This document shows positions 1-64,000 of a DNA stretch of 64,000 nucleotides, one piece after another. The position numbers were made by a program, and so were the translations under genes. Below the pieces are notes generated by a model. That model was not told where the DNA came from, ran no database searches, and was given only the letters and a program-made list of their open reading frames with translations. The stretch comes from Bryopsis sp. KO-2023 (Eukaryota; Chlorophyta; Ulvophyceae; Bryopsidales; Bryopsidaceae). Each line of letters starts with the position of its first letter. Position 1 is the first letter of the stretch. The stretch covers positions 3,286,001-3,350,000 of the forward strand of contig BSYQ01000002.1 of assembly GCA_030272585.1 (NCBI GenBank), written 5' to 3'.

Positions 1-321
1 GCGTCAAAGTGATCTATTTGTAGACCTAAGAGTCGTTCAAAGAAGAAACCCCCAAATTTTTCCGTTACAATCACATTTAAAAAATAATTATTATTCGTAT
101 ATTGTATTAAAGATTTAAAATAATCCTCCAGTCGGACGAAAACCTGGCAACAGAGTGGCAAATTTCCTAGCTAGAGTATCTACCATGCATATTGAAAAAA
201 GCAACCATCTCGGGTGGGAAATAGCGTTGCCACAACGAATTATAACGAGACACTTTCACGTGAAATCCATCGCGCAAAACTAAAAACAATTTGTCCTTCC
301 TCATGAAGGCACGAGATATAT
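1..321. other. AT-rich DNA, no gene seen
   Basis: No long open frame, RNA gene or repeat structure was recognised here. The foldback element begins at its right edge. Confidence 0.5.
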
Positions 322-789
322 CCCCTCCAGTATCAGAGATAGGACTTTACGGTCACCGTAACCGGACCGTAACCGGAGTACAATTTCGGTCGGAAAATCG
401 TACTTTTACGGCCGTAACCGTAGCTCCGTACCTCTCCGTACCGCTCCGTACCGGACCGTAACGACCGTAACGGCCGTAACAACCGTAAACTGTAAAAAGT
501 CACCCCCGCAGGGTCTCGCGATTCCAAAGGAACACAGGGGGATTCGAACCCGCGACCCTGTAGACTATAACCATACACTCTAACACTGAACCACACTACT
601 CCACGATGACTTAGGGCCTGCCGTAGCTATACCGTACCTGTTCCGTACCGTAAAAACAACATATTACTCCGGTTACGGTACGGAGTTACGGCCGTAGTAC
701 GGTGACCGTAACCCGACGGTAACCGGACCGGACCGGAGTCGGACCAAAAATTTGCCCAAGTCCTATCTCTGTCCCGTATTGGAGAGGGG
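322..789. mobile_element. Foldback/MITE-like element with CCGTAAC arrays
   Basis: The two ends form an imperfect terminal inverted repeat. The left end reads CCCCTCCAGTATC and then AGAGATAGGACTT. The right end, reverse-complemented, reads CCCCTCTCCAATACGGGAC and then the same AGAGATAGGACTT. Inside lie two subterminal arrays built from CCGTAACC, CCGTACC and GGTTACGG words on both strands, flanking a tRNA-like core. No transposase is encoded, so it would be non-autonomous. No clear target-site duplication was found. The inverted ends are plain in the sequence; assignment to a transposon superfamily is not possible by eye. Confidence 0.65.
528..602 (-). other. tRNA-like sequence (pol III A and B boxes), probably SINE or tRNA relic
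   Basis: On the minus strand an A-box-like TGGTTCAGTGT (583-593) is followed by a perfect B box GGTTCGAATCC (540-550) at normal tRNA spacing. The acceptor ends do not pair well, so this looks like a decayed tRNA or the head of a tRNA-derived SINE rather than a working tRNA. It sits in the middle of the CCGTAAC foldback element. Confidence 0.5.
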
Positions 790-2781
790 TATTGGTCAGA
801 ATCCATGCACTAAAGCATCGGGGACGCTTCGCGCTTTCTTGATCCTTAAGGGTGTTTGCTTAGGGAAGGTGTGTTGGGCTCAGAGGGGCTTTGTGTTTGT
901 GCCAAGCGACTGAAGCATATTTTTTCCGATAATAAGAAATACAAGCAGCGATAACTGTCTCATCAAGACTTCAACAGACTTGTTCGTTTCTTTTAATGCA
1001 TTGTTCTGTGCGTTACAACCGTATTGAAGATAGATACCAACTTGCCTTCAGACTTGGTCGACTCCTTGCTATTATTTCTACCACTAAGGTGTGTAAGTCT
1101 TGTTTAACATGGTCCCTCACTTCACGTGCACTTCACGTGCTTCCATCATCTTTGTCGTCTTCCTTTGGTTTCTGGAACCGCTTGGCCATATCCGAAACAG
1201 TGTAAGAGATTCTGGCATCTTCCGTTAGGTAACGGGTCAGTAGTTCCACACGTTCAATCTCAGGCAGCTCCGGGTCGATAAATGGGCGGTACAAGGTTTC
1301 ATAATTGCGAAAGAGGTCGCGTATATGTTTCCTCCATTGAGGCTGAACTCCAAACGAATTTTTCTATTAGAGCCTTAAAGGTTCTCCGCATTCAATTATT
1401 TTTCACGTTAAAGATTGGTATGAACTCCCCTACCCGGTTTGACTCAATTTCGTTTGCTGATGTCTGGAGCAAGGTATGACAATTATAGTCGTATATTGTT
1501 GATTATTGGAAATTGTTGGGAACCTATGCGCTTGGCCGTTGAAAAAACTCTAATTCGACATCTCGACAAAGGGTACGAACCACTCATGCTCATCCTCGTA
1601 AAAAATATAAAGTCGAACGGAGTTGGACGGGTGATGCATTGAGGTGTTGTCTTTCCTTTATCAACTTGAAGAACGAATAAATGGGCATAAAACAGGCATC
1701 TGCTCTTGCTTGTAAGATTCTTAATTTTGTTGTGATTATCCCAAGATGTAGAGAACGATAGGGCACCAACCATAAAAAAACCGCGTGAAAAACGGCTGAG
1801 AGAAATCGCGTAATGTAGGATTCTCGAAAATGTCGTAATGATACTATTAACACACACGCATATTACTAAACACTAGCAGGGCTGCTGTGGTTTCTTCTAA
1901 GATTGGTCGTGAACCAAAATCCCATTTCTTAATCATTCCTCCAAACTCGGATTTCTTTGCTGGAAAGTTGAATCTTCGAAACAAAGGTTTCATAAGATTT
2001 ATGAGACTTTCCTCCGAAGTTTGGGTTGATGTTTCCGGAAACCTTCTCAATCCCCCCTTTCTAATCCAAATTAATGGAAGATTCGAGCGAAGGGAAGCGT
2101 TGTTTCTAATCATTGCTTGACAGAACAACTATCAATGGATCGGGTAGCTTTGCATGCATCCACATCAATAACTCTTGATTCCAAAAGAAAGCCACCTGGG
2201 TCCTCTTCTCACGAAAGCTTCAGAAGGCGACAAAAAAGAGTTCTGTTAAGGAGAAATCTAGAGCAGGTCAGCATTTCAGCTCTTCTTGATACCTGGCGAC
2301 TCACTAGTTGCGAGGCTATCCGGACCACCATATATTGTTACTCCTAGCAACGCTACAAGCAAATGAAGATGGAGTTGTCAATGTCAAGGAGAGAATGGGT
2401 TAATAAGTAATTCGACGGGGTGCTTCCTATGTTGAGCTGTGCATTCCAAGCGTCACTCAAGGGACGTCATGTTCACCATCGTTCCTAATATACACCTTAA
2501 CCTAGTGGTTCTGTCGCTTTATAGAACATCTCCACAATAGCAATATCCGCTAGCTCGCACGTTGAGTTGATCTCTGCCTTTCTAGTATTTAGTGGCTTGT
2601 TCGTATCCATCGACCCTTTGCAACGAATTTGAAACTCGAAAACCAACGTTATTCAATGCTGCCGCTGGAGTCGTTGCAAATCGCAAACCCTTCGTGTTTG
2701 CGGCCATGTCTGGAGCCACAGGTCTTCGGTGACTCCATAAGCGCGTGACCATAGGCCCATTCTCATCATCTATTCGGTGAT
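790..2781. other. Intergenic DNA, no recognisable gene
   Basis: Only short open frames below about 125 codons occur here, on both strands and overlapping one another. None shows a domain or convincing composition. Confidence 0.5.
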
Positions 2782-2941
2782 TGTTAGGCCCGTTTCACTA
2801 GGCTTTGAGTCGGTGGTGTTGTTGCTGAGACACAAGGGTGAACACTTGAGACACACACTTTTCCAGAGAATTAATTTACAGGTTGTTCTCTCTGAACTTA
2901 ACCCCTAGAACCCGTACCACCCCCGGACTACACTCGTATCA
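2782..2941 (-). repeat. Solo LTR of the short-LTR chromovirus family
   Basis: This 160-bp sequence is the reverse complement of a relative of the LTR at 25491-25642. Shared blocks include the TGATACGA start, the TTCTAGGGGTTAAGTTC-like block, the CTCTGGAAAGTGTGTGTC-like block and the GGGCCTAACA end. It is flanked on both sides by the 5-bp direct repeat GTGAT (2777-2781 and 2942-2946), with neither primer site nor polypurine tract beside it. That is the signature of a solo LTR left after recombination between two LTRs. It is visibly diverged from the 25.5-kb copy, so it is an older insertion. Confidence 0.85.
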
Positions 2942-2946
2942 GTGAT

Positions 2947-3172
2947 GGAGGTTCCACCGGCTCCGGAGAACGGTTATGGCAAGGGTACTTTGACTTGCCG
3001 CAGGGCTTAGGCCACGGCTCGTTGGTCATCGGGTCCTAGCACGTTGGGTGGTCCTCCCGGTCCGCCGGGTCCGCCAGGTCCGCTGCCCGCGAGTTCTGCC
3101 CCCACTTTTGGTAGTGCTCGTATTCCGAACGGGTGCATTGCTAAGGAACATCTATGGAGACCTTAACGTTAT
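2947..3172 (+). pseudogene. Gly-Pro-rich coding relic, possibly gag-derived
   Basis: Around 3050-3095 the plus strand encodes three consecutive Gly-Pro-Pro triplets (collagen-like). A Ser/Thr-rich stretch and an Ala-Arg-Ile-Pro follow, ending at a stop near 3166. The Gly/Pro-rich linker followed by Arg-Ile-Pro recalls the linker ahead of the capsid-like domain in the gag frames of this window, for example near 34300. There is no zinc knuckle or capsid segment to confirm it. It is old and broken. An unrelated Pro-rich fragment is equally possible. Confidence 0.3.
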
Positions 3173-3864
3173 TGTCAACATTGAGATTTAGCTTGTAGCG
3201 TTTGGAATAAGCAATTGTCGGGCTTCTTCCACATTCGGTTTTGAGAACGAGAATCCACCACCGCTGCTTCTCTTCCTCTTTGTAGATTTAAAGTTCTAGT
3301 TTGCGTGTCTAACTTTTCCACCCTACAGTTTTCTTCACGCCTGATAGTGAAGTGGTTTCTGCTATCGATCAGCCTCCCATGCTGCTATTGGTGCCTTGAT
3401 ATGTTTGTTTTGGTTGTAGCGATGACCTCTCGTGTTTAATTAGTATTCGACTATGTCGGGACGTGTCCCCCCAACCAACTAAATCAATGTTGCTGTCTGC
3501 GGACATTGTTCGGCCAACTCGGCCCCAATGTTCTCTAAAGTATTCTTTCTTGCTAGATAAATACGTAAGCTTGCTCCTCGAACGAAACACTTGTGTATCA
3601 AGATCGTCTCTTGTGCACTCTTCTTTATCAGACGATATCTCGCTTGTAAATCGATTCAATCAATTAAATTTCGACTTTTTATTAGAAGGGGGTGTTTCTC
3701 TGGGGCGACTTCAACTTCGACTTCAACAAAAGTCGAAGTGGAACCCCTATTGTGGATATGAGCAAAAAAGAAAACGAGGAGAGAGCGGAAAATTATTTTG
3801 TTCGATCCCTGGAACATCTCCGTCCATGTATTGCGAACTTACTCTCGAGGTGCCAAATGCAATA

Positions 3865-5406
3865 AAGGATTGCGCCCGCACCATATGCATAGTGGCAGGT
3901 AATTGGACGTTCCATGTGTACAAACCCTATAAGGGGGTTTTCTTCCTTCTCGATGAAATCAGATATAACTCTCATGAAAATGATCTAACGTCATAAAATG
4001 TGCATACAAAGGCGAAAACACCATTTGCCTAACGGTGGGTCTTGCAAGATGTCTAGCAAATCTTTCCATTAACCCAGAGCGATGCATAAGGTGCGCACCG
4101 GGTGCGTTTACTTAACTTAGGATCTTTGTGCGCCAACGCACAAAGATATACGTCCCAAATTAAGTATAACAAGTGAATATTGAGTTTGGTCACCTTCCAA
4201 TACCCATGCCGATGGTTTTGCTGTTCTTGTTATACACACATGTGCTCAAGTGGAAGTTGTGGCTATAAAAGACTTTCAATGTCTATTACTTATATTTGCA
4301 TGATTGCATTGCACATCAAACTTTATCGCCCCTATTTAGTGGTGTAGACTCCCAAAAGGTTACTGATCTCTATCAACTATGCGAAGATAGGTTATTATCT
4401 TTTTCAATAAATACAAGTCCCTACGTGTAAGTCATGTCAACCTAAGCGGGAGAAATTGTTGAGCAAATGTTTTCCAAGTCATGGTTTGTAGTAGGTTGTA
4501 TGTAAGCAGATGGTCTTTAATTAGTTTCTTCAATGTGAGCAAAATAGTTGCGCAACTCATAGCAAAATACAGCGAATAGGCGTGCCTTTCGAGAATTGAT
4601 TCATCTTCCTTTTAGGCGAAGGTAATGTGCAACACAAACCCTGACATATCCAGCCTATCACAAGTCTCTCCTCACATAGTGCCAAACATAATGCCACAAA
4701 TCAAGCAATGATCACACCATGAACCCCTTGGCGTGGAAGGCTCCTCCTCCACGAGAGTGTGGGGGATACATATACATATATATGTGTGTCATTTTCACTT
4801 CAACATGCCTCATATGATAAAATCTATCAGTCCTATGCCCCTCTACCCTTGATGTGGTCTCCTTCTCTTTTGGTACAGGCCGAAGACTCATCACCATAAC
4901 CCTTAACATCTTCCCCCCTTAGAAGGAGGCGATTTAGCCGTGTCCAGATGCGAAAAAAACTCACCCGAAGCATACCTTGATTATATTCTCCTTTTCTACT
5001 CGACTCTTTGTCTCATGTTGCAAAATCCTATAAGCAATCCTCTAGTTGAAAGACGGTGAGTTTTTTGCAACGTTGTAACCCGACTATACCTTTGATATTT
5101 GTCGGTAGGTCGTGTATTAAGGAAACTTATCTACTCCGAACCCCCCTCCAAGCAAAAGTTTACATCATCACCTCGTTTCACTCTTATCACTTTTCCGGAA
5201 ATTTCAAGAGTGCTTCTGAACAAACCTAATCAAGAAGACGCCCAATTGATGTAAGTTCTCAAGGGAATCTATCTACCTGTCTTTTGTTCTGGTCATCATA
5301 TAGCCGTAATCTGCTTTTCATTGTCTCAAGTTTCAGCCCAGAATATTCGTTCAAACATGCTTGCCACCTTGCAAGTCGCCTAGTTAAATTAGTTTAAGCG
5401 AAATAG
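3865..5406. other. Non-coding DNA within the left repeat arm
   Basis: No gene was recognised. 4060-4450 is the dispersed repeat shared with 59560-59950. The remainder holds only short, unconvincing frames. Confidence 0.5.
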
Positions 5407-6363
5407 TTAACGGTTGGTAGTCAACCCTGGCAACTGCCTCTCCCCCAGAATGTAGCAGCGGATCTTCTTGAGAGTGTCAATCAACGCCAAAGCTTCCATT
5501 TCCGTGACTGAATAGTTTCTCTCCGCCTTTGTGAAATTGCTGCTATGAAATAGAACAATACGTTCGTCCCAATTCTTATCGATCGGGGAAAGAACCCTTC
5601 CCAACGCCTCGTCGCAGGCGTCAGTATCCACCAGCCAAGCTTGGGAGTAGTCGGGCGCTTCCAGAATTGTGGTGGTCGTTAGTTCCGACCGCAAGTATAA
5701 GAAACTATCTAACTAAAAAACTAACTACGTATATCCCGTTTGTCTGAGAAACTTCTTAACGCCGCTTCCGTTCATTCCATGCTCCTATGCGCCATGTTGT
5801 GCGATGATCGCGCCTTTCTCGCAAAGTTCTTCATAAACCGTCAACAATACGATGCCAGGCGAAGAAAGATCACCATCTGCGTTTTCGTGACCGGCTTCGG
5901 ACAATTCGCCAACTTCTCGACTTTCAGTTCATCGACCCCCAGCCCATGCTCCGAAAGTGTGTTGTCGATGAAGTTGGTCAACGTAAAGCCCACTTCGCAC
6001 TTCCATGGTTTAGGCCTTAGCTTGAACATCCGCACCCTCTCCAAAATAATCTTCAGGTGACCCGGGATGTTCTCTACCCGGACGTCACAAGCGCAGAGGT
6101 CATCCACGAACACGGCCAATCGCGGAACCCCACAAGACGCGTCGTCCATCATCCTCATGTGGACAAAGGGAGAGTTTTGAAGGCCGAAAGGCATTCGCTT
6201 CCACTGGAAAACGCCGTAGGGCGTAAGGAACGTCGCTAAAACACGTAACGGTTTCGCTACCTCTTAACTCGACTTCATGAGAAATGCTTGTATCGAGAAG
6301 CACTTTAACATGATCTGGAAGGAATATATCGTTCCTATGCGTGACCCTAGTAAACAAATCCAT
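5407..6363 (-). pseudogene. Decayed Ty3/Gypsy pol fragment (RT and RNase H)
   Basis: Read on the minus strand, the upstream part contains a reverse-transcriptase signature: Met-Pro-Phe-Gly-Leu-Gln-Asn-Ser-Pro, then Val-Phe-Val-Asp-Asp at the YVDD-like active site. It continues into a thumb-like stretch. The downstream part (5407-5694) contains the RNase H region with an Asp-Thr-Asp-Ala motif and the Tyr-Ser-Val-Thr-Glu-Met-Glu-Ala-Leu-Ala segment typical of Ty3/Gypsy. It is an old broken copy with several breaks. No LTR could be assigned. It belongs to the same repeat as the integrase fragment at 58.2-59.0 kb, which keeps the other half of pol. Confidence 0.8.
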
Positions 6364-6912
6364 TTACATCATTTCCTTGTCGTGTATTTCGGGAACTTTG
6401 TGATGTAGACTTTAATAATGTTTCACTTTGAAACATTTAGTTTCTTTTCGTTTAACTTTTCACAATTCACTTAACAGACCATTGAATCGTATCTAACGAA
6501 CATGTGTGAGTGTCTATGAATTCGTCGATCGCAAAAATAATCAATTTGTACCCGTGGAGCTCTTCAGATTCAACAGCGGCAACTTCTTTAAGGAGATCTT
6601 TTATTGTATCTCTTTTTTAATGATTCAACTCCTCGATTGTTCCATATGCTTCCGTTTAAAGTTCAAACTTTGATCCCAAGTGCGTTTATGATGCTTTCTC
6701 ATTTGTTGACTTGCCTTGCTCGTCCTCTTCTTGCCTTCCGGAAGTGGTGAGCGTCTTTCGATAAGAGGTCGAAAAAAACGAAAGAGGACCATTTTGTTTT
6801 CGCAACTTATGTTCCTTAAAAAGGTTTAGTATATTTTCACCAACGATCGATGAAGAAGAAAATATAGTAGTAGTTCCCTGGGTGGCTCATCCTGGGATAG
6901 GTGGTGTCGCTG

Positions 6913-7736
6913 ACCGCATAGGTGATGACCGGAAGCAAAGATCCCGTAGATGGTGCCAGCACAAAGCCAGGGGACACTAAAATAAAAGAAACGGGAGACC
7001 CATGTTGTCGTCATCTAAAACATCTTTGCCCGCCACCATGAGCACCTAAGGGCCGAATATCCAAAACGGCTATCCCATACCTATTTCTTTCGACAATTGG
7101 CTTGGGATTTTAAAACGCATAAGTGATTCCCGAAACTTCGACACTCTTTTTAAATCAAACTCGAATAGCTATCGCATATATGTAATATCTTTCTCCTCTT
7201 TCCTCTATCTCCAATTGTATTTATATCGTCCGGCAAGATCTCTAATGGACGTCTAGTGACGTATGGGCGACGGCACAACAAGGACGACCTGACTCCCTCG
7301 CTTATTGGGACCGCGGGCCGAATACCACTCCTCTCGAGCCAGGTCCGCAGAGAAGCTCCTAGGACGCTCATGCCGGCGAGTGAGAGCCTAACCCCTAACG
7401 AGTGAATATCTTTTCAAATGAGAGTTTAAGAGAAATATTGGCATGAGTCCATTTCAAAAGTCAAAGTCTAACGAAGAGACGGAGCCTAAGAATGGCCTAA
7501 AAGCTATGTTGATTCTTTTTTGTTAACTATCGAGAGTGTGTTTCTTTTGAGTTCAATCTCTACCACTTGATCGGAGGGCCTCGTTAGGACTTTGCTCATT
7601 CACGTAACAATTCATATACTTCTGTGCATCCATCCGGGTTGCTACAATACTCGAGTAACAACTTTTATTCGACTTTATCGTAAGGAGTCTTACATAAGAA
7701 CCTCAGAAGACCATCATACGATATTTGATCAAAGGA
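6913..7736. other. Intergenic DNA, no recognisable gene
   Basis: Short overlapping frames only. 6880-6912 is the inner border of the inverted duplication; the sequence beyond it has no match at 56.5-57.2 kb. Confidence 0.45.
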
Positions 7737-8086
7737 CTAGGAATGATAAGGGGGCGATTTAATATGGTTATCTGAAGAGCTATAATTATTGTGTTCCGTG
7801 GGGCGTCCACCTAAGAAGTAGGAAATTTGAGTCGGCTTTGGTGGAGGAACTGGGATCTCAGAAGCCTTGGGGGGGTTTTCGGATATCGAATTGTCTTCGC
7901 TGTCCGAGGGGAGAACTGGACCCGGCTTTGGTTTCGCCTCCCACGAAACGAGCCCTTCAATTCGGCATGGAGGTCCTCGGTGTAGTCCCACAATTGGTGC
8001 TCGTCCTCGTGTTCGGCCTCCGCCTGGTCCACCTCCATTGCTTCCGTCTCGAAGATTAAGTGTGATAAGTATCTACGTTTTCGCAT
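7737..8086 (-). pseudogene. Unrecognised Pro- and acid-rich coding remnant
   Basis: Two overlapping minus-strand frames here are GC-richer than their surroundings. One (8086-7811) holds an acidic stretch rich in Glu, Asp and His. The other (7991-7737) holds a Pro/Ser-rich stretch with Pro-Val-Pro-Pro-Pro-Lys-Pro. Neither shows a known domain. The composition recalls disordered parts of retroelement gag or of a nuclear protein, but this cannot be decided from sequence alone. Confidence 0.3.
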
Positions 8087-8088
8087 AG

Positions 8089-9033
8089 CGGGATTTCTTG
8101 CAATGGATTCTAATGTTCAATGCCCTGCAATTCCTTTCGCGAATCAGTTTCTCATCTGTTTGAAATAAGTAGCGTTAAAATATTGATAATCCAACTTATG
8201 TTCATCGGTCCGTCTTCGAAGAAGTATAACATCCGACAAAAATCGTATTTACGTTCGCCATTCAGAATACCACACTTCATCAGCTTCGGAATATTGTCGC
8301 TTTCAGCAAATGTTGTGCTTGTGTTGCTAGTATAAAGATACTCGCCTACAAAGAGGTTTATAACGTGTGGCTTACGCTACCACTATGCTTCCGTCGTATT
8401 AGATGCTCGAGTCATTCGAGAAAGTAAAAACAAAAATCAAAACAAAAAGATATATATATAACTAATACCACATAATCCCGCAATACATCCGAGCTTGACC
8501 ACAATCGTGAGCGCGCCCATCATCTTCCCCTCACAGTTCAAAAAAAAAAGAGAAATTAGCTCCGAGATCGGTACAAGAGAAAAAAGTTGCGTGCAACACA
8601 TCAATGCATACAACATAAATATCTCATAAATATTGGCGACTGCAACATGCTTACCAAAAAACTCTTCCGGCTAAATTTAATCATACAGTTGTTTTTGCAT
8701 TTCCACTATTTCTGACTCCAGTTCCTTGTGGCGATGGACTACTTGCCGCAGCCTCTCAACGTATTGAGGCTTGAAGTTTCATCGAGCAATAAAAGAGGAA
8801 GATACAACACGTACCTATTCAACAAAAACTCGAACATCGTGGGACCTCGTTGCAAAAGTAACCCATGCAGTGAATTCAATATCTTAGCCTCCCTGGAGTC
8901 GTTCGCGCAGTCCTTGCTCATCTGGTTCACGGTATAGGCTTTTACTGAAGATGGGCGATCACTACAAAATACCGGAACGTAATTTTTTAGTACAATAACA
9001 ATTTCCCTTTGTGTGAGGGAAATTCTACCATAC
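8089..9033. other. Intergenic DNA, no recognisable gene
   Basis: AT-rich with no supported frame. Confidence 0.5.
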
Positions 9034-9385
9034 TATATCGTATGATGATGAGCAGTCATGGGCTGCACAGGACAGGGTTCTGTGCGGGTTCTGTGCACCC
9101 TGTGCTGTCCTGTCCTGTTTTTCGAAATTCCACAGGCTAGAACAGAACAGACTGTCTGTTCTGTGCACAGGTCGGACCTGTGCTGCACAGGTGCACAGAC
9201 TGCACAGCACAACACAGAACTGCACAGAATCTGCACAGAATGTGCACAGAGTTTGCACAGAAACTGCAAAGACTGTGCACAGACCTACACAGACTTTGCA
9301 CAGACCTGCACAGACTTTGCACAGACCCTGTCTGTGCTGTGCTGTACAGGTCTGTGCACCTGTGCAGCACAGGTCCGACCCTGTG
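9034..9385. mobile_element. Left part of a CACAG-array foldback element
   Basis: From about 9064 the DNA is an array of GCACAG/CTGTGC words (for example TGCACAGAC and TTTGCACAGACC) on both strands. The outer edge carries CATGGGCTG (9057-9065). The same word occurs reverse-complemented at 19530-19538 with CAGGACAG beside it, so both ends belong to one inverted-ended element that the chromovirus at 9386-19478 split. The long open frames crossing this array arise from its low complexity and are not genes. Confidence 0.65.
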
Positions 9386-9805
9386 TGATAGTGAAGCTTG
9401 TGGGTGACGCAATAGTGGTCGGCTGTGTTGATTGGATTCGTGATAACTTGCTGGCTAACGCAAGTATACTTGTGGGGTTTGTTGGTTTAGACAACTCTCT
9501 AGCTAGCGCGGTTGTGAACGCTACTAGAGCACTTGGGTTGGGAAGTGATTGCGTCAGGCAAACACTTAACACACACACACACAAACACACACACAAGCGG
9601 GAACACACCAATCCCACGAATCCCGAGTTCTTACAAAATAAAGTGAACGTCAAAACAACGAGTGGGCCTCTTAAGTACCCCTAAGTGTAGTACGCTGACG
9701 CATGCCCCAAACTCTGGGTCTAATCTGTCTTACTCGCGAACCCACATGCGTCAGCCACCCTCGGCTCTATCCCAAACTACCTCGTATAGCGCTAAAAGAC
9801 TAACA
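9386..9805 (-). repeat. 3' LTR of the 9.4-19.5 kb chromovirus
   Basis: 420 bp, TG...CA ends (TGTTAGTC to CACTATCA on the element strand). It carries a CA-rich microsatellite and ends next to the CTGTG target duplication. It is identical by eye to the LTR at 19059-19478. Confidence 0.95.
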
Positions 9806-9824
9806 TACGCCCCCCCCGCAAAAA
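9806..9824 (-). other. Polypurine-tract-like sequence
   Basis: On the element strand a G-rich run (GCGGGGGGGGCGTA) abuts the 3' LTR directly. This is where the plus-strand primer lies in LTR retroelements. Confidence 0.6.
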
Positions 9825-10000
9825 GTGGGCGCCCACGCACACCAAAACACAAAGAAAAACAAAAATACAAAAACACAAACACAAAACTCACCCACTCCCA
9901 TACCCACACCCAACTGTCTTGGACCTGTCTCTTGCTCTGACGTCTCTGACAGTTGCTGCACGCACACACTTGGTCGACGATAACTCCTTTTCCCTCCTCC

Positions 10001-11815
10001 TTAACGCTGTTCCGGCGCTTGCGCTTGCTGAATAGCACGCTGCTCCTGCGCATGCGCTTGCTGCACTGCACGATACCGGACACAGGGATCAAATGCGGCA
10101 GCCACCCTCTTGGACTTAAGGAATGGCAGATCCCTTGTGATGCCGGACACTTTGAGCTGCCGCTTCACACACATGTTGCAGTGTGGCAACTTCTCGTGCT
10201 CAGCCGGGAACGGAGGGATTTCTTCGAACGTCGAGCGTGTCAGCTTCAACATATGGGCAGGTAGAGAGAATGGGGAGACGGTGGCGATGGACTTGTTGTC
10301 CACTTCCGCGACTTTTTGGACCGCCGTGACGATGCGCCCCAGCATCGAGTATGCCAACCAATGAGCATCACACACGAGGTGATACCCACAAGGAAGGACG
10401 GAATACTTCTTCTGCGTCAGCCGCTGAGCACTTGCTTGCATTGGGCTTCTCCCGCACCAAATGCACATGGGCAACTCGTGAAAGTGCCGGTTGCCGCGGT
10501 AATTTTGCAAGGCTCGGTCCCTGGGGTTAGTATATTGGACCTTCGGCCATTTCTCTGACGCAGTGATGGGGTTGCAAGCCTCCTCGATATCCTCCCGTGA
10601 CAGGTTCACTTCGCTGGGTGCAGCATCCACTTTGTCCTGAGCAGCCGCCCTTAGTCTTCTGAGCTTAACCTTTTCTCGGAAAGCCCGAAGTGCTGCTTCT
10701 GTTGGAGCTAACTCCAACGGTGGATGGACCGCACGCTGAACCTCTGTCACCTGGCTTGGCCCTTCATCATTCCTTATTTCCCCGTCCTCCAGTTCAGAAC
10801 TAGGACCTTCGAGCCTAGGAGGTGGACTGCCGAAGTCAATTTCTTCGTTAAAATCCAAGTCCAAAAGCTCCTCCTCTCGCATGTCGAATAAGTCCTCCCC
10901 CGGTGCTATTGCGGTAGCCTCCTCTCCGGGAGTCTGAACTGTTGGCGCTGGTTGTGAGGGTGCTGGAGTCTTTAATGCGGCAGCCTTTAACTTGAGTAAC
11001 AAGTTGGCTCTTGCTGCATCTCCAGGCATACGATCCCTCGGTGGCTCACCACCTTCATCGTCACCGTCCTCTCGCCTTCTCTTTCCGTGTGGATCTTCAT
11101 CCCTACACGGCGAGCTTGGGCGTTTGTTTTTCCCTTTCCCCTTGCCCTTGCTTGAGCCTCCCGCATCATCGTCCTTGGACGGTTCCAGATCAAGTGTTGC
11201 GTTTGACAACAGAACTTGGACTTGGCGATCCAGTTCTTCACGTACCCGTGGTGCTGGTACCGCCGGGTTCAAACGCAGCATCTTGTCCGTTGTTTCGCTC
11301 TGCACTTGAAGTTTTTCAGAGCCGTCTCTGAGGGACTCTCCCAGCAAATCGATCTGCAGCTCTTGTTCTGCCAATTCCTTCTTAAGGTTGTTGGCTGCTG
11401 CACTCCACGCGGTTGCTACAGCTCGCTGCAGCGTTTCCTCTACCGCGGTAAATCGATCCACCATTCCCCCGAGAGCTTGCTTGCGGAGGTCATTCTCACG
11501 ATGGTTAGCCATCATGTGAGATTGGAACCGCTGCTTCTTCAGCTTCATGGCTTCCAATTTTTCTTCCAAGACCTTAGTCTTGTCCTCCGCTTCTTTCTTT
11601 TCCGCCTCCGCCTTATCCTTGGCTTTTTCCGCTGCCTCCTTCGCAGCCTCAGCTGCTTTCGTCCGGTCACTCAACTCTGCGAGCTGCCGGGTTAAGGCCT
11701 CATTGTTCTGCAGCACCTCCTCTGCGGTCGTAACAAAGTGCTGCAGCTCCTCTTCTTTTTGAGCTACCTCCGCTTCCAACCTCGCAATAATTGCGGCGGG
11801 TGTGTCGGCAGCCAT
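10001..11815 (-). CDS. ORF3, coiled-coil/Cys-His accessory protein of the chromovirus
   Basis: A 604-codon ATG-started frame in sense orientation between pol and the 3' LTR. Residues about 10-160 are a charged, Ala/Glu/Lys-rich coiled coil. The middle is acidic and Pro/Ser-rich with a Lys/Arg cluster near residues 225-255. Near residues 447-490 a Cys/His motif reads C-x2-C, then C-x2-H-x2-C-x2-H-Trp, and a further C-x2-C follows near residue 546. No signal peptide or membrane segment is apparent, so it is not an envelope protein. The same layout recurs at 39852-41600 and in remains at 23357-25342. I do not recognise the family. Structure suggests an oligomeric zinc-binding protein; a role in the element's cycle is inference. 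Confidence 0.85.
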   Translation of the reverse strand: MAADTPAAIIARLEAEVAQKEEELQHFVTTAEEVLQNNEALTRQLAELSDRTKAAEAAKEAAEKAKDKAEAEKKEAEDKTKVLEEKLEAMKLKKQRFQSHMMANHRENDLRKQALGGMVDRFTAVEETLQRAVATAWSAAANNLKKELAEQELQIDLLGESLRDGSEKLQVQSETTDKMLRLNPAVPAPRVREELDRQVQVLLSNATLDLEPSKDDDAGGSSKGKGKGKNKRPSSPCRDEDPHGKRRREDGDDEGGEPPRDRMPGDAARANLLLKLKAAALKTPAPSQPAPTVQTPGEEATAIAPGEDLFDMREEELLDLDFNEEIDFGSPPPRLEGPSSELEDGEIRNDEGPSQVTEVQRAVHPPLELAPTEAALRAFREKVKLRRLRAAAQDKVDAAPSEVNLSREDIEEACNPITASEKWPKVQYTNPRDRALQNYRGNRHFHELPMCIWCGRSPMQASAQRLTQKKYSVLPCGYHLVCDAHWLAYSMLGRIVTAVQKVAEVDNKSIATVSPFSLPAHMLKLTRSTFEEIPPFPAEHEKLPHCNMCVKRQLKVSGITRDLPFLKSKRVAAAFDPCVRYRAVQQAHAQEQRAIQQAQAPEQR

Positions 11816-12263
11816 TATGTTTGTCGGAAAGAAAGAAATAACAACGGTTTGTGCGTCTTTAGACTCTTTTCACTCAGGAGCTCGCTCCGTTTACACAAAC
11901 ACTAGGGCAAAATGGTTCGAGGGCTGCGCTTATAAGGCTGGGTGACTCGTACACTTTCCTCGTTGAGTTATTGGGGTGAGACACCAACGTTTCGTTCGGT
12001 TGGAGTCTCGTCAAGACCACCTCAACACGTCACTTGATAGGGGTTTTCTCGGAACAACCACACTATCTCGAATGTGACATCGTTTGCCCGGTTTCTAAAG
12101 TACTACTGAAGCTACACTTATTGCGCCAGCCAAATAACTTAGGCACCTAACGCATTAAAGTTAAAGAGTTGGTTTGGAAGTCGACAGAGTTTTTCTAAGG
12201 TATCCTTTTTCGCGCCCCCTTGCAATAAGGAGTTCCACCTTAGCCATCAAACACTCTGTTTCC
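11816..12263 (-). other. pol-ORF3 spacer
   Basis: A 448-bp non-coding spacer inside the chromovirus. No clear promoter or splice signal for ORF3 was recognised, so how ORF3 is translated is open: spliced RNA, internal promoter or internal entry. Confidence 0.5.
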
Positions 12264-15200
12264 CTATTCTCTTCCTTTCTGCAACTCTTTTCTTTCTTTC
12301 TCTTTAAATGCGCGAAGTATATCTGGTGCGTTAACCAGATTAGCTTCAGGTTCCCAAGTAGCGTCAAGTAGATCGTATCCTTTCCACAGCACTAGGTATT
12401 CACGATTGCGTTTACCTCTAGCCCTTAGGATATTTTCGACCTCATACTCTACTTCGCTACCAATCAACTCTCCTTCTGGAGGTTGTATTTGCCTGCTGTT
12501 ATCACTCGAGGCGTGATAACGCTTGAACTTAGAAACATGAAACACTGGGTGAATGAGCCATGTTTCCGGAAGTTGAACTCTGTAAGCCACCTTTGATATT
12601 TTCTCCACAATTTCAAAGGGACCCACAAATCGACGGCGCAGTTTGGGACTCACTTTGTTCAAAGCAGCCAACGGAATAAAACGGCTTTTTATCAGGACTT
12701 TATCCCCTTTCTCAAAAGCAATATCTTTCCTCTTCTTGTTTGCACTCACACACATTCTGTGTTGTGCTCTAGAGTAATATGCTTTTGCGGTATCTAAGTC
12801 CTGTGCCATCCGTGCTACCATAGTCTTAACTGCTTCCACTTGAAATTGCGTTGCCGTCCCACCAATGTTTGGTGTTTCTGGATGGTACCCATACATCAAA
12901 TATGCAGGTGCGAACCCTGTACTCGCATTCACTGCATTGTTTGCTGCAAACTCTGCTGTAGGTAAATACTCAACCCACTTATGGGGATACCTCTCAGCAT
13001 ATGGCCTTAAGAAATTTTCCAGAGTACGTATGGTAACCTCACTCTGCCCATCCGTTTGAGGGTGGTAAGCTGTACTCATACGAATCTCTGTACCCAGAGC
13101 TTTAAAAAGCGTCTGCCAGAACTTGCTGGTAAAGCGAGGGTCTCTATCAGACACAATCACTTTAGGTAGGCCATGGTTGCGGTAAACATGTTCGATAAAA
13201 AGTTGGGCGTATCCTGCAGCGGTAATCTCTTTAGTACATGGGGCGAAATGCACAAACTTGGTAAGTCTATCGACAAAGACAGCTACAGCACTAAACCCAT
13301 TGGATGCTGGTAGATCTGTCACCAAGTCAGTGGTAATCTGCTCCCACTTCCGCTCAGGTATTGGCAGGGGTTGAAGTAAGCCCATAGGCTTCTGTGTGTC
13401 AGCCTTTATTTGTTGGCACACAGGGCATTCGCGAACAAATGCCTTCAACTCATTCATCCACCCCTTCCACCAATATCGCCGCGCTAGGATTTCTCCTGTT
13501 CGCGCTGGTCCTGTATGGCCTGCTGAAGGTGTCTCATGGCACTCCTTCATAATCTTATTGCGCTGGCCTTTAGGAACCACCACTTTCTCGACTAATCCTC
13601 TCTTTGGGACCGTCCAGAGTATTCCCTCTCTGAGGAAATATCCCTCAACTTCCTCGCCACTCTCAAGCTTCCGCAATATCTTCACCAAGGAGTTATCAGC
13701 TTGGAGGGCTTGTTTCCACTCGTCTTGGCTTGCTTGATGCACTTGCCAAGTGGAAATGTTCATCGCAGTTTCCACGGGCTTAGGAACACTGCGGGAGAGA
13801 GCATCTGCTAACACATTAGCCTTGCCTTTGATATAGGAGATCTTGGGGTTGATCGAAGTCAGGTACCCCGCCTCAAGCCATCTTGCTTGGGTTCTAGAAA
13901 GGTTCCTCTGCGACAGAATATGCGTCAGAGGTTGGTGGTCAGTGAACACTGTTACTCCACCCGCACAACCTTCTAGATAATGTCTCCACTGCACCATCGC
14001 ATAACATATTGCACACAACTCTTTGTCGTATGGTGCATAGTTAAGCTCGGCAGGCTTGAATCTACGTGAGAGGTAAGCTATTGGCTGTAGCCCCTCTCCG
14101 TGATCCTGTGTTAACACGGCACCGATGGCCTCATTCGACGCATCAGTGATCACAGTGTAAGGCAGTGACGCATCTGGAAAAATAAGGACGGGAGCTTGAC
14201 TTAGACGCTTTTTCAGTTCATTGAATGCGCCACGCTCAACCTGTCCCCATCTCCAGGGATGGTCTTTTTTCACTAAGTCATGGAGTGGTCCAGCAACATG
14301 TGCAAACTGGGGAATGAATTTCCTGTAGTATGAAACCATTCCAAGGAAACTACGTACATCGCTAACACTCTGTAGTTCCTTCCACTCCTTCACTGCCTTC
14401 ACTTTTTGTTCCTGTGGTTTTAACCCACTTCCGCTAATGCGGTAGCCAAGATAGTCTACTGTTGCGACAGCCAGCTCACTTTTACTTGCCTTAGCAAAAA
14501 GCTGATATTCTGCTAGTCGCGACAGGACTTTCTCTAAGTGTTCGGCATGCTGTTCCATGTTTTCAGAGAAGATGAGTATGTCATCGATAAAGACAACAAC
14601 AAAATCATCTAAAAACTCTGCGAGTAGGTCTTGCACTAGAGTTTGGAATTGCGCTGGGCAATTGGTTAGCCCAAAAGGCGCTACCAAAAACTCAAAGTGA
14701 CCGTATCTCGTGCGGAACGCTGTTTTATCTGTATCAGATGGCCTTACTGGAAATTGCCAATAGCCTGATCGCAGATCTAACTTTGAGAACACTTTGGCTT
14801 TGAACACTCTATCCATCAATTCTTCTGGCAGGGGTAAAGGATATCGGTTTTTCACCGTCACCTTATTGATCCACCTGTAATCCACACACATCCTTAAGCC
14901 TCCATCCTTTTTCGGTACAAACAGGATTGGCGCGCCCCAAGGGGACTCGGATGGTTTGATTTTCTTCTGTTCCAGAAGGTAGTCCACTTGTGCTTTCACT
15001 TCATCCAGCTCTGCTGGTGAAAGCTTGTATATTGGACGATGGATAGGTGTTGGATCCTCCAGGTCTATCTTAAATTCATGACCTTTTCTCTTCGGAGGGA
15101 TCCCTGGGGGTAAATCACGAGGGAACACACCACGGTGTGTTTCTACCACCTTTTTAATTTCGGCAGGGGTGTCTGAACGAATAAGTTTGCCAATCTCATC

Positions 15201-16004
15201 CTCAGTGTTGAATGGCTGTGTTCGCTCTATTGCGTCAGGCAATTCATGTTGGCCTAAAGCTTTCTCTTCAGACTCTTGCACTACAACCATGAATGCTGTC
15301 TCTGTTTTGAGATGACGCATCATTCGTTTAGCTGAACACTCAGTCACTGGCACTTCTTGCAGTATCGACTGTACTTTTCGTTCAGGTTCAATACTCTCTT
15401 GGGTTGGATGACGCAACGGGAGATGAAACACTTGGCTGTTTTTGCAAACTGAAATCTCATTCTGCTGAAAGTCTATGCGGGGGTTTTCTTTCTGCAACCA
15501 AGGCATGCCCAATATTAGGTCATAACCAAGGTCTGGGAACAGATCCGCTTTCATTTTGCACTTCAGCCCTCCTATCTTTACTCGGAGGTTGTTACAGCTG
15601 CCAGCCAGTTCTTTAATATCTCCGTTTGCCAACATTGCTCTCTTGGAGCTTGGTGTAATCGACAACCCGAGATCACGCGCTACCTTATCATTGATATAGT
15701 TTGCGGTACTTCCACAATCAATGAATGCATAAAGGTCCGTGGTCTTGATCCGTGCTTTTACTTCGTACCCTCTCACAGGCACTTCTTGAATTTTTAACAG
15801 AGGGCATGTGTCACCCTTGGTTGACGAAGTTGATCGAACTTCTGACACATTAACTCGCTCTGTGGTAGACCGCTGGGTTGTTTCTGACCCACTATCGTCT
15901 ACGTCTGCAGGCAGGGACTCCTGTAGACTACTCTGCGACTCCAATGAGCCCACAGATTCACTAACAGAGGGAAGAGATGCAGATGACGCATGAGGCGCGT
16001 CCAT
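12264..16004 (-). CDS. pol polyprotein with C-terminal chromodomain
   Basis: 1246 codons from the first Met; the same frame stays open upstream to the gag slip site at 16271. The domains run as follows. There is an aspartic-protease-like region near residue 95 with a D-C-G-S-T motif shared in form with the 35-kb copy. Reverse transcriptase spans about residues 310-490 with Phe-Ile-Asp-Asp-Ile-Leu near 471. RNase H lies near 620 (Thr-Asp-Ala-Ser). The integrase zinc region (H...H...C-x2-C) is near 830-880 and the DDE core near 895-1005. A chromodomain (about 1185-1235) has Tyr-Leu-Val-Leu-Trp-Lys-Gly-Tyr and Ala-Thr-Trp-Glu-Pro. Chromodomains in this position are known to steer integration to marked chromatin. 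The frame looks whole. Confidence 0.95.
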   Translation of the reverse strand: MDAPHASSASLPSVSESVGSLESQSSLQESLPADVDDSGSETTQRSTTERVNVSEVRSTSSTKGDTCPLLKIQEVPVRGYEVKARIKTTDLYAFIDCGSTANYINDKVARDLGLSITPSSKRAMLANGDIKELAGSCNNLRVKIGGLKCKMKADLFPDLGYDLILGMPWLQKENPRIDFQQNEISVCKNSQVFHLPLRHPTQESIEPERKVQSILQEVPVTECSAKRMMRHLKTETAFMVVVQESEEKALGQHELPDAIERTQPFNTEDEIGKLIRSDTPAEIKKVVETHRGVFPRDLPPGIPPKRKGHEFKIDLEDPTPIHRPIYKLSPAELDEVKAQVDYLLEQKKIKPSESPWGAPILFVPKKDGGLRMCVDYRWINKVTVKNRYPLPLPEELMDRVFKAKVFSKLDLRSGYWQFPVRPSDTDKTAFRTRYGHFEFLVAPFGLTNCPAQFQTLVQDLLAEFLDDFVVVFIDDILIFSENMEQHAEHLEKVLSRLAEYQLFAKASKSELAVATVDYLGYRISGSGLKPQEQKVKAVKEWKELQSVSDVRSFLGMVSYYRKFIPQFAHVAGPLHDLVKKDHPWRWGQVERGAFNELKKRLSQAPVLIFPDASLPYTVITDASNEAIGAVLTQDHGEGLQPIAYLSRRFKPAELNYAPYDKELCAICYAMVQWRHYLEGCAGGVTVFTDHQPLTHILSQRNLSRTQARWLEAGYLTSINPKISYIKGKANVLADALSRSVPKPVETAMNISTWQVHQASQDEWKQALQADNSLVKILRKLESGEEVEGYFLREGILWTVPKRGLVEKVVVPKGQRNKIMKECHETPSAGHTGPARTGEILARRYWWKGWMNELKAFVRECPVCQQIKADTQKPMGLLQPLPIPERKWEQITTDLVTDLPASNGFSAVAVFVDRLTKFVHFAPCTKEITAAGYAQLFIEHVYRNHGLPKVIVSDRDPRFTSKFWQTLFKALGTEIRMSTAYHPQTDGQSEVTIRTLENFLRPYAERYPHKWVEYLPTAEFAANNAVNASTGFAPAYLMYGYHPETPNIGGTATQFQVEAVKTMVARMAQDLDTAKAYYSRAQHRMCVSANKKRKDIAFEKGDKVLIKSRFIPLAALNKVSPKLRRRFVGPFEIVEKISKVAYRVQLPETWLIHPVFHVSKFKRYHASSDNSRQIQPPEGELIGSEVEYEVENILRARGKRNREYLVLWKGYDLLDATWEPEANLVNAPDILRAFKEKERKELQKGRE

Positions 16005-16261
16005 CTCATCCGGTGTGCTTTCCTTCTGTTCATTTTTCCAATCGCAGTTGTCATGTGCCGATTGGGTAGATGTGGAGAGTGTCTCTGTTCTCTCTTCACG
16101 CGGTGTACTAGTCCGCTCCTCAGGTTTTCCGCTGTGAGTACTTTTAACCTTTTTCGAGGCACCTACTTTTGATCTATGCTTCCTACGCCGCCTACGAACT
16201 CTATTTCGCTTACGACGTTTGCGTCGGCCAGGCTCAGACGAAGCAGTTTCCTGCCTGGCGG

Positions 16262-18913
16262 TCAGTTTAACATTTTTTTTACATCGGGGAGGTTTTTCAC
16301 CTCCTCCAGTCTAGGACATTGCCTCACAGGATGACCCTTCTTTCCACAAAGATAACAATTATATCCCCCTCCCCCCTGGGGGTTCTGTCTTCCCTGATTG
16401 GCTTGTCCTCTTCCACGGTTACCACCACCGCGTCCACGTCCACCACCACCACGTCCTCCTCCTCGTCCTTGTTGCTGTTGCTGCTGCTGTTGCACTCCTG
16501 CGGCAGCTTGTGGTGGTGCTTGGGCTGGTGGTGTGGGGTTCTGCTGCTGCTGACCCTGATTCTGGCCTTTCTTCTTTCTTCCACCACGCCAGACTCCTTT
16601 CTTTTTCTGATTGGTTTGCCCTCCTTGGCCTTGTGTTCCAACTCCAAGGGCTTCCAATCGTTCGGCGGATATGATGGCGGCCTCTACATCTCGAGGTACC
16701 GTTGCTGCGACTAACTTCTGAACTTCACTTTTAAGTCCATCCACGAAGAGCAAATACTGGTGATCCTCTTCGAGGTCTGGAATCCTCAAAACTAACCGCT
16801 GAAACTCTTTAACGAACTGTTTCACGGTTCCAGTCTGCTTGAGTTTATGGAGGTCACGCCACGCTTCATCTCGATCACTAGAGAATTCGAAAGCTGTAGC
16901 TAAGCCATCCATGAAGTCCATCCAGTCACGGAAGGGTGGTCTTTCACCTCGGTGAATTTTCAACTCTTGCATCGTTAACCAATCCGAGGCAGCTCCATAA
17001 AGGTTAGTGGCCATAATCGACTGCCACTGTGCTTCATGCACTCCGCAGGTTCTCAAGTACCGCGTCATGAGCACTTGCCATTTACGGGCTTTTGGTTCTC
17101 CACTTCCGTTAAATGCGCGAGGCATTTGCAACTTGACGGTGCTAGGCAACCACTGTCCTTGCCTAGGAGGTCCTGGGCCTGCTGGTCCAGCGCCACCTCC
17201 ACCTCCACCTCCATCAGGAGGTCCACCGGGAGGTCCACCGCCTCCACCATCTCCACCGCCGCCACCACCTCCTCCGCCATCAGGCGCACCTGGAATGCGG
17301 GAAGGTGGGCGGTTTCGTCTGTCGCGGTAATCATCACCGCCATCATCATCTGGGTCGTCATCACCAGGGTCTCCAAAGTTACCTCGCATGCGAGGAACTC
17401 GACTGGGTCCACCAGTAGACTCATATGAACCAAGTGCAGCAAAGGGATTATTTTCTACCCTTGCTCCCAAAGCACTTAACCCAAGTCCCAATCTTCCAGT
17501 ACGTGTGGGGATCTGCATGGGTTCTTTTCCTTTCTCTTCTCTGACCTGTGCCTTAGCACGCTCAAGGTCAATTTGATATAACACTTCTGCTGAGGAGAGA
17601 ACTCTTGGGTTAGTTCGTGTGGGTCTACGTGATCCATCGGCAGAGTCGGGTTCTGAGATGCGTACTCCAGGCTGAGCTCTTGTACTTGGAGGTATCAACT
17701 GAGGGAATGTGAAATCAGCGTCTGGTGCGCTATCCACTGCAGTGCATGGTGGTGCTTCTGCAGCAACAATTTCACCCTCCTCGACCTGTACTGCTGGAGG
17801 AGCCGGTATTGTTGAGGTTCCTGCTCCAACCATTCCCACCGCGAAGCTCTGGTCCAGTGGCGGCCATGATGCAGCCAACTGCTTTACTGATTTCTTCGGC
17901 AGCGGCATTCCAAAGGCTGAGTCCTCAGGCTCAGGGGAAGTTGATTCTTCACGCTCTGGTGATACTGCTCGAGCATCACTTCCACTTTGGGCACTCTGAC
18001 TTCCGCCACTCACATCCTCCATGCTTCGTTCCAGGCCAGATAATCTTAAGGCAACCACATCAGCTGCATCTTGCTGCTGATCCCAGGTTTTGGATGCCTT
18101 TTTCTCCAAGGCAATCAAATCTTTTTGAATTGCTACTCTTGAGCTCTGCAAACGCTTCACCTCAGCACCTTGTTTGTGCAAGGACTCCCGAAACAATTCT
18201 AGAGTCCGTTCGACTTTTTCGTTGGAATCCGCAACAGTTCCTAATAAGCCTTCAATTCTCCGCCCTTGAACAAGGGATAACTCGGAGAGTTGTTTTAACT
18301 GAAGTGCTGATGCTTCAGTTGCTTCTTTTAGGTCAGCAAAACGAGAGTCCGCTAGAATGTCTGCGGCATCCATTCTCCTCGTTATTGCATCCACAGAAGC
18401 TTTGATCTCGGCTCTTTCTTTTCTATGGTCGATATCTTGGCGTAATAGCCTCTGCTCGTATCGACTATGTTGAGCCGCTACTGAATCCAGCTTCTGCTGT
18501 TGCGACACCACCGCATGCTGTGTGGCCTCAACCTGTTGCGCATGCTGGTGCTGTGTTTCCAGCGCCTGCCCGATCACCTCTGATGCGCCAGCCAGTTGGT
18601 TCGACACAGAGGCCTCAGTATGGGCTAGCCTCTGCCCCAGTGTCTGGTCAACTTGCTGCAGGTGACCCCTTAGCCCGTGGGCTAAATCGTCCACACGGTC
18701 ATGGACCGCATCCACATCCTCTCTTAAGGCTTCCGCATCAGCTCCCATGTCTATGTCGACAGCTGCTTGCTGGACATTGTGGATGTTCTGGACGTTTATT
18801 TGTTGGTACACAACATTGGGTGCGTCAGGCAATTCCTCATCGAACTCAGGTTCAATCCCTGGCTCTTCAACTTGAGGCTCGCGCACTGCCAATGCGTGTT
18901 CACGGTCAGCCAT
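16262..18913 (-). CDS. gag polyprotein
   Basis: 883 codons from an ATG about 145 bp inside the 5' LTR. The first 300 or so residues are helical coiled coil rich in Gln, Ala and Asp. A Ser/Pro-rich linker and a long Gly/Pro run (about residues 520-575) follow. The retrotransposon capsid-like domain lies near 580-755. A Gln/Gly/Arg-rich tail ends in a CCHC zinc knuckle (C-x2-C-x4-H-x4-C) near residues 852-865. The Gly-rich and Arg-Gly segments suggest RNA binding. The stop directly follows a GTTAAAC heptamer that phases the ribosome into pol. Confidence 0.93.
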   Translation of the reverse strand: MADREHALAVREPQVEEPGIEPEFDEELPDAPNVVYQQINVQNIHNVQQAAVDIDMGADAEALREDVDAVHDRVDDLAHGLRGHLQQVDQTLGQRLAHTEASVSNQLAGASEVIGQALETQHQHAQQVEATQHAVVSQQQKLDSVAAQHSRYEQRLLRQDIDHRKERAEIKASVDAITRRMDAADILADSRFADLKEATEASALQLKQLSELSLVQGRRIEGLLGTVADSNEKVERTLELFRESLHKQGAEVKRLQSSRVAIQKDLIALEKKASKTWDQQQDAADVVALRLSGLERSMEDVSGGSQSAQSGSDARAVSPEREESTSPEPEDSAFGMPLPKKSVKQLAASWPPLDQSFAVGMVGAGTSTIPAPPAVQVEEGEIVAAEAPPCTAVDSAPDADFTFPQLIPPSTRAQPGVRISEPDSADGSRRPTRTNPRVLSSAEVLYQIDLERAKAQVREEKGKEPMQIPTRTGRLGLGLSALGARVENNPFAALGSYESTGGPSRVPRMRGNFGDPGDDDPDDDGGDDYRDRRNRPPSRIPGAPDGGGGGGGGGDGGGGGPPGGPPDGGGGGGGAGPAGPGPPRQGQWLPSTVKLQMPRAFNGSGEPKARKWQVLMTRYLRTCGVHEAQWQSIMATNLYGAASDWLTMQELKIHRGERPPFRDWMDFMDGLATAFEFSSDRDEAWRDLHKLKQTGTVKQFVKEFQRLVLRIPDLEEDHQYLLFVDGLKSEVQKLVAATVPRDVEAAIISAERLEALGVGTQGQGGQTNQKKKGVWRGGRKKKGQNQGQQQQNPTPPAQAPPQAAAGVQQQQQQQQGRGGGRGGGGRGRGGGNRGRGQANQGRQNPQGGGGYNCYLCGKKGHPVRQCPRLEEVKNLPDVKKMLN
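16265..16271 (-). other. Candidate -1 programmed frameshift heptamer GTTAAAC
   Basis: On the element strand the last two gag codons are TTA AAC, preceded by G and followed at once by the gag stop. The heptamer is therefore phased G-TTA-AAC, as at known -1 slip sites of this type. The pol frame lies in -1 and is open from this point. The same heptamer in the same phase occurs at the gag end of the 35-kb copy. Confidence 0.7.
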
Positions 18914-19044
18914 GGTCTCTCAGCCACTATTTGGGAGGACTCAACAACCACGGTTGGAGTTTCTCTCTACCAAACAAACAAACAAAAACGTTTGTTGCGC
19001 CACGTTCACAAGTTTCGATCTCAAGAACTTAAAGTTCTTGCCTC

Positions 19045-19056
19045 GCTCCGAAACCA
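19045..19056 (-). other. Primer-binding site TGGTTTCGGAGC
   Basis: It lies two bases inside the 5' LTR on the element strand. It is complementary to a tRNA 3' end reading GCTCCGAAACCA. The identical 12-mer at the same spacing occurs at 41899-41910. I could not assign the tRNA. Confidence 0.75.
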
Positions 19057-19058
19057 AT

Positions 19059-19478
19059 TGATAGTGAAGCTTGTGGGTGACGCAATAGTGGTCGGCTGTG
19101 TTGATTGGATTCGTGATAACTTGCTGGCTAACGCAAGTATACTTGTGGGGTTTGTTGGTTTAGACAACTCTCTAGCTAGCGCGGTTGTGAACGCTACTAG
19201 AGCACTTGGGTTGGGAAGTGATTGCGTCAGGCAAACACTTAACACACACACACACAAACACACACACAAGCGGGAACACACCAATCCCACGAATCCCGAG
19301 TTCTTACAAAATAAAGTGAACGTCAAAACAACGAGTGGGCCTCTTAAGTACCCCTAAGTGTAGTACGCTGACGCATGCCCCAAACTCTGGGTCTAATCTG
19401 TCTTACTCGCGAACCCACATGCGTCAGCCACCCTCGGCTCTATCCCAAACTACCTCGTATAGCGCTAAAAGACTAACA
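19059..19478 (-). repeat. 5' LTR of the 9.4-19.5 kb chromovirus
   Basis: 420 bp, identical by eye to 9386-9805, and followed outside by the CTGTG target duplication. Confidence 0.95.
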
Positions 19479-19483
19479 CTGTG

Positions 19484-19560
19484 CACAGAACAGATAGTCT
19501 GTTCTATCCTGTCCTGTGCACAGGGGTCTCAGCCCATGTCTGATGATGAGCTATATAACT
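19484..19560. mobile_element. Right part of the CACAG-array foldback element
   Basis: It contains GTGCACAGAACAG, CTGTCCTGTGCACAG and CAGCCCATG, the last being the inverted partner of CATGGGCTG at 9057-9065. It is separated from the left part by the chromovirus insertion. Confidence 0.6.
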
Positions 19561-19573
19561 AGTGTGGTGGTTT

Positions 19574-20970
19574 TCACTCCTTGGGAAGTTTGACTAACAT
19601 TTTTTCCGCAAGGTGGCCTACCTTGTGCTTAGTTAATGTGGCAGTCGGTGTTGTAATAGTGCGTTTCGTGTCGGAAGTGTTGTGTCTTCTCATATTAAAA
19701 AAATATATATTGCTTCGACGTGTACTTGAGCAAGGGGCGTCCTTTGCACAAAATAACAAGCCCGACGTCCAGGCGGCACTTCTCCGACAGTTCTACCAAC
19801 TTCTTTAGGAGCGACACTTTTCGCTTTTTGTAACTCTCCTCTAACTTCTTGACACCGTTTGAGATCCAATCATGTATAATCGAAACTTGCCGAAATAGCG
19901 TTGGGTCCACTACCAACATTTGATATCATTTGTCGCAAAGCGTGGTCGCTTGTAATGTTTGCTGCTGCATCCGTAACGCCAATCGAGTATACGTCCAATC
20001 GTTTTCTATCTGTTGTTCCATTCTTTCCGTTCGCTTAATTAAGCTTTCACTTTTCGGTTCACAAGTTAACGATCCCGTTATTAGAAGAGAGAAGAAGATG
20101 AGCATGTACAACCTTTTGTCCTATGTAAGTCTCACACACAATATAGGACGGCGACAGTGGAGTCGTGCGTCATTGCAACAATATTATTCATCTTTAAGGC
20201 AATTAGGTTTTTTAATAGAACGGCCGATAGAAACCTATTTTGCATCTTTGCCATCGAACACGTGTACGCCATACCATTCCCCTCCCTCGCCAAGCACATT
20301 TGAAGCTATCTTTCTCTCGTGGTGTTTGCGGAAAACGAGCAACAACGCAAGACCGAAAAAAGGATGGACGAAAAAGTCTTTCGCCGATTTGTACTCCAAG
20401 TGATCTATCTCAACGTTCTGGCTCGTCTTATCATTTCATAAGTTTTATTTCTTGGACAAGTCAGTCTCATCATTTTTGTGATTAAAAAAGAAAGTAGCAT
20501 AGCTTTTGATAAGAGAAGCTGTAAATTATGTGGCTTAGTCAACTCAATATAAATGCTAAAAAGCTTCGTTTTCAATAACTTCGACTAATACACTTCCCAA
20601 ACCTTCTAGCCATCGTTAGACCATGTGAGATTACCCCGCACATACAAGTTATATAATCTGTTGAACTTTTCCATGAATTTTTGGGAATAGAATCGAGTCA
20701 AAGGGGAGGCTTTGTGTCCTAACGTTTTCATGCCAGCCACAATAACCTCACACAAAGTACAAATGTAAAGGAAACGTGGAAGGCACTTGAGATTCGACAA
20801 AGTTTCCACTGTACCTTGCTTTTACTTTTCATTCCCATATCCACGAAATCTGACGCCTAACTTATCTATAACCACCGTGCAAGAAACTCCTATAAGTCCA
20901 CTTGCGGTGGTGGTGGTTCTGCTATCAAAACTTTGTCTCACTTGCAACTCCTCCTTGTCGGGCTTATAAC
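19574..20970 (-). pseudogene. Unrecognised decayed coding block
   Basis: Several minus-strand frames with protein-like composition follow one another. About 20955-20606 includes a segment rich in aromatic and basic residues ending Asn-Leu-Thr-Trp-Ser-Asn-Asp-Gly. 20111-19926 begins with a signal-peptide-like hydrophobic run (Met-Tyr-Met-Leu-Ile-Phe-Phe-Ser-Leu-Leu). 19919-19695 is a Lys/Leu/Glu-rich helical segment directly downstream in the same frame. No domain was recognised. It could be a decayed host gene or the remains of a mobile element. Splicing cannot be excluded. Confidence 0.35.
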
Positions 20971-22609
20971 TAATCACGGGTAATTATTTCTTTAAAAAAA
21001 AAGAACTTCCAATGTTCCGTTCGTTGCACCCTTTTGCCAGCCTAGCAGAACTTTTGCGAAACGTTGATATCTTTGGCAAAAGTTTGACGTGGCAAAACTC
21101 TAATAACAATAAGTGTGATTGTGTGCGCGCGCGTGTGAGAGTGTTAGCAAGTCGTAACAAAGTGTGTGTTTGTGTACGCACGCATGTGTTTATCTAGAGT
21201 ACTATTAACGGTGGCTGTTGGTGTTACAGCCGTCAGGTCTTTGGTGAGACTTGCGGTACAATAGTACCACAAGCCAGCTCACGAGGTAGTGAGTGGAAGT
21301 CCGTGTGTGTGAAGAGTCCACTCTAGTACGACTGAAGGGACATTGATGGATGTTGATAGGTTGTAATAGGGGACTACTAAAGGGGCCTTCACGCCCACCA
21401 TTGTAATCATTCCGAACAAAAGATCCAATGCATTTTACCGGCGGTCTCCACCGGTGTTTCAGTTGATCATCGTTATTAAAAGTCGACAACGGCCGTTAAT
21501 ACACCGTAGACAGCCGGCAAACTGTTGTATTACAACGGTACGGCAACAACGGGGCCGTTAATTACCGTTGTCGCTTTTTGGAGTTGCGCACAACTCTGTG
21601 TCGAAACCGATTTTGTCTTTTTTTCCTCTATAACTACCCCTTGTCCGGCCGTATCGGCGCCAAAGCCGCTTATTGAACAGGTTTTTACCTTTATTGGACT
21701 GGAGTTGTATCGGTGCAGACCTGTGTCTAAGACCAGAAAAGCCTGTCGAGAACCATTCCATATTTTTGTTAGGTTTTTTAGATCCAGTTGACCGAATTGG
21801 TTGTTTCTCGTGTGGTCTTGACAAAAACGGCAAATTTCAGCCGGACCAGGCCGCCTTTTCCTAGACAAGTCGGACTGGACCGGTTTTCGGCTATTGGTCT
21901 GGTCAGGCTAGCATCATTCAAAAGTATCCAATTTTTGTAACGATTCCGCTTCTGATTAGGTTCTTTTTTGTCCAATGTGTTGCATATTGTAGTTTGGGTT
22001 GGACGTCTCACTGGTTCGACTCCAGTGCCAAATTGTAGACGAATCATTGACAATAGTCTTAAATCTTAATCAATAACTCAATTGAAAATCGAAATTCTCT
22101 TTTGCCCCTAAGTATTTAGTCACAATATGCTTACCGCTAAATTTGTCCCCTTTTGTTAGTAAGGTGGGGCTTTATTTTTTTTAAAGTTAACTAATTAAAT
22201 TTGAAATCCTTCCTCCCAAGAAACCAACCACTCCGATCCCGGGTGTCCTCAAGAGGAGATAGCTTTACATGGGGAAATGTATCGATTAGTAGGTGGAGGT
22301 GTGATGTCCCCCGCTTTTAATGAACTCCCGACTACCGTTCCTATTTTGGATATTTTCAAAAGCAGCGGGGGTCTTTGATAATTTATTATAACAATGTTAG
22401 AAATTGAGTATCCATGATGCAAACAACTCAGAAGAAAGAAAAAAGGAAGAAAAGTGTTGTGCTTCCTTTTTTTTTTCTGTTGGATGTTGGTCCCAAAACA
22501 AGAATTTATTTTGTTAATGGCGTTTGTCGATGAGAATAACGACGGAATCCATTAGGTCATTATATAATGTACAAACGTACAACAAAAAACGTTTGGAGAA
22601 AAAACCCTA
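20971..22609. other. Intergenic DNA with short palindromic words
   Basis: No gene was recognised. Around 21480-21560 there is a cluster of ACGGCCGTTA / TAACGGCC / ACAACGG words on both strands, like a miniature of the oligomer-array foldback elements elsewhere, but no convincing terminal repeats were seen. A TG/CG-rich microsatellite lies at 21110-21190. Confidence 0.45.
22006..22033 (+). other. tRNA T-arm-like hairpin with perfect B box
   Basis: CACTGG and CCAGTG pair over six bases around the loop TTCGACT, and the B box GGTTCGACTCC is perfect (22013-22023). No matching D and anticodon arms or acceptor partner were found upstream, so this is a tRNA relic or SINE head fragment. Confidence 0.45.
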
Positions 22610-22639
22610 AGGTTCATATGCGGGGGGTTCTACAACCGC

Positions 22640-22939
22640 TTGTCCAAAAGTGATGCGCGGGAGGTGGAACCTCCCGAAGGGGAGTTGGTGGATCGCACCA
22701 TCGAATACGAGGTAGGGCGTATTCTGCGGGATCGAGGAGCTTCCAACCGTAGGGAGTACTTGATTTTGTGGAAGGGCTTTGATTTGAAGGAAGCCACCTG
22801 GGAGCCAGAAGCCCACCTGGCCAATGCAAGCGACCTCTTGGCTGAGTATCTGAAAAATCGCATGCGCTTGCCCATCAAAGACGAAATTCGCTCAAAGCAG
22901 ATAAAGAGGCGGACAAGGCGGCTGGGGTTAGCTCTCTAG
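22640..22939 (+). pseudogene. pol C-terminal fragment with chromodomain
   Basis: The frame contains Pro-Glu-Gly-Glu-Leu-Val-Asp, then a chromodomain core with Arg-Glu-Tyr-Leu-Ile-Leu-Trp-Lys-Gly-Phe and Ala-Thr-Trp-Glu-Pro-Glu-Ala-His-Leu. It matches residues about 1285-1345 of the pol frame at 35107-39225. A basic tail follows. It is the end of a larger pol that is no longer present. Confidence 0.85.
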
Positions 22940-23263
22940 ATGACCCAAATTGATGTATGGATAGAAACGATGGTGAAAGGAAGGTGTCAGTTCACCCACA
23001 ATCAAATACATCTAAAGAAGCGAGCTAATGGGAACTTAGTCAAGACGTTGAGGGTAGCAACAAAGCGGGCTAGAACCTTGATTGGCGGGACTCTCAATAG
23101 AGTCAGTCCACGTCATTGACAAGTGGTGGACTCTACACAGAGCCCACAGCTTCAACCCTCCACAGCATTTCTCACTTTCGAGCAAGCCAACCAGGCGAAC
23201 CAAGTTCATCAGACCGAGCGAGTGTGTGTGTGTGTGTATTGCGTGCAAGAAAGTCCACGAGCT

Positions 23264-24695
23264 ATGTCCTCCAAAGCCAACCGCGGAAGTAGTGATGAAC
23301 AGATCACGCGATTGCGGATGGAACGGGGCAAATAAAGAAAGGAAGTAGCGGAAGCCGTGGAGGCGGGCAATAATGCCCTGGCAGCAAACACATGTCTGCA
23401 CCAGCAGTTAGCGGATGTAAACAAGAACGCTCAAGTAGGAGTGATCATCCGGGATGAACTTGCGGACAAACTCGCGGATCTGGAAGCGGTTGTGAGAGAA
23501 GCAGACAAAACCAAAGCGGAAGAGCGGACTAAATTGGAAGCGGACTATCACGAACGATTCTTGAAGGACGCGCGGACAAATATCAAAACACTGGAAGAAG
23601 ACAACCAGACTGTCCGCCAGGAGCTTGCCCGCGTTACATCTGATTTGCAGACCGCTCAGACAACCGCAGAGTCCGCCAAGCAAAATTTGAAGACCGCGCT
23701 AAAAGATAAGCGTTCTACATCGCCGAGAACAAAGAACTGCGTGAAACACAAATCAAGCGCTACCAGGCGCTTACGCAGTGGGACAAGGAGGTGAAGGCGC
23801 TTAGGGCCGAGAAAAAGGCGGACAAACGTCACGAGAGAGCTCGACTCGATTCCAAAATCTTGATGACTGAATTGCTCGCGTCACGAGCACAGACAACAAG
23901 GCTACGCCAAATGGTGACAAACCGCCCACAAGAATTGGCGACGTTTGGGAAAGGCGTCGTCCGTCGTCAACTGGAGACATTGTCCGACCAGGTGGACCTT
24001 TTGCACAAAGGCAAATTTCAAGACGTTGTCGACGTGCACAAGATCAAAGAATTGACGCTCACGCGGGTTAGCTTGCCACCGGCCAACGAGTTGCGAATTA
24101 TCTGCGATTGGGACCAACAGATTGCCCGCGAAGCCGACAAAATTGCTGAGATGATGGCCAAGCCAGATCCCAATCAACCCAAGGAAAGGAGGATTCAGAT
24201 AGCGACGTGGATAGCGGCAAAGACCCAACGAAAGATGAACTTAAACGGAAGGAAAAGGAAGCTGCATAGAGAGCCGCCAAGGCGAAGGCAGACAAAGAAG
24301 CAGCCGCTAAGGCCAAGACGGACAAGGAAGTAGCGGACAAAGCAAAGGCGGACAAAAAGAAAGACACCAAGACGAACAAGAAGAGGTTGCGTCTGTCAAA
24401 GAATGCAAAAGAGCTTCAAGCGGAATTGATCAAACGGCACAAGGTAAACGGTGACCCCAGGCTATACGGACGTACATGTTATCATTGTGCAGGCCGACAG
24501 GTAGGCGTCGGACTCCTGAGTGATTGCCGATTGCACTATGTGTGCCCCAAACACTGGAATCGTCGCCATGTGACCGAGAGGATCATTGCCCGCTGGGTAG
24601 CGGACAAATCAGTGCCGCCACTCCTCATGACCGCGAACCACCTCAAGCTCGGGAAAAGAGCCCAAGACCCCGCTCCCACCACCGCCGACAATTGA
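23264..24695 (+). pseudogene. ORF3 remains (coiled coil plus Cys/His motif)
   Basis: Broken frames carry a Glu/Lys/Ala-rich coiled coil (about 23360-23790). They end with C-x2-C and then C-x2-H-x2-C-x2-H-Trp (about 24477-24563), the same motif as in the ORF3 genes at 10001-11815 and 39852-41600. The residues between the motif elements differ widely among the three copies while the Cys, His and Trp positions agree. The acidic end of this gene appears to continue beyond the nested solo LTR, at about 25175-25342. Confidence 0.8.
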
Positions 24696-24750
24696 CATTG
24701 CGGACACCCTTGTGCTTCCGTGAGTGTGGATGGTGTCCCGTCAGGCTCGG

Positions 24751-25174
24751 TGATAGTGAAGCTTGTGGGTGACGCAATAGTGGTCGGCTGTGTTGGTTGG
24801 ATTCGTGATAACTTGCTGGCTAACGCAAGTATACTTGTGGGGTTTGTTGGTTTAGACAACTCTCTAGCTAGCGCGGTTGTGAACGCTACTTGAGCACTTG
24901 GGTTGGAAAGTGATTGCGTCAGGCAAACACTTAACACACACACACACACAAACACACACACAAGCGGGAACACACCAATCCCACGAATCCCGAGTTCTTA
25001 CAAAAGAATAAGAAGATGTCAAAACAACGAGTGGGCCTCTTAAGTACCCCTAAGTGTAGTACGCTGACGCATGCCCCAAACTCTGGGTCTAATCTGTCTT
25101 ACTCGTGAACCCACATGCGTCAGCCACCCTCGGCTCTAACCCAAACTACCTCGTATAGCGCTAAAATACTAACA
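24751..25174 (-). repeat. Nested solo LTR of the 420-bp family
   Basis: 424 bp, about ten differences by eye from the LTRs of the 9-19 kb element. It is flanked by the 5-bp duplication CTCGG (24746-24750 and 25175-25179). It is antisense to the ORF3 remains into which it inserted. With no internal region it is a solo LTR, slightly older than the complete element. Confidence 0.92.
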
Positions 25175-25469
25175 CTCGGGACAAAGGCCCTCGGGAGGAC
25201 CTTCATAAGCATCCTCCACACAATGTGGGATCCTGAACAGGATATCGACTCAGATGTGGATTATGCTGTTGATGGTGGCGGACAACCTTCAGATGTCGGT
25301 GATGTTGGGGGAAGCGGACAACAGACTGCTGGAGCGGACTAGCTAGCTAGCGCAGCCAGAGCTCAAGACAATAGTTTCAGAAATTTAGTTGTCAGGGTAT
25401 TGTCTTTTCTGCGACGGGTTTGGGTTTCTTTTTCTTTTTTCTTTTCGTATTTTCCAGGGTACGGACACT

Positions 25470-25490
25470 CTTTGGGGGGGGGGGAGTAGT
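25470..25490 (+). other. Polypurine-tract-like sequence
   Basis: A run of about a dozen G followed by AGTAGT abuts the LTR start at 25491. Confidence 0.6.
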
Positions 25491-25642
25491 TGATACGAAC
25501 ACGTGTAGAACGAGTTCTAGGGGTTAAGTTCGGAGAGAACGGTTGTAAAATTAGTTCTCTGGAAAGTGTGTGTCTTAGTGTTCTCCCCTATGTCTCAGCA
25601 ACACCACTCCCACTCAAAGCCTAGTGCAGAACGGGCCTAACA
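25491..25642 (+). repeat. 3' LTR of the truncated chromovirus
   Basis: 152 bp with TGATACGA...CCTAACA ends. The diverged copy at 2782-2941 is a solo LTR of the same family. Confidence 0.8.
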
Positions 25643-25650
25643 GCTCGATG

Positions 25651-25671
25651 TGCCCAAGAATCGAACTTGGG
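25651..25671 (-). other. tRNA T-arm-like hairpin beside the LTR
   Basis: On the minus strand CCCAAG and CTTGGG pair perfectly around the loop TTCGATT, and a GCACAT follows. It begins less than ten bases from the LTR end. The other tRNA arms are not evident upstream, so a complete tRNA is not supported. Confidence 0.4.
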
Positions 25672-26742
25672 ATCCACCTTTGCACATTCTTGCTTTCTGG
25701 AAGTTTATCCTCACAACCAACAAAAGAAAGCAAAACCACCCCTAAAATTTTGTAACCTCAACTGATTTTCTTTCCACCTAGCACCCAAGACACCAATTCC
25801 GGTTGAATTAGCAAAAGCTTGACTGAATGTATCGCAAAGTATATACCATTCAGCGAATGAGTGGCCAAACATCAGCCCCTCATCACAACTATCAAAGAAA
25901 CAGCTATATTCTTTGCTTCAATATCTCCTCTCTTTCCTACCTCACCTAATTTCACCACATCAATACAAAAAAAGGACAATGAGTACAAGCAAAAAATCGT
26001 AAGTCAATTGGGCATCCTGGAAGACTCAGCATATATATACACATGCAGAAAACAGAGTACATTTTCTGAACAACATATCAGCCAAAAATTGAGCCAGAAG
26101 CATGCACCACAGGGTTCTTTTTGGGGGGGGAGGGGGGGGGTAAGCTTTGCACCCAAAACCAGAAAACGATTCACAAACTGTAGGAAGAAAAGAAAAAAAA
26201 ATCAATGTCGAAAGTTGCAAAAATTCTAATTTGTAGTTTTGTTTTCATCTTCTGGGTTTTCAAATTTGGTGGTTGCTCGTTGGTGGGTGGTAGAATAACT
26301 AAGATTTATCATGGAAGTTTCTGTTTGGTTTTTTCTGAGGTGTTTGGACATTATGGCCCAGTAACCGATCGGTCAAAGATCAAAAAAAAAAACTTGCAAT
26401 CAGGAGCATTAGTGAGATTTTTTGGTCCAGATTTCGGTTCTGACTTTCGAGCAGTACTGCTAGAGGGTACCTTGGTGTTCGGAAGGGACAAACATTTTTG
26501 GAGTGTAAACGGATTTGGGGGCATGTAAGTCAATTGAAAAATTAGGCACCAGGGTTCTGTTTTCCGTTGCCTGGATCAGTTTCCTATTGGAAGCTTGCTC
26601 AGTTCCTTGCAGATTTTCTGGTCCAAGGCCTCCCCGGGCTTCTCTTCTGTTTGTTTTCTTCCTTTGGTGCCAACAGCAATGATATCTGGATCAAGACTTG
26701 GCCTGTCATTGTTTTGGAGCCACCTATTTCCCCTTTGCTTGC
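25672..26742. other. AT-rich DNA, no certain gene
   Basis: Short frames only. On the minus strand an open stretch at about 26567-26797 is rich in Lys, Glu and Gly and overlaps the last exon of the neighbouring gene in another frame. It may be a shadow of that exon's sequence bias. Confidence 0.4.
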
Positions 26743-27737
26743 CTATTTTCCACCGTGGCTCTGCTCCTCGTGCATGGCCTCATCCTCTTCGCCTTGAGTA
26801 TCTCCCGTGAATAGAAACGAGAAATTGGACCTCGACAACAGGTCATTGACAAAGGTGACTGGATCCAGCTTGAAAGGATGCTAGAAACACACACATACAC
26901 AAAAAGTGACTAAGTATTTGACTTGAGTGCCGAGACCAAAGATCTTCTGTTGCAAATTGGTTATCCAATTGGTTATCCAAAAAAAAAGAAAAAAAGAAAA
27001 AAGGAATCATTAAAAAGTTGCTTTGTCCCAGAATTAACCATGATTGGTTATCCCGAAGCATATGTTGCCCATATTTTTTCAAAAATAGTCTGCAGTTTGA
27101 CGAGTCTATCCAAGCTTCCGTCGTCTATCAACTACCATTTGCCCCACGCTTGCCAATCTGGGATATTGGCCGCCAACAGCCAACGCTCATGGCATTCATC
27201 CTAGCATTTTACCTGCACAACAATTGACTAGCTTAGACTCCTCAATGAACTATCCATTCACCATAGTGAAGAAATGCCATGGCCAGGTCATCATTATCGA
27301 ATTGATTAGATGTGGATGAACATATCTTTGAACATTTGATTCCTACCTGCTTTCCACAGTTTATGCATAAAGCCTTGCTGCAGAAAAAGCACATCTTCCC
27401 CTTGGAATTTTTCAGGGATCGAGTGCAACCTCCATATCTTTGGCCAGCACTCCATGGGACCTGAACACACCAAGCCACACAAAAGATTTAACTCGGAATT
27501 TTGAAAAAGGTTGGAATCCACAGGTGGTACAGTCAAAACAAAGAGAAAATTTTTTCCAAAGCCTTTGGATAAAAAGTTATGATTCTTGAGTCCCCATAAA
27601 CATACATGCAGCATGTTGAGTGGGCAAGGGCAGATAGCAGCGGGTTTTTTTATACGAAACTTGTTTACTAGGTAAGAAGGTCCTCCACTTACCGCAACTT
27701 CGCCTTTACGGCACCCCTGAGCTTTCCCGACCGCTTT
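26743..27737 (-). CDS. 3' exons of an unidentified spliced gene with a Cys-rich motif
   Basis: Three minus-strand exons fit in one frame (phase 0 at each join) with canonical borders: 27693-27737 (45 bp; acceptor CTCTACAG, donor GTAAGT), 27347-27460 (114 bp; acceptor GTGTTCAG, donor GTAGGA) and 26743-26880 (acceptor after a TG-rich tract, TTTCTAG, ending at TAG). The middle exon encodes C-x2-C-x4-C-x2-C-x3-H across the join, preceded by other Cys residues. This resembles the C-terminal Cys-rich end of PiggyBac-type transposases (C-x2-C-x4-C-x3-C-x4-H), though one residue shorter. The last exon is acidic and hydrophilic. Upstream exons were not resolved. It may be a host gene, a domesticated transposase or an unrelated zinc protein. 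Exon structure is inferred, not shown by transcripts. Confidence 0.45.
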
Positions 27738-28593
27738 CTGTAGAGACCAGACACAACAATAATGTCAACACAGCCACATCTATCGGAAATGTCCGAGTAG
27801 CCGACATGAGCAGCTTGCTGGTGTCAACAGAAGGTTACTAGAATCAATTTTCACGTGTTAACATAAAGCTGCAAAAAAACATGAGTCCCAACAGCAATGA
27901 TCAGCAAGCTTAAAATACCGTGGCAAACAATTTCCTTGCTACAATCAGAGCATTTTCATAGGGTAGCAATTTCTGCACTCTAGAACTCTCAGGTCACCTC
28001 GAGGACTGAGCTTGTTCAGTGTGATTATATCATGGGATCGTGTCCCTCAATTGAATGTTCCGTGCAAAATTTCCGGAGGGAGAGTAATTCAGACGTATCA
28101 AGCACATTGAACATTGTTATTTCCACCTTCAAATCGAGGCCGTCAAATCCTCTCATCTTTTGGGTTTAGAAAACAAAAAAAGTTTACCCGTTTTCATAAT
28201 ATTTTTGGGTTTTTGCATAGCAAAGTTCAAGTGTTTTTTTTTCTACGTTGGAAATTAGGACATTCCGCATGGAAACTTTCATAAGCTTACGACACCACTT
28301 TCACATCCGCTTCATCAAGAAATCAAAATACTTTGAGGAAAAAAACAGCGAAGGTAGGTCCTGCAATTGTCGATGGCTTAAGAAATCCTCGGAATGGACT
28401 GCTTCGTCTTGAAATCACCTTCCAACAAGAGCCGCGATACAAAGCCTGATGAAATACATTTGGATTTGTAATGGATTTGTTAAAAGTCGTGTTGAATTCT
28501 TGCAACAAAACACAAACCCTTCGAAAACCGTACCATAACCAATCATATCCCACAATTTCGTGGTTGTGCTAACCATCACAACACAAGCGCTCG
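27738..28593. other. Region probably holding upstream exons or introns
   Basis: No single frame was convincing. Several short minus-strand stretches look protein-like (for example near 27975-28060 and 28285-28320), but exon borders could not be fixed. Confidence 0.3.
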
Positions 28594-28901
28594 CCATACT
28601 ATGGATCCGATCACGATTTGATCGGACGCCGATCAACTGGGACGACCAATCAAATCGGGATCGGCCGATCACCGATCTGATCGACCCTGCCAATTGATCG
28701 GCGCTGCCGATCAGATTGGTATCATGATATCACGATTACGATCATCGATCAAAAGTTAAAAAAAAAAGAAGAAAATTTCGATCATTTTTGGTCTTGGATG
28801 GAACGAAATCGTGTCAGGTTAGATCAGTAGGTTAGATTAGTGAAACGGCATGTCCTGACATCGGTTCTATACGGCTGATCTTGATCACGTCCATAGTATG
28901 G
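28594..28901. mobile_element. Foldback element with GATCGG arrays
   Basis: The terminal inverted repeat CCATACTATGGA is perfect at both ends (28594-28605 and, inverted, 28890-28901). A shared GATCA follows it. The left half is an array of GATCGG/CCGATC words. The element is non-coding and about 308 bp. No clean target duplication was seen. Confidence 0.6.
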
Positions 28902-29121
28902 CACTCACTGCGCAAATTATTATATCAGAATTTAGTGGACTTTTCCCCTAGGAAGATAGGTAAGGTCCCTGTGTTGGTCTTCCCTCAACTTGTCAAGATA
29001 AATTTTTGGGCCCCTGTCATTGACAGGCTCTCAACCATGGCAACATGATGCTGTTTCACTAGGTAATTGATTAAATTTTTTCTCCCTCAAGCACTATTCC
29101 TTCCGCAACTGTGGAAATAAC

Positions 29122-29714
29122 AAGCCCGGTCCGGTCCGGTCCAACCTGTCTATGGACCGGCGGACCTGTCCGGTCCGGTCCAACCTGTCTATGGACCGGC
29201 GGACCTGTCCGGTCCGGTCCTGTCCGGTCCGGTCCAGTCAACCTCGGAAATCTGCAGAAATCCGGACTGGTTTTCTGTCAAATTTTCCGGTTTTAGATAG
29301 GTCACACCAATATTTCGCCTTCATTAGACAGGCGATGTAACATGTCTAAAACCGGAACGAACCTTATCTTGACAGGGTTGTTCCCCTGTCTTAGACCGGC
29401 GCCAGGTCGGTGTGGAGAGGCAGCCCATCTGTCCAGACCGACCTAAAGCCGGTCTAAAACAGGTCATACTAGGCGTCACACCTGTCCCGACCGGTCTGCC
29501 ATGTAAGACCGGTACCAGACAGGAAAGAAATCGAGAAAAAAAAAAGAAAACTCGGTCTAGACAGGTCAAGTCCGGTCTAAGAAAGGTGTTCCTTTACTAG
29601 ACCGGATTTGACTTTTAAAGACCGGTCTCCCTCCTGTGTAGTAAAGGTCAAATCCGGTCTAAGAAAGGATTTCCGGTCCGGACCGGTCCTTTAAAACTTG
29701 CCGGTGCCCAGGTC
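29122..29714. mobile_element. CCGGTC-array element with a 10-bp direct flank repeat
   Basis: The DNA is dominated by CCGGTC/GACCGG and CCTGTC/GACAGG words on both strands, including a tandem duplication of about 40 bp at 29122-29210. TGGAAATAAC occurs directly before (29112-29121) and directly after (29715-29724), as a 10-bp target duplication would. Duplications of 9-11 bp are known for Mutator-like transposons. No clear terminal inverted repeat or transposase was found. Confidence 0.5.
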
Positions 29715-29724
29715 TGGAAATAAC

Positions 29725-31477
29725 TCGCTTATGTTCTAATAGGTCAACATCAAACATAGGCAATTTTGCATAGCATTTAATGGCGACGAGAAATGGCAAA
29801 TGAAGCTAGCAATTCATGCGTCCCTGACACCAGGTAATATTTTTATGCACGTTAAATGGAGAAATGAAGTTTGAGAAGGGCTCCAAAGCCCTTGCAGCAG
29901 CTACAAAGGCTGCAAGGCAGCGATTCAATTTCGGACTCATGTTGTTACAAGCCGCTACACGTGTGTTGGCGGTAGAGAAGTGTGAAGTTCCCTTTGTATG
30001 ACTAATACCACTTTACTTTTTGATTTGCTTTATCAATTTTCTGGCACATGCACGTAGAAGTTAGATGATTTGAAATTGTGTGGTGATAACATGTTCACCT
30101 CAAGATACTTAGAGTTTGTACAAATTAGAAGTTGGTTGACAAGTAGCCGCTGTTGGTGAGTGCACTTATTTATGGTGTAAAGAAAAAAGCTAATTGTAAC
30201 AGGTATTGGTTTAAAATGTCACATCGTGTTGCAATGCTATGAAAGCCGCTACACATCGAGAATATTTTTCCCCTTTAACTTCGATTCACTTAAGGTCACG
30301 TCAATCGTATTGAAACGACATTTTGTCTTAGTTGTGCTTGCTTCCTTGAAATTTTTTTCTTAGTTTTCTTTTTTTCGACTTCTCGATGAAGGATAATGGG
30401 AAGAGACGTCGAAAAGGTGGTACTTCTCGAGGTTCGAAAGTTTCGCAAGGAAATCATTGACTATAAAAAAACCCTTACAAAAAGCGATCACATCCATTAT
30501 AATGATCGATACGGAGGCGGCGGTCGAAATAAGAACCTTCATCGGAAAGAGGGTTATTGAGTCCCAAACGTTTTAAGGAAGTGTGGATCGAATCGAGTCA
30601 TATACACAAAAATGGGCTCAAAATGATAGATCAAAGATCGAAAGGTTAGAACCGAGCTTGAAAGATCGAAAGTTAAAGACTAAAAATAGGAAGGTTTAAA
30701 AAGATAGAAAATCTGATACCTTTTGATTGTCGGAAGAAGCAACTGGTCACACGGGATACGAATGCGTTGATGCAATTTTATCCATACATGTGTTTGATTT
30801 TTCTTCAAGGCATAGTTTCGGGCGTCTGCAAACTTTCAACTCGACTTACAATAATGCTCTTTTCGATGATGAACCATGCGCTGAGGAAAAACTGGGGAGG
30901 CCTGTCGTGTTCGTCTAAGAAAGACAAAGTGTTACAGCTCGAGGGCGCTACACAAAGAGTTAAAAGGCGCATTATTTTACGCCTGGTCCAAAGACACGCA
31001 ATCATCTCATACCACCCCGAGGCAAGTGGTGTCTTCACCAGATATGATAAAATTTACATTATTATTATTATTATCATTTTACATTATTGAGTAAAATAAC
31101 CTCGCTATAAGTTCAAAGAAATCCCAGATCATTATGTTTTTTTTACTATGAACTAGACGGGTTATTTGTTCTATCCGATCAAAACAAGTTGTTCTCGATG
31201 AGGATGGGAAAACAGATGCTTGACAAAATTTTTACATGTTAAATATTCTCGATTTTTTGGACGGAGTTGAGAAAGAAAGAGAAATGTACTTCTTAATGGT
31301 GACAATGAACGTTCAAGAGTGTTAAGTGCTAGTTACACCGTTTTCCTGCTTGTATCAGCGAATTTTCGGTTTTGTTATGGCCAACGTAGTCAATTTAGTT
31401 CATTGCCAGGGCGTTCAAAATATCACCAAAGAATTTTCCTAAAATTCAAACCATCCACACGAGTAAGTGTGTCGCGT
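29725..31477. other. Intergenic DNA, no certain gene
   Basis: The plus strand at about 30405-30690 shows protein-like frames rich in Lys, Arg, Glu and Ile but no known domain. A short ATT microsatellite lies at 31055-31075. Confidence 0.4.
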
Positions 31478-31482
31478 GTTTC

Positions 31483-31895
31483 TGTTAGTATTTTAGCGCT
31501 CACGAGGTAGTTTGGGATAGAGCCGAGGGTGGCTAACGCATGTGGGTTCACGAGTAAGACAGATTATACCCAGAGGTTGGGGCATGCGTCAGTGTACTAC
31601 ACTTAGGGGTACTTAAGAGGCCCACTTGTTCATTTGACATCTTCTACTTTGTAAGAACTCGGGATTCGTGGGATTGGTGTGTTCCCGCTTGTGTGTGTGT
31701 GTTTGTGTGTGTTTAAGTGTTTGCCTGACGCAATCACTTCCCAACCAAGTGCTCTAGTAGCGGTCACAACCGCTTTAACTAGAGAGTTGTCCAAACCAAC
31801 AAACCCCACAAGTATACTTGCGTTAGCCAGCAAGTTATCACGAATCCAACTAACACAGCCGACCACTATTGCGTCACCCACAAGCTTCACTATCA
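31483..31895 (+). repeat. Solo LTR of the 420-bp family
   Basis: 413 bp with TGTTAGTA...CACTATCA ends, flanked by the 5-bp duplication GTTTC (31478-31482 and 31896-31900). It is more diverged from the complete element than the solo LTR at 24751, hence older. No internal sequence adjoins it. Confidence 0.92.
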
Positions 31896-31900
31896 GTTTC

Positions 31901-32554
31901 CCATGGTCTACGCTTCTTCCACTGATATTGAAAAAGAAATATATATTTTTGTATCGTATTTCAGAAAACTAGAAAAAGGAAACCCCAGCTTGGCTGTACC
32001 AGGCCCAAAAAGAGGAGGAAACGCGGAACCAGAGGGTCAAAGCCGGGGAGGCATAGGTGGAAATATTGGAGGAGAAACTGCGCTAGTTCAAAGAAGAGGG
32101 AATGAAGGAAAAAGGAGGAGTGCCGGCGATTGTAGTGGAGGAAATACGATGCGTTCCGGCCATTTTTTCTGAGTCCGTGCATAGGTTCTTTTTCTTGACG
32201 ATACGAGTCGGGGCTCCTTGAATGCACAAGTAGGCTTTGTTCTTTTGGCTGTTTTCGTGGTCCTTATGTAGTCGATTACCCTGAGGCCTGAGTACAGATT
32301 TAATGCAAACTTCAATTATCTCGTGGTGAATATGTGATATCGGGGTGTTGTGAAAAGATTTGAAACAAGGTATTGGAGTTGTGGAGATCAAGGAAAGATT
32401 GACATGGCAATAACGAGGGTGATGGCAAAGAATGTTTGTTTTTTGCTAGTATGAGATCCGTTATTTTATAGGTATTCAAACCTTTGGAGTGCTCCGAAAT
32501 CATCATAAAGGAGTTACATATTAAGAATAGCTTTAGTATTGGACATAGGTCGAG
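31901..32554. other. Intergenic DNA
   Basis: A Gly/Arg-rich plus-strand frame at 31903-32172 is probably a product of purine-rich sequence. Nothing else was recognised. Confidence 0.4.
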
Positions 32555-32592
32555 TGATAAGGGGGTCTAGGACCCCGAGACACAAGCACACA

Positions 32593-32627
<35 letters not shown>

Positions 32628-32678
32628 TCACTGGGAAGATTAATTTTTACAGGAGGGCCCCCTGCCCTATAAACCCTG
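32555..32678 (-). repeat. Inverted LTR fragment at the left end
   Basis: Reverse complement of most of the LTR at 41749-41896, sharing the GGGGTCTAGGACCCCGAGACACAAG-type block, the CA/GA microsatellite and the GGGCCCCCTGCCCTATAAACCCTG-type end. The microsatellite lengths differ slightly between the copies. Confidence 0.9.
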
Positions 32679-32683
32679 AGCAT

Positions 32684-35158
32684 GTGTATGCCGCTGTCTC
32701 CTCGAATGTGCAAGAGGTCGCACAAAACCTGGAAGGACAAGTTCACGAGCAGGTTCAGCGTGCAGAGTCGACCCTAAAAGGCGACCTGAAAGAGGAATAT
32801 GAGCAATTCGTGCTCTATGTCAGGAAGGAGGCCCAGAAGCTGGTCAAACACAATACTGAGTCGATAGAAAGACAACAGAAATTGTTAGACCACCAGCACA
32901 AATTGCTGGAACAGAATATAAGGTCCACAGAGCGGATCGACAGGAATCTGTTGGGTAAATTCGATAACGAGGCTATTCTGCAAGAGCGACTCGATCGGAT
33001 GCAGGAATCAGCCCGTACCCAAGCTGAAACTGTTGAGCAGACCAATGCGCTCAGGGAGAAACAAATTCTGTCTCTGCAAGCCTCTCTGACAAAAGTTGCT
33101 GAAGGCATGCGCCTACAGCAGACAACGCTGGATAACCTAGCTCGGACTACTGATGAGTCTCGGTGCGAGCAAGTCGACCACCAAGGCCAGCTAGACACAC
33201 TCTCAGGCTTGGTAAGCCAGAGCCTAAAAGTGTTGCGGGACTTACACCAAGCCGAAGAACAACGCAAACAAAGAAGAGCGGAACGAGGCAGTGTGAGTTC
33301 TGATGACACTGCAGGAGGACACAGGTCGATGCAACTGATGGAGAAATTTCTATCAGACGCGACAGAGAAACAGCAGACTTTGGAAAGTAATCTCTCCAAG
33401 TATGTTGATTCGAAGTTCAAAGAAACACTGAGTGCGTGGAAAAAACGGGAAAAAGTTCGAGTCCCGGCTCAGGACCCAGTTGTAGTGGGTATGATGGGAG
33501 CAGGAACTGGCACGGTCACTTTGCCGGCCACGACAGCTGCAGCCACAAGCGTTCCTTTTGTGTCATCCACTCCTCTTACCAGTATCCCATTTCCGGTACC
33601 ACCTGTTCCGGATTTGAGTACTTTTACTGGTCTAACCACGTTAGGAGGATTGGGTGGTCGCAGCCCATCGACAACTGTCGCAGACTCCGTGGGTGGAGGT
33701 TCTCCATCTTCCTGGGGTTTATTTACATCCCCAAGAACACGGACGGCATGGAGTCTTGCGCCGCCACAAACTATGGCAATGGGCGCACCATTCGGCCAAG
33801 CGGGTCAACTTGGCACAGCCAGACCCATACTTAGTGCCCCTGTAACGAGTGTGTTACCACCAACGACATCCATGTTAACACAACCACTGACGACAGTTCC
33901 GCTGTCTGTCTTCTATCCAATCCCGGCTCTTAACACCCAACCTGGTATGCAACCAGGAAACCAACCAGGCACCCAACCAAGTTTGGGACAATCCGTAAAC
34001 CAATACGGAGCACCTTCCGCGAGTAACCCGTATTACGGGTGGGGTTCTTATCCCTCAACTCCATCAAGCCAGCCACAGGGTGGAAATCGATCTGGTGGTG
34101 GTGGAGGGGGACCCGGAGGTGGACCTGGGGGTGGAGGCGGAGGCGGAGGAGGACCACCTGGAAGTGGAGGGGGATCTTTCCTTTCCGGACCAGGTGGAGG
34201 TGGGGGTGGTGGATGGCCGTACCACCCAGGTGGAGGTGGAGGTGGCGGAGGTGGAGGTGGGGGTCCTCCAGACCCTAACCAAGGCTTTGCTGCTCCGCAA
34301 GATCGCCACGGACGGATTCCGTCATCCGTTCGTATTCCTTTCCCAAAGGCCTTCTCAGGTGATGGTCAGCGATGGATCAGAGATTGGCAACTAGAAATGA
34401 CGGTCTATTGCCAGACTTTGGACATCGATGAGAGCGTATGGTTCAGGCTCTTCCGCAGTAACCTGACCGGAGCTGCTGCTCAGTGGCGAAACGTCCAGGA
34501 TCTGCGTACAAGGGAAGGAAAAAGACATCCAATCACAAATTGGATTGAGTTTGTTGAGGAACTGGTCCAAGCATTTGAACCCACCAGAATGTCTGATGTA
34601 GCCAGGCGCTCCTTACGGAACCTGAAACAGACTGGGTCCGTGCATCAATACATTGTTGCTTTTCGAGAACAGGTGCTGAGGATTCCCAACATGACAGATG
34701 AAGAACAATACTTCTTCTTCGTGGACGGGTTAAAGTTCCATATCAAACAACAAACTGTGGCTCAAGTGCCGCACGGCATTGAGTTGGCGATTCAGACGGC
34801 GGCTCGTCTTGATGCTATTGCCTCATCCGGAGGAGGAAACTTTCGTGGCCGCGGACGGTGGCGCGGAGGTAAAGGCCGAGGCCAAAATAAAAAGCAAAAC
34901 CAACCCCAGACTGATAAGGCAAACCAGATGGGTGGCCAACAGCAACCTCAGCCAGACCAGGCTCAAAACATTGGCCAAGGTCGAGGTCGGGGACGGGGTG
35001 GTGGCCGAGGTCGCGGACGAGGTGGTGGCAGGAATCAAGGACGTGGAGGTGGAGGCGCAAATCCCAAATGCTATATGTGTGGAAAAACTGGACATATTCA
35101 AAGTAAGTGTCCAGAGGGCGAAAAGTTCAAGAAATGGTTAAACGAAAAAGCCGGATGA
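32684..35158 (+). CDS. gag polyprotein (start region not typical)
   Basis: 824 codons, open from the inverted LTR fragment onwards, with no ATG start recognised. The order matches the 9-19 kb gag: a coiled-coil N-terminal third, a Ser/Thr/Pro-rich linker, a Gly-rich run (about residues 465-530), the capsid-like domain (about 545-720), Arg-Gly and Gln-rich RNA-binding-like segments, and one CCHC knuckle (C-x2-C-x4-H-x4-C) near 803-816. The gag-start-like sequence of this family lies instead at 42643 onward in the partial copy. Confidence 0.85.
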   Translation: MYAAVSSNVQEVAQNLEGQVHEQVQRAESTLKGDLKEEYEQFVLYVRKEAQKLVKHNTESIERQQKLLDHQHKLLEQNIRSTERIDRNLLGKFDNEAILQERLDRMQESARTQAETVEQTNALREKQILSLQASLTKVAEGMRLQQTTLDNLARTTDESRCEQVDHQGQLDTLSGLVSQSLKVLRDLHQAEEQRKQRRAERGSVSSDDTAGGHRSMQLMEKFLSDATEKQQTLESNLSKYVDSKFKETLSAWKKREKVRVPAQDPVVVGMMGAGTGTVTLPATTAAATSVPFVSSTPLTSIPFPVPPVPDLSTFTGLTTLGGLGGRSPSTTVADSVGGGSPSSWGLFTSPRTRTAWSLAPPQTMAMGAPFGQAGQLGTARPILSAPVTSVLPPTTSMLTQPLTTVPLSVFYPIPALNTQPGMQPGNQPGTQPSLGQSVNQYGAPSASNPYYGWGSYPSTPSSQPQGGNRSGGGGGGPGGGPGGGGGGGGGPPGSGGGSFLSGPGGGGGGGWPYHPGGGGGGGGGGGGPPDPNQGFAAPQDRHGRIPSSVRIPFPKAFSGDGQRWIRDWQLEMTVYCQTLDIDESVWFRLFRSNLTGAAAQWRNVQDLRTREGKRHPITNWIEFVEELVQAFEPTRMSDVARRSLRNLKQTGSVHQYIVAFREQVLRIPNMTDEEQYFFFVDGLKFHIKQQTVAQVPHGIELAIQTAARLDAIASSGGGNFRGRGRWRGGKGRGQNKKQNQPQTDKANQMGGQQQPQPDQAQNIGQGRGRGRGGGRGRGRGGGRNQGRGGGGANPKCYMCGKTGHIQSKCPEGEKFKKWLNEKAG

Positions 35159-38100
35159 ACAGAGCCCAGACTCGTTCGGCGAAACGCAGAAGGGCACGCC
35201 GTCACAGATATAAGCAGCGCCAGAAACTTCTTAGAAAAGAAAGGTTAGCTCGAAATGCAGAAGTGAATAAAAGAGCACAAGGGGAAATAGAAAAGAATGC
35301 TACCCAAGGTGCAGAGGGATCGATTATGAGTGCTAAGTTGGAAACGCGATCCAGTAAGTGCAGCACGCTTACTAGGACAAGTTCAGAATCAAGTTCGGAA
35401 CCTGTCGACTCTGTTCATGGAGACCTTGGTAGTCCTGAAGGAACTGAGAATTCGGTATCGTTCCCGCCTCAAGGAACGAAACGAAGTCCGGAAGGAAGGG
35501 AACCCGCGAGGGAATCAAATAAGCCTGCCACTCGTTCACCACCAACTGACGAGTCAGCAGCCCCTGTTCAGGGAACAGGTAGAGGACAAAAAGTGGATGA
35601 AGGTCAGTATTCACCTTCTGAGCGTATGTTACCACTAGGAGGTCCTAACCATTTGAAATTTATGGGATATGAGATCCGAGCCAGATTAGGAGGAGTACCG
35701 ATCTCCGCCTATGTTGATTGTGGTGCAACGGAGAACTACATTACCAAGAAACTAGTCACGAGACTGAAACTCGAAACAACCGAGTGCAAAAAGGGAGTCA
35801 CTTTGGCGGACGGAACCCTATGTTCACTTGATCGGCGATGCGAAGACTTGCAGCTCAGGATGGGTACTTATACCACAACCCTTTCCGCAGACGTCTTCCC
35901 AAACCTTTCATATGACATGATACTAGGGCTTCCTTGGTTGATGCAGACCAATCCCAAACTGGACTTTGCAACAGGCACGCTCAAAGTTCCAGTGGGTGCT
36001 GGATGGACAACTGTTCCTATGAAGGAACGACCATCAGATTACTTACAGCACCTAGCACCGGCTATTGATACAGTCTCAGCGAAGAAGTTATTCTCGCTCG
36101 TGAAGAACAGTCCAGAAGTTGATCAGGCATACCTTGTGGTTGTGCGACCAACCACCCCGGAAGATATGGCACATCTCATGCAGTATCCATATCCGGGAAT
36201 TCCAGAAGAGCGTTTGAACGCTACTGGAACCACACCAGCTTATCTCCAGCCGGATGTGGAAAAGGTAATGCATTCAGGTCTCGACCCAAGGATCAAGGCT
36301 GTCCTCACAAGTTTCAAGGATGTGTTCCCGAAAGACTTACCACCCGGCGTTCCTCCAGTCAGAAAAGGCCACGAATTTAAGGTGGACCTGGAGGACGAAC
36401 AAATGACCCCAATCCACCGTCCCTTGTACAAACTCTCTCCAGCCGAGCTGGACGAAGTTAGGACACAGGTGGATTACCTCCTCGAACAAAGGAAGATCCG
36501 ACCCTCCGAGAGTCCCTGGGGCGCACCCATACTCTTTGTTCCCAAGAAAGACGGAGGGTTGAGAATGTGTGTGGATTACCGTTGGATAAACAAATTCACG
36601 GTAAAGAATAGGTATCCACTCCCTCTTCCTGAGGAGTTAATGGACCGTCTCGCCAGAGCGAAGATCTATACGAAGATCGACCTCCGCTCAGGCTACTGGC
36701 AGTTTCCCGTTCGACCCAAGGATACTCCCAAGACGGCATTCCGGACGAGATACGGACATTTCGAATTTCTCGTGTGTCCGTTCGGAATGACCAACTGCCC
36801 AGCCCAGTTCCAGACCATGGTTCAGGATTTGCTGGGGGAGTTCCTTGACGAGTTTGTAGTGGTGTTTATCGACGACATCTTGGTCTTTTCCAACTCGGTG
36901 GAAGAGCACGTCGAGCACCTAAAACTGGTCTTTGAACGGTTGCGGAAACATAAGTTGTACGCAAAAGCCAGTAAGTGCGAAGTAGGGGTAGCAGAGACGG
37001 ACTACCTGGGGTATCATTTGTCGGAAAAAGGCCTTCAACCGATGCAGGATAAGGTTAAGGCTATTCAACAATGGAAGGAGTTAACTTCGGTCACTGATGT
37101 GCGAAGTTTCCTGGGAATGGTATCTTACTATCGTAAGTTCATTCCTGAGTTCGCTAGGATTGCGAGTCCCTTGACAGATCTAACCAAGAAGGATACTGTC
37201 TGGGAATGGGGGCTGAACCAACGCAATGCCTACAACGAACTTAAGGATCGGATTAGCCGCGCACCGATCTTACTCCTTCCTGATCCGGCTAAGGAGTACA
37301 CCGTAATAACGGATGCATCTGGAACTGCATATGGAGCGGTTCTTACCCAGGATCATGGGAAAGGTTTGCAACCAATTGCATACCTTTCCAGACGATTAAA
37401 ACCAGCTGAAACGCGATACTCCGCATATGAGCGGGAGCTGGGGGCAATAGCATATGCTTTAGCCCAGTGGCGACACTACCTTGAGGGATGCGATGGGGGT
37501 GTGAAGGTGTTGACGGACCACAAACCGATCACCCACTTCATGAACCAGAGCACGTTGTCGCGGACCCAAACCCGGTGGTTAAACTCAGGGTTTTTCCAAT
37601 CCATAGGTCCAAAAATCGTCTATATCCAGGGGAAAGCCAATGTCTTGGCTGATGCGTTATCCCGGAGCCTTCCTGGTCCGCCAGACCAGCTCAATAACCT
37701 CTCCACTTGGGAAGTGGCAGAGAAGGAGGCATGGAAAGAGGCTTTGAGAAGTGATGAACAACTCAAGCCTATCTTTGAAAGGATGGAACGAGGGGTTTCT
37801 CCGCAATACAAGCTGGACGACGGGTTCTTGTATTATACCAAGACAGACCCAGGTCCTAGTTTGCTTGTGGTCCCTGCTTCTTTCCAGAAACGGATTCTGG
37901 AAGAGCATCACGACGTTCCCAGTGCCGGTCATGTTGGAGCAGACCGCATGACCGAAGTACTTACCCGCAGTTACTGGTGGAAAGGCGTTGGGTTAGCCGT
38001 AAAGGCATACGTGAAAACGTGCCCAACTTGTCAACTAAACAAATCGGACTTGCAAAGACAGAAAGGTCTTTTGCAGCCGTTGCCTATCCCAGACCAGAAA

Positions 38101-39225
38101 TGGGAACAGATCACGACGGACTTGGTTACCGACCTACCGTCTTCCCATGGCTTCACAGCAATCGCTGTCTTTGTAGACCGATTGACGAAGTATGCGAGGT
38201 TCGTACCCTGTAACAAAACTATCACGGCGCCAGAATACGCAAAGCTGTTTGTGGAGAACATATACAAACACTACGGGCTGCCTAAAATCATAGTTTCGGA
38301 TCGGGATCCAAGGTTCACAAGTTTGTTCTGGACCTCCCTTTTCAAACTTTTAGGTACTCAGCTCCGGATGAGCACTGCATACCATCCTCAAACGGATGGG
38401 CAGTCGGAAGTCACCATCCGGGTGCTGGAGGATTTCCTGCGTCCGTATGTGGAACGGTACCCAGACCGTTGGGTGGATTATTTGCCGACCGCGGAATTTG
38501 CCGCAAATAATTCACGAAATGTCTCCACAGGCTACGCGCCAGCCCAGCTTCTGTATGGCCAGAACATGGGACAGATAGTTGTTGCCAGGAAGGGAGTTCG
38601 GACGGGCGATGAATCGGAAATGGCGGCTGAGATGGTACGTCGAATGGACGACCAAATGCGAAACGCTAAGGCGAAATACGCAGAGGCACAGAACCGCATG
38701 TGCACCTCAGCAAACAAACGTCGAAGGAAAGTGGATTTTCAGGTTGGCGATGAAGTGCTGGTGCAAAGCAAGTATATTCCCCTTGCTTCACTTCAGAAAA
38801 TCCCACCGAAAATCCGCCGGCGATTTGTTGGACCTTTCCGGGTGGCTAGCCGAATTGGGGCTGTCGCCTACCGTCTTGACCTTCCCGACCACTGGAAAAT
38901 CCACCCAACTTTCCATGTGTCGAAACTGAAGGCTTACTCTCGGCTTGATGACGATCAGCGAGAGATAGACGCTCCAGAGGGGGAGCTAGTGGATGGAACC
39001 ATCGAATTCGAGGTCGAGCGCATCCTTAGAGATCGGGGCACTACTCGCAAGGAGTACCTGATCCTTTGGAAGGGCTACGATTTGATGGAATCCACCTGGG
39101 AGCCAGAAAGCCACCTGGCCAATGCCCAGGACTTGCTTAAGGAGTACTTAGCCAACAAACCGGAGAATAAACAAGTGACCCAGTCTAAGAAAAAGACTAG
39201 GGCCCAACGCAGAACTCGAACCTAA
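35107..39225 (+). CDS. pol polyprotein with C-terminal chromodomain
   Basis: 1372 codons overlapping the end of gag in the -1 frame. It starts with a very Arg/Lys-rich segment (about residues 10-60). It then holds a protease-like D-C-G-A-T motif near residue 203, reverse transcriptase with Phe-Ile-Asp-Asp-Ile-Leu near 588, and RNase H (Thr-Asp-Ala-Ser) near 735. The integrase zinc region is near 933-975, the DDE core (Thr-Asp-Leu ... Ser-Asp-Arg-Asp ... Gln-Ser-Glu) near 1000-1105, and a chromodomain near 1295-1345. It is closely parallel to the 12264-16004 pol along its length, with clear sequence divergence. Confidence 0.93.
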   Translation: MSRGRKVQEMVKRKSRMNRAQTRSAKRRRARRHRYKQRQKLLRKERLARNAEVNKRAQGEIEKNATQGAEGSIMSAKLETRSSKCSTLTRTSSESSSEPVDSVHGDLGSPEGTENSVSFPPQGTKRSPEGREPARESNKPATRSPPTDESAAPVQGTGRGQKVDEGQYSPSERMLPLGGPNHLKFMGYEIRARLGGVPISAYVDCGATENYITKKLVTRLKLETTECKKGVTLADGTLCSLDRRCEDLQLRMGTYTTTLSADVFPNLSYDMILGLPWLMQTNPKLDFATGTLKVPVGAGWTTVPMKERPSDYLQHLAPAIDTVSAKKLFSLVKNSPEVDQAYLVVVRPTTPEDMAHLMQYPYPGIPEERLNATGTTPAYLQPDVEKVMHSGLDPRIKAVLTSFKDVFPKDLPPGVPPVRKGHEFKVDLEDEQMTPIHRPLYKLSPAELDEVRTQVDYLLEQRKIRPSESPWGAPILFVPKKDGGLRMCVDYRWINKFTVKNRYPLPLPEELMDRLARAKIYTKIDLRSGYWQFPVRPKDTPKTAFRTRYGHFEFLVCPFGMTNCPAQFQTMVQDLLGEFLDEFVVVFIDDILVFSNSVEEHVEHLKLVFERLRKHKLYAKASKCEVGVAETDYLGYHLSEKGLQPMQDKVKAIQQWKELTSVTDVRSFLGMVSYYRKFIPEFARIASPLTDLTKKDTVWEWGLNQRNAYNELKDRISRAPILLLPDPAKEYTVITDASGTAYGAVLTQDHGKGLQPIAYLSRRLKPAETRYSAYERELGAIAYALAQWRHYLEGCDGGVKVLTDHKPITHFMNQSTLSRTQTRWLNSGFFQSIGPKIVYIQGKANVLADALSRSLPGPPDQLNNLSTWEVAEKEAWKEALRSDEQLKPIFERMERGVSPQYKLDDGFLYYTKTDPGPSLLVVPASFQKRILEEHHDVPSAGHVGADRMTEVLTRSYWWKGVGLAVKAYVKTCPTCQLNKSDLQRQKGLLQPLPIPDQKWEQITTDLVTDLPSSHGFTAIAVFVDRLTKYARFVPCNKTITAPEYAKLFVENIYKHYGLPKIIVSDRDPRFTSLFWTSLFKLLGTQLRMSTAYHPQTDGQSEVTIRVLEDFLRPYVERYPDRWVDYLPTAEFAANNSRNVSTGYAPAQLLYGQNMGQIVVARKGVRTGDESEMAAEMVRRMDDQMRNAKAKYAEAQNRMCTSANKRRRKVDFQVGDEVLVQSKYIPLASLQKIPPKIRRRFVGPFRVASRIGAVAYRLDLPDHWKIHPTFHVSKLKAYSRLDDDQREIDAPEGELVDGTIEFEVERILRDRGTTRKEYLILWKGYDLMESTWEPESHLANAQDLLKEYLANKPENKQVTQSKKKTRAQRRTRT
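35137..35143 (+). other. Candidate -1 programmed frameshift heptamer GTTAAAC
   Basis: Phased G-TTA-AAC in gag, twelve bases before the gag stop (35156-35158), inside the gag-pol overlap. It has the same word and phase as at 16265-16271 in the other family. Confidence 0.7.
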
Positions 39226-39851
39226 ACAGGGATCATTACCACTCTGTTCACGCTCGACTTAATACTATCCTTCCAGCTGGGGGAAAAATATTAAGCCGAG
39301 AAAGTCGATTTGGAACGCTATCCAGATGGGATACCAAAAAGACTTAGGAAAAGAACACCAAGTAGAACTCCCGGAAAAGCCTAGGGAAAGTTTCCATCTT
39401 TTCCTAGGGAAAGTTTCCATCTTTTCCGGCGAACGGGTTGCTATCTTTTCCCGTGACAGAACTGTGGACGGTTCGCAGGACGGGCTAGGGGTCAGTTTTC
39501 TTTCCGGGGAGGTTTACCTAACGCACAACTCACACGCTCATAGCGACTGACAACAGGTGATGGGGACATTGGATCAAGTGATGGGTTAATGTCCGACCTG
39601 GAGGTCACGTGATTGCGCCGCAGGTGGAACTGAGTTGACATAAGCAAGTTAGGGTAAAATCAAATAGGCACGAACCCGTGTGGTGACGGTGACCTCCATA
39701 GAGTGTCACGTTACCGAGGTACGTTAGCTAATACGCCTAGCGTATCTTAAAGCGGACTTGCGATCATTTTGTCCTGGTTATTCTCGGCGCGCATACAGAA
39801 AAGTCGGAGACTAGTCGGAGAACAAAGCGCAGCCAACACAAAAAAAAAAGA
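39226..39851 (+). other. pol-ORF3 spacer with a tandem duplication
   Basis: A 626-bp non-coding spacer. At about 39385-39430 the word GGAAAGTTTCCATCTTTTCC occurs twice in tandem. No certain promoter or splice site was recognised. Confidence 0.5.
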
Positions 39852-41600
39852 ATGCCAAAGCACAGCCCGATCATGTGGCGCAGTGGTGATAAGGCGGTTG
39901 AGGGAAAGGAGTCGAGTGGAAAACAATTGGGTGGCAGCGGAAAAACGAAAGGCAGTGGCGGCGAGAAAGGCGGAAAAGGAAAAAGTGGAACTCTCGCCGA
40001 CGCTTGCCCACCCAGAGGGGAACCCAAACCACTTATCACACCACCTCCTAAGGCGAAACTCATGAAAACTCTCCCAGCTCCTTCGGTGCTTTCGAAACTT
40101 CGGAACTTCGAAACATCGCTGCTCAAAGGAACCTCCAAGATCGTGATCCGTCCACCGACAGAACTGCCGGAAAAACCTAGTTCCAGAACAGGAAAAACAC
40201 TCGACCGGGACGCCGACCCAGCTACTCTCCAAGCTAGGTGTCAACGGTTACAAGACGATGTGTTGGAACTCCGTGCAGAACGCGACGCACAACGCGCGCG
40301 GGCGGATCAGGCAGAGAAGCACTTGAAAAAGTTTGAGGGTGCAGCTCAACGACTCTGCAATCAAGTCAGCCAACTTGAACACGATCTAAAAATCGCTCAA
40401 CAAGCGAGGGGAACAGCCGAACAGGAGCTGAGGCAGCTTCAAAAGGAACTCGACACTGCGAACCAGACGCAGAAAAAGCTGCAGTCGCAGTTGACGAAAC
40501 AGCAGCCGCACCTGACGTCCACAGACGAAAGGTCGGCCTGGCAAACGGCTGTGTACTCGTCTGAGGCACAGTCCGGGTTGATGAGCCGGTTGCTCCACAG
40601 CGTTCCCGCACGCCTTGGGGACTATGTGGAAAACCTTTGTCGGGCGACGATGGACGACATCATCACGCAGGGTGCTGGAGCTGCTGCTGCGATCAGAGAC
40701 GGAGAGGAGCCTGTCTACTACGGCAAAGGGAACGTTCCGGTTAACCACCGGCTAGCCGGGTATGACTATACGCAGGTGGACAAAACGCTCGAGAGAATCA
40801 GAAATCGTGCACCGGGGCACTTTGACGTTCCCGACGTTGCAGACGATATGATCTCAGAGCCACAACCCAGGAGAATCCGCGACCTGACCGGGGGACAGAC
40901 CGGTGGAAAGACCGACGAAAAGTCGGCGCCCAAGAAAAGGAAGGAGAGAGAGGAAGAGGAGGCGCTCGCCGACATGTCCAAGAGGTTCAAGGACAGGCGT
41001 GGGGAAAAGCCACCGATCTGCTTGTGGTGCTATTCGCCGCCGGCGCTGGCGGATAGCTACGTGATCACCACATGCACGAGCCACACGGTGTGCCGAACCC
41101 ACTGGAACCTCATGATTGTCCTCGTGCGCTTATACGGGGTGTGGCAGGAACAGCGAATCGACCCGCCACAGATTCAGCTGAAGGACCTACATTTGGACAT
41201 GCGGGAGCCAGACTTCCAGCCACTCCTTCAGGCTCCACCCACGACCCAGACTCTCACCGAGTGCTATCAGTGCTTGAGAAGGGACATGGGCTTTCCGAAA
41301 GGCCTTGCCCTGAAGCGCTTGGGTCCGTTGGTGAAAAAGTGGGCGGAGGAGTATGAGAAGCAGGAAAAAGAGAGAACACCCGAACCAGAAACAAAAGGAG
41401 AACAGGAACCAGAACAGGACGAAGGAAAAAGTCCTTCCGTGTCCAGCAGGAGTCCATCCTCGGAGCCCTCGTCTTTGGGACCTCTTCCTCCACCTTTGGA
41501 TGAGGATTTCCCTCCTTTGGATGTGGATGAGGACGAGCCTCCGATCGACTTGGTGGCAGAGCCAGTCGATGAACCAGCTGAACAACCAGCTGGCGGCTGA
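39852..41600 (+). CDS. ORF3, coiled-coil/Cys-His accessory protein
   Basis: 582 codons from ATG. The N-terminal 115 residues are basic and Gly/Lys-rich. About 115-225 is a coiled coil (Glu, Gln, Leu, Arg heptads). A central domain follows, with a Lys/Arg/Glu cluster near 350-380. The Cys/His motif C-x2-C ... C-x2-H-x2-C-x2-H-Trp lies near residues 393-420. A second C-x2-C follows near 474, and the tail is Glu/Pro/Ser-rich and acidic. No membrane segment is apparent. Layout, position and orientation match ORF3 of the 9-19 kb element although overall sequence has diverged strongly. The function is unknown. Confidence 0.85.
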   Translation: MPKHSPIMWRSGDKAVEGKESSGKQLGGSGKTKGSGGEKGGKGKSGTLADACPPRGEPKPLITPPPKAKLMKTLPAPSVLSKLRNFETSLLKGTSKIVIRPPTELPEKPSSRTGKTLDRDADPATLQARCQRLQDDVLELRAERDAQRARADQAEKHLKKFEGAAQRLCNQVSQLEHDLKIAQQARGTAEQELRQLQKELDTANQTQKKLQSQLTKQQPHLTSTDERSAWQTAVYSSEAQSGLMSRLLHSVPARLGDYVENLCRATMDDIITQGAGAAAAIRDGEEPVYYGKGNVPVNHRLAGYDYTQVDKTLERIRNRAPGHFDVPDVADDMISEPQPRRIRDLTGGQTGGKTDEKSAPKKRKEREEEEALADMSKRFKDRRGEKPPICLWCYSPPALADSYVITTCTSHTVCRTHWNLMIVLVRLYGVWQEQRIDPPQIQLKDLHLDMREPDFQPLLQAPPTTQTLTECYQCLRRDMGFPKGLALKRLGPLVKKWAEEYEKQEKERTPEPETKGEQEPEQDEGKSPSVSSRSPSSEPSSLGPLPPPLDEDFPPLDVDEDEPPIDLVAEPVDEPAEQPAGG

Positions 41601-41748
41601 GATGGGTTCTGGAGTGACAACGAAAAGCAGACCAAGCCGGAGACCAAGCTACCGTCCAAGCCAGAGACCAAGCCTCAAGACAGAACGGGGTTTTTCTGTG
41701 GGGTTGAGCATGGGTTTGGTTTGGGATTTTTCTCGGGTTTAGGGGTAT

Positions 41749-41823
41749 TGTGTAGTACAATGGGATGTACGACAGGGTTTATAGGGCAGGGGGCCCTCCT
41801 GTAAAAATTAATCTTCCCAGTGA

Positions 41824-41858
<35 letters not shown>

Positions 41859-41896
41859 TGTGTGCTTGTGTCTCGGGGTCCTAGACCCCCTTATCA
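41749..41896 (+). repeat. Short LTR (148 bp)
   Basis: TGTGTAGTA...CTTATCA ends, with CT and GT microsatellites inside. It is preceded by a TTTAGGGGTAT polypurine-like stretch and followed after two bases by the primer site. It thus serves as 3' LTR to the left copy and as 5' LTR to the partial copy on its right. Confidence 0.85.
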
Positions 41897-41898
41897 TT

Positions 41899-41910
41899 TG
41901 GTTTCGGAGC
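41899..41910 (+). other. Primer-binding site TGGTTTCGGAGC
   Basis: Identical 12-mer, at the same two-base spacing from the LTR, as at 19045-19056. It marks the start of a second, partial copy. Confidence 0.75.
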
Positions 41911-42005
41911 TAGGCGAGGCCAGGCGCACCCCACAGGAGAACTCGCGAACCCCCCCCCAAAGATCTGACCTTAGGGATTACTAAATCCCACAGATCTGGA
42001 ACTCT

Positions 42006-42281
42006 GTGTTCCAGGGGTCGCGAGGAGAGCTATCCTTCGAACGACGTGCTCGCGTCGTCGTTCGAAAACGTCAGGCGAAGTCGCAAAAGAATCGGAGTCC
42101 AGTGAACGAATTTCTGGAAACCTACAGATCTGTAGATCTAAAGGAAAACAAGGCGAAAGCACTACAACAGTGCAAGGAGAGCAACGATCGGCGTAAACCC
42201 GAAACGCGCAGGCGAACAACTGAAAGTGCGAACCGGCGTAGGAAAGAACGTCGTCCGGAACGACCAACTTCCGTCGACTGA
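42006..42281 (+). CDS. Arg-rich leader ORF, uncertain
   Basis: A 91-codon ATG frame in the leader between the primer site and the gag start. It is strongly basic, with many Arg and Lys residues (for example Arg-Arg-Arg-Thr-Thr-Glu near the middle and Arg-Arg-Lys-Glu-Arg-Arg later). The 9-19 kb element has only about 145 bp of leader and no such frame. It may be a chance frame in a structured leader, or a small basic protein. No family was recognised. Confidence 0.3.
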   Translation: MFQGSRGELSFERRARVVVRKRQAKSQKNRSPVNEFLETYRSVDLKENKAKALQQCKESNDRRKPETRRRTTESANRRRKERRPERPTSVD

Positions 42282-42642
42282 CGCTTCTGCCAGTAACACG
42301 AAAAACAGTCGTTCTGGCAGGTGACTCATTGTCACTCTTTCCAGCGCGCAATCGGTTACCGCACCGCCTGAGTCACGACTGGTTCTACAGTTAGTCGTAA
42401 GACTGAATCACCGGCCAAGGTACTAACCTAGTCGGCTGACAGAACGCGAACGGGAAAGTAACACCCGACGTTGTCAAGTGTAAAACTCCTATCTATTTCT
42501 GACCTAGTAAGGTTCCAGAAAAGATAGCGACTAGGATTGCAACCAGAACTGAAACAAGTTCGCATCCAAGTCACCAGAAAGTTTGGAAACTTTCCGGACA
42601 CACTCCTATTACGTCAAAATTCCAGGAAATTCAAACAAAAAC

Positions 42643-43044
42643 ATGTCCGGCCAGACGCCGCCACAGCTACCACCTATTCCACCTCCTGAGGAGGAAGAGG
42701 TGGTGGATAACCAACTAATTCCCGTGGTTTATCCAGATGTGGTGCACCCACCAGCGCAGCAAATACATGATTTGCAGTGGGACAGACATGTACCCGACCA
42801 GGTTGAGGAACCGGACGAAGACTTAGACTCTGAACAAGAGTCGGAAGAGTCCGGGGACGAGGAGTATGATGAGGATATGGAGGACGTCCCGACAATAGAA
42901 GTCACCAACATCCTTCACCATGAACATCAGCACATAAACGTCCACCAGCAGGAGGTGCACGTTCATGGTGTGGACGAGGGACAATACTACTATCATCGAG
43001 TTACTCGTATTATTTTGAAATGGCTGCCATATCGATTCTCATAA
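42643..43044 (+). pseudogene. gag-start-like frame of a second partial copy
   Basis: From the ATG at 42643 the frame is Pro-rich, then strongly acidic (Glu/Asp/Ser run), then has a His/Val/Gln-rich segment. The segment recalls residues 25-55 of the 9-19 kb gag (Ile-Asn-Val-Gln / Ile-Asn-Val-His words). The rest of gag does not follow here, so the copy is partial. Confidence 0.6.
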
Positions 43045-43310
43045 AACAAATTCCACTTGCATGAGTACAAGCTTTACCAGTTTGTTTCATTTGTTTTTTT
43101 ATCCCGATAAAAATGTGTGACAGGCCGACGTGGTTTCTGTATCACAACATATGGACGATCCATCTTCTTTCGTACGCAAAAAAAAACCACAAATGATATC
43201 ATTTTTTATTTTTCTTTAACAAGATTCTGATGAAGGCTATAAAAATTATCAAGATAAAAATAGACTGTCGTTTGAGACCGATATAAAAAGCTTAGTTATT
43301 TCCTTTTTTT

Positions 43311-43586
43311 GTGAAGGAAGTACAAAAATCTCTAAAAGGATTCGAAGAGTCTGATAGAGGCTGCTCTTTATGTTTTAAAACTTCGCGTTCCTTGCACACG
43401 CCTATCCGGATTCTACCCTGTGGTAGATATAGGTTCTCCACAAAGGAGTTGTGTGTTCCGAGGTTATGGTATTCAGCGGATGTTAAGATCGACAAGATCA
43501 ACGAGGATGGGTCGCTGAAAGTACTTGGCCTGTTTAGTGAAGCATGTAGCATGTGGTGCACTCAGATGTCCGATAAAACCGGTTGA
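43311..43586 (+). pseudogene. Possible ORF3 Cys/His relic
   Basis: The frame contains C-x2-C, then about 15 residues later Leu-Pro-Cys-Gly-x-Tyr, a Leu-Cys and a Leu-Trp, then C-x3-C further on. The Leu-Pro-Cys-Gly-Tyr word and the spacing recall the ORF3 motif at 10001-11815. It is short, old and in otherwise anonymous DNA, so the match could be fortuitous. Confidence 0.4.
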
Positions 43587-46551
43587 ATGCGTAATATTAA
43601 ACCGAGGTTGACCTAGAGCATCAGTTAATTCATGTTGATTTGGGCCCTTGTTAGCCGGTCTAGTACAAAACTACGATTTGTAGTATTCTTATTCTTACCA
43701 CCAGCACTTTGACGCAAGAGGAGTACTCATCAATACTTTCATTGCTTGAGGGGAAGAATCATGGAAATTTATCGAACGAATAATCCAACATGTTAAAAAG
43801 AGAATTGAGAAGTGTGGATTAATCCAACACCCAATGATTGAGGGAAAAGAAGATGGAATGTTTCTCGAGCATTCTTGGTTTCAAATCAATATTTCTGAAC
43901 TTGGGTTGGCTGACACCATCATCGCTGTCACCACCGTTTTCATAATGTCCCCAAGAGAGCTTTCGTGTGGTGGCCTACCACTGGTGGGTCGATAAATCAA
44001 CGGAATAAAAAAAAAAGTATAATTTTTTGAATTGATTTTGTTATTATTTCTTTTATTAATAAAGTGTCATGACCCCCGTGAAACGAGAACTGGAAAATTT
44101 CTCGATAGAGCCAAAGCCAAAGACTTAAAACCTATAAAAAAAAGTGTAGGTAAGGGTGCACGAGGAGTGATAACTCAAAAATTGATCGAAGTGACGTTTT
44201 GAATATAAAGTGGAGTGTTACAATATTTTTTGGCTCAAAATGGTCGAAGTACCTTCTTGGAAGAAAGTTGGTGGTTGAGTGTTATGACTTGGCACCGCCC
44301 TTGGAGTTAGACGACATTCTTTTCAAACCTCCAACGGATTATATTTAAGGAAAAATTTGTTGCTTGCCCGATCACGGTTTGTAGCGGCTTTGGGCACTTT
44401 AACAGGATTGACACACCAAATCCACAAATATACATGTTGGGAACGGATATATATCCTAAGCCTATTTTTCAAGCTTTTCGATAGTCCCTAATATTTCTAT
44501 TTTTTAATTCCAACTGCAAAAATTTCAATTTTGATATCGTGAATGCACAGTGAAGCATGCGTTAAAATACGTTTTCAACATATGAAATACCCGATTGCTT
44601 TTCAGGTGGGTCAACTGTTACGGAGCAATATACCCAATCGTAACATCAAGGGCTACTATATTTAGCATCTTTCAATTTTTTTTTAATCTTTCAAGTATTT
44701 AGGTCAAGTTCATATTATGTACAAGGAAATTTTGGATAGGAAAAACGACCTCGGCCAAGTACGATACGGTGCTAGATGTATTTTTCAGTATGTATACGGA
44801 TCTAGTTGGTAGATAGCACAACCCAATATAATAAAGCTAAGTCGATGATCCAACCGAACGTTCTACCTTAAGTTAGACACCGAGTCTTGGCCGGGCGGAT
44901 AGGACATTTCATCGATCGTTGTGATTGTGATCATTCTCTCTAGGGATGTTGAGTTTCACTAATGTAGTACCTTTTCTTAGGTCAAAATAATCAATATCAG
45001 GGGTTGAAGCTTTCTATTTGATCCTCAAGTTCTTGTCGCGATGAAGTGGGGGGCCCCACTGGGGGCGGTTATGGGATTGCTGATATCATGCCTCCTCGTC
45101 GCTGAACCCACGCCGAATCCTCTCCTGAATTATGCACATTCCATACCTTTAATAGATAATTTCAATGTTGAATGTTGAGTTTCAACTTCATAACATGCCT
45201 AATCTTACGTAAGGGTTGTACCAATATAGGTTTTCGTCTGACTGGATCATTTTCAACCTTTAAATACGATGCACAAATAACTTTTTTTGTAACGTGATTG
45301 TAACGGAAAGATTTGGGGGTTCTTTCAACGACTGTGAAGTGTCTACGGGTAACTCACTTTTACAACAACGACGAGGTACTTTCTAGGCCGAAGAAGGGTT
45401 GACCTTGGCCAAACGAGGTCGACTTTCACTTCTAAGGTTACCATTCCCTTTTGTTTACTATTTTCCGCCAAAATTTCTTGTAAGCATGCGTAGTTCACAA
45501 GTGTCTTTACTTCGTCCACTTCACGTAGCTTGGATGAGGTTTTTTCGAGGATCATGCTTATAGTTGACTTTAATCGCAAGGGTCTTGATCTCCAACCCTA
45601 AGCCGATCACTTCGACAAAGAAAAAGAAGAAAGAAGATTTGTATGGAGCATAGAAGTCATGCTTGTGGTGAATTGTTTTCATCAACACCTAGCTTCTGTG
45701 ACTCGTTTTTTAAGAGTGATCTGATTGCGTTTTCAATATCGAGGTCCTTGCTATCTTTTTATTTGGGAGGACGGTTGTATCGATCACCATTTATTTTTTT
45801 ATATGCAAGGCATACTGGCGATGGTGCTATAAGAACCGATTCATAAGTTAGCACTTGAGAGAAATCGTTGAGGAAAACATTAATTGACTGCGTTCCACAA
45901 AGACAATTGGATTTCATCGAGGGATTTATACTCTCATGACATATGCTGTGTAATAGTCCAAATACAAGGCACCGAGTGTGGTTCTGTAACCCCACAAAGA
46001 TGAAACTTTCCCCCCCGGACCTCCATCATTGATTAGAGTTGCAAAGCTAGTCAAAGTCGTGCTACTTTTGGATACATTTCGTATTTATCAATGATTATCA
46101 ATAGTCTTTCTTACGTATGCTCGATTAGTTACCTCTTGCATATTCAGGTGATGAAGGAAAAACCTTGGTTGACTTCATTTGGATTGTGCCCCCAACAACG
46201 ATCTCTGGCCTTCAAAAGTTTTTCGAAGTGGTATAGCTCCTAGACAAGCTTTTTGGCATCTTACATGTTGACTGGTTTCTTCCTCTAATTGTTTCCTATC
46301 AGGTCGTTTTCCAATAAATGATTACGGGGTAAAATCGTTCCGATGCGGCAAACGTGGCAAACGTGGCAAACGTGGCAATTGTCAAAATCCATCAACATAT
46401 CGACCAATATGTATTTTCTCAACAATCTTTTAAGTCGTTTATGAAAATTTTGGTCTCACGGAAAAGCAAGATTCACTAGGAATTCCACTGCACAATTTAT
46501 CAAGTAGGTTTTAAATGTCGGTTCATCAGTTCTTTTTTATCCCGTCGCTAG
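43587..46551. other. Decayed AT-rich DNA, no recognisable gene
   Basis: A minus-strand frame at 45343-45579 has protein-like composition but no domain. A 9-bp tandem GGCAAACGT repeats about three times near 46345-46375. Confidence 0.4.
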
Positions 46552-46743
46552 GAAAAACCTACAATTGATTTGTTATGGACTGACCTGAAAGGTGATTTTG
46601 ACAACGTGTCACATAATAGGTTGTTACACAAGTTACGCAAGGATCGCTCCCAAGATGATATCGCAATCGGGTTGCTCGGATTCACCCCAGTATGGGGGGC
46701 TTTATTGTCAACTAGACTGAAATCAGAAGTGCAAGACAATTAA
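46552..46743 (+). pseudogene. LINE reverse-transcriptase relic
   Basis: The frame ending at 46743 contains Lys-Gly-Asp-Phe-Asp-Asn-Val-Ser-His-Asn-Arg-Leu-Leu-His-Lys-Leu, the RT palm motif with the first catalytic Asp region as in non-LTR retrotransposons of the Tad/I group (compare Asp-Leu-Thr-Gly-Ala-Phe-Asp-Thr-Val in the LINE at 60.6-62.8 kb). Neither the second catalytic motif nor the ends were found. It is not the same LINE family as the 60-kb copy. Confidence 0.7.
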
Positions 46744-49189
46744 CAATTGACAATGAACTCCACGAATACCCATAAGCTATTTAGCATTGCCCTTTGAGTT
46801 CCATACATGGGGATTCGATTGTTCGTGTTAGTCTTCTCATGCGCACTAAAAAATCATGAAATCTTCCACCCATCTTTTATGGTTTTGGGGTGTTTCCTCC
46901 GACGAGGACAAAACCTCTTTTCTTAAGATCGTGTGGAATTTGAACCACCTATACAACAAGAGTGATGATAAATTCTGGAACTCGCAAGTGAACTCATGTA
47001 TCGAATCTTGCAGTTTTCTCCAGGCGACTGCAACCGTGGGGAGCAGTTCCTTCAGTTTTACGATGACCCCAGATAACGTCTCGACGACCCGCGTAACGTG
47101 TATGGGGTACTTATTCTAAGTATCGAATAGATGATATGTTGGTTGTTCGATACCCTTGAATATGGACAACACTTGACGGAAACATCACTTGTTTATCCAA
47201 ACGAGCTTTTATTAACACTTAGTTCTTGCACTTTGGAAGATGCGATGTTGCTCCGATTCCTTCAAGCTCTTATAATACGTAGCACCTTTTGTCCTTTTTG
47301 CCTTACACTATTTTGGGAATTTATGATAATTTCCTTTATTTAAATACTTGATATTGTCTCTTGTGTCTCAATGTGTTACAGCTCTACACAATGTCCTTCA
47401 CTCAATGTCTTTTTAAATCTTTGTGAATCTTCAATGAATCTTTCTTTTCAAGGATTGATCTTCATACAAGTTGTGGACATCAAAACATGGGTTTGCCAGA
47501 CACCGTTAAATGATAGTAAACACTAGTAGTTTCACTTTCAGGGAAGGATTAGTATCTCTACATATATTCCTTGACATTTGATTCGGCATATTTCATAATG
47601 TCAAATCACTGCGTTAATAATCGAGGGAAAGCCTTGATTGGGTTCAAATTGCATTAAAAGAAGTATAGACCTGTGAAAACCACTTATGCGGATAGAAAAA
47701 AACAAGATTCAAGAGGAAAAGTAAAATGAAACACCCTATAAATTTACGTGAACATCATGTTATGTCTGTTGTAGTGCCGTGGAATTCTTCGCTACAATGT
47801 CTTTCCCACACACCTCATGCAAGTTTGTTTTTCCTTTTTTCCGGAAAAATAAAAGAGACACGATTTGATAGTAAAAGTTGATCTGGAGTCACGTAGTTGG
47901 AACAAGAATTGAAAGCGCTACAACGTGTGGTTGAAGTGATCCGACTGATGCACAACGAGGAGCCACCACTGTTGAGTTGAAAATCTTGACACTACAACGT
48001 TAGGATGACTGACGCATTGGAGACAAACAATGAAAAATCAGCAATGGAAGTCTAACTACAGGGGAAAAACCAGTGCGCAAACTAGTCAAGGACTTAATAG
48101 TAGGACCAAAAAACTGCAGGTATTCGAAGGTCAAAAGACATTGTTACAAGACGAATTGTCTTTCCTTTTTCGATGAGGACTTTTATAGGGGAGTTGTTGA
48201 AGTGGGCGACTAGAACTATTGTAGAGAAGTTGCAACAGATGGAAGAAAGCCTCGATACCAACGCGCCGACGACCGACTAGACGATATCTAGCCAAAAAAC
48301 ATAAAAAACAAAGCCGTGGAGCCCGAACCACTTTTTTCGAGAAGAAGGGAGCCTGGGCGGCTCTCATGGGGTTTCTCGACCCACGCAACGTCGCACTATC
48401 TGAAAAAAAAGGGGTGAAGAGGTAGAGGGAAGGAAGGCATAAATGAAAGTGCATAAGATGACTCGCTTGAACGGGGAAAGAGGGAGATGGACCCCCGTCC
48501 AGCCTGCTCTCGAAAGAGTCGCGGAGTCAACCGACCCCGGTAGCAAACGCATAGACTGCAATATATTTTCGGAAAGGGAAATGAATAAGAAATTAAAAAG
48601 GGCGGACGTTGATATTTAAGGGGATATCAAGCCATAAATGGTCAAGCAAGGTGTAGCGGATGCACTGTAACAAAAGGAGGGTGGTTAATTGATTCCTAAC
48701 TTTGTGGGCCCCAAAGATGACACGGCCCAGGATCAGTGGTGGAATCAATTTGTCATTAATTGGGATGTTATCAATTAACATACCCACACCTCATAAGTTT
48801 GTGGAAGGCGACGTACTCGGCGAGATCGATATTAACGATTATCAACTAATAATTAACGAATTTACGACTCGTTAATGGGATAACGTGTTTCGTTTTCTCA
48901 ACCATCGTATCTTACATACCCGGACAACCAACAATACGCACCGCCAACCTAAACAACACGACCGCTATTTTCATCATTCCAATCTCTGGTTCAATATATA
49001 TCTGAGGTGGTGAGGTGTTATACCCGTGCCGCTGTAACATGGGGGTGATGTTTTCCTTGACTTCCCAAAAAGTTTCTCGCAAAGTTATCTTTGGTGGTGT
49101 TGCTCCTTAGTATGCACAAAAGAATGCATAGCCGCCTACAACTATCTACAAACGAATCGCATCTTGAAGACGGATTCTCCGCTAATATT
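46744..49189. other. Decayed AT-rich DNA, no recognisable gene
   Basis: Short frames only; no domain, RNA gene or terminal repeats were seen. Confidence 0.45.
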
Positions 49190-49453
49190 GTTACTTTGTT
49201 AGTGGATTTCACCGTTTACAGTGGTAGATTAGTCAGGCTGAAGCACTTATTCACACACAGGGTCGAACACGAAGGAAAAGCGTTTTTTACAATAAAATAT
49301 TGAACCAAGGGTGGGCGCGAAGGCCTCTTAAGTACTCTTTCATTATTTTATTGTAAAAAACGCTTTTCCTTCTTGTTTGACCCTGTGTGTGAATAAGTGC
49401 TTCAGACTAACTAATCTACCACTGTAAACGGTGAAATCCACTAACACCGTAAC
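49190..49453. repeat. Near-perfect inverted repeat, 109-bp arms, 46-bp spacer
   Basis: The left arm 49190-49298 and right arm 49345-49453 are reverse complements with about half a dozen mismatches. The spacer holds GGCCTCTTAAGTAC, a 14-mer also present in the 420-bp LTRs (for example in 9665-9685). The left arm plus spacer align loosely with that LTR (GTCAGGC...CACTTA...CACACA, then TTACAA-AATAAA). It may be an old LTR relative that suffered an inverted duplication, or a foldback transposon. The single strand would form a very stable hairpin. Confidence 0.8.
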
Positions 49454-50689
49454 ATATAGCGGCAGTAGAGTCAACATTTGGGATCTTGGTTAAAAAGAAA
49501 GTCGGAAAAAAAGAAAAACGCATGCATGCCATCATCACCCATGACAACTCGCCCGCACATTTTGTTGAAATGCCACGTAGAGCACAAGTTTAAGGTTTCT
49601 TAGAGAACACAACTGCTCTATTGGCCGTTGTTTTGTTGTCACCACCACAAGTTATGCGCGGGATTTAATTTGAGGGGGAGGAGGATATACTAAAGCAACC
49701 TCATTGACAGCGAAAGATATTTATCACCACTGTCATATGGTGTAGGGTGTTTCTTTGATCAGAACTATTACTATTTATATCTTCAATCTCGATAAGTTTT
49801 TTCTTGATCCACCGCATAATATACAAATATCGATGTAGATGAGGAAGACGAGTGGAGGTGCAGGAGGCGGAGGTCACACAAGGGGCTGTGAAGCTTAGTG
49901 TTCGGGATTAACCTGGGGAAAACGATGGCGGCCACTGCGAACGAACCCCTCGCCCTGATGGGTTAAACCCATACTACAAGTTTCGAAACACGCGCGCTCT
50001 CCTCTGGCTTGTCAAGGTAAAAAATATTTTTTATTTATCAATGTTTGTTGGTTTGCTTGTTTCTGTGTTTGTTTGTATGAATTGAGATGTGAAATCGTAT
50101 TGAAACGACGTGAATTAACTCAAATAATTCATTCCCAGGCTATTGATAAGTATTGGCCTCTTAAGGAGTGGTTAATGTTGACCCAAATGACGAACCCGGA
50201 TGAAGCCGGGACACATCACACTTGAGGTTGGGAAGGGCAAAGTCAAAAAGGGTGGATAGTTGCAGCCAATGTATTTGTTTAGCTTTTGCGAAGGACAACA
50301 AGAGTGTTTTCACTTGGAAGATATATGGCCAAGGGGACAACCAACTGCTTTTCTCCATAACCTACGAAGCCCTTCACAGCTATAATACTAGTTATTACTA
50401 GAGGAGCTTGTTTTCCCATGTTTGTTCTTGTTCGACTTTTTTTTCTTATGTCTTTTTGAATAACTTACAAGAAGCTTGCACAAACTTAGATTTAAAGAGT
50501 TGGATACGATCAGAACCTTTAGTGCCTATTAAATCCGTCAAGGGGTACCCTGAATTTGAATACTCGGTTGAAGAGGGGAAAGAATGGAGAGGTACAGGCG
50601 AGCGCAACACCGAGTCTTTCTTTGAACGGTTGTTGTGCATCTAGGTTGACAAACGTTCAACTCCACACATATGTGTTGCAACCCTAAAA
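49454..50689. other. Decayed DNA, no recognisable gene
   Basis: Nothing recognised beyond short frames. Confidence 0.45.
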
Positions 50690-51280
50690 AGTTAGTAAAA
50701 TGCTCTTTACACTTTCAAAAACACAACGAGAAAAAAGAATCTTGATTGTTAAAGATTTTCTGTCAAATATTGTAGGTGATGCTTGTGAAGTGATCCTTAA
50801 AGATAAAAGCGATAGACCAAGCGATACCTGCCTACAATGACTTGAGACACCTCCGAGGTGCTCCCCTACCTCTTGGTGGGTCCCAAGTTTTTAGCAAGAC
50901 TGAGGGAGTTTGATTATTCCTACGATCTTGGGGATCACGAGTCCTTCAATAACCTTGCCTACATGATACACACTATGTTTGGGACCATGTTCGAACTATA
51001 ATTAGTAAGGAGCAACAGCCGTCCCAAGAGTCTATTTGTTATCGATTCCATAAGAGGATATGGGAACGAGTGCTCGCATAATGGGATTGATGATGCCACC
51101 CAAAAGATCCGGCTCATTCCCAGCTTCACGGCCGAACTTGCGGCTTTGCCCACAATGTGCGAAAGGAGGCATTGGGAAGCAAAAAAAGCTAGGAAAGCTC
51201 AAGAACCTAGTGGCCACGTGGAGCGGAGTTTACTTGAAAATGCTGGGACTCGAGCCGACTCAGAAAACCAGGAATCATGA
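50690..51280 (+). pseudogene. Unrecognised coding repeat, copy 1
   Basis: Consecutive plus-strand frames have clear protein-like composition. Near 50740-50830 there is Val-Gly-Asp-Ala-Cys-Glu-Val-Ile-Leu-Lys-Asp. From about 50838, a segment with Glu-Val-Leu-Pro-Tyr-Leu-Leu and Leu-Arg-Glu-Phe-Asp-Tyr follows. 51008-51280 is a 90-codon open stretch with Leu-Phe-Val-Ile-Asp-Ser-Ile-Arg-Gly-Tyr-Gly-Asn-Glu. Part of it matches 56090-56480. I recognise no domain. It is an old, broken, repeated gene of unknown origin. Confidence 0.4.
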
Positions 51281-52490
51281 AGGATCATGAAGCCAACGGC
51301 AGCCAGCGAGCCTGCTGCATATTAGGGACAATTATAATCAGTTATGTTATTTTGTGGATTCATTGCATCATGTTGCTTGTATACATATATATATAGATCG
51401 TTCTATTCGACCTAAAAATTCTTGCAATTTTATGATAGTCGATGGACAAAAGCCGATCTACGCTCGATTCAATTTTATTTTATTTTGCCATCTTGAAGAG
51501 TGTTCTCGTTGCAAAGGGCCAATCATAGGAGCTCCATGCTACGATGGTTCAAGGTGTCGAACACATCCTTGGCTGATTTTGGTACATCATGTTACCAAAG
51601 TTGATTGCCTTAGGTTGAAGCATGTGAATATGTCAAGGTCTATATGAGTTGCTTGGGCACAAAAATAATGGGTTGGGTGTAGAAGAGTCCAAAGTAGGTC
51701 CCGAAGTTAAGAAAAAAAAAGACTCATGAAATAATAATAAAAAAGAACTGGAAAGATGGATTAGTATCTGAAGGTTTCGTAGGACGATAACGTACAATGT
51801 TGGATCGTTGGTGCTCTACATGGTGGCTAGAACATATTTTGTACACGAACCATTCCGCAAGTTAGATTTCAAAAATAAAGATTGGTATAGCACAAAAGCA
51901 TTCGCATCAACATTAACTCATACACTACTATTCGCTTGTTGATTATGCACAAAGACATCTTCAAAATGCAAGTGGCGACAAACACGACATCCACGCATGT
52001 ACTTCATTCTATGGCAAAAGGAGTGACCTTGGGATAAAGGTTTCAAAATGCAAGATGCACATAGATAACGGAATTGAGAAAAATGCGAGGGTTTGAATAA
52101 TACGTCCTCTCTCCGCATTTTGGTTGGCGGGCTCATTGGTGGATAGGTTCAACGTAAACGACGTTGACGAACGTTTGCGGTCTTTGTTTTTTTTTCGATG
52201 TCCCGGCGTGAGATATTTACGCCCTCAAAAATCTATGTGATTTATCCTAGTAGAAAAACGGAAGACCTAGTAGAAAAACGGAAGACCTGGATAGGGCTTG
52301 AAATATTTCAAGTTCTAGGTTACCTTATCTTTTGAAGGGCCGATGAAAAGAGAGAGAAATCTGAAAAAGGTTTGCTTCGTATCTTGCCAACTAGATTGTA
52401 AGGACACGGGGTGTTATAAAGACAATGGAACTTTACAAAGAACACCGAGTCCACCACCACACCACTCTTGTAGTGCGGACCGGTCAAAGA
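51281..52490. other. Decayed DNA, no certain gene
   Basis: A minus-strand frame at 51918-52136 is Cys/His-rich (two C-x2-C pairs and Cys-His words) but short and unassigned. A 21-bp tandem duplication (CTAGTAGAAAAACGGAAGAC) lies at about 52246-52288. Confidence 0.4.
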
Positions 52491-52700
52491 CAGTTACGGT
52501 TGCTGCGGAGGTTCGAATCCTCGCCGGAACCACTTCTCACACATTCACACATTGTCACACAATTGTCCCACTATGATCGGTCAGTCACCCAACTAACCGT
52601 CACCAACCGCCACTCAGCCGAGCGGTTAGGATAGAAAAAGTATGACTCGCGATCCGGAGATCACGAGTTCGATTCCCACTTAACCCACACTTCCACTTCC
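52465..52700 (+). repeat. Two tRNA-like heads in tandem (SINE-like)
   Basis: The first has a perfect B box GGTTCGAATCC (52510-52520) preceded by an A-box-like GTAGTGCGGACCGG. The second has a GCCGAGCGGTTAGG A-box-like word (about 52617-52630) and AGTTCGATTCC (52666-52676), plus a ten-base hairpin ACTCGCGATC/GATCACGAGT. Acceptor ends do not pair, so these are not functional tRNAs. They look like heads of tRNA-derived SINEs. Confidence 0.5.
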
Positions 52701-52941
52701 ACTAAGAAAACTGTCACATAGATTGCATCACATGGATGAGTTACAAAGGATCATTAAGGATTCTGCATCCAAGAATTCGGCCGATTGAGAACGTTGACTT
52801 TCGGAGGGACTTACTACCGTACTTGAGTGAAAGTCGACGGAAAAAATATATGGATTGATGGGCTACCGAAACCCATAAGGGATGTGTTTCTCGGAAATAA
52901 GCATCTTTAACGACACGCATATTCTTTTTACAAAGATAACG

Positions 52942-53058
52942 TGTATTTTTTGTGGAAAGAGAAAATACTTTGTTAACAGGTGTCCGAATTTGGCAGATGT
53001 AATGACCTTGCCAGAAGTCAAGAATATATATATGTCGGACAGGGAGGAAGAGGACTAA
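52942..53058 (+). pseudogene. Relic of a gag C-terminus (zinc-knuckle region)
   Basis: The short frame reads Cys-Ile-Phe-Cys-Gly-Lys and, after the knuckle spacing, Arg-Cys-Pro-Asn-Leu. It then has Leu-Pro-Glu-Val-Lys-Asn before an acidic end and stop. This parallels the gag end of the 9-19 kb element (Cys-Tyr-Leu-Cys-Gly-Lys ... Gln-Cys-Pro-Arg-Leu ... Leu-Pro-Asp-Val-Lys-Lys). It is an old fragment with no pol beside it. Confidence 0.65.
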
Positions 53059-56000
53059 TGGAAAGAAACTTATGCAAACCCCGATTACGGGTAAGGACCG
53101 GCTGGAATTTCGTTTGCTGGTGAGAAATGTGGTGCTTATGGTTCTATTGGTTTAATCAAAATTGCAATAGTTTTGTGTCTCCTAGGCTAAATTGATCATA
53201 GGAACTCTTATGCAACTGCTTCCCCTCCTGAATCTATCTTTCTCAAGCATCTATCCCTTTCGCCAACACTGTAGGTACCCGTTTGTTAATAAAGTTAGAA
53301 TTAGTAAAGAATTACAAAGGGGTTTTCTAATATCGGCTTTGGTTATCCACGAAGCCAAAGACAAAACGGTTTGATTTTCCCGAAAAGGAGTGAAATTTAC
53401 CACCATCGGTACTGATATTTTATATCGACATTCTTTTCCCCTCCGCTCCATATAATTTAGCATACTTGAGAAGTATGAAGAACGCCAAAGAAGTTGCGTG
53501 TATTTTGGATGCCCTTTTCCAAAAGCTTGCGCGATTCCGGAAATAGTTTTATACCATAAGGAGGGGATAACTTTTTGCGGTGGCGGCTGTTAGCCTTGTG
53601 GAACCCCCCCATAACACTCCGAAGAAGCTTGAAAGCTAGAGCTCATACCTAGAAAAGACTTCACCAGCAAAGTCGAACACAGGTTCCCCACGCCTCCACA
53701 TTTTTTATCGAAGTTAGAAAGACTCCTTTTGTTTTTTCTTAATTGCTGCTCAATACATAAATGTATCATACTACGACCCGCCACAGTCCATCATCGCAAC
53801 GATATGAAAAGGGAACGCCATTTATCGAGTCAAACCAACACATCGATAAAATCCTCCATGAATACAATACGTTGTCCGTTTTCTTCGCTTTATATGCTCT
53901 TTTCCGGTTGAAGCTTTGACCGTCTTGAATGCAGACAACTTCGTTTTTTTCAATTTGGGATCTTTTCAGTTAAGGGCGCAGATTGCTGGAACGAGGAAGG
54001 GGACACCTTTTAGAAGGTTAAGAAACATAAAAGATTTCTAGAAAAACGAGTATACAATTCTGTTCTTAAGAAGGCTTCTTTCGCGTGGCTGATTTTGGTC
54101 GGCTTCCATCAAGAAATGTAAGACTCAAGGCTACAATGCTTTTAAAAGGGGAAACCACCACTGAAAATAAGGTGGATATTAACGGTGGGTGGATACTATT
54201 GTTGAGAATTTACGGAATTTAAAATTCGGTTTGCAAAGTGGGGTGATATGTAATAAAATTTCTATGTATTTTCCAGATATTAAAGGTTGATTTAGACGAG
54301 TATGCAGCGTCGTCTTTCAAGCTCAGTAAATGACAGATTGCTATTTTGCAATCGGAAAGATTGGTAACACCATTGAGAGTGGGGGGCTGGTCTCGGACGT
54401 ACTTGGATAATGCACACGCTACATCAATTGCAGCCAAAAGGAAGTAACCTTTATTTGTGAATATTTTTGCCTTATGCTAGAAACATACAAAAGATTATGC
54501 GATGGCGTCGTAAGATAGATGAGCAAGTATCTTTCTAGACACCAAAGGAAGGAGATTATCAGAAAGAGATTTTCATTTTTCGATGATTTTGATGCATTCA
54601 AAGTTTCTCGTAGACATTTTAAAGCTAAGGAAAAAAGGTGAAGGAAAAGGCATTTTGACTATGAGACCATCGTGATCAAAGGTATTGTGGATTCAATCAT
54701 ATTTGATCCACATTTCGAAGGAGGACAAGCTCTTGCTTGGGAAGGAAATGGGAAAATTGTGTGTGCAACCCTTTCAAATGATGTTATACGCTCTGTCCAC
54801 GTTTGGAAGGCCCCTTATGGAGTCGATCGATCATTTTCGGAAGTAAAGGTTTTGTATTGTGCGTGGTAATTTCTTGCAATAAATAAGAAAGAATAGATAA
54901 ACTGATTGAGAGCTTGCATATTTGGCTTCTAGAGCGAATCCTTTATCGCAATCCGAAAGGAACATCGGTTTAGAAATAGAGTCTTTTCCGAGCTGCAAAA
55001 AGGTACTATAGTTGAACAAATGCAATCGACGTAATTGAGGCATTGTAAAGCCACACCTAAGTTTAAGGAGACCCTATCCGTTCATAAATAAATATATACA
55101 TGTATATATTGTTCAACCGAAGCATAGTATGGATCCTTTAGATGCCACTAAGTAAATGCAACGCGAAGTTGAACTAGACTCTAGCGTAGGAAGCAACTCT
55201 AATATAAACTGCAGTTAATACCTAATTTATATTATAATACGAAAAAAATATATATTTGATAGGAGCAAAAAATACAAAGCTGTGTTGGTAGTAGGGAATC
55301 CCCGCATGTGAACCTTCCCAGTGATCCACTTCCCCCTCTCCTCCGCTCGAATTAGAGAGCGATTGACAATACTTAAATTGTTGAGAGTTGAGAGTTAACG
55401 GTTATCAACAAGTCTTGTGACTTCGACGTTTATAACACTTTTTGCATTTCTGCAAAGGGCATTTGGAAAAGAGTTGGAGCATAAGGATGAACTCATCTAT
55501 TAGATCCATTAGATCTGACGATGCGCATGCACTCCCGTTCTTTTTCGTTCGATAAGTATGACCATGGTTAAAATTACAGGTAAGCAGGAATCAAGCAATA
55601 TCAACCCTATTGCTATTGATATAGCAACCCTATATTACAACCCCATCCATCCATGAAGTTGAAGAGATGTTCCGGAATACGGTCAGCATGCATGACTACT
55701 TTGAGTTGCGTCAAGTTTTTGCCTCCACAATTATATGGCGTAGGGTCTAGTGGTCGTGGACCCCTCTTTGCAAGTGATTCTGGTTTTGGTACACATGATG
55801 GTTGTGGACCCCCCCTGCAAGTGGTTATATTTCTATCCCTGGCGGGAAGGGCACCAGAATCGGCACACCGCTTGGTTTTTTCCGTCGAAACTCATAGACA
55901 ACTAACATAGACAACTAACGAAAGAGGTCTAGGCAAGCTTGGAGAGGAGTTTGGGGGGAGGTCGCAGCCTAGGGAGGCCGGCAGAAGTTTTTCCAAGAGT

Positions 56001-56089
56001 TATGCTTTTTTTCACATTGTATCTAGCGTGATAATAGGTAAGCTTCCAAGGTTAATCAAAAGTTGTTCAAGTGCCCCGATGACATTCGA
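53059..56089. other. Decayed DNA, no recognisable gene
   Basis: A minus-strand frame at 54219-54437 has protein-like composition without a domain. A GGTCGTGGACCCC/GGTTGTGGACCCC pair near 55750-55820 is a diverged tandem duplication. Confidence 0.4.
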
Positions 56090-56480
56090 CATCAACCCTA
56101 CAAAGGCATTAAGTGACTTTGTGCATTATGGAAATCACAACGCGAAGAAAAAATGACGTTCGTTAAAGCGTTTTTTTAAATGTTGTAGCCGATGCTTATA
56201 ATATGGTCTTTAAAGATAACTTCCAATATGACAAGAGCCACCTTCGATGTGCTTTTCGGCTTCTTGTTCACCATCATCCCTAGGCCAAATGAGTTCGCCA
56301 CCACTTACGTTAAGTTCAAAAGGCTCCAAGACATTCCCAAGCTTAAAGATTAGGCGTACGTAATGTCCGAGAAAGGATGTCACGCATATAAAGGAAATGA
56401 TAGGACCAGTGCTTGTGTTGATTTTGCTTCCTTTGTAGTGGAACATAGACCAAGTTACGATGGCTGAAATAAATAGCATA
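56090..56480 (+). pseudogene. Unrecognised coding repeat, copy 2
   Basis: Aligns with 50690-50900: shared words are CACAACG-CGA-GAA, GTTAAAG, TGTAG-GATGCTT and the segment around CACCT-CGA-GTGCT. The frame from about 56236 gives Thr-Phe-Asp-Val-Leu-Phe-Gly-Phe-Leu, comparable to Thr-Ser-Glu-Val-Leu-Pro-Tyr-Leu-Leu in copy 1. It is broken and of unknown function. Confidence 0.4.
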
Positions 56481-56595
56481 TAATGAGTTGGACGTCCAAT
56501 GTGCAGTGTTATACTGGTATTGTGCGTGAGTTAAAACCCATCTTCTTGCCTATTAGCCGACAGTTCTTTGGATGTTAGCTGAGACAATACCTTTA

Positions 56596-57125
56596 GGGCG
56601 GGAAAAGGATGGAGAGGAGATGCAAACCCGATTGGTACCAGGCCTGTAGACCCCAGACCTGCTCACATGAATCGCTGGCCCATGGACTTCGATGGGCATC
56701 AGTGCCAAGAAGATCCGTACGAGTACCCGGTGAGAAGAGGAAAGACCATGATTCGTGTCATGTCAGATCGGAGCAGGGAGCAGCACAGAGCTGCATTCAG
56801 GGAACGGACTCAGATCACCACCGAATACGCCTATTTTCCCGACTACCAGGTTCAGTTCCCCATAACCTTTGCTCGCAATTCCGATCTGCTTCAGTTCCTG
56901 CAGAATATGTACCTGGAAAACCCTTTCAGCCTGCACAGAATCCGAGAAGCCTTATATCTTCACAGCATCCGTATGAATGAGAGGCATGTCTGGCGTGATC
57001 TTCCCACTGGACCCACAGGTTTTGCGAATGTTGCAGAAGACCGGAGTGTCTTGTATCGGGTCAGATCTGTTGGTCCAGGTGGTACGCTCCATGAGGAGCA
57101 GGAGCCTCCCCCCGGCCAATGGTGA
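56596..57125 (+). CDS. Unrecognised GC-richer frame, perhaps a terminal exon
   Basis: A frame open from 56596 to a stop ending at 57125. The first Met is at 56667, but the frame is open upstream and is preceded by TACCTTTAG, a good 3' splice site. The encoded segment (152 residues from Met) is hydrophilic, rich in Arg, Pro and aromatic residues, with Tyr-Glu-Tyr-Pro-Val-Arg-Arg and a Phe/Leu-rich middle helix. It ends Pro-Pro-Pro-Gly-Gln-Trp. Base composition is clearly richer in G+C than the surrounding DNA. I do not recognise it. It may be the last exon of a host gene, or foreign DNA. A repeat arm starts 110 bp downstream. Confidence 0.45.
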
Positions 57126-58099
57126 ACCCCAAACTTGATTTGATCTTATCTGGCCCAAGTTGGAGTCGGAATTATGCCAATGGAAAAAGTAATCAAACGG
57201 AGCAATAAACAATAAAGAGCGCAGAACAAGGACAAGGAGGCCTATCCCAAGATGAGCCACCCAGGAAAATACTATGGATCGCTTAGCTCCACCAATTTTT
57301 GGTGAAGAAGAAAATATACGAACATTTAGATAACATAAACAAAGGGTTTTTTTTTTCTTTTTTAACCTCTTATCGAAAGACGCCCACCACTTCCGAGCAA
57401 AGCAAGACGACAAATAAGAAACCGTTATAAATGCACTCGAGCTGAAAGTTAGAACATCAAACGGAAGCAGATGGAAGAATCGATTCATTAAGAAAAACGA
57501 GATACAATAAAAGCTCTCCTAAAAGGTGCCGCTGTTGAATCTGAAGAGCTCCACGAGTTAACATTAATTATTTTTTCCGATCGACGAATTCATAGACATT
57601 CACACGTTTTCGATAGATACGATGCGATGGTCGGTTAAGTGAGTTGTGAAAAGTTACGAAAACGATGTTTTTCCAAGCAATAATTATATCAAAAAGAGAA
57701 ATGGCTGGAGTCACGAGGCGCATCAGCCTATAAATATCATAGGCTATGATATACGGTCATTGGTACTGATTCGGTCGAAAGCATTTCCCCTTCACCTCGA
57801 TCAAGGGACCCAAAGGATTTAATTGTAAGAAACGAAATGAAACTAAACGTTTGATAGTGAAACATGATTGAGGTCGACATTAGAAAATCCCCAAAAAACA
57901 CGGCAAGAAGATGATGTATATGGCTTTTTTAAAGTAGGGAAAGGAAAGATCTATTCCTTCCAAATGATATTCAAGTGCTTTCAGATACATGTATTCCCCA
58001 TGAAGTCGAGATAAGAGAGTCCTTAACACGATGTTGAAATTGCTCAGACTTTATGGTGACTAAAGATGTACAACGACGGCTTTGAGCTAGTGCGAACAT

Positions 58100-59006
58100 G
58101 TCACTCATGCCAGATACATGCTCTCTTGAGGACTTTTGTAAACTACGGAGCAATACCGGTGTTGCAATAATGGGACATGGTGCAAGCAAATTTTACCAAC
58201 CGACTCACCCAGCCGAATAGGCAACTCAAAACTTATTATAATCGTGGACGAGTTCTCAAGCTTTGTGGTAGCCGCCGCTACTCCTGACTTGACGACAAGC
58301 ATTATAGCCATGTTCTTTCTCAAAGACGTCATCCTGAAATATGGCATTCCGAGAGTTGTTTACTCTGATAATGGCACTTTCACGGGCACTCTACATAATT
58401 GTTGCGAGTGGGAGGGCCTACAAGACAATGCTCCGCGTCGAAAAACTCAATGCCACACCCAGCCCACGGGAGGAACGAAGATACATAATTCTAGTCGAGG
58501 TGCCATAAAATCGCGGATGCTTACAACCGGGTGGTGACCTGCGTGGGAAACGATGCCTCTCTTAGGGGCATGTTGCCTTTCGGGCCCATCAACAAAAGCT
58601 AGGTTTCCACCTATTCCCCACAAGCTTCCAGGAAAGTCGAAGGGATGCGTTGCATATTGTTAGACTACCCTTGTTAAACGGGTTGCGTGCGAGAGAGACT
58701 TGTGGGATGAGTATGTAGAAGAGCTTTCTATTCAACAACATCTATGCCAGCCGGGGGTCCATCGGGATCACTTCAATAAGGAGGTTATGCTAAGTGGGTT
58801 GTACATAAAAAGAAAACCAAGTTTGTTGTGGGTGCGAGAGTGTTGGCAAAGATGAAACGCAGGCCCGGGGAACTTGAGCTCAAGTGGGATGGACCGTACA
58901 AAGTTACTTGGGTTGGAAACAAAGGAGCCCTGTGGGTGAATGAGGAGTTCGTGAACTCCAATCGGATATATTATGGAGAAAGGAAGATACAAAGAGAACA
59001 GATCTA
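58100..59006 (+). pseudogene. Decayed Ty3/Gypsy integrase fragment
   Basis: The central frame (58244-58537) contains Phe-Val-Val-Ala, then Ile-Ile-Ala-Met-Phe-Phe and Gly-Ile-Pro-Arg-Val-Val-Tyr-Ser-Asp-Asn-Gly, the second catalytic Asp region of the integrase core. Further on (about 58820-59006) an integrase C-terminal segment has Val-Gly-Ala-Arg-Val and Trp-Asp-Gly-Pro-Tyr-Lys-Val. It is old and broken, with several breaks. It is the same element family as the RT fragment at 5407-6363. Confidence 0.78.
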
Positions 59007-60339
59007 AAGGAAAAGAAGGCACGGGCGAGCTAAACCAAGGGGTCTATACTAGAGAGGATTTTTTCTTTGAACAACTATGTAGATAATGTTACCATAAAAC
59101 GATACTATATAATTTTATGTACGGAATTAAAATATTTGTTGAGGACATTAATTTGGGGCACCTATCGAATACACAAACCTTTTCTAAGAAAAAAACAAGT
59201 ATATAAGATTAATGATCTGTTTGTGCACATCTAGCTTATAGAATGCATCAAATGACAAATTAGGGGATAGCTTCTTCCTACAACACGATGCACTGACAAC
59301 CGCTTGAGTAGCTTGTATCTTTGTAAGCACGATCTCTAATTGATATTCATCAAACACGCACCTTGTGGTCGTCCTAACGAACCATTGAATTATTCAATTC
59401 ACACGTTTTAAGGCTTTAGAAGTATCTACTCTTGAACGGGATGTTTTCTAGGTTTCTTAAAGTACCGTGGGAGTCGTAAGCAAGCCCAAAGTTGTGAAGT
59501 TCGATGGGTGGTCGACACCTTTTGGATGACACTAAGGACGGATTGTGGAGTTTCATTAGCATACAGTTTTTTCTTAGGGGGACGTGACTTACAGGGACTT
59601 ATATTAATTAGAAAAGATAATAATAATTATATGTCCGCATAATTGATAGAGATCCGTAACCTTATGGGAGTATGCATCACTAACAGAGGCGATGAAGTTC
59701 GATAATAAAAATGCGCAAACATAAGTTATCAATATTGGTATTCTTTCACAACCACAACTTCCACTTGAGCTCATGTGTGTATAGCGATAACGACAAAACC
59801 ATCGGCATGGGTATTGGAAGGTGAGCAAACTCAATAATTACTTGTCATACTTAATTTGGGACATACATCATGCGTTGGAGCATAAAGATGCTAAGTGATG
59901 TTCAGTACACCCACCCGGAGCGCACCTCATGCATTGCTTCGTAGTTCAAAGGAAGGATTTCTCAAACATCTCGTAAGATCCACTATTAGACAAATGATGT
60001 TTTCGCGTTTGTATGCACATATTACGACGTCAATTCATATTCATCAAACGAGAGTTGATTGGAGGAAGAATTTATATGGGCTTTCTAGGTCAAACACGAT
60101 CCATATGCGCTCGTTCCTAACGATGAGTGGTTTGGAACAAAGCTCGTGTAGGTCGAGGAAGTCCAAGTCATGAAATTGAGATACAAGAAAACCGGGATGA
60201 TCCCGTGAGACACTGTGTTAACCGAATATCTTGGTTTTTTTACATCGGATTTTACTCGTTAGAGCATCTCATCACGATGGACTTGTCCCAGACACCCATT
60301 ATCCAACCCAATCGAAAAAGAAAAAAAAAAGTCCTCCAG
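59007..60339. other. Non-coding DNA within the right repeat arm
   Basis: 59560-59950 is the dispersed repeat shared with 4060-4450. No gene was recognised. Confidence 0.45.
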
Positions 60340-60595
60340 GGAAAATAGAAAGGCCCACTGTCTTGACATCATCTTGATCATCATCAAATCGATTCGCCTT
60401 CATGCGAAAGAGTCGCACCCCGTGTTGTCAGGACCACCATAAAAAGTCGCGCTGCGCCAAACTCTGGTTTCGTCGATATTCCTCATCCCCTGTAGCCCAT
60501 AGGAGAGCAAGCTCCAGGCTCCAATAAGGATGGTCGTCAGAGCAATACCGTCGTCTGCGAGGACGCCCGTTCGTGCAGACAGAGGTGAAACGACA

Positions 60596-61963
60596 CTACA
60601 GCCATAATCGTCCTTGAGCTGCCCAGTAAGTCCTTAATCCCAGCAAGAACCCTTCCAAATCTGGGAGATGCTTCAGAAGAGCTATCCACTGTCGAGTAGA
60701 AAAATTCAAGGCTCCCTCTTCTTCAGTAGGAATGTTGGCAGTGATATGATTGGCCATCCTCAACTCATGTAAATTTGCACATTCCAGGAGCAAATGTGGG
60801 CCAGATTCCATAGGTGCTCCACAGTCACACCTCGATCCAGTGTGGGGTTGTTGATGTCGAAGGAATTTCCGACATGGGAAGTGTCCAGAGATGAACTGAT
60901 AGATCAGGGATGTCGATAGCCGAGATGACGTAGGAATGGCCATGGGTTTCTTTTGAAATTTGTATGCTTCACTGAATTCCTTCGCTCCATTCGGTTGTGG
61001 AAATTGTTTGATAGCTACCTCTCCTTCTTGAGTTATGAATTTCTGCATCCATTTGTTAAGTAGGCGTCGTGACCACGGGGGAGCCGGGAATAGCGGAGAG
61101 AACATGGAGATAGATGCCTCCATCGCCGTGCTTAATCGTGTGTGACATCCAAGATCAGGTGAGTCTCGCATCCAAAAATGTACCTTTCCATGTTGCCAGC
61201 CTTGAATCCAGTTCTGTATTGAAAGAATTCTTTGCGTCTTAATGCCCCTGGAAGCCAAATGATGAAAAACCCCTCCTGGGATCATCAGGTGTAGATCACT
61301 GTCAGTTTGATTCAATGTGAGAGTGTCCGTTAAAGCACAAACAATAGCATTGAGATATAAGTCATTTGTCTCAAACACTCCAGCGAAAGTTCGATATCCC
61401 TCCAGAATGGTATTTTCCCTTTGAATTCGCCAGGTACATCCGCCTTTGAGTTTATTTGCCAATCCTTCAACCCAGATTGTCGTATCTGTAGGCCTCCATG
61501 TAACTTCCTCATTTCCAGATTCCGCCTCATGTGATTGATGATCATGAAATTCCGCCAATTCCCGCAAAGAACAGTGTGGTGTGGTCTCAGAAAAATCCTT
61601 TTCCTTGATTAATGTCAGTGATGCAAATGTGTTAGTGTTGTCAGGATCCATCCATTCGCCAAAATCAAGCAGCAGCCTGTGAAAATGTTTCCCCAGCCAA
61701 TGAGTTGATAAGTTGTGAGTGCGTTGGGCGCAGCTGGAGGCCAATGGTGGCCATTGGAGCCACGACTGACTTCTTCCGTGTGACCATGCTGGAGTACCAG
61801 CTCTCCAACAAACCATACGCAAAGCTTGCGTTGGAGGTAGAACACCACTCATGGTATGTAGGTTGACCTTTGAAGTAGAATGTTTGACACCCAAAATCCA
61901 GCGCATCCCAGCATTTATCAATGGTTGAATTTGTCTCTCCATAACTGTTTTCGCCAACTCCAT
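60596..61963 (-). pseudogene. LINE ORF2 C-terminal part (RNase H and zinc motif)
   Basis: 455 codons. The first part is the post-RT connection region. Around residues 155-260 an RNase H-like segment (Thr-Ile-Trp-Val-Glu-Gly ... Leu-Asn-Ala-Ile-Val-Cys-Ala-Leu) is seen. Near residue 385 a C-x-C ... H-x4-C motif (Cys-Asp-Cys-Gly-Ala-Pro ... His-Leu-Leu-Leu-Glu-Cys) closes the protein, as in many LINEs of this type. It lies in the same frame as the RT part upstream, separated from it by one TAG codon (62089-62087) with open sequence between, so the full ORF2 is interrupted. Confidence 0.78.
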
Positions 61964-62086
61964 TCCCCAGATTTCTGCCCCAAAGTATAATTTGCTGCCA
62001 ATGATACTGTCAAATAACGTGTATAGTATTTGACATGGTGGTCCCCAACTGGGCCCTGCAAAACGTTTCAGAAATTGAAAGGAGGT

Positions 62087-62785
62087 CTAACACTTCGCCA
62101 TTGTAATTTTCAGGTGTGGGAGAAAATTAAGCTTCCTGTCCAAATGAAGTCCCAGCAGCCGAGTTTTAGTCACCAGTTGGATTGGTGTATTATCCATGAT
62201 AAGCATAGGATCTGGCGGATCCTTGTGCTTTTTCGAAAAAATGATGACCTGAGATTTGGGAGGGGAGAAGTTCATCCTGCATGTCCAAGCCCAGTGTGCC
62301 AGCGATGACAAGATTGCATTTGGGAGCTGACTATCCCCTCTTGTGTAAGGTGAGACCACCACAAAAATATCATCAGCAAAGGCTACCGGAAAAGCTCTTT
62401 GCATCCCTATGTCATTTTGAATAGTCCGTCTGCAACACCTGAGTGCTGAGTCCATGATGTATAGGAACAAGACGGGCGACAGTGGTGACCCCTGTGGAGT
62501 GCCCGAATTCACCATGAAAGTCTCCCCCAAAATATCCACCTTCCTGGAGGCAACAAAGGCAGTTATCCATAATGCCAAATACCGAGGACATCCAACCTGA
62601 TGAAGCCGCGATAGCAGAAAACTGGGCCAGACCGTATCGAAAGCACCGGTAAGATCCAGTGACATTCCCAATGATTATTTTTTCCGTTTCAATCCAGCAA
62701 TGACCTCATCCTTCACCTCCCATACCGCATCATTCAAGGCCCGATTTGGCCGGAACCCAAACTGCCCCTCATCCAAAACCCCGTT
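62087..62785 (-). pseudogene. LINE ORF2 reverse-transcriptase part
   Basis: Contains Leu-Asp-Leu-Thr-Gly-Ala-Phe-Asp-Thr-Val (first catalytic Asp), Gly-Thr-Pro-Gln-Gly-Ser-Pro-Leu-Ser-Pro, and Ala-Phe-Ala-Asp-Asp (catalytic pair), then the Leu-Gly-Leu-His-Leu-Asp thumb motif. One in-frame TAA (62677-62675) precedes the palm motif and one TAG (62089-62087) follows the domain, so this copy is inactive. The N-terminal endonuclease is absent through 5' truncation. Confidence 0.85.
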
Positions 62786-64000
62786 TGATTCTCCTGTGTT
62801 AACGTTTCGTTGAAATAAGCCTTAGGAACGACGGGGTTGTGTGGGTATAAATGAACGAATATGTAGGAGATTTTACGTGCGAACGGGACTTCCCCTTTAG
62901 TACGGAATATTAAATGCATACCAAAAGATAGCAATTGATTTCACTACCCCTCTAGAACGAAGCTCAACCATAGTGAACTTGTAAGACTCCTTTAGACTGA
63001 ACACTGTCGGGAAAACGATGGGGGCCGGACACCTTACAAAGAGTCATTTGTTGCGAACATCATTTATGAATCAAGATAGATTAGGGAAGAAACCTCGATA
63101 GTTAAGTTCGCAATATACAAACTGAAATTTTCCAGGGATAGAACAAGATAATTTTCCGCTCTCTCTTGTTTTCTTTTCTTTTTTCGTCCACAAGGGGGGG
63201 GGGCCACGATGGGCTGAAGCCGCCCTAGAGGAAGACCCTCTCGTGGTAAAAAGTCGAAATTAATTGATTGGAACGGAATATAAGCGAGATGCTCTTTGAT
63301 AAGGACGAGTGCACAGGAGGCGATCTTAGTAAATAACTTCGGAGAACATTTGGGGACAATATCCGCAGACGGCAGGGCACCGATTTAGTGGGGGGGGGAT
63401 AGTTAAGAGTCTATCGAGATACAATGGTTCGATAAGGGAGGAAGAAGATAATTATTATGATAGAAAGAATACACAAGACGACATCTGGAAAAACAAGTTC
63501 CAAGTCGAGTAGAGAGCGAATATGATTTTTCATACGATGAAAAGAATACTCAAGAGAACATTGAGGTAAAATAGCAAAGTCGATCAAATGACAAGCCTAC
63601 CTGATATGTATGGGAAGAGATAGAGTATTCCCTAAGATGGCAATAGGATGGAAAGGCGAGTTAATCAAATGACAAGACAACCATACGATAAGGAGAAATG
63701 CTACGGGTGCTAAGGCAAGTTGACAAGACAAGAAGCTTGCCATATCTGCTCTTGTCATAGACTACATAATTTGAAGCAATCTTGTAATATGATGGCCAAG
63801 CCGAGTGCAAGACGATTTATTCAAGGCAAAGTTTTAAGGTATCACCAATATACATCGACATGATGACTCATCATTGATGAGGTCAACATCTTGAATTTCG
63901 CTAAGGCAAGCGATTGCAATTAAAGCAATTGACACACTCCTATTTTGAACTGATAATAACTATGAGAGAAAAAAGAGAGATGCCTAATATTCCCCTTTTT
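62786..64000. other. Non-coding DNA at the right end
   Basis: 63085-63420 belongs to the inverted duplication. The rest, to 64000, shows no gene. G runs occur at 63195-63203 and 63391-63399. Confidence 0.45.

Follow-up and report, generated by a model that had tools for sequence, protein, structure and literature searches.

Gag and Pol are thought to be sufficient for LTR retrotransposition. In a stretch of 64,000 nucleotides from the genome of Bryopsis sp. KO-2023, here called the window, an initial annotation nevertheless placed a third gene, ORF3, between pol and the 3' LTR of three chromoviruses. The question raised by this locus is what kind of gene ORF3 is, whether it has been kept by selection, and what its protein might do.

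Chromoviral elements and the position of ORF3

Ty3/gypsy elements are abundant in this eukaryotic DNA, and no RNA families or tRNAs were detected in the window. The features of the three elements that concern ORF3 are listed below.

9386-9805, minus strand: 3' LTR of element 1 (420 bp, same as the 5' LTR throughout)
10001-11815, minus strand: ORF3 of element 1 (ORF3-1; 604 aa, intact, sense relative to its own element)
12264-16004, minus strand: pol of element 1 (protease, RT, RNase H, integrase, chromodomain)
16262-18913, minus strand: gag of element 1
19059-19478, minus strand: 5' LTR of element 1 (420 bp)
22631-22921, plus strand: broken pol (chromodomain) end of element 3
23264-25342, plus strand: ORF3 remains of element 3 (ORF3-3; stops, frameshifts and an inserted solo LTR)
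24751-25174: solo LTR inserted in ORF3-3, belonging to the element 1 family and with target-site duplication CTCGG
32684-35158, plus strand: gag of element 2, without its N-terminus
35107-39225, plus strand: pol of element 2 (RT, RNase H, integrase, chromodomain)
39852-41600, plus strand: ORF3 of element 2 (ORF3-2; 582 aa, intact)
41749-41896, plus strand: LTR of element 2; primer-binding site, leader and the N-terminal part of gag come after it, as far as about 43044

Element 1 (9386-19478, minus strand) carries gag and ORF3 in addition to a pol that ends in a chromodomain. Its LTRs are flanked by the target-site duplication CACAG, as in chromoviruses (Ty3/gypsy, Metaviridae), and the chromoviral pol order of protease, RT, RNase H, integrase and chromodomain was found in elements 1 and 2. 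Because the two 420-bp LTRs are identical and have CACAG flanks, we consider element 1 to be a recent insertion. The element lies beside tandemly arrayed CTGCACAGA-like units (9183-9330), and CACAG is part of the repeated unit. Element 2 has an open ORF3 and an open pol but is not complete, because it is rearranged and its gag is split. The left end of element 2 (32555-32678) is an exact inverted copy of the final 124 bases of its LTR, starting from the LTR terminus. This piece is followed by gag without its N-terminus, and the missing N-terminus is located on the 41749-43044 side. With this arrangement, element 2 looks like a circularly permuted one-LTR product, which perhaps originated by self-integration. 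The element 1 family is also represented just upstream of element 2 by a solo LTR (31502-31898), in the opposite orientation and about 94% identical. Element 3 is a wreck, represented by the chromodomain end of pol and the ORF3 remains from 23264.

The placement of two sense genes and one set of remains between pol and the 3' LTR was confirmed: open reading frames were found at the two gene sites, a chromodomain-bearing pol end lies upstream of all three copies, and pol (RT, RNase H, integrase, chromodomain) lies directly upstream of both intact ORF3 genes. ORF3, in sense orientation and located after pol but before the 3' LTR, corresponds to the class of sense additional ORFs (aORF-3S). Pol and ORF3 are separated by 448 bases (element 1), 626 bases (element 2) and about 320 bases (element 3). 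Since ORF3 thus begins 0.3-0.6 kb past pol, it is not expected to be a read-through or frameshift product, and would presumably be made from its own separate mRNA or a spliced one. The intergenic regions preceding ORF3 had no local match above that of shuffled sequences, except for simple GT runs. A promoter-like TTATAAG...CATTTTG-CCT, which visual inspection had suggested ahead of ORF3 in elements 1 and 2, was dropped because the intergenic matches were no better than shuffles.

The ORF3 protein and the constraint on it

The protein regions that we distinguished are as follows.

11260-11815, minus strand: N-terminal heptad-rich region of ORF3-1 (almost Pro/Gly-free; coiled coil predicted)
40239-40469, plus strand: coiled-coil-like region of ORF3-2 (aa 130-206)
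10169-10465, minus strand: predicted zinc-ligand region of ORF3-1, C-x2-C-x21-C-x2-H-x2-C-x2-H-W-x59-C-x2-C (aa 451-549)
41019-41273, plus strand: predicted zinc-ligand region of ORF3-2, C-x2-C-x14-C-x2-H-x2-C-x2-H-W-x52-C-x2-C (aa 390-474)
24477-24557, plus strand: predicted zinc motif of ORF3-3, C-x2-C-x12-C-x2-H-x2-C-x2-H-W
24725-24736, plus strand: last C-x2-C (CGWC) of ORF3-3, in the shifted (next) frame at the expected distance

The N-terminal parts show heptad periodicity with proline nearly absent, and the coiled-coil family matches among the profile hits are confined to them. As the initial annotation had proposed, this heptad-rich N-terminus is joined to C-x2-C...C-x2-H-x2-C-x2-H-W in all three copies. 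The 11-residue core C-x2-H-x2-C-x2-H-W occurs at three sites in the six frames of the window, one per ORF3, and had no occurrence in 60 first-order random windows. A further C-x2-C had been assigned to the two complete copies only. It is present in both, but the restriction did not hold, as the broken copy has CGWC about 56 residues after the Trp (59 in ORF3-1 and 52 in ORF3-2). Because this pair sits at the expected distance after a frameshift, all three copies probably share the frame of eight ligands. An acidic stretch does occur in both complete copies, as annotated, but it lies upstream of the zinc region in ORF3-1 and at the C-terminus in ORF3-2, and is therefore not positionally conserved. 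NLS-like basic clusters (KRPSSPCRDEDPHGKRRR and PKKRK) were also found, a pattern that arises in about 60% of shuffled sequences.

We then compared the Cys/His module with known folds. RING domains follow C-x2-C-x(9-39)-C-x(1-3)-H-x(2-3)-C-x2-C-x(4-48)-C-x2-C. ORF3 shares the order of the ligand pairs and the short spacings, and its first five ligands match this pattern. However, the sixth ligand is His in all three copies, the last loop of 52 and 59 residues is too long, and no E2-contact residues are evident; owing to the sixth ligand and the loop, strict RING membership fails. A strong match of the motif region to a known family was sought in Pfam and PDB and with Foldseek, and none was obtained at threshold: no Pfam profile matched ORF3 at the curated cut-offs, and PDB sequence searches gave no match. 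The sole Pfam hint for ORF3-2 was the sub-threshold zf-RING_5 (0.034; 14.6 bits against a cut-off of 27.9), and CEBP_ZZ, the CPEB-type ZZ domain, appeared below threshold in the broken copy only (0.025; 15.2 bits against 29.8). In AlphaFold models of both zinc regions, which are weak (pLDDT 60-65), two short strands are followed by a helix from the fifth-sixth ligand pair, a strand-strand-helix layout that occurs in RING and treble-clef folds. Foldseek searches with these two weak models gave no match at E ≤ 0.001; the best, obtained with one of them, was the zinc-binding domain (ZBD) 2ds5, which was not significant (E = 2.6). Four consecutive ligands with two residues between neighbours recall the LIM domain, in which the second loop has 16-21 residues. 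The LIM assignment was rejected because the last loop of ORF3 is about three times too long; ligand identity and order also differ, and a helix is predicted in place of the LIM strands. Ligand order and the low-confidence models together point to a RING-like or treble-clef module that is not a RING member.

The sequences between the motif residues had been described as very different, and this proved correct. Between elements 1 and 2, amino-acid identity is 26% in the zinc region (codon positions 1/2/3, 33/51/36%) and 22% over the whole of ORF3 (39/44/32%), in comparison with about 56-57% in pol (61/73/31%). In a single comparison, BLAST aligned ORF3-1 and ORF3-2 with 24% identity over 113 aa (E = 1e-8). 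The two proteins agree at every one of the eight ligand positions and at the Trp, and in the three-way alignment 7 of the 13 invariant columns are the six leading ligands and the Trp. Since silent sites are near their floor and yet both frames of ~590 codons are open, ORF3 appears to have been kept under constraint, in agreement with the proposal of a shared third gene selected for a zinc-binding frame. Judged from two intact genes and one wreck, this constraint is weaker than that on pol and is concentrated on the Cys/His/Trp frame. Because the motif and the BLAST match are shared while pol is 57% identical and third positions are near 31-36%, we infer that the common ancestor of the three chromovirus lineages already had ORF3 as an accessory gene. 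We hold the existence of the gene, its position, the shared motif and its long retention with high confidence. No relatives of ORF3 or pol were found in a viral and a genome contig collection, as would be expected if the eukaryotic host is absent from those sets.

Possible roles and related genes

Plants and other groups provide well-documented cases of additional ORFs located downstream of pol (PMC7264820; PMC5408684). The aORF-3S of LTR retrotransposons share their place, orientation and persistence over time with ORF3, but the plant examples are env-like, some with membrane segments (PMC7264820), whereas ORF3 lacks these and has a Cys/His module. In bdelloid rotifer LTR retrotransposons, a third ORF likewise lies downstream of pol, but the reported ones are env/fusion-protein-like or of enzymatic origin (PMC5408684), unlike the present ORF3. 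The gene had been called undescribed. As regards the Cys/His frame, a literature search, mostly of journals outside subscription, yielded no description, nor one of chromoviral third ORFs with RING, coiled-coil or zinc features. The novelty of the gene itself is not established, because full-length Gypsy elements of fungi were already drawn in a 2010 survey with what its Fig. 3 legend calls an "additional ORF with unknown function" (PMC2864245); these elements are of the same type, and their ORF may or may not correspond to ORF3. Sense extra ORFs at this position are thus known, and the novel part of ORF3 is its unassigned Cys/His domain family.

Our best overall explanation, with a probability of roughly 0.5, is that ORF3 is an ancestral accessory gene for an oligomeric zinc-module adaptor acting in the nucleus. 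The N-terminal coiled coil would oligomerize the protein, and the eight Cys/His residues (CC-CH-CH-CC) of the C-terminal module would coordinate two zinc ions as RING-like or treble-clef folds do and bind a partner. The basic clusters between coil and module may send the protein to the nucleus, and the acidic-hydrophobic stretch could recruit transcription machinery. The adaptor could bind a host factor (chromatin, silencing or ubiquitin) and in this way favour expression or integration of the element. Zinc binding, oligomerization, nuclear site and host target are thus all predicted properties, and the nuclear adaptor role taken alone is tentative. A role in chromatin, silencing or integration would be the most economical, because the protein is putatively nuclear and apparently non-enzymatic and the element already has a chromodomain. 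As a gene kept across lineages with saturated silent sites, ORF3 must pay its way. A possible working analogy, with no homology claimed, is offered by the VANC proteins of Arabidopsis VANDAL transposons, in which a transposon-coded accessory protein counters silencing (PMC5735166, PMC10398659), although VANDALs are plant DNA transposons and not LTR elements.

Several other roles would fit part of these observations. The protein may act in assembly or nucleic-acid handling, the coil joining Gag and the zinc module binding element RNA or cDNA in the particle: the gags of elements 1 and 2 also have long heptad-rich regions that could pair with ORF3, and zinc modules often bind nucleic acid. We consider this rather unlikely, given that gag already carries a CCHC knuckle and the ligand pattern of ORF3 is nearer to the protein-binding RING/treble-clef spacing than to a nucleic-acid knuckle; ORF3 and gag also have no sequence similarity, for which reason an origin of ORF3 as a gag duplicate was rejected. 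An active RING-type ubiquitin ligase that tags a host protein involved in restriction or silencing for removal would account for the ligand order, most of the spacings and the zf-RING_5 hint, and a coiled coil with a C-terminal RING is a common ligase layout. This reading is doubtful in view of the invariant His at the sixth ligand, a last loop beyond the usual 4-48 residues, the lack of Ile/Val between the first two Cys, where E2 contact is usually made, and the absence of a significant profile or structure match.

The two remaining readings are disfavoured. LTR elements are known to capture genes (PMC7264820), and ORF3 could in principle be a piece of a host gene picked up in this way and carried along without function; this is highly improbable, since three diverged lineages carry it at the same place and two copies are open despite saturated silent sites. 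Location between pol and the 3' LTR is what an envelope-like gene would have, but the initial annotation was right to exclude one: neither intact protein has a membrane segment or hydrophobic stretch (top 19-residue mean hydropathy, 1.0 and 0.9), leaving this reading with almost no probability. Returning to the nuclear adaptor, its zinc module, if it binds a host silencing or ubiquitin factor, would give a rare direct handle on the conflict between retrotransposons and host genomes, which the intact, recently inserted copy of element 1 makes testable. It is an unlikely, bolder extension that this chromovirus lineage has long held its own RING-like zinc adaptor or ligase, disabling host silencing or directing the integration complex, as an accessory class not described before.

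Other repeats in the window

The regions 3667-6783 and 57351-63261 share several inverted matches of 81-89% in consistent order and seem to represent two older copies of a different retroelement. The first of these regions contains an RT fragment (5784-6233) that is 35% identical to pol. On the minus strand, a 455-aa open frame at 60596-61963 had no Pfam match and by eye resembles the C-terminal part of a non-LTR retrotransposon. At 49189-49454 there is a MITE-like foldback with 116-base arms, 94% complementary, and a 34-base loop.
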